DNA of 20,765 nucleotides, taken from the IMG/VR virus record IMGVR_UViG_3300037070_000862, positions 1 to 20,765 of that record. One strand, 5' to 3'. The notes beneath the pieces were generated by a model that saw only the letters and a program-made list of their open reading frames with translations, made no database searches and was not told where the DNA came from. Of the stretch, positions 1 through 20,765 are shown piece after piece; the stretch's first letter is position 1; each line of letters begins with the position of its first letter. Source of the DNA: a virus. Position numbers and translations under genes: made by a program.

Positions 1-9
1 CGAGACTTT

Positions 10-83
10 ATCTGTGTAGCTCAGTTGGTTAGAGCGCGTTCCTGATAAGAACGAGGTCGCTGGTTCAAGCCCAGCCATAGATA
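10..83 (+). tRNA. tRNA-Ile (anticodon GAT)
   Basis: Complete cloverleaf read by eye. The acceptor is 10-16 with 76-82 (one G-T pair) and the discriminator A is at 83. The D-stem GCTC/GAGC is at 19-22/32-35, the anticodon stem CGTTC/GAACG at 37-41/49-53, and the loop CTGATAA carries anticodon GAT at 44-46. The T-arm GCTGG-TTCAAGC-CCAGC follows. CCA is not encoded (CTA follows the discriminator), so the host must add it. It reads ATC/ATT isoleucine codons. A strong terminator begins three bases downstream, so this is the last gene of a plus-strand unit entering from the left. Confidence 0.95.
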
Positions 84-85
84 CT

Positions 86-137
86 AAGACCCCCAGCAGT
101 TCCCATGCGAAAGCTACGGACAGTCTGGGGGTTTTTG
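86..137 (+). terminator. Rho-independent terminator after tRNA-Ile
   Basis: The arms 86-96 (AAGACCCCCAG) and 125-135 (CTGGGGGTTTT) pair with one G-T wobble around a roughly 28-base loop that holds a small GC-GAAA-GC hairpin. The 3' arm runs into TTTTT (132-136). The T-run exists only on the plus strand, so it stops plus-strand transcription coming out of the tRNA. Confidence 0.85.
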
Positions 138-163
138 CTTTTTAATGCCAAAGAGACTAGAAT
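135..163 (+). promoter_or_regulatory. Sigma70-type promoter for the plus-strand small gene
   Basis: A -35 box TTGCTT (135-140) and a -10 box TAGAAT (158-163) are separated by exactly 17 bases. The -35 box overlaps the T-run of the preceding terminator, so one unit ends where the next begins. The start site would be near 170, leaving a leader of about 30 bases that contains AAGGA (189-193) before the TTG at 201. Confidence 0.6.
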
Positions 164-200
164 GTAACAAGTAGGTAACAATCTATCTAAGGACTTGACT

Positions 201-452
201 TTGAACGAAGACAACAGTATGCAGCCGGTATGGTTTACGGCGCGTGTGGCAAACAAAAATGCCGGGTATTTCGAAGCTGTCCCCATTGGTACAGACCCGA
301 TCACCGGCATGATTGACTATAGAATTACAATTGACAATGAAGTCTTTGTCGTGGCACATCATCCTGACAAATCTATTTGGATGCTATTATATCGTGCCTT
401 AGATTCCTCACTCTTCGGGGAAGACACCGATGAATTACCGCCAGAACTCTAG
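201..452 (+). CDS. Hypothetical small protein, only plus-strand CDS
   Basis: Not recognised. The product is 83 residues if translation starts at TTG 201, which lies seven bases after AAGGA. An ATG at 219 is possible but has a poorer ribosome site, and a TTG at 195 is too close to the AAGGA. The protein looks soluble, with alternating hydrophobic and charged residues suggesting beta strands and an acidic C-terminus (GEDTDELPPEL). No Cys pairs or membrane segment are visible. It has its own promoter and converges on the long minus-strand operon, ending 71 bases from it, so it may be expressed at a different time from the replication genes. Confidence 0.7.
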   Translation: MNEDNSMQPVWFTARVANKNAGYFEAVPIGTDPITGMIDYRITIDNEVFVVAHHPDKSIWMLLYRALDSSLFGEDTDELPPEL

Positions 453-523
453 TCCACGCCATAGCGAGCCTACGCATATCATGTAACAGCGTTCCCGGTA
501 GTGTTTCTTCCTGCCACCACGCT

Positions 524-763
524 TCAGTCAAGAACTTCTACTTCGGCTAGTGTGGGAACTATAACGCCTCCTGCATAGCTTCCATAACCTAGTTTATTTG
601 AATAAACCCAGCGCGAACGTTTCAAGTCAACCCTTGTCCGTGTATGGTGCACGTATTGAACTTTAACTTCAACAACTGTGTCATTCTTTGACTTCACAGA
701 CTTACGGTAAGTAATGCGAACGTTCTTACCGATGTGTCTACCGTCAAGTTCCATTGCTATCAT
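524..763 (-). CDS. Small paralogous protein, family A copy 1
   Basis: 79 residues, no known function. The ATG at 763 is chosen because AAGGAG (777-772) lies seven bases upstream. It belongs to a three-member family in this window (others at 2535-2801 and 12056-12313). Shared features are an N-terminal MEL-D/N/S-G stretch, a basic ITYR or ISWR motif near residue 20, V-x-YVHH in the middle, and a C-terminal A-x-VEVLD ending. The short beta-rich pattern would suit a small barrel fold, but that is inference. It is the last gene of the minus-strand operon and overlaps the Cys-rich gene by 20 bases. Confidence 0.8.
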   Translation of the reverse strand: MIAMELDGRHIGKNVRITYRKSVKSKNDTVVEVKVQYVHHTRTRVDLKRSRWVYSNKLGYGSYAGGVIVPTLAEVEVLD

Positions 764-896
764 GGTTACACTCCTTACAGCCACACACAAGCACGGCCTG
801 ATCTGATTCTCTGGTCAACTCTTTGTTACAATGCTCGTGATCATTGCCGATGCAGTAACCACAAGGTTGCTTCCGCTTATATCTCTCGGGCATCAT
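744..896 (-). CDS. Cys-rich zinc-ribbon-like miniprotein
   Basis: A 50-residue ORF starting with tandem ATG codons (896 and 893). Counting from the second ATG, C11-x2-C14, H19/H21/C22, and C37-x-C39-x2-C42-x-H44 are visible, which would suit one or two zinc sites. It fills the gap between its neighbours, overlapping each by 20 bases in other frames, as the other genes of this operon do. A GGGACGAG stretch lies a few bases upstream of the first ATG. No enzyme motif is seen. Small zinc-binding proteins of this kind are common in actinobacteriophages, but the specific family is not recognised. Confidence 0.7.
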   Translation of the reverse strand: MMPERYKRKQPCGYCIGNDHEHCNKELTRESDQAVLVCGCKECNHDSNGT

Positions 897-1143
897 CCAA
901 CTCGTCCCTTAGTCGCGCTATTGTGCTGCGCGCTTCATCCATCACATGAAATGCCATAGGCAACAGGTTGACTAGGCGAATCATTTTCTCTTCCAGTGTG
1001 CCGTCTGAATCTAGGATGCCAAACGTGTTACCTTTCAGAACTTCGAAGGCTCGTTCATTTTCTGACAGATTAATGTCAGTCACTGGACGTTGATACACGT
1101 CTAATTCTGCCTTCAAAGATTCCATAGGTGTCTCTGATTCCAT
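877..1143 (-). CDS. Hypothetical acidic helical protein
   Basis: 88 residues, not recognised. The start ATG (1143) follows GGAGTG by nine bases; an in-frame ATG at 1125 lacks a good site. The protein is acidic and mostly helical in appearance, with a C-terminal stretch (ARSTIARLRDELDDAREI) that could form a short coiled coil. Its first 68 bases overlap the 3' end of the HNH gene in another frame, an unusually long overlap for this operon. Confidence 0.75.
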   Translation of the reverse strand: MESETPMESLKAELDVYQRPVTDINLSENERAFEVLKGNTFGILDSDGTLEEKMIRLVNLLPMAFHVMDEARSTIARLRDELDDAREI

Positions 1144-1396
1144 CTTCTGTCACTCCAATCATTGCGTGTAGTGCTACCGAAATTCTGCATGTCTCACAGT
1201 TGCAGACAGGCCACATGCTTCCTTTACCGTTGTTGCATAGCTCACAGGCACGGACGTAGTTGAAAGTAGCGTTTTGCCCACCACGAGCTTTAGGCACAAT
1301 GTGGTCACGTGTCAGCTTACGGTTGCGTGAGCCGCAGTAGTGGCACTTGTTTTTAGTTCTCGGCCCCGCTACGGATGCGCTCAATCTCCCGCTCAA
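1076..1396 (-). CDS. HNH endonuclease-type protein
   Basis: About 106 residues with the layout of an HNH nuclease: a zinc knuckle C18-x2-C21, then RDHIVPKARGG with D31-H32, N46, and a second knuckle C51-x2-C54 followed by NNGKGS. An extra C-x-C-x2-C cluster lies near residues 65-70. Such proteins cut DNA, often as homing enzymes or in phage packaging. No ATG is available: TTG codons at 1396 or 1384 are the only plausible starts, and neither has a clear ribosome site. It overlaps the upstream gene by 44 and the downstream gene by 68 bases, which fits an insertion later trimmed to fit. Activity is not shown. Confidence 0.75.
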   Translation of the reverse strand: MSGRLSASVAGPRTKNKCHYCGSRNRKLTRDHIVPKARGGQNATFNYVRACELCNNGKGSMWPVCNCETCRISVALHAMIGVTEDGIRDTYGIFEGRIRRVSTSSD

Positions 1397-1763
1397 TGTA
1401 CCATTTCGCTTTCTCTAAATCTTCCATTTCAGTGTCAACATTTTTCACGCCAGCGCGAGCAACGTATTTGACTACGTTTCCGCGATTATAATTCAACTGC
1501 TCCGCAAGGTCAATGACCTCTAGCCCTTTGAAATGCGTGTAATGCTTCGGGTTAATCGCATCACTCTCAGGTTCTGGCAAATAATTGTAAGAATTAATCC
1601 ACGTCCAACCGTCTTTCTCTAACTCAACTAATGACTCACGAGAAACCTTTGTTCGGGCTTCATCCATCCACACCCATCCATGTTCTTCAAGAATGAAGGG
1701 CAGGTTGGACTTATTGCCTAAAACTAAAGCTCCCAATTCGGTTGGTAAATCCATGTTAGACAT
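1353..1763 (-). CDS. DUF3310 (T7 gp1.7 nucleotide kinase-like) protein
   Basis: 136 residues. The C-terminal half (about 69-125) matches the DUF3310 pattern: NPKHY (71-75), GLEVIDLAEQL, then N-x-GNVVKYVARAG (about 94-105) and EDLEKAKWYIERE (115-127). The family includes the nucleotide kinase gp1.7 of phage T7, so a role in nucleotide metabolism is likely but unproven. The N-terminal 65 residues are specific to this protein and rich in tryptophan-containing segments. The ATG at 1763 follows AGGA by four bases. It overlaps the upstream gene by eight bases. Confidence 0.8.
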   Translation of the reverse strand: MSNMDLPTELGALVLGNKSNLPFILEEHGWVWMDEARTKVSRESLVELEKDGWTWINSYNYLPEPESDAINPKHYTHFKGLEVIDLAEQLNYNRGNVVKYVARAGVKNVDTEMEDLEKAKWYIEREIERIRSGAEN

Positions 1764-2058
1764 TCAATCCTGCTTCCTCTAGTGCAAGGATAGCCCTTGC
1801 CGTACATATTTCGGCTCCGTCATCGTACCTGTGCTTAAACTTCGCGTGTTTATCTACAATGATCTGATTGTACACAGACCCATCCATCGTGCTGTCTGTT
1901 ATAATCTCAACGTAATCTGGGGGCTGGCGTGTGACATAGTATTCAGCCCAACCATCTTCTGCGACAGCTTCAGTACGCCAAATGTACATCGTTGAAATAG
2001 GTTTAATAGAATCGCCGCTGTCATTAGACAGCGCAACATCTACTCGTAGTGCGCCCAA
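1756..2058 (-). CDS. Hypothetical protein with TTG start
   Basis: 100 residues, not recognised. The TTG at 2058 is favoured because GGGGAG lies six bases upstream, inside the end of the RuvC-like gene. The start falls one base beyond that gene's stop, so translation is probably coupled. The composition is that of a soluble mixed alpha/beta protein with several aromatic residues near positions 25-50 (YIWRTE, WAEYYVTRQPPDY) and a helical C-terminus (ARAILALEEAGLNV). No catalytic motif stands out. Confidence 0.75.
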   Translation of the reverse strand: MGALRVDVALSNDSGDSIKPISTMYIWRTEAVAEDGWAEYYVTRQPPDYVEIITDSTMDGSVYNQIIVDKHAKFKHRYDDGAEICTARAILALEEAGLNV

Positions 2059-2059
2059 T

Positions 2060-2542
2060 TTATTCTCCCCAGTATGCTTGTTGTGTCGGTAAATGGTTCA
2101 TCTTAGCATACGCCAGAGCGTGAATGCGAGCATCGTTTTGGTGACGGTTACCGGGCACCCAGAAACCTAGTCTCTTTAGCTCAGAATCGGGCACTAGAGC
2201 CTTTTTAACGTTCCTTTGGTAGACCACCCTACCCGTACCCGCTAAGGCCGTTAGAGCGCCTTCTATGCGTAGTGGAGTCACGTCAGGAAATTTGGTTCTA
2301 CCGTCAAGCACAAACGATTCGGACACAATAACGTCAAAATCTAGTGGGCTGTAACTAATATCGAATCCTTCAACTCCACGACCAGTTTGTGTGTAAGTGT
2401 AAGTATTCCACCACTCCACGAAACCGTCAACACCATCAGGTATCTGACCACCATCAAAAAATGTTAGCGGCGCGTCGTCATAGTATACGGACAGCGACCA
2501 GCCGGTAGTACCTCCGGGGTCAAATGAGAGCAAACTAGTCAT
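2060..2542 (-). CDS. RuvC-like Holliday junction resolvase
   Basis: 160 residues, the usual size for phage RuvC-like nucleases. The RNase H-fold acidic residues are visible: D8 in LLSFDPGGTTGW on the first strand, E75 in VIVSESF, and D137 in QNDARIHALAYA near the C-terminus. The family resolves four-way and branched DNA using two metal ions, so it likely clears recombination or replication intermediates before packaging. The ATG at 2542 follows GGAG by seven bases and overlaps the upstream family A gene by eight bases. Confidence 0.85.
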   Translation of the reverse strand: MTSLLSFDPGGTTGWSLSVYYDDAPLTFFDGGQIPDGVDGFVEWWNTYTYTQTGRGVEGFDISYSPLDFDVIVSESFVLDGRTKFPDVTPLRIEGALTALAGTGRVVYQRNVKKALVPDSELKRLGFWVPGNRHQNDARIHALAYAKMNHLPTQQAYWGE

Positions 2543-2801
2543 CTAGTAGCTCCACATCAGCGTAGTAAGGAATGAAGAACGGGATACCGTTTTCGCCGAA
2601 AGTCTGGTAAAGATATTTACCGTAGAAACTATCGTGCCACCACTTGTTAGTGAGTCCAATTTCACCACTACTATAGTGATACACGTACTCTATCTTCACG
2701 TAAATCTCTTTGAACACACCATTTTTGCGGTTGGTTCTCCAAGAAATTTTAGCCTTCCGACCCACATACATGCCGTTAAGCTCTATAGCTTTGATACTCA
2801 C
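2535..2801 (-). CDS. Small paralogous protein, family A copy 2
   Basis: 88 residues, unknown function. It is related to the products at 524-763 and 12056-12313: AIELNGMYVGRKAKISWR at the start, IEYVYHY in the middle, and ADVELLDD at the end. It is the most diverged copy, with a Trp- and Tyr-rich central stretch (NKWWHDSFYGKYLYQTFG). The start is GTG at 2801, within a GTGA overlap with the upstream stop, so it is probably translated by coupling because no clear ribosome site is seen. Confidence 0.78.
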   Translation of the reverse strand: MSIKAIELNGMYVGRKAKISWRTNRKNGVFKEIYVKIEYVYHYSSGEIGLTNKWWHDSFYGKYLYQTFGENGIPFFIPYYADVELLDD

Positions 2802-3067
2802 TTCGCAAACCCCGCATTCTTCATTGCACGTAGCTCTGTGACAAACACACTCGCCTGATTAGGGAACGCAATCGGCACAGGTGTACCCATGACACTCTCC
2901 ATAGAGTGCATTTTAATGTCAACAAGCTTAGCTTCAAGAGGATGCGTGCCCTGAAAACCAATGACAGTACCGCTCATAATAGTCTCAGCAACGACACCAC
3001 GCTCATTCAGCGTGAAGCTGAACACCACACGATCACCAATCGCAATACGATCTGGTACTCTACTCAT
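2798..3067 (-). CDS. Small paralogous protein, family B copy 1
   Basis: 89 residues, unknown function. It forms a tandem pair with the gene just upstream (3060-3305). Both have I-x-x-GDRV followed by an aromatic-rich strand near residue 10, a G-x-V-x-G turn, and a D-x-K-x-HS-x-ESV motif around residue 50. The pattern of short beta strands after a GDRV turn recalls SH3-like barrels, but this is inference. The ATG at 3067 has GAGGT upstream and overlaps the preceding stop by eight bases. Confidence 0.78.
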   Translation of the reverse strand: MSRVPDRIAIGDRVVFSFTLNERGVVAETIMSGTVIGFQGTHPLEAKLVDIKMHSMESVMGTPVPIAFPNQASVFVTELRAMKNAGFAK

Positions 3068-3305
3068 TAAATAACCTCAGTTCTGCGTCATCACTTATTT
3101 CTACGTTTTCTTTAGGAATTCTCAATGTTTTGTTAAATCCATCAACTGATTCAAAAGAGTGCAACTTTACATCTGCTACTTCGCGCTTTCCGTTAGGTCT
3201 TACACCTACGTAAGTGGCAGAATAAATCCATGACGAATCCACGCCAGACCATTTACCTTCGTAAGACCACAACACACGGTCACCGGGTTCGATCTTATCG
3301 CTCAC
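3060..3305 (-). CDS. Small paralogous protein, family B copy 2
   Basis: 81 residues, unknown function. GTG at 3305 is chosen over the TTG at 3320 because GGGGAG lies seven bases upstream and because this start aligns the protein with its tandem paralog (IEPGDRVLWSY against IAIGDRVVFSF; VKLHSFESV against IKMHSMESV). The start overlaps the polymerase C-terminal gene's stop in GTGA, so expression is coupled to the polymerase. The family B pair probably arose by local duplication. Confidence 0.78.
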   Translation of the reverse strand: MSDKIEPGDRVLWSYEGKWSGVDSSWIYSATYVGVRPNGKREVADVKLHSFESVDGFNKTLRIPKENVEISDDAELRLFNE

Positions 3306-4042
3306 TTTAAATCTCCCCAACTCCGCGCGAAACTATATTCTGATAAGAACGGTACTTTGTCACCGAACACAGCTTCACCTGTAATTCTGAATTCTGATTG
3401 TATATGCTTACCTATCTTATCCGCAAGTTTTTGTGCCGTTGGGGGATGTTTTTCTGGTATTTCCACAAGGATAGCGTCATGCACAAGGGCAACAATGTGT
3501 GCGCCTTGTGACTTAATCCAGTCATGCACACGGATAGCGGTTACCAAACAAATGTCAGAACTCGTAGCCTGTGGGAGAAATGCTAGTGCCTCCCGCTTGA
3601 TCGCAGCCATGTTGACGTGTGTTACCACTTCAGACTGAAACCTACGACCAAACGGGGACACCAACAGGTCACGCTTCAGCGGGTTGACAGCAGCCTCTTT
3701 CACATCTTCACGCCATTGCGCGAACTTGTTAGCTGTTGACAAATAGTTGTCAATGATAGTGCGTGCTTCCCGCTGGCTGATACCCAACTCGAAACCAATA
3801 GCCCTGTCACCACGATCAAACGCGAGTCCATACACAACGGTCTTCACCTGTACGCGGAACTCTTTTTTCTCAATCGCTGTGATGTTTGACATGTTAATGC
3901 TCGGGAAACATACCGGCATCATGTAGGTGTCGAAGTAATCTCCCGCACCCTCACGCAGCGCAGCAAGCATCCAAGGGTCATCAGACAGCGCAGCCATACA
4001 ACGTAGCTCCGCTTGTGACAAGTCAACCTGTAGTAACGTCAT
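3302..4042 (-). CDS. Family A DNA polymerase, C-terminal (polymerase) half of a split enzyme
   Basis: 246 residues with most of the palm and fingers of a Pol I-type polymerase. It starts at motif A: VDLSQAELR with catalytic D7. Motif B (O-helix) is R63-x3-K67-x3-Y71-x3-F75. LPQATSSDI (156-164) matches the usual QGTAADI region. Motif C is LVHDA with H188-D189-A190. Three positions differ from E. coli Pol I: Tyr for Phe762, Phe for Tyr766, and Ala for Glu883. The exonuclease domain and thumb are in the separate gene at 4886-6253. The ATG at 4042 sits in an ATGA overlap with the preceding stop. An in-frame stop five codons upstream rules out a longer N-terminus. Both halves are presumably needed for activity. 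Confidence 0.92.
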   Translation of the reverse strand: MTLLQVDLSQAELRCMAALSDDPWMLAALREGAGDYFDTYMMPVCFPSINMSNITAIEKKEFRVQVKTVVYGLAFDRGDRAIGFELGISQREARTIIDNYLSTANKFAQWREDVKEAAVNPLKRDLLVSPFGRRFQSEVVTHVNMAAIKREALAFLPQATSSDICLVTAIRVHDWIKSQGAHIVALVHDAILVEIPEKHPPTAQKLADKIGKHIQSEFRITGEAVFGDKVPFLSEYSFARSWGDLK

Positions 4043-4449
4043 CCGTTTAGATCATTCTCGCTTACTGTTTGTGTTGGCTTAGTTTTCTTAGGCTTAGGTG
4101 CCAGCGCTAGACGTTTCTTCATGTCCCGCGCAAAATTGGGTGGTAAGGGCATGGAAGGTATATTTATTGTCCCTCTAGTAGTGTTGTAAGTCACAACCCT
4201 ACTACTAACGTGGCTAAGCCTACTCAAAGCGCTAGTTAAATATTTTTCTGCCTGAAGAATTTCCTGCTCCATGTGCTTAGGGACATTCTGCAAACTATTA
4301 ACATACAGCAACGTATCCGCAGCGTAATTCCGGTACACTTCGACGTTAGCGTTAGCGACACGTGCCTTCTTTTCGAGTCGCTTAATACGTTTCTTCTGAC
4401 GCTGAACCTCTTCAAACAAAAACGTTTCAAGCTCTGTAGGCTCACTCAC
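4039..4449 (-). CDS. Hypothetical coiled-coil protein between the polymerase halves
   Basis: 136 residues, not recognised. Residues 8-40 are a charged heptad-like helix (EEVQRQKKRIKRLEKKARV). A second helical part lies around 58-85. The tail from about 109 is basic and proline-rich (KKRLALAPKPKKTKP). This suggests a multimer-forming or nucleic-acid-contacting protein, which is inference. GTG at 4449 is in a GTGA overlap with the previous stop, and its own stop overlaps the start of the polymerase C-terminal half. Its position makes a role as an assembly partner of the split polymerase worth considering. Confidence 0.75.
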   Translation of the reverse strand: MSEPTELETFLFEEVQRQKKRIKRLEKKARVANANVEVYRNYAADTLLYVNSLQNVPKHMEQEILQAEKYLTSALSRLSHVSSRVVTYNTTRGTINIPSMPLPPNFARDMKKRLALAPKPKKTKPTQTVSENDLNG

Positions 4450-4715
4450 GGTGCCAACACTCTCCTAACAAAATCTGCAACCAGCGCTTCACCGCTGACA
4501 TAAAAGTTTTTCATCTTGTTGTTCTCTATCCACTGTAAATAAACGTCAATCTCAGCGGAAGAACCACCGCACGTTTCGCAGCCCGACTGCCACTCGTCAT
4601 ATCCTGTAATTGTAAAGTCAACAGAATCTATGTCGATGTTTGCGATACGCGAAACGTCAACGCCAGCAGCGCGTAGTAGGGCTAGCTTGTAGTTAAGCTC
4701 CCACTCATTCGTCAT
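4446..4715 (-). CDS. Hypothetical protein with one CxxC pair, between the polymerase halves
   Basis: 89 residues, not recognised. It has a single C46-x2-C49 pair (SGCETCGGSS), an N-terminal helix (WELNYKLALLRAAGVDVSRI) and a C-terminal helix (GEALVADFVRRVLAP). One CxxC pair is not enough for a tetrahedral metal site unless it dimerises. The ATG at 4715 overlaps the preceding gene by 11 bases. It is the middle one of three small genes separating the polymerase halves. It carries no homing-endonuclease motif. Confidence 0.72.
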   Translation of the reverse strand: MTNEWELNYKLALLRAAGVDVSRIANIDIDSVDFTITGYDEWQSGCETCGGSSAEIDVYLQWIENNKMKNFYVSGEALVADFVRRVLAP

Positions 4716-4896
4716 CGTCCGGGTCTTCCTGCTCGTCTGGTAGGTCTGGGATTGCGAAACCGATCACAGTAGAACGGTTGTCGTGAACCTCTGGGGTCAT
4801 AGCTAACTTTAGCGCATCCTCATAGCGCTTAGCAATACCAAAACCCTGATATGAGACATTAATTTGGTTGGATTCGATCTTAAATTTACCCCACAT
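4705..4896 (-). CDS. Hypothetical acidic-tailed protein overlapping the polymerase N-half
   Basis: 63 residues, not recognised. The ATG at 4896 is set by an AGGAG four bases upstream. That ribosome site lies inside the last codons of the polymerase N-terminal half (the RSIYV codons), so the two are tightly coupled. The protein starts MWGKFKIESNQINVSYQG, has a short helix (AKRYEDALKLAMTPEV) and ends in an acidic tail (DEQEDPDDDE). A longer ORF upstream of this ATG is just the polymerase region in another frame. Confidence 0.75.
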   Translation of the reverse strand: MWGKFKIESNQINVSYQGFGIAKRYEDALKLAMTPEVHDNRSTVIGFAIPDLPDEQEDPDDDE

Positions 4897-6253
4897 AAAT
4901 GCTCCTAAACTTTTTGTCTCGCGGAATGTTCTGAATGTTAGGCTGTGCGCTTGACAGACGGCCTGTAGACGTGCCGTGAATCTTAAACGTAGTGTGCACA
5001 CGTCCGTTAACTTCAGCCGACAGAGCGCCCTTGACATATGTGTTCAACGCTTTGACTGTCTTACGGTATTCAAGCAGCTTATCAATGAAATCAACAATCA
5101 GTTGGTTGTGGTGCCAAGCTTTCTTCACGTTCAGCAAACTCTTTTCATCTGTGCTGGCCGCGTACACGCCACCCATAAAGGTTGACAGTACAGTTTGAAC
5201 CTGCTGCCACGAAGACGGATTGAAACCCGCTTTAGGATTCTTTAATTGAACAGTACGTGTCAAAAAGCTTAGCTCAGTGTGTAGCTGTATCGCTTCCAAC
5301 TCCATTTGCTTAGCTAACTGCTGTGCATACGGTACGTCAATGGCGAACCCGAACTGTTCAACGTCCAACAGGAATTCGCTTGCAGCCATTTCAAGCATGA
5401 ACGCTTTGCTAGCTTCCTCGTCGGCAAGAATTAGCGGCTCCAAATACTGCCACAATTCATACGTCCAATACACGTCCCACAGGTTGTATTCATTCAAGAT
5501 ATCTGCTGGCACGTTCTCGTAGTGCGCCTTGTTTTTCAGGTACTTACTGAGATCAGCTTCCCATTCGGGTGCACCGAGATACATCTTGCACAAAGGCTTT
5601 AAAGCGTGCAGTCCTGCCGCCATGTTCAACACGTGGTGAGCCAACATGGTGTCGAAGTAGTTAGGCATACGCACACCTGTTTGTGCTTCGATCACACGTG
5701 TATCGAACTTACCGTTATGCCAAATAGGGTATTGGATTTTCCGCAAGATATCCTTGCGCCAGTCAGCGAAGTATGGTACGCCACGCATGTCCCAGATATC
5801 CCAGTTACCATCCTGATAAAAAGCGATACTCAAAATCTTGACCTGCTCAGGTGTCTCAGTTGCAAGGTCACCTGCCGTTTCAATGTCAACAGCAATTGGC
5901 TTATCAAAGTCAAAACGATTGATACTGCTGTTAACAAACGCGCTGGCAGGGCGGGTTTTCTGAGGCAGATACAACTGGTTCAACGCTGCTTTAAGAACAC
6001 TCGCAGCATTAGCTTTCGTACACAACTGCGCCACACTATACGTGCGGATAGCTTTAGTAAACTTAAATGGGCATGACCCAAGGATGATCATATTCTGCCC
6101 TGTACCCGCGTTATTAATTGCGCCATTAGCTATAGCTGTTACATCAGTAAACACAAACGTATTCGGCGGGTAGTCCTGTAGTACCTGCTCTACAATTTCG
6201 TAAGCATCACGATTAAGAGGCTGCTCCGAGTAGATTAGTACTTTGATTGACAT
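4886..6253 (-). CDS. Family A DNA polymerase, N-terminal (exonuclease and thumb) half of a split enzyme
   Basis: 455 residues. Residues 1-115 are an unrecognised N-terminal region. Next is a 3'-5' proofreading exonuclease with AVDIET (D123, E125), HNGKFD (D184) and Y256-x3-D260. The thumb and start of the palm follow, with the TSTGRLSSAQPNIQNIP motif (428-444). The protein stops at TAA after KKFRSIYVG, where Pol I has RNAFIAPEDY. The next four or so residues are missing and the sequence resumes with motif A in the gene at 3302-4042. The combined length of 701 residues is normal for an exonuclease-polymerase. The ATG at 6253 follows GAGGAA by five bases. Confidence 0.92.
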   Translation of the reverse strand: MSIKVLIYSEQPLNRDAYEIVEQVLQDYPPNTFVFTDVTAIANGAINNAGTGQNMIILGSCPFKFTKAIRTYSVAQLCTKANAASVLKAALNQLYLPQKTRPASAFVNSSINRFDFDKPIAVDIETAGDLATETPEQVKILSIAFYQDGNWDIWDMRGVPYFADWRKDILRKIQYPIWHNGKFDTRVIEAQTGVRMPNYFDTMLAHHVLNMAAGLHALKPLCKMYLGAPEWEADLSKYLKNKAHYENVPADILNEYNLWDVYWTYELWQYLEPLILADEEASKAFMLEMAASEFLLDVEQFGFAIDVPYAQQLAKQMELEAIQLHTELSFLTRTVQLKNPKAGFNPSSWQQVQTVLSTFMGGVYAASTDEKSLLNVKKAWHHNQLIVDFIDKLLEYRKTVKALNTYVKGALSAEVNGRVHTTFKIHGTSTGRLSSAQPNIQNIPRDKKFRSIYVG

Positions 6254-6635
6254 TTAATTTCCTCGCAATAGTGGACAGGCCAAGGCCGGTCAGCTTACTG
6301 ATTACACGTCTGCTGTTACCATCGTCAACTGCTGCTTGAAGCAACACTTTGTTGAGAGGTAGTTTGTTGTTAAAGTTTAGTCGCAACTGCAACAAGGTGT
6401 CAAGCGATTGTGGGTTGAATCTTCCTGAACCTTTGGATGGAAGCTTCACGTCCATACCATACAAGGTACTGGTTGACAATCCGCTGATCTGTGCTAACTG
6501 CCCTACACTAAACAACTCCCATTCTGACAAAGAAATGACAGCCTCGTAGCGTTGCTGTCTGTCCATGTAGACGCTGTGTGTGTACAAATACTTAGCCTCA
6601 TTCATTGCCACCACGTAGTTAATGTTATTCGCCAT
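6213..6635 (-). CDS. Helix-turn-helix DNA-binding protein
   Basis: 140 residues with two HTH-like stretches: about 42-61 (FSVGQLAQISGLSTSTLYG) and about 108-130 (RRVISKLTGLGLSTIARKL). The first resembles the recognition part of sigma-factor or Xre-like domains. The second resembles resolvase-type HTHs. It lies between the primase and the polymerase N-half, overlapping them by 11 and 41 bases. It may be a replication-linked DNA-binding protein or a regulator. The ATG at 6635 follows GGAG by ten bases. No catalytic domain is visible. Confidence 0.78.
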   Translation of the reverse strand: MANNINYVVAMNEAKYLYTHSVYMDRQQRYEAVISLSEWELFSVGQLAQISGLSTSTLYGMDVKLPSKGSGRFNPQSLDTLLQLRLNFNNKLPLNKVLLQAAVDDGNSRRVISKLTGLGLSTIARKLNVNQSTNLLGAAS

Positions 6636-8811
6636 TGTAATTTATCTCCAAAGTTATTTTGTTACCTGTACGTCGCTGGATGATTCTTCCCATATCTTCC
6701 AGACCATCAGCCATTTCAAGAAACTCTTTAGGGCGCTTATCTGTGAACTGTTTGTAAGCCATTTCGTAGCTGACCTTACCGCCCTTAACAACAATGAACT
6801 GCTCCAACTTGTTGAGGTCAGACTGCCACGAAGATTCACTGATCATTGCCGCTATTTTTTGCAGGTCATCGTACCATTCTTCGGCAAGATCAATTGCAGC
6901 CAACACATGCTCTAAGCCGATGATATTTTTCTGGTCATCCATAGCAAACAGGGCTGACGTTTTTGCCACACTAATGACAAGACGTTCAATCGGGCCTTTA
7001 AGAGTTTCGAAACGTGAACTGGTCATAATCATCTGCTTGATCTGCACACTAAACAGGTTCAGACGTTTCAGCGCTGCATCATCGAACCGGATAGGTACTG
7101 TCTGCTCACGTGTACCACGCATGTCCCAGAAGTTGCGGTTCACAGCCAGATGTTTCACCAACGACTCACGTACCGGGTCAACGTACCCTGCATTGATCGC
7201 GGGAGACTGGTTGAGCGGGTCATTGTGCGGTTCATACGGGCGAGGCTCAACGAGGGTGTACAGGAATCGTGTAAGGAATCCCGACTCGAAGTGCTTGACA
7301 GTCAGAGCTTCAGCAACATGCGTGACAATACCTGTCAGATACATTTGAAAGTTAACTGTCACAGACTTGATAACCTGCTTGTCACCTGTACTGCGGAGAG
7401 TACCACGAGACTTACCAGAGTAAAGCTGAGTCCAATAACCGACTAGACCTGTCAGATATCCCTGACTAAACACTTCCCTGAACACGTCCTGAATTTCGTC
7501 AGCATGAAGCAGCGAAGACTGGTGGGCGCGTTCTGACAATAGTTTGTTCAAACCCTGCTGTGTAACGTCAGACCCAATATCATACGAGTAATCGGGTGTC
7601 TCCAAAGACTCCAAGATACCTGTCATATATTTGAGCGCAGTCGTCTTACGGTCAACCGTTGTGTTACCGAGAGACATGACCCAGATAGCAAGGTTTGTCT
7701 GCTCAAACTCGAACGGGATATGTCCGAACTCTGCGTACACTGTAGACATTAAAATGAGCGCAGCCATACGGTGATACTTAGCTGGGCTTGTGGTGTGCTT
7801 AGTTGCCCATGCCTCATACTTGTCAATGAATGTGACCGGGAGCATAGCGCGTTCCGCATCAGACAGGAAGTTGGCTGGCTCAATCGTTTCAATGACTGAC
7901 ATAAGTTTGTCACCATCAGGTGAGGGTTCCACAACTTTACCGTCATCAACGGGAGGCTGATTCTCAGGGTCAACTTCAGCGTTGAGAATTTCTTTCCACA
8001 ACTGTTCTTGCGGGCGACCTTCCTGCTTATACTTGCAGCACGGAGCATCCCATACGAGAACCAAAACCTCTTCAGCACTGAAGCCTGAACGGAACAACTC
8101 GCTTTCCAGACGGTAACGCATTTCAGAACGCTTACCGGGGATAGGCTCGTCAAACAACAGGTTGCGGAGAACCTTGTCGTCAGACAGCTTACCGAGCAGA
8201 GCAGCACGATCAGGTAGTGGTGTTGTAATTTCCCTGTCAGTACCGTACACCTTTTCAGTGGTGTCTGACATTGGATATTCAAGTTCCAGCTTAGCCAGCG
8301 GGTACACGTAGGCAGGATTGTTGGACACCACAACGCGGTAGTTCTCGCGGTTGGTGTTTAGACTACCCGGCACACGTAGCATCTTTGCAGCGTGCCCGAA
8401 CGAGCGATCAAGTCCTTCATCCTTGTGCGCCCAGTGTACGCGGCGGTTCAGGAGAGCTACGGTATGCGGGTTATAATCACCATCGAGTAGCCAATAATTG
8501 TGTGTACGACCAGTAGCAGTAGTGACAGTAATACTAGGAGCCACACGGTACTTGCTAGGGTCAAAAATATCGCTGTCAGCGTAGGCCACACTCGTTGTTT
8601 TAGCATAGATTTTCTCCCTCTTAGGCTGACTGAACAGCACAGGACTGAAGTACACCTGATTGGTTGACATTCTTTGTTCAACCCATTTGGTCATGTCGTC
8701 AAGCTGTGCGGGATACTGGAAGAATGTACCGGGAGTTGTGAGGTCTGTCGTCAGGACAGCGTAACCTTCGCCAGCACCCAGCACTGTTTCAAGAAAGCTA
8801 CGAACGTCCAT
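6625..8811 (-). CDS. AEP-type primase fused to a DUF3987-like helicase/ATPase
   Basis: 728 residues. The N-terminal part (about 1-180) looks like a RepB/prim-pol primase: YADSD with a D79-x-D81 metal pair, THNYWLLDG around 103-111, and KMLRVPGSLNTN at 143-154. The C-terminal part (about 310-700) looks like the DUF3987 ATPase: a modified P-loop G382-NTTVDRKTT and a Walker B LLHADEIQD with D438-E439. The P-loop lacks the second glycine of classical Walker A, as is common in this group. The protein would prime and unwind phage DNA with the polymerase encoded next. The ATG at 8811 follows GGAG by five bases. A terminator hairpin lies 20 bases upstream, so expression may be attenuated. Confidence 0.85.
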   Translation of the reverse strand: MDVRSFLETVLGAGEGYAVLTTDLTTPGTFFQYPAQLDDMTKWVEQRMSTNQVYFSPVLFSQPKREKIYAKTTSVAYADSDIFDPSKYRVAPSITVTTATGRTHNYWLLDGDYNPHTVALLNRRVHWAHKDEGLDRSFGHAAKMLRVPGSLNTNRENYRVVVSNNPAYVYPLAKLELEYPMSDTTEKVYGTDREITTPLPDRAALLGKLSDDKVLRNLLFDEPIPGKRSEMRYRLESELFRSGFSAEEVLVLVWDAPCCKYKQEGRPQEQLWKEILNAEVDPENQPPVDDGKVVEPSPDGDKLMSVIETIEPANFLSDAERAMLPVTFIDKYEAWATKHTTSPAKYHRMAALILMSTVYAEFGHIPFEFEQTNLAIWVMSLGNTTVDRKTTALKYMTGILESLETPDYSYDIGSDVTQQGLNKLLSERAHQSSLLHADEIQDVFREVFSQGYLTGLVGYWTQLYSGKSRGTLRSTGDKQVIKSVTVNFQMYLTGIVTHVAEALTVKHFESGFLTRFLYTLVEPRPYEPHNDPLNQSPAINAGYVDPVRESLVKHLAVNRNFWDMRGTREQTVPIRFDDAALKRLNLFSVQIKQMIMTSSRFETLKGPIERLVISVAKTSALFAMDDQKNIIGLEHVLAAIDLAEEWYDDLQKIAAMISESSWQSDLNKLEQFIVVKGGKVSYEMAYKQFTDKRPKEFLEMADGLEDMGRIIQRRTGNKITLEINYNGE

Positions 8812-8830
8812 GTATACTCCACATCATTTG

Positions 8831-8874
8831 TTGAAAAAATAAAGCCAACCATAGACGAATGCATATGGTTGGCT
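8831..8874 (-). terminator. Intrinsic terminator or attenuator before the primase gene
   Basis: A perfect 11-base-pair stem (8874-8864 AGCCAACCATA with 8853-8843) around a 10-base loop is followed on the minus strand by TTATTTTTTC. It ends about 20 bases before the primase ATG, and no promoter fits between them. The primase operon must therefore be reached by read-through or antitermination past this site. It could also simply end the tRNA-Leu transcript. Confidence 0.85.
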
Positions 8875-8883
8875 GAACATTAG

Positions 8884-8943
8884 AGTCATAGTAGTCTAGG
8901 CTCGATTTCCTATTACTTCAATGCTATCTCTAGCACTATGACT
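8884..8943 (-). repeat. Inverted-repeat structured element next to tRNA-Leu
   Basis: Perfect 9-base arms AGTCATAGT (8884-8892) and ACTATGACT (8935-8943) enclose 42 bases. Read on the minus strand, the interior can form a GCTA-GAGA-TAGC hairpin and a TAGG/CCTA hairpin. The element begins two bases after the tRNA-Leu discriminator. It could be a folded RNA in the tRNA transcript, or an operator pair around the candidate promoter. Confidence 0.5.
8893..8921 (-). promoter_or_regulatory. Candidate sigma70 promoter upstream of the attenuator
   Basis: On the minus strand TTGAAG (8921-8916) and TAGACT (8898-8893) are 17 bases apart, each matching four of six consensus bases. Transcription would start near 8886 and meet the terminator hairpin about 12 bases later. 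The -10 region touches one arm of the 9-base inverted repeat at 8884-8943, so a repressor site is possible. The boxes are moderate matches. Confidence 0.35.
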
Positions 8944-8945
8944 TG

Positions 8946-9025
8946 TACCCCGAGTGAGAATCGAACTCACAGACAATATCACTCGCTTTTGAGGCGAGCC
9001 GCTTTACCGTTTTGCGTACCGAGGC
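8946..9025 (-). tRNA. tRNA-Leu (anticodon CAA), unusual geometry
   Basis: Read on the minus strand. The acceptor GCCTCGG (9025-9019) pairs with TCGGGGT (8953-8947) through four standard and three G-T pairs, and the discriminator is A (8946). The D-stem is only CGC/GCG, with GG in the loop. The anticodon stem CTCGC/GCGAG holds the loop CTCAAAA, giving anticodon CAA for UUG. The T-arm GTGAG-TTCGATT-CTCAC is canonical. The variable region (TGATATTGTCT, 11 bases) is short for leucine tRNAs, which normally carry a long arm. CCA is not encoded. Confidence 0.85.
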
Positions 9026-9033
9026 TGGACGCA

Positions 9034-9071
9034 GGGGCTAGCGTTGACATTTGACTGCCAAGACTAGCCCC
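9034..9071. repeat. Inverted repeat between the SSB-like gene and tRNA-Leu
   Basis: Arms GGGGCTAG (9034-9041) and CTAGCCCC (9064-9071) enclose 22 bases. There is no T-run on the minus side and only a short TTTT (9077-9080) on the plus side, so it is not a clear terminator. It may act as an mRNA 3' stabiliser or processing hairpin between the ssDNA-binding gene and the tRNA. Confidence 0.5.
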
Positions 9072-9097
9072 CACGATTTTGCAAGAGTGGCCGCGTT

Positions 9098-9622
9098 CTA
9101 GCTACGGTTTAATCCACCCCATGAGGGCGCTTCAGGTGCGCTTTGCCCATTAGTAGCAGCAACACCATCAGCAGCGGAGGCATAACCCCCGACTTCATTG
9201 AAGACACGCTTCTGCGCGTCCGGTGCCTTTTCGTTGACCTTAATTGTCAACGAAGTTCCCAACACAGATGCGATATCTGCGGTGTCAGGCACGTTAGGGT
9301 TACCGTCAGCGTCACGACCCCAACCTACGGCATCAGCGAAAGTTACGAGCTTCCACGCACCGGGGCTGTCGTACAGCGGAATGTTCTGGTAACGAATCTC
9401 ACGACCACGAGCGTTCTGCTTAATACCCTTAGCATCAGTCCACTCGAAGTCTTCCTGAACCTTAAATGTCAGGACAAGCTGGGGCTTACCAGCGTTATCG
9501 CCTGACTTGACAGCTACCTCTTCGATAGCAAACACTGTAGCCTGAAGCTTAGTGCCATGAGGAATCGGGGCGAATTCTCCACCACCACGATTGTCTGAAC
9601 CAACATTAATTACTCTACCCAT
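9098..9622 (-). CDS. Probable ssDNA-binding (SSB-like) protein
   Basis: 174 residues. The ATG at 9622 is chosen because GGAG lies seven bases upstream; the ORF runs 20 codons further but without a ribosome site. The central part (about 15-130) is strand-rich with repeated Gly and Lys residues (GTKLQATVFAIEEVAVKSG, GREIRYQNIPLYD, LGTSLTIKV), like the OB-fold SSB analogues that many phages encode beside Sak4 and Cas4-type genes. The tail is low-complexity and ends in APSWGGLNRS rather than the acidic tip of bacterial SSB. The assignment relies on pattern and neighbourhood, so it is moderate. Confidence 0.6.
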   Translation of the reverse strand: MGRVINVGSDNRGGGEFAPIPHGTKLQATVFAIEEVAVKSGDNAGKPQLVLTFKVQEDFEWTDAKGIKQNARGREIRYQNIPLYDSPGAWKLVTFADAVGWGRDADGNPNVPDTADIASVLGTSLTIKVNEKAPDAQKRVFNEVGGYASAADGVAATNGQSAPEAPSWGGLNRS

Positions 9623-9632
9623 TTTGTATCTC

Positions 9633-10340
9633 CTATTTTGCTTGCTCAATAAGTTCGTTGATTGATTTAATTGTAGGGTCATAAATCTTCGAAGGCAAAC
9701 CGAAACGGTTTTTCGTTACCAAACCGAGAGCTTCACCTACATACAATGTACGACGCAGCTTACCTTCAGGGTCTGTCTCGTAGTTGTAGTACCCCACGAT
9801 ATCAGACACAGTTGGCACGTCTTCCTTAAAGCTACCCTGATACTTCGGGATAGTTTTCACGGCACCAGTCTGCTCGTTCTTTTCATCCAAAGCATGGAAG
9901 ATAAAAACGGTTGGGATAGGTGAGTGATGGAAACCCCACATGAAGTCGCTCGTCCAATCAGCAAGGTCAGCCCATGCACCGTACTTGTTGGAGCGGTTCT
10001 GCGGTAGGTTCTGGAAGTGTGCCGTAGCGATCTTACCAGCACGGTTCATGGTATCAAAAATAACCATATCAACGTCGCCGGGATTACGCAATAGCTCAGT
10101 CTTAATCTCTTCCAGATGACTATACGTTGGTGCGCTAATGCGTTTCACTCCGGGGTTCAAACGACCCACACCCTTAGCTGACCCTTCAATGTCAACAATC
10201 AGTGTGCGCTCAAAACCCGCGTGAATAGCTGACGCCCCAAGGTTAGTCTTACCAACACCACTCGGGCCGTAAACTGTGAACGAATCAAAAGTGTCTAGCA
10301 CTTCAACGTCCTCAATACCATCATCAAAACTATAACCCAT
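9633..10340 (-). CDS. Sak4-like RecA-fold ATPase (single-strand annealing type)
   Basis: 235 residues with a single RecA-like ATPase core. Walker A is GPSGVGKT (25-32), a second strand gives TLIVDIEGSAKG (47-58), and Walker B is DMVIFDT (91-97). A further strand, TVFIFHALDE, sits after residue 140. Length and motifs match phage Sak4/AAA_24 recombinases, which pair single strands together with an SSB. The SSB-like gene follows ten bases downstream, and a Cas4-like nuclease is nearby upstream. The ATG at 10340 is in a TAATG overlap, with GAGGA just before it. Confidence 0.8.
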   Translation of the reverse strand: MGYSFDDGIEDVEVLDTFDSFTVYGPSGVGKTNLGASAIHAGFERTLIVDIEGSAKGVGRLNPGVKRISAPTYSHLEEIKTELLRNPGDVDMVIFDTMNRAGKIATAHFQNLPQNRSNKYGAWADLADWTSDFMWGFHHSPIPTVFIFHALDEKNEQTGAVKTIPKYQGSFKEDVPTVSDIVGYYNYETDPEGKLRRTLYVGEALGLVTKNRFGLPSKIYDPTIKSINELIEQAK

Positions 10341-10522
10341 TAGTCCTCTTTCGCTTTCTTTTCAGCAAGTTCTTTAGCTCGCCTGAAACCATCTTGAAAC
10401 CCACGATCATACACAGGCATCACAGCGTAAGCTTGCGCCGGTACATTCATGTTAGGCCGTCTGACTTCGAAACGTGCGTACTCTTCGTTGTACAAGTCCA
10501 CCAGAATTTTTGAATCTATCAT
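10340..10522 (-). CDS. Hypothetical 60-residue protein
   Basis: Not recognised. ATG at 10522 is in an ATGA overlap with the previous stop, and its own stop overlaps the Sak4-like start, so it is translated as part of this set. The C-terminus is a charged helix (FRRAKELAEKKAKED). The first half has tyrosine and hydrophobic residues without an obvious motif. It may be an accessory to the recombination genes, judged only from position. Confidence 0.72.
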   Translation of the reverse strand: MIDSKILVDLYNEEYARFEVRRPNMNVPAQAYAVMPVYDRGFQDGFRRAKELAEKKAKED

Positions 10523-10860
10523 GGCTTGAACCTGATTTCAACTTTGTTCTTCGGGAAGTGCTTCTGGCACGCTTCGTACTGCGTCGCAGTCAGGTGTTCC
10601 TTAGCCTTCTTGCTGTCCACAGATGCTGTGTACAGGTGCATGTTCTCACCGTTCTCACCCAGCGGGAACAGTACCTGTGCTATAGCCGCATCGAACCGAA
10701 CGTTAGGCGACACAACAACTTCAACGGAACCATAATCATACACGTCAGGCATTGCTTCCGCAAATCCTTCGCTTGACATTATCTCGTCAAGTTCCTCTTG
10801 AATCTGCTTCATCTGATTTTTGAGTGTCAGATACTTCAGCAGCATTGCTTCGTCAGCCAT
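10519..10860 (-). CDS. Hypothetical protein with N-terminal coiled coil
   Basis: 113 residues, not recognised. The first 30 residues form a probable coiled-coil helix (LKNQMKQIQEELDEIMSSEG). The rest is a mixed domain with beta strands (YGSVEVVVSPNVRFDAAIAQ) and a Lys-rich end. Phages often carry proteins of this layout beside Sak4 and SSB genes. The ATG at 10860 has GAGGAAAAAGA directly upstream, a good ribosome site after the 66-base gap. Confidence 0.75.
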   Translation of the reverse strand: MADEAMLLKYLTLKNQMKQIQEELDEIMSSEGFAEAMPDVYDYGSVEVVVSPNVRFDAAIAQVLFPLGENGENMHLYTASVDSKKAKEHLTATQYEACQKHFPKNKVEIRFKP

Positions 10861-10897
10861 TCTTTTTCCTCTTCATTTCGTTACTATTAAGCTTACC

Positions 10898-10911
10898 ATC
10901 TGGCATCAGAT
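10898..10911. repeat. Short dyad in the 66-base gap 10861-10926
   Basis: ATCTG-GCAT-CAGAT is a 5-base-pair dyad, about 38 bases upstream of the start at 10860. It has no T-run, so it is not a terminator. It could be a protein-binding site. The rest of the gap shows no convincing promoter and no ORF. Confidence 0.25.
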
Positions 10912-10926
10912 TTGTCCAATCCGTAC

Positions 10927-11076
10927 TCAATTTCGTTCGGAAGTAACACGTTCGATAGCTTCCATCACATCAAGGTCAGGTTCTGTTTCAGCTAAGCGTT
11001 CTAGCGCCTCAAAATCTTCCATGAAAAGTTTCTCAATAGCATCCTGCTCCGCAATAATCCTAGCCAACCCATCCAT
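10927..11076 (-). CDS. Hypothetical 49-residue acidic protein
   Basis: The ATG at 11076 follows GGAG by five bases; longer in-frame readings upstream lack a ribosome site. It is very acidic and helical throughout (ARIIAEQDAIEKLFMEDFEAL, with EALERLAETEPDLDV after it), possibly a short coiled coil. No known family. It sits eight bases after the Cas4-like gene. Confidence 0.65.
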   Translation of the reverse strand: MDGLARIIAEQDAIEKLFMEDFEALERLAETEPDLDVMEAIERVTSERN

Positions 11077-11084
11077 TATAACTC

Positions 11085-11789
11085 CTACATTCTGTGTAAA
11101 ATCTGCGAACAAACGTAACAGTGAGGGTCAGACTCTAAGGTGTCGATATCTCCACCGTCCTGCAACCACTCGTAAGCCAACACTACACGATTCCATGCCT
11201 CGTCTGCAAGTGTTTCGTCATAATCAAATGAAATAACTGTCACATCACGGTCACTTGTACCGTCACGCGCAATGAAAACAAACGAAACCTTCTCCACCGG
11301 GTAACCCATAGCAACCAACGCGCGCCCGTACAGCATGATCTGGTACAAGTATCTGGTCGGTAAGGCATCAGGATTCAGGCGGTACTCGTCAATCTTAGAA
11401 CGCTTTGACGTTTTATAGTCAACAAGATGTTTCTCCGCTGTCAAATATAAGTCAGGCGTCGAGTTCACGTCACCATAGCCCGGTATCGTACCGATAAACA
11501 CGGACTCTTCCAGACGTGCACCTATGAGTGACTTGAATTTGGCATCTGTGCCCCCACCCACATGCTTTTGAGCCTCTAACTCCATGAGCATGTGGATTGC
11601 ATCACCAATTTTTGCGCCCAGCCAGTACTGCCCGATACTACTTGACCCATCCGATAGGTGACGCGCTAAACAGTACGCACAAGGGTCACCGATAGCGCTG
11701 GCACCAATGGTGGTCTGCCTATCGCGTGCCTTCTGCGTCTTCAGCAGGTCTAGCATGAGTCTTTTTAGTACCGAGTCGTCTAAGCTCAC
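11085..11789 (-). CDS. Cas4-like RecB-family Fe-S exonuclease
   Basis: 234 residues with the Cas4/AddB-type PD-(D/E)XK layout. The cysteines are C37-x2-C40 near the N-terminus and C224-x2-C227 near the C-terminus, as expected for a 4Fe-4S cluster. The nuclease residues are H66 (GDAIHML), D113 (TPDLYL), D124 and K126 (DYKTS), and Q150-x3-Y154 (YQIMLYG). The family trims DNA ends, and in phages the gene often pairs with Sak4 and SSB genes. No CRISPR array is present, so a recombination role is more likely than adaptation. The start is GTG 11789 (AGAGAAG just upstream); ATG 11756 is an alternative. It overlaps WhiB by 71 bases. Confidence 0.85.
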   Translation of the reverse strand: MSLDDSVLKRLMLDLLKTQKARDRQTTIGASAIGDPCAYCLARHLSDGSSSIGQYWLGAKIGDAIHMLMELEAQKHVGGGTDAKFKSLIGARLEESVFIGTIPGYGDVNSTPDLYLTAEKHLVDYKTSKRSKIDEYRLNPDALPTRYLYQIMLYGRALVAMGYPVEKVSFVFIARDGTSDRDVTVISFDYDETLADEAWNRVVLAYEWLQDGGDIDTLESDPHCYVCSQILHRM

Positions 11790-12069
11790 GTCGCTTCTCT
11801 TTCCGTTGCTCCGGTGTCATCCCACCCCAGATTGAACTATTTTCTTCAGCAATGGTAGCGTATTCGCCACACAAATCCAACACGTGACAGTCAGCACACA
11901 ACTCAGCCGCCACTTCAGGCGTCGTACTGTTAACCCATGCCCCAGTCCATTGCTCAACATCATTGAAGCGGTCAGAGTTGTTATATGCCTTACGGCACGG
12001 CTCTGTTTCGTTCAGCTTCCAACGCAGTTTATTATAAAGATCGTCGGGGTCACCATTAGTTATCGTCAT
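11719..12069 (-). CDS. WhiB-family Fe-S regulator
   Basis: 116 residues. Four cysteines are present: C25, C58-x2-C61 and C67 (PCRK, ELCADCHVLDLC). They are followed by the SIWGGMTPEQR turn and a basic tail (KEKRRELRRLGTKK). This is the WhiB layout of a 4Fe-4S cluster plus DNA-contacting tail. WhiB proteins bind the host housekeeping sigma factor and adjust promoter use, and are restricted to Actinobacteria and their phages. The ATG at 12069 overlaps the previous gene by 14 bases. Confidence 0.9.
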   Translation of the reverse strand: MTITNGDPDDLYNKLRWKLNETEPCRKAYNNSDRFNDVEQWTGAWVNSTTPEVAAELCADCHVLDLCGEYATIAEENSSIWGGMTPEQRKEKRRELRRLGTKKTHARPAEDAEGTR

Positions 12070-12313
12070 CCAAGAACTCCACAACTGCATCGAATGGGAT
12101 GCGAAAATTAGTACTCACACCACGTGACCAGTTAAGTGCGCGTCCACTACCATATGCCCCGTAGATATACACTTCACCACCCGGCTTGTGTGTGATCTTG
12201 CCGAGAACACCCTCTACTGTGGCGTCAGGCTCGTCTTTCTTGAACGTTGTAAACCTGTAGGTGATGCGTACATGCCTCTTCACATGCACGCCTGACAATT
12301 CCATTGCAATCAT
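12056..12313 (-). CDS. Small paralogous protein, family A copy 3
   Basis: 85 residues, unknown function. It shares MIAMEL-x-G-x-HV and VRITYR at the start and VVEFLDDDN at the end with the copies at 524-763 and 2535-2801, though it is about 9-11 kb away from them. The middle is more diverged and glycine-rich (GGEVYIYGAYGSGRALNW). GGTGG precedes the ATG at 12313. It lies immediately upstream of WhiB. Confidence 0.78.
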   Translation of the reverse strand: MIAMELSGVHVKRHVRITYRFTTFKKDEPDATVEGVLGKITHKPGGEVYIYGAYGSGRALNWSRGVSTNFRIPFDAVVEFLDDDN

Positions 12314-12314
12314 A

Positions 12315-12509
12315 TTACCACCACGTTTCTATTAGTTTATTGATTAGCTGTACTACAGCCGAAAAAATAAAGGGGACAAGAATGAACAGGAACCCAAACC
12401 ATCCACTAACAGATATAGTCAGCGACAGAATACCAATGACAGACATGGTAGCTATCATAGCTATACCAAACAACGCTGTGCACTTCAGCGTGTTGACGAT
12501 AAAATTCAT
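12315..12509 (-). CDS. Small two-helix membrane protein
   Basis: 64 residues with two hydrophobic segments, about 9-32 and 36-58, and short polar ends; charges suggest a hairpin in the membrane. It lacks features of a specific family. A holin-like role cannot be excluded, but its place in a replication arm does not support that. The ATG at 12509 is in an ATGA overlap, with GGAGA six bases upstream. Confidence 0.72.
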   Translation of the reverse strand: MNFIVNTLKCTALFGIAMIATMSVIGILSLTISVSGWFGFLFILVPFIFSAVVQLINKLIETWW

Positions 12510-12736
12510 TTCTTGTCTCCAAAATATATGTCCATAACCTTACCCAGATTTTCCATCTGCCATACGATTTTTGCTACTTCTTTTTCAAAATCGCTAAGCT
12601 GTTGGCTCTGAGAAACTTTCGAGGTCGGGGAGGTATCCTGTGGTGCTGTCGGTGTTGTAGTGGCCGCTGGCTTCGGCCTCTTCGAGTCGGACATATTCTG
12701 GTCGAACATCTTCGACAGTTTCTTCAGGTTCGACAT
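12506..12736 (-). CDS. Hypothetical protein with low-complexity linker
   Basis: 76 residues. The ATG at 12736 has AAGGA four bases upstream. A Ser/Thr/Pro/Ala/Gln-rich linker (about 23-48) separates a short basic N-terminus from a helical C-terminus (DFEKEVAKIVWQMENLG). The first 143 bases overlap the 3' end of the previous gene in another frame, much more than other overlaps here. If translation began later, at the ATG 12694 (MSDSKRP) or within the helix, the overlap would shrink. Not recognised. Confidence 0.6.
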   Translation of the reverse strand: MSNLKKLSKMFDQNMSDSKRPKPAATTTPTAPQDTSPTSKVSQSQQLSDFEKEVAKIVWQMENLGKVMDIYFGDKK

Positions 12737-12965
12737 ATGTTCCTTCCAGAATATCAATCACAGACTGAACAACGTAGTGGTTAACCACTTCGTCACCGGA
12801 TGACTTAATAAAGTCAATGGCCTGTGTGACACGATCAAATGCTACCTGTTTCAAACGGTCACGCATGAACTCTTCAGGCGACACGTCCTGTTGTGGCAGC
12901 TTATGGACAGCGACCCATTGGTTGTATTCGGACAGCAAATTCAGTTCATCAGTTGGTTCTGACAT
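12594..12965 (-). CDS. Hypothetical acidic protein
   Basis: 123 residues, not recognised. The N-terminal 75 residues look like a helical domain (VSPEEFMRDRLKQVAFDRV, QAIDFIKSSGDEVVNHYVV). The last 45 are acidic and disorder-like (VEPEETVEDVRPEYVRLEE). That tail is the part overlapped by the next gene in another frame. The ATG at 12965 follows the previous stop directly (TAAATG). Confidence 0.7.
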   Translation of the reverse strand: MSEPTDELNLLSEYNQWVAVHKLPQQDVSPEEFMRDRLKQVAFDRVTQAIDFIKSSGDEVVNHYVVQSVIDILEGTYVEPEETVEDVRPEYVRLEEAEASGHYNTDSTTGYLPDLESFSEPTA

Positions 12966-13181
12966 TTACTTGACATACCCTTCACGAATGTACACAATCA
13001 ATGCACGGATATCTTGTACCAGAAACCACACAGCCAGCCCTGCACCGATAATGTTAAGTGCGGTCAGGAACCCATGTGGCGGTGCGATAGCAGCCCACAG
13101 ATTTAGCGGCAGGATTAAACCCCACGCATAGATCATTACAATGACAAATACAAGGTCACCTGTACGTCTGATTCTTACCAT
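12966..13181 (-). CDS. Small two-helix membrane protein next to the VWA gene
   Basis: 71 residues with hydrophobic segments at about 10-31 and 40-60, a basic start (MVRIRRTGD), and a charged end (REGYVK). The start overlaps the VWA stop in TAATG, with GAGGA eight bases upstream. It could tie the VWA protein to the membrane; that is inference from position only. Function unknown. Confidence 0.72.
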   Translation of the reverse strand: MVRIRRTGDLVFVIVMIYAWGLILPLNLWAAIAPPHGFLTALNIIGAGLAVWFLVQDIRALIVYIREGYVK

Positions 13182-13777
13182 TAGAAATGTCCTCTTTCGT
13201 TTGAACGTACACCAGAAATAAATTCACCCAACTTGTGTGCCATGATCGCCACACCCTCTTCGGTGAAGTCTTCCTCCACACCACAGTCCTTTGGGATACC
13301 CAGATCACCACGGACACGCTCTAGCGCACCAGAATCTGCCGACAGGAAAGCGAAGTCCCAACCATCCGCAGTCAGACGACGTACCGTGTTCGCCACGTCA
13401 CGACCCTCGCTTGTATGCGCGGAGTTAGAATCACCATCTGTCATAATAATGACAACAACATGTCCGGGCTTGTCATCTTCAGGCAGAGCCGACAGGCGAC
13501 CTTCGAATGTGGAAAGCAGCGTAGCGGTACTGTCGTACACGTTAGTCCCACCGTTAGCAAACATGTTCAGGTGAATAAGCATGGGGTCACCATCCTGCTC
13601 ACCTTGTGTTGCATAGTTCTCGAAGTACCCCACGTCAACAGTCAGAAAGCCAGCCAGCTTACGCGCTTGCTGTTCCAACATCATATGCAGGGCGTCTTCC
13701 ATCATTGGGTAACGACCATCCATTGAACCTGACGCATCCAGAATAAACAGGAGTGCCGTGTAGTTCGGGTTAGACAT
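13181..13777 (-). CDS. von Willebrand factor A (VWA) domain protein
   Basis: 198 residues, essentially a single VWA domain. A full MIDAS metal site is visible: DASGS (14-18) on strand one, GGT with T78, and MTDGD with D114. VWA proteins paired with MoxR/CobS AAA+ ATPases act in chelatase and protein-remodelling machines. The AAA+ gene at 17395-18651 is in the same operon. The ATG at 13777 has AGGA eight bases upstream and overlaps the helicase stop by eight bases. There is no signal peptide, so it is cytoplasmic. Confidence 0.88.
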   Translation of the reverse strand: MSNPNYTALLFILDASGSMDGRYPMMEDALHMMLEQQARKLAGFLTVDVGYFENYATQGEQDGDPMLIHLNMFANGGTNVYDSTATLLSTFEGRLSALPEDDKPGHVVVIIMTDGDSNSAHTSEGRDVANTVRRLTADGWDFAFLSADSGALERVRGDLGIPKDCGVEEDFTEEGVAIMAHKLGEFISGVRSNERGHF

Positions 13778-15215
13778 TTTCGGTTCCTTCTCTAAGTGAT
13801 TGGTTCAAGCCTAGTCTACGGGCAAGGTGTTTGTCAATGATTTTCTGATCATAAGTTCCCGGCACAATGAACCTGTAACGAGTCACCCTGTGTGGGTTAC
13901 CCGGTCTAGGTAGGCGTCCCATAGCTTGCGTGTTCATGTACATATTCTCTGACTCACTAAACCAGAACTCTGTGCTGCAATAATCCTGCAACCCATCCGT
14001 ACCTTCAGCTATGGCTTCGACCACAGCAACAATAATTTGGACTTCTGTTCCCCATTTGGCAAGTGCGTCAGAGCGAACGTTGTCACTCGTATTGCCGACC
14101 CACGCAAAAGCTCGGTAACCTGCTCGGTTATAACGTTCAGCAGAAACAAGGGCAAACTCACGAGAATGAGTAAAAACCAACACAGGCTCCATTGGAGGAA
14201 GGTCACTGAGGACTTCCAAACTTTCATCCAGCTTTGACGAATACGTGTCAACATCGTAGCTGACCTTACCTTCCTCATTGAAACTCGGAACCCCCAACGT
14301 GATCTGTCGGAGTCTTAAACGTTGTGTAACAGGTAGTTCAGTAACAACAGGTAGCTTACCAGTAAGAGGGTCAGGTGTGTCAAGCCATGCAATGTTTTCT
14401 TCAATGACTTGTTTGTACAGAGCTTTCTGCTGCATGTTCATTGAACAATCAATGTCAATAACTTCTGGCTCGTCAATGCCAAGATCATCACCCACGCTCA
14501 TGTAAGCAGGGTAATAGGAAAGCATAGTGCCTTCCTCATATAGCTCACCCTCAATTTGCGTGTAGCCGTACACATCTTCTTCAACTACAAGCCAGTCAGC
14601 GCACCAATTCCAAAACCCTCGTGGCGTAGCGTACAAGCCATTCTTAAACGTGCCGTCATCATTTAATTCTTCAGGCCACAACCAGCGTAGTGTAGTCCAA
14701 GCACCTGACAATTTATTGCCAACAAAGGTTCCTGACATTGCAATCTTCTTCGTTGCTTTCAGGTTGCGTATCTGTGCCCATGTTTTAGAGTTACGATTCT
14801 GCATCCGGTGGACTTCATCGAGAATGATTACGTCCACTTTAAGTTTATTCCAAAACCCTGTGGCACGTGTTCGCATGAACTCCCATGTCACAAAGTAAAA
14901 TCCAGCTTCACCATCCCAAAACGCATCCATAGCCAGCTTGCCTGACTTTGAACTGTCAATACGTCTGAACAGGTCAGGATTTGTGTAGTCCTGATACTGG
15001 CGTCGAATGGTGCGTTCCCATGCTGATACCGCTGTGTTACGTGGTGCAACAATGAGTGTTCTAGGTAGCGCAAGGCGTCTGATCGCTTCAACAGCTATCG
15101 TCGTTTTACCTTGCGCTACCTTCAAACCTAGCAGACTTGACGGACTGTTCATCACAATCTGACAGTATGCTTCCTGTCGTTTACGGAGTGTCAGGAAGGT
15201 TTCTTTTACTAGCAT
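13770..15215 (-). CDS. SF2/SNF2-like DNA helicase or translocase
   Basis: 481 residues with superfamily 2 motifs. The P-loop is GLKVAQGKTT (30-39), Ia-like TLIVAPRN lies at 53-60, DEVH (133-136) is motif II, SGT (161-163) is motif III, VLVFTHSRE is at 345-353, and motif VI is QAMGRLPRPG (430-439) with the arginine fingers R434 and R437. The spacing resembles SNF2-type phage helicases that remodel branched DNA. Its place beside the nuclease and annealing genes suits recombination-dependent replication. The ATG at 15215 follows AAGGA by about five bases. Confidence 0.88.
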   Translation of the reverse strand: MLVKETFLTLRKRQEAYCQIVMNSPSSLLGLKVAQGKTTIAVEAIRRLALPRTLIVAPRNTAVSAWERTIRRQYQDYTNPDLFRRIDSSKSGKLAMDAFWDGEAGFYFVTWEFMRTRATGFWNKLKVDVIILDEVHRMQNRNSKTWAQIRNLKATKKIAMSGTFVGNKLSGAWTTLRWLWPEELNDDGTFKNGLYATPRGFWNWCADWLVVEEDVYGYTQIEGELYEEGTMLSYYPAYMSVGDDLGIDEPEVIDIDCSMNMQQKALYKQVIEENIAWLDTPDPLTGKLPVVTELPVTQRLRLRQITLGVPSFNEEGKVSYDVDTYSSKLDESLEVLSDLPPMEPVLVFTHSREFALVSAERYNRAGYRAFAWVGNTSDNVRSDALAKWGTEVQIIVAVVEAIAEGTDGLQDYCSTEFWFSESENMYMNTQAMGRLPRPGNPHRVTRYRFIVPGTYDQKIIDKHLARRLGLNQSLREGTENV

Positions 15216-15429
15216 AAAGTCCTTCCTGTTTCCTGTAAGCCTGACGGTACTGCAGCAATGTAATTATATCGTCAACGTCATCATCACTGATTTTGTAAAC
15301 CCATTCTTGACCTATGTACAGGTCGTTGACCATATGCTCTGTGTCCACATATATCTGAGATACACCCCTACCATCATAAGGTAGGAAGATAACGCTCGTA
15401 CCATCTGTGGACGACAACTTTTCTGACAT
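15181..15429 (-). CDS. Hypothetical acidic protein before the helicase
   Basis: 82 residues, not recognised. A strand-rich first half (TSVIFLPYDGRGVSQIYVD) is followed by an acidic helix (ISDDDVDDIITLLQYRQAY). It overlaps the helicase start by 35 bases. The ATG at 15429 has only a weak ribosome site. The 64-base gap upstream is AT-rich (AAAAAATTTTT on the minus strand) with a GC-rich palindrome CCCGCGCGGG, but no clear promoter or terminator. Confidence 0.7.
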   Translation of the reverse strand: MSEKLSSTDGTSVIFLPYDGRGVSQIYVDTEHMVNDLYIGQEWVYKISDDDVDDIITLLQYRQAYRKQEGLYASKRNLPDTP

Positions 15430-15493
15430 TACTGACTCAATTCCAATGCGATATCAAAAATTTTTTCGACCCCAAAATTCCCGCGCGGGGACT

Positions 15494-16447
15494 TTACCGG
15501 CGACCACGCTTTTTGCCGCGCTTACGGTCAACACGCAGGAATGGACGCCCAACTTTCAGCGGCACTTCCGTAAAGCGTTCCTCATTCTTCATCATCTCAA
15601 AGATACGAGCTTCGATAGCGTCAAAGTCAGCATTCAGCTTACCCAGATCATTCTCATACGTGTAGCCATGCACAGTGTCTTTAGGAGCGTAAGGCATGTA
15701 CCCGCCGACATAGATACTGATACCATCTTCAGGGTCAGCATAGCGACTTGCCAAAGAAATGTCATCGTAATCTACGGCATCCCCATAACCGAACTCCCAT
15801 GTAGGCGACTGCTCCATGATAAGCAAGCAGGTTCGACGCATGAAGTCGGGGTGCATGGCAATAGCCAGATGATTCAAGTCAAACGGGTCTTGGTGTTCCT
15901 TCACCGTCACCACAATGTTTGCGGCATCAGTGAACAGCAGGGCACGGATACGAGTACGGATACCGTACTGCTCCAACCAGTCAACCAGACGGAGAATGCG
16001 CTTCTGCTTTTGAATAATATATTCAGCAGTAGTCCACTTTGCGGCTGCAAGATTGATCGTGATATTAGCGAACACACGGTTAGGGTTTCCCATGATCGAG
16101 TTACCGAAATCATCCGGGTCACCTTCCATGAAACGACCAATATCTAGGTAATCCCCGGTCACATCATAGAACACATCGTTACCGGGATTATCCTCAGTAC
16201 GCATACGATCATCTTTTTGCGAAAACTGACGGATACGCCACGGTTCTTTCTGAAACACATGGTGAGCTTCAGCGAGTGAATCGAAAATCAGGTATTCACC
16301 GTCACCACGGATATCTGACGCCATAGCGCGCTGTGGAGTCCACCCTTCACGCTCCAAAGTCCGGTAAAGTGCCGGGATAGACTCGAATGCCGCAAACAGC
16401 GTACCTTCGTCATCCAGTTCCAGCATTGTGCCGCGAATTTTAGCCAT
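15494..16447 (-). CDS. Large unknown protein resembling phage DUF7192 proteins
   Basis: 317 residues. I recall a similar layout in phage proteins labelled DUF7192: an N-terminal helix-rich part (AFESIPALYRTLEREGW), a YDVTGDYLDIGRFMEGDPDD segment around 94-113, then alternating strands and helices (RLVDWLEQYGIRTRIRALL). The match is by eye. It ends in a strongly basic tail (RVDRKRGKKRGRR). It lies between the AAA+ ATPase and the VWA gene and could be the third member of that set. The tail suggests contact with nucleic acid. The start overlaps the previous gene by eight bases. Confidence 0.75.
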   Translation of the reverse strand: MAKIRGTMLELDDEGTLFAAFESIPALYRTLEREGWTPQRAMASDIRGDGEYLIFDSLAEAHHVFQKEPWRIRQFSQKDDRMRTEDNPGNDVFYDVTGDYLDIGRFMEGDPDDFGNSIMGNPNRVFANITINLAAAKWTTAEYIIQKQKRILRLVDWLEQYGIRTRIRALLFTDAANIVVTVKEHQDPFDLNHLAIAMHPDFMRRTCLLIMEQSPTWEFGYGDAVDYDDISLASRYADPEDGISIYVGGYMPYAPKDTVHGYTYENDLGKLNADFDAIEARIFEMMKNEERFTEVPLKVGRPFLRVDRKRGKKRGRR

Positions 16448-16625
16448 TAGATTCTTTCTTGTTCAAAGTCTTTGCGATCAGCTTAGCAAGCTTTTTGGTC
16501 GGTGCATAGGCTATTTCAGAATTCGGGTAAGGAATTTTTAGATCATAAACGCTCCACCAACCTTCGATGAAACCATCACCATCCGAACTTGTACCTAACT
16601 TTTCTACCAAAAAACGTTTAGCCAT
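16440..16625 (-). CDS. Hypothetical 61-residue protein
   Basis: Not recognised. The ATG at 16625 shares one base with the previous stop (TAATG), and GGAAG lies seven bases upstream. The protein has an N-terminal strand region (FLVEKL, FIEGWWSVYDL) and a basic C-terminal helix (TKKLAKLIAKTLNKKE). The layout is that of a small alpha/beta domain. Confidence 0.72.
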   Translation of the reverse strand: MAKRFLVEKLGTSSDGDGFIEGWWSVYDLKIPYPNSEIAYAPTKKLAKLIAKTLNKKESNG

Positions 16626-16879
16626 TACACATCTTCCTTATAAAAGTTTTCCCACTCAGACTTTACTACAAGCCTACGCTCTAACACAACCTTATTCTGG
16701 AAACCATTTGAACCTGTCGGGTTATGGCGAAAATGGCTGTACTGCCTACGAGCATGATTAAAGTCCTCATATTGCTCATAGGAGAGAGTGTCCCTACTCA
16801 CGTTCCACGTTGTGGGGTATATGACCTGATATTCCCAGTATGCCCCTTCAGGAAGTTCTTCTTCAAGAGGGTCTGTCAC
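16625..16879 (-). CDS. Small paralogous protein, family C copy 1
   Basis: 84 residues, unknown function. It is paired with 17106-17405. Both have a GAYWEY motif near the N-terminus (ELPEGAYWEY against SLPPGAYWEY) and ERRLV-x-KS-x-WE near the C-terminus. The GTG at 16879 is in a GTGA overlap with the previous stop and has no strong ribosome site, so translation is probably coupled. One unrelated gene separates the two copies. Confidence 0.75.
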   Translation of the reverse strand: MTDPLEEELPEGAYWEYQVIYPTTWNVSRDTLSYEQYEDFNHARRQYSHFRHNPTGSNGFQNKVVLERRLVVKSEWENFYKEDV

Positions 16880-17109
16880 AGGGTATCCGCAATCTGGTGG
16901 AGCATTGACTTTAGAATGTCAGTCTGCTCTGGTGTCTCGAAACCTGACACGGTGATGCGTGCATCCAGTTCATCGTTTTCGTCCACACCAACAAGTTCCA
17001 GCACAAAATGTACAGGAGACAAACCATCAATCCTCTGCTCAACAGGCTCACGTTCGCCCATAGCTACAAGCTCAATCGGGTCATTCCCGTTTTGACTTAC
17101 ATTTGTCAT
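16876..17109 (-). CDS. Hypothetical 77-residue protein between family C copies
   Basis: Not recognised. ATG 17109 is set by GGGAG about five bases upstream and an ATGA overlap. The protein is acidic, strand-rich in the middle (VHFVLELVGVDENDELDARI), with a C-terminal helix (TDILKSMLHQIADTL). The pattern resembles small phage beta-sandwich proteins, but no motif ties it to a function. Confidence 0.72.
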   Translation of the reverse strand: MTNVSQNGNDPIELVAMGEREPVEQRIDGLSPVHFVLELVGVDENDELDARITVSGFETPEQTDILKSMLHQIADTL

Positions 17110-17405
17110 TCTAACTCCCAATCAGATTTTAAAACAAGCCTACGTTCAAAACGCATGTCTCCCAGAAAAGTAATTCTATCCGCATTTGTACCCACCATAA
17201 GTGGGAACCAATGATCGTGGGCGTCACGCTTATTTAAATACACTCTACTATCACTATCATCCAACCAGAAATCACGCGGAAACACACGTTCTTCGGTTGT
17301 GACGTATTCGTTCGGAACCCACGCCCGGTACTCCCAGTACGCGCCGGGAGGGAGAGAATCGTTTTCTTGACTCTCTCCCCCTTCGGCTGGAATGCTAGTC
17401 GGCAT
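17106..17405 (-). CDS. Small paralogous protein, family C copy 2
   Basis: 99 residues, unknown function. GAYWEY (about 21-26) and ERRLVLKSDWE at the C-terminus are shared with 16625-16879; the middle is longer here. The ATG at 17405 overlaps the AAA+ gene's end by 11 bases. An 8-base-pair hairpin (17350-17379) lies in codons about 9-18 and could affect translation. Confidence 0.75.
   Translation of the reverse strand: MPTSIPAEGGESQENDSLPPGAYWEYRAWVPNEYVTTEERVFPRDFWLDDSDSRVYLNKRDAHDHWFPLMVGTNADRITFLGDMRFERRLVLKSDWELE
17350..17379 (-). repeat. Hairpin inside the start of the family C gene
   Basis: Perfect arms GGGAGAGA (17350-17357) and TCTCTCCC (17372-17379) surround 14 bases. It lies about 26 bases into the coding region on the minus strand, close to the initiation region, where RNA folding can lower translation or shield the mRNA. 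There is no T-run, so it is not a terminator. Confidence 0.4.
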
Positions 17406-18651
17406 CCTCTGCGTTTTCGAACACTGACACAAGACTGTCAATGTCGGCAACCTGCGATTCGGTAGTCTTCTTCACAGCGGCACGCTTTTTCACGCCACCC
17501 TTAGCCCATGTAGCATCTGCAAGGTTCTGCAGAGCTTCACGTTCAGCTTCAGGCAGGTTAGCAATCAGGGCAACCTGTACGGTTTCCTCATAGCTGACAC
17601 CCGATTCGAGCAGGGTAGCACCGCGCAAGGTAGCACGAGGCGACACAACAGCGCGGAGTTCCAGCTTGTTGATAGCTTCGTCACGGACAGCGCGAACAAC
17701 CTTCAGCCAGCGCTGACCAAATGTAGGACTGATACCAGAAATCGCTTCCTCAATCTGATCGTCAATGTCCCATGTGATAACCGTGAAACGGTCAAGTGTT
17801 GCCGCGTCCAACTGATTACGACCAACATACTGACGTGATGCACCGTTACCAAACGTGTTTGCCGTAGCAACCATGCGGAACTTTTCGTGAACCTGAGTCA
17901 TCTTGCCGTCAGGGAAGAACACATACCCATTGGATAGGGCAGCGTTCAAACCAACCAGCACGTTAGCGTTACCAGCATCAGCTTCATCGAGCAGGAACAC
18001 GCCACCCTTCTCGTATGCTTCACGGAAAGGTGTGGTGTGGTATGCGCCGGTCGCATCCTTGTATCCGAAAATGTCACTCTTCGACGTTTGGCTTCCCACA
18101 CTCATAGCGTAGAAATCAATGCCCAACGCAGCGGCAACCTTCTCAGCACCGGCAGTCTTACCAGTACCGGCAGGGCCAACCATGAAGACAGGCAGGTTTG
18201 CGCCCACAATGCGGAGCAGCAATTCGAACTTGTGATGCTGAACACCAGTCAGCGGCACACTGGAAAGCTCTGTGCGAACCTCAATGGGGCGAACCTGTGT
18301 TGCCATAGCGGTAAGGTCAGCGGTCAGCTTTTCAGCGCTTTCAGTCAAAAGCTTCTGCTGAGACTGAACTGACTTTTCAATGACACCCAGCTTCGAGTTG
18401 ATAGTTTTATTCAACTCAGCCGATTCGAGTTCCAGTCCATCACTGATCGTCTTAATCAGGACAGGCTTAGAGTCTTCCATCACCTTTTCGAAAATCGGCG
18501 GTGTCAGAGCCTTAATGACTTCATCAGTCACATCAATCTGCCCGTCCTTACCCTTATTCAGAGTAGCGATAGGCTGTGCCGGTACAGCTTCCTTTTTACC
18601 CAACATCTGACGCATAGCGTCAATACTGGGAGCGCTGTTGTTAGTTACCAT
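17395..18651 (-). CDS. CobS/MoxR-type AAA+ ATPase
   Basis: 418 residues. Residues 1-120 are a helical, partly coiled-coil N-terminal region. The AAA+ core follows: Walker A GPAGTGKT (159-166), Walker B VFLLDEAD (218-225), sensor 1 ATANTFGNG (N265), and DAATLDRF with R288. The C-terminal lid contains VSPRATLRGA. These are the marks of the MoxR/CobS/dynein-related branch, which works with VWA partners on metal insertion or protein remodelling. The VWA gene is about 3.6 kb downstream in the operon. The ATG at 18651 follows AAAGGA by roughly ten bases. Confidence 0.9.
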   Translation of the reverse strand: MVTNNSAPSIDAMRQMLGKKEAVPAQPIATLNKGKDGQIDVTDEVIKALTPPIFEKVMEDSKPVLIKTISDGLELESAELNKTINSKLGVIEKSVQSQQKLLTESAEKLTADLTAMATQVRPIEVRTELSSVPLTGVQHHKFELLLRIVGANLPVFMVGPAGTGKTAGAEKVAAALGIDFYAMSVGSQTSKSDIFGYKDATGAYHTTPFREAYEKGGVFLLDEADAGNANVLVGLNAALSNGYVFFPDGKMTQVHEKFRMVATANTFGNGASRQYVGRNQLDAATLDRFTVITWDIDDQIEEAISGISPTFGQRWLKVVRAVRDEAINKLELRAVVSPRATLRGATLLESGVSYEETVQVALIANLPEAEREALQNLADATWAKGGVKKRAAVKKTTESQVADIDSLVSVFENAEDAD

Positions 18652-19015
18652 TGTTCAGAAATTCCTTTACTTTAACCAGATCAATTTTCCAACTCGGAAT
18701 ACTCGGGTGGTACGTTGCGTCAACCATATCACGTTCCAACTCAGGAAATCTAGTGATACGCAAAAGTTTTGGTAACGGAGCTACACCAACATCAGCCAGC
18801 TTCGCATCGACTCTTGTAATTTGATTTTCAATGAAATGTACGTTGTGCCAGAAAATGTCATCGACCTTACGGTAATCCCACACAGACACTTCAACCCATT
18901 CTTGCGTGTCAGGATTCATTACCTCAAACAACGTCACGTTACCGCGTGTTGAATATATTTCGACAAAAAATTCTGCAACAGAAACTTCTGTTACTACTCC
19001 CTGTTGCGACCCCAT
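18641..19015 (-). CDS. Hypothetical protein before the AAA+ gene
   Basis: 124 residues, not recognised. A strand-rich first half (VSVAEFFVEIYSTRGNVTL, WVEVSVWDY) is followed by a helical end (IPSWKIDLVKVKEFLN). The ATG at 19015 follows GGGGAGG by about seven bases. It overlaps the AAA+ start by 11 bases, so the two are probably co-translated. Confidence 0.72.
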   Translation of the reverse strand: MGSQQGVVTEVSVAEFFVEIYSTRGNVTLFEVMNPDTQEWVEVSVWDYRKVDDIFWHNVHFIENQITRVDAKLADVGVAPLPKLLRITRFPELERDMVDATYHPSIPSWKIDLVKVKEFLNNGN

Positions 19016-19344
19016 GAGTCATCCTCCCCATACGTTTTCGGGCTAATAGAACTTGCCGCTGCAATGATCAGCGACAACAGCGCGACCTGATCATCCTTAT
19101 CAGTCACACCAGACGCCTTCAGCTTAGCTGTGAGCGCTTCAGTGTGGGTTTTGACAAGTTTATTGTCACGTTCCAGCAGCCCACGCATGATACCGTGAGC
19201 ATCACGAAGGTAAGACACCATCGTAGCGAAACCAACTTTAGCTTCACCAGACAGTTTTGACATATCACCGTCAAGATTGTTGAACGTGTAGTCACCGATA
19301 CGTTCAGCTTCGTTATTGTTGTCTTTGCTAGGTAGGAAACCCAT
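18994..19344 (-). CDS. Hypothetical helical protein
   Basis: 116 residues, not recognised. It is mainly helical: residues 36-78 form a long helical stretch (VGFATMVSYLRDAHGIMRGL) that could coil. A hydrophobic segment VALLSLIIAAASSI (about 87-100) is short for a membrane span. The ATG at 19344 shares one base with the preceding stop, and GGAGG lies seven bases upstream. Confidence 0.72.
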   Translation of the reverse strand: MGFLPSKDNNNEAERIGDYTFNNLDGDMSKLSGEAKVGFATMVSYLRDAHGIMRGLLERDNKLVKTHTEALTAKLKASGVTDKDDQVALLSLIIAAASSISPKTYGEDDSWGRNRE

Positions 19345-19691
19345 TACTTATCCTCCGTTGTAATATCATTGTCAACATCTTCGGGCAGGACGCCATTGGT
19401 TTCCCCAATAGCAAACATGGCTTCCCACAACTCCATGTGACGCGGAGCCTGATAGTAGACACCATGATCATGCCCCGACGAGCAGGACTGAAGCACGCGG
19501 GTCAACTCAATGCGGGTATCAGAGTCCAACTGAATCCAACCAGATTCGAAACGGAACTTATCAACCTTAACGTATTCCTGATTCTCAAAATCAACAACCG
19601 TGTGGGGACGCGACAGAATGACCATCTGAACAAGGATACGTTCATCGTCAGTGGTGGTGTCTTCAAGTGTTTCAGTGATTTCGTAACTCAT
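19344..19691 (-). CDS. Hypothetical acidic protein
   Basis: 115 residues, not recognised. It is acidic at both ends (ETLEDTTTDDE, EDVDNDITTEDK), with strand-like central segments (KFRFESGWIQLD) and CSSGHDHG near residue 70, which could bind a metal but is too short to prove it. The ATG at 19691 starts four bases after the previous stop; GAGGAA lies further upstream than ideal. Confidence 0.72.
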   Translation of the reverse strand: MSYEITETLEDTTTDDERILVQMVILSRPHTVVDFENQEYVKVDKFRFESGWIQLDSDTRIELTRVLQSCSSGHDHGVYYQAPRHMELWEAMFAIGETNGVLPEDVDNDITTEDK

Positions 19692-19695
19692 GGGG

Positions 19696-20235
19696 CTACT
19701 CTACTTCCTCAGAATGGGTGGTGTCAAGTGTTCTGTCCACATTTAGTTCAAGTAATTCTGGAATAAAAAATGGCACAACTTCCAGCAACTCAGCGATCAA
19801 CTCTTTTGTCAAAAGAATGTCACCGGGTTCTTCAGTGCTGTTGCTGCTGATCTTAAAGCCTTCATACACGTCATTACCGTTTTTAAGCCATGTAGGAGCG
19901 ACAGTAAACCCATTGTCACCCTGTGCATGGGGCAGCTTATCCTTATCCATACGCGACATTGACAATGCAATGTAAAACAGGACGATACGCTTGCGCGAGA
20001 TAGTCAATCCCATGATTGAAATATGTTCAGGACTGACAGCTAGGATACCTTCAGACAACAGGGGCTTCACATAAATGTTTGCTATCTGCTTGTCAGGAAT
20101 ACGGGACAGCATTGCCACATACTCTGCTGTAACCTTCGCACGGTCAGCGTCAAACTTCTGCCATTGCGCTACAGCATCATTCTCTTCGTCTATTGACAAA
20201 TACTTGCCACTAGGCTTGTAGTCTGTCTCAGTCAT
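19696..20235 (-). CDS. Hypothetical 179-residue protein
   Basis: Not recognised. Helical segments alternate with short strands. Hydrophobic stretches (KRIVLFYIALSMSR and LLEVVPFFIPELLELNV) are amphipathic rather than membrane-spanning. The C-terminus is acidic (THSEEVE). The ATG at 20235 is in an ATGA overlap with the gene before it. No catalytic motif was found. Confidence 0.72.
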   Translation of the reverse strand: MTETDYKPSGKYLSIDEENDAVAQWQKFDADRAKVTAEYVAMLSRIPDKQIANIYVKPLLSEGILAVSPEHISIMGLTISRKRIVLFYIALSMSRMDKDKLPHAQGDNGFTVAPTWLKNGNDVYEGFKISSNSTEEPGDILLTKELIAELLEVVPFFIPELLELNVDRTLDTTHSEEVE

Positions 20236-20423
20236 TCTCTGTGCAATCCTGCCGCGTAGAAACTAAACATTGTTGAAATATCCTCTAATTCTTGTTGAGA
20301 CACAATTAAAGCTACACCCACGCCACCTGCCGCCATTTTGACGACGATACTTCCATCACTACGCTCTATGATCGTAACCCTAGAGTCATTAACACTGTGA
20401 GCAGTAATAGGTACAGACGGCAT
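20232..20423 (-). CDS. Hypothetical 63-residue protein
   Basis: Not recognised. It has beta-type strands (RVTIIERSDGSIVVKM) and a Gly-rich turn (AAGGVGVALIV), then a helix (QQELEDISTMFSFYA). The ATG at 20423 has GGAG about ten bases upstream and starts two bases after the preceding stop. It looks like a small soluble domain. Confidence 0.7.
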   Translation of the reverse strand: MPSVPITAHSVNDSRVTIIERSDGSIVVKMAAGGVGVALIVSQQELEDISTMFSFYAAGLHRE

Positions 20424-20425
20424 TA

Positions 20426-20653
20426 TTAGTTTTTCTCCGTAGCCTTTTTAGCTACCAGACGGTAGAACGTGTATGTTGAACCATCAGGTTCAATCGTCAC
20501 ATGCAGGTCAGAGCTTTCTGCGTTGAAAGCACTGTACCATGTTTCCCACAGTGGCGTGTGAATAATGCAAGTCTCCACCGGCACAGCTTCAAACTGGAAG
20601 TCAGGCTTACGAGCCAGCTTACGCTTAAAATCGTCAAACGTTTCCGCGTACAT
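20426..20653 (-). CDS. Hypothetical 75-residue protein
   Basis: Not recognised. The ATG at 20653 is chosen because AAGGA lies five bases upstream. A longer reading to 20683 lacks a site and runs into the upstream gene's frame region. A charged N-terminus (ETFDDFKRKLARKPDF) leads into a strand-rich domain with several aromatic residues (LWETWYSAF). Its first 20 bases overlap the end of the partial gene at the window edge. Confidence 0.68.
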   Translation of the reverse strand: MYAETFDDFKRKLARKPDFQFEAVPVETCIIHTPLWETWYSAFNAESSDLHVTIEPDGSTYTFYRLVAKKATEKN

Positions 20654-20765
20654 CTTTGTCCTTGTCTTTTGCTTTCGGTTCAACTGCTTCAGGCCACACT
20701 ACATCACGATAGTAGGTGAGCGCAACAATAAGTTCATCCAACGCATTTTGACTTTTTATTGACCT
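20634..20765 (-). CDS. C-terminal end of a gene cut by the window edge
   Basis: An open frame enters from the right edge and ends at TGA (20636-20634), giving at least 43 residues: a helical part (QNALDELIVALTYYRDVVW) and a Lys/Asp-rich tail (KAKDKDKDVRGNV). The 20-base overlap with the next gene matches the style of the operon. Family unknown because the start lies outside the window. Confidence 0.6.
   Translation of the reverse strand, partial: RSIKSQNALDELIVALTYYRDVVWPEAVEPKAKDKDKDVRGNV

Follow-up and report, generated by a model that had tools for sequence, protein, structure and literature searches.

How does a virus come to carry its family A DNA polymerase in two pieces with other genes in between, and do the pieces still make one enzyme? 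The question is raised by a 20,765-nucleotide stretch of viral DNA (the window), in which the polymerase occurs as two genes separated by three small ones. All coding in the region around the polymerase halves lies on the minus strand, along which the relevant genes are:

6625-8811, minus strand: DNA primase of the polymerase operon (phrog_10514, E=2.8e-128)
6213-6635, minus strand: helix-turn-helix DNA-binding protein upstream of the polymerase, at the same place in the fused relatives Yappy and Anansi
4886-6253, minus strand: N-half, polymerase subunit 1, 455 aa (PF01612, E=7.4e-15; PF00476, E=3.6e-19; phrog_17, E=4.6e-61)
4705-4896, minus strand: intervening gene 1, 63 aa with an acidic C-terminal tail, overlapping the N-half by 11 bases
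4446-4715, minus strand: intervening gene 2, an ORF of 89 aa for which no relative was found
4039-4449, minus strand: intervening gene 3, for a coiled-coil-like protein of 136 aa, with a GTG start and a 4-base ATGA overlap with the C-half
3302-4042, minus strand: C-half, polymerase subunit 2, 246 aa (PF00476 positions 153-380, E=4.7e-30)
2060-2542, minus strand: downstream gene at the position where Yappy and Anansi have their RuvC-like resolvase (phrog_1981; synteny)

Subunit 1 comprises the N-terminal region, the 3'-5' exonuclease, the thumb and the first palm strands, and stops in the turn before motif A; subunit 2 supplies the motif A strand, the fingers and the catalytic palm with motifs A, B and C. 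The N-half carries PF01612 at 115-274 and PF00476 positions 12-138, such that PF00476 is divided exactly between the halves, and together the pair has the composition of a family A polymerase with a 3'-5' exonuclease (PF01612, PF00476, motifs A, B and C). The N-half ends in FRSIYVG (the longer stretch before the stop is NIPRDKKFRSIYVG, elsewhere written TGRLSSAQPNIQNIPRDKKFRSIYVG), and the C-half begins with MTLLQVDLSQAELR. The first-pass annotation had placed the end of the exonuclease-thumb half after RSIYVG, estimated that about four linker residues were missing and described overlaps of 4-11 bases between the intervening genes and the halves. ORF calls and Pfam bear out the position of the end, exactly four residues (SAED, 485-488) are absent by comparison with the fused relative L012, and the overlaps are 11, 11, 4 and 4 bases from the N-half to the C-half. 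These overlapping starts suggest translational coupling of the operon genes.

The cut site is predicted to be the turn of an exposed palm β-hairpin just ahead of motif A, where a model of L012 (pLDDT 88) has a five-residue turn (484-488) between a strand at 482-483 and the motif A strand at 489-495. Modelled alone by AlphaFold, the window C-half (pLDDT 91) has the motif A strand (2-8) at its very start and resembles the palm and fingers of Taq, Bst and Klenow, with a TM of about 0.8. The loop appears tolerant of change, because the fused relative L026 has a long insertion there, and accurate reassembly would be required because the motif A strand lies near the catalytic center.

A break in an essential gene, seen in one genome, would have the same appearance if the polymerase were decaying or if sequencing or assembly had introduced an artefact. 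We consider this explanation scarcely credible. An IMG/VR contig, L001, overlaps window positions 1-8203 at 100% identity (it may stem from related sequence data), and the same split recurs elsewhere. Viral contigs were searched with profiles, and an HMM test then asked whether both halves lay in one stop-to-stop frame. Among the matches listed, 189 of the 215 loci tested, some of them redundant, were fused, while the closest relatives of the window (L090, L091 and L093-L096) were all split. Six further viral lineages are cut at the same turn, with C-half identities to the window of 72-48%, giving seven split lineages: the window, L090, L091/L092 (identical in sequence; L091 is the same as L010), L093, L094, L095 and L096 (the same as L011). 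Their N-halves end, immediately before the stop, in RSIYVG, RSIYIG, RKAFIG, RKLVKTHGI, REIVRIEE, RRLVAITDDNNY and RKIVALSSGGS, and C-halves in the split clade start about 4 to 8 residues ahead of the motif A aspartate. A scan of genome contigs for prophage or genome relatives gave only distant matches (26-27%) among the matches listed. The search for homologues either joined in one ORF or split at the same site, proposed at first pass, has recovered both kinds, and where a continuous frame had been named as the result that would overturn the split, the identical contig L001 and six relatives carry the split instead.

Decay is further opposed by the catalytic residues and by selection. The N-half contains the exonuclease motifs DIE, NGKFD and YNLWD, and the C-half contains D7 of motif A, R63-x3-K67-x3-Y71 of motif B and H188-D189 of motif C. 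The exonuclease and polymerase catalytic residues are invariant across the seven split lineages, as are TGRLSS and NxQNxPR in the thumb and first palm part of subunit 1. The 'VHDA' form of motif C (E to A) is common to fused relatives and is therefore not a sign of decay. Between the window and L090, dN/dS is about 0.13 for the N-half (dN 0.33, dS 2.5) and about 0.11 for the C-half (dN 0.23, dS 2.2), with dS near saturation, and on these estimates both halves are under purifying selection. Neither relaxed selection nor lost catalytic residues, the marks of a pseudogene, were found in the window pair. The contigs of the relatives (two of 61 kb and four shorter, none certified as a complete genome) contain no other PF00476 match. 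Thus the catalytic motifs that the first-pass annotation saw in both halves are all present and conserved, and its preference for a working two-subunit enzyme over decay gains weight, at the level of sequence, from the seven-lineage split, the invariant residues and the dN/dS of about 0.11-0.13, as well as from the lack of a second family A polymerase and of an intron or intein (below).

The interval between the halves varies in size and gene content among relatives, from 0 to 3 genes:

L090: two genes, one for a zinc-type (CxxC) protein, the other weakly related to window gene 3 and at the same position
L091: no gene; halves joined by an ATGA overlap
L093: three genes, one without assignment, one acidic-tail and one zinc-type
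L094: one gene, acidic-tail
L095: one gene, unrelated to those of the other lineages
L096: one gene, acidic-tail

Homology among the L093, L094 and L096 acidic-tail proteins is clear. Window gene 1 is possibly related to these proteins, which share its position; BLASTP gave no alignment between it and the L096 protein, and shuffled alignments are suggestive only. Because L091 is nested within the split clade, the absence of genes there would most simply represent a loss, with the halves remaining separate.

Phage polymerase genes often contain introns, and an intron in the interval would allow a spliced transcript to encode one continuous polymerase. This idea was raised in 2023 by the authors who described MEP401 and MEP402, phages of OM43/Methylophilales (Zobellviridae; OP830906) whose DNAP occupies two ORFs with a small ORF, without homology, in between (PMC10580990). 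An intron with an HNH gene is indeed found in L036, of the SPO1/HMU type, where the polymerase gene is likewise broken by other ORFs; L036 differs, however, in its detectable group I intron, its HNH gene and its cut site. Rfam, which recovered the L036 intron as a positive control, gave no match in the window interval at gathering and permissive thresholds, and none in the intervals of L090-L096 or L215/L220/L221. No homing endonuclease occurs among the intervening genes (Pfam, PHROG), and the variable size and content of the interval also argue against splicing. There is no space for an intron in L091 and several MEP-type loci, because their halves overlap or touch, and splicing is unnecessary in L091, because its halves meet by the ATGA overlap. 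An intron is accordingly very improbable. Neither the halves nor the interval contain an intein (Hint) domain by Pfam, and both junction ends are polymerase sequence. Joining of the halves by frameshifting was also considered and rejected; it is geometrically possible in L091 only and impossible with genes intervening.

The locus very probably reflects fission of a one-chain polymerase, the halves most likely docking into one proofreading enzyme. The ancestor would have been an ordinary one-chain family A polymerase with exonuclease, thumb, palm and fingers, whose chain was broken in the short exposed β-hairpin turn of the palm just ahead of motif A. Two proteins would then be expressed from a single operon of overlapping genes and would dock via the interrupted hairpin and the interface of palm and thumb, while the junction would afterwards have gained and lost its 0 to 3 small genes. 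From this arrangement we infer that the genes are coupled in translation and that the pair docks and is active. A second replicative polymerase encoded outside the window, which is a 20.8-kb fragment, or reliance on the host polymerase may also be compatible with the arrangement.

Two other functional readings deserve consideration. The halves might act apart, in which case subunit 1 would be an exonuclease in its own right and subunit 2 a minimal polymerase or a protein of some other function; the domain content of subunit 1 would permit an exonuclease alone, and separate exonuclease subunits exist in some phages (LUZ24). The cut, however, is not placed at the exonuclease border, and the thumb and first palm strands are conserved in subunit 1 although they would be useless there alone. 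Subunit 2, for its part, lacks the thumb, with which known family A enzymes hold DNA, and separate action of the halves is clearly unlikely. We also regard it as unlikely, if slightly less so, that the small acidic-tail and coiled-coil proteins are extra subunits bridging the halves. Their overlapping position in the operon and the presence of an acidic-tail gene at this junction in L093, L094 and L096, perhaps also in the window, are consistent with such a role, whereas L091/L092 have no intervening gene, L095 has an unrelated one, and gene turnover is rapid.

Fission of a family A polymerase at this turn is not confined to the lineage of the window. MEP401 likewise has the exonuclease and the N-part of PF00476 in one ORF and the C-part in the other, cut in the same turn (TLFLSRYGE and a stop, then MILNADAKALE). 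Its polymerase clade differs from that of the window and is sister to fused HMO-2011-type enzymes. In Alcaligenes phage vB_Af_QDWS535 (UCR75322.1 / UCR75321.1) the same turn is cut between two adjacent, touching ORFs; unlike the window, this phage has no gene between the halves and belongs to the MEP401-type clade. All 79 loci of the MEP401/QDWS535 clade with both halves detected, among the matches listed, are split, with intervals between -13 and 657 bases (a single outlier is an artefact of detection), and an intron is not required there because some halves touch or overlap. The window pair shares the MEP401-type trait of two ORFs cut before motif A but falls outside this clade. In trees built from halves joined in silico, each split clade forms one group with fused enzymes as neighbors, and an AU test rejects the idea that both main split clades go back to one origin (p = 7.9e-25). 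A third split, independent and seen once, lies one strand upstream in an unrelated viral contig (L087:3887-5717; QCLPK and a stop, then MAKVDVRSFIIAPDGK, with 10 bases between). Close homologues of the window pair in Curtobacterium phage Yappy, Arthrobacter phages Anansi and Amigo and Stenotrophomonas virus Jojan60 are each one continuous chain.

Among the papers searched, the one on MEP401 was the sole match for a phage family A polymerase split in this manner. The first-pass annotation had left room for the split being already known as common in this phage group. No such description was found for the group of the window, but the same site is published for MEP401-type phages, and the split is to that extent less unusual than first thought. 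The PolB of MIJ3, which has an intein (PMC6892783), and the Pol III alpha of jumbo phages (PMC7824862) are also encoded by two genes but belong to other polymerase families. Pelagibacter HTVC025P and Mycobacterium CASbig, split by feature names, each have a single polymerase ORF, and in LUZ24, considered for its 'part II' label, the genes are laid out differently and the exonuclease is a subunit of its own. PHROG families 12241, 9556 and 2573 comprise polymerases of half length, and other split cases therefore probably exist. A 1133-aa family A polymerase frame at L199:4354-7752 has an apparent intein in its exonuclease domain (CLVPETKVL...LIANGLLTHN).

The halves occupy the position of the fused polymerase in Anansi and Yappy, and the window lineage is syntenic with actinobacterial phages. 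A WhiB-like regulator at window 11719-12090 supports an actinobacterial host. A promoter and terminator scan of the polymerase region gave no signal above chance. Elsewhere in the window, small paralogous protein families lie along the operon (524-790, 2535-2801 and 12056-12313; also 2798-3067 with 3060-3320), and a protein resembling them follows the C-half in L091. The same gene cluster includes a von Willebrand-like protein and a CobS/MoxR-like AAA ATPase (phrog_249) at 13181-13777 and 17395-18651. A tRNA-Ile at 10-84, on the window edge, may be the border of a tRNA array; large tRNA gene arrays lie just past the replication operon in L090, L091, L094, L095 and L096 (about 8000-12700), and in L094 the array, downstream of the split pair, contains a GOLLD RNA (Rfam RF02032, 210 bits) at 8231-8640.

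The split is real and conserved, most likely yielding a heterodimeric family A polymerase of the MEP401-like kind that arose independently. The strongest general point is convergence on one hairpin turn. Our judgement leans modestly towards the turn before motif A being a recurrent natural breaking point, at which unrelated lineages independently became obligately two-subunit, no re-fused member having been found in either clade; the junction would then be where new small genes settle, some perhaps as polymerase partners. The overlapping junction here gains and loses genes inside what was formerly a single essential gene. If the halves reassemble, stable split polymerases would have arisen naturally at least twice, by a β-hairpin cut beside the catalytic aspartate, and would offer a ready-made design for split polymerase tools. 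The same reading would provide an alternative to the published intron explanation for MEP401-type phages and would mean that a phage replication polymerase tolerates fission over long times.
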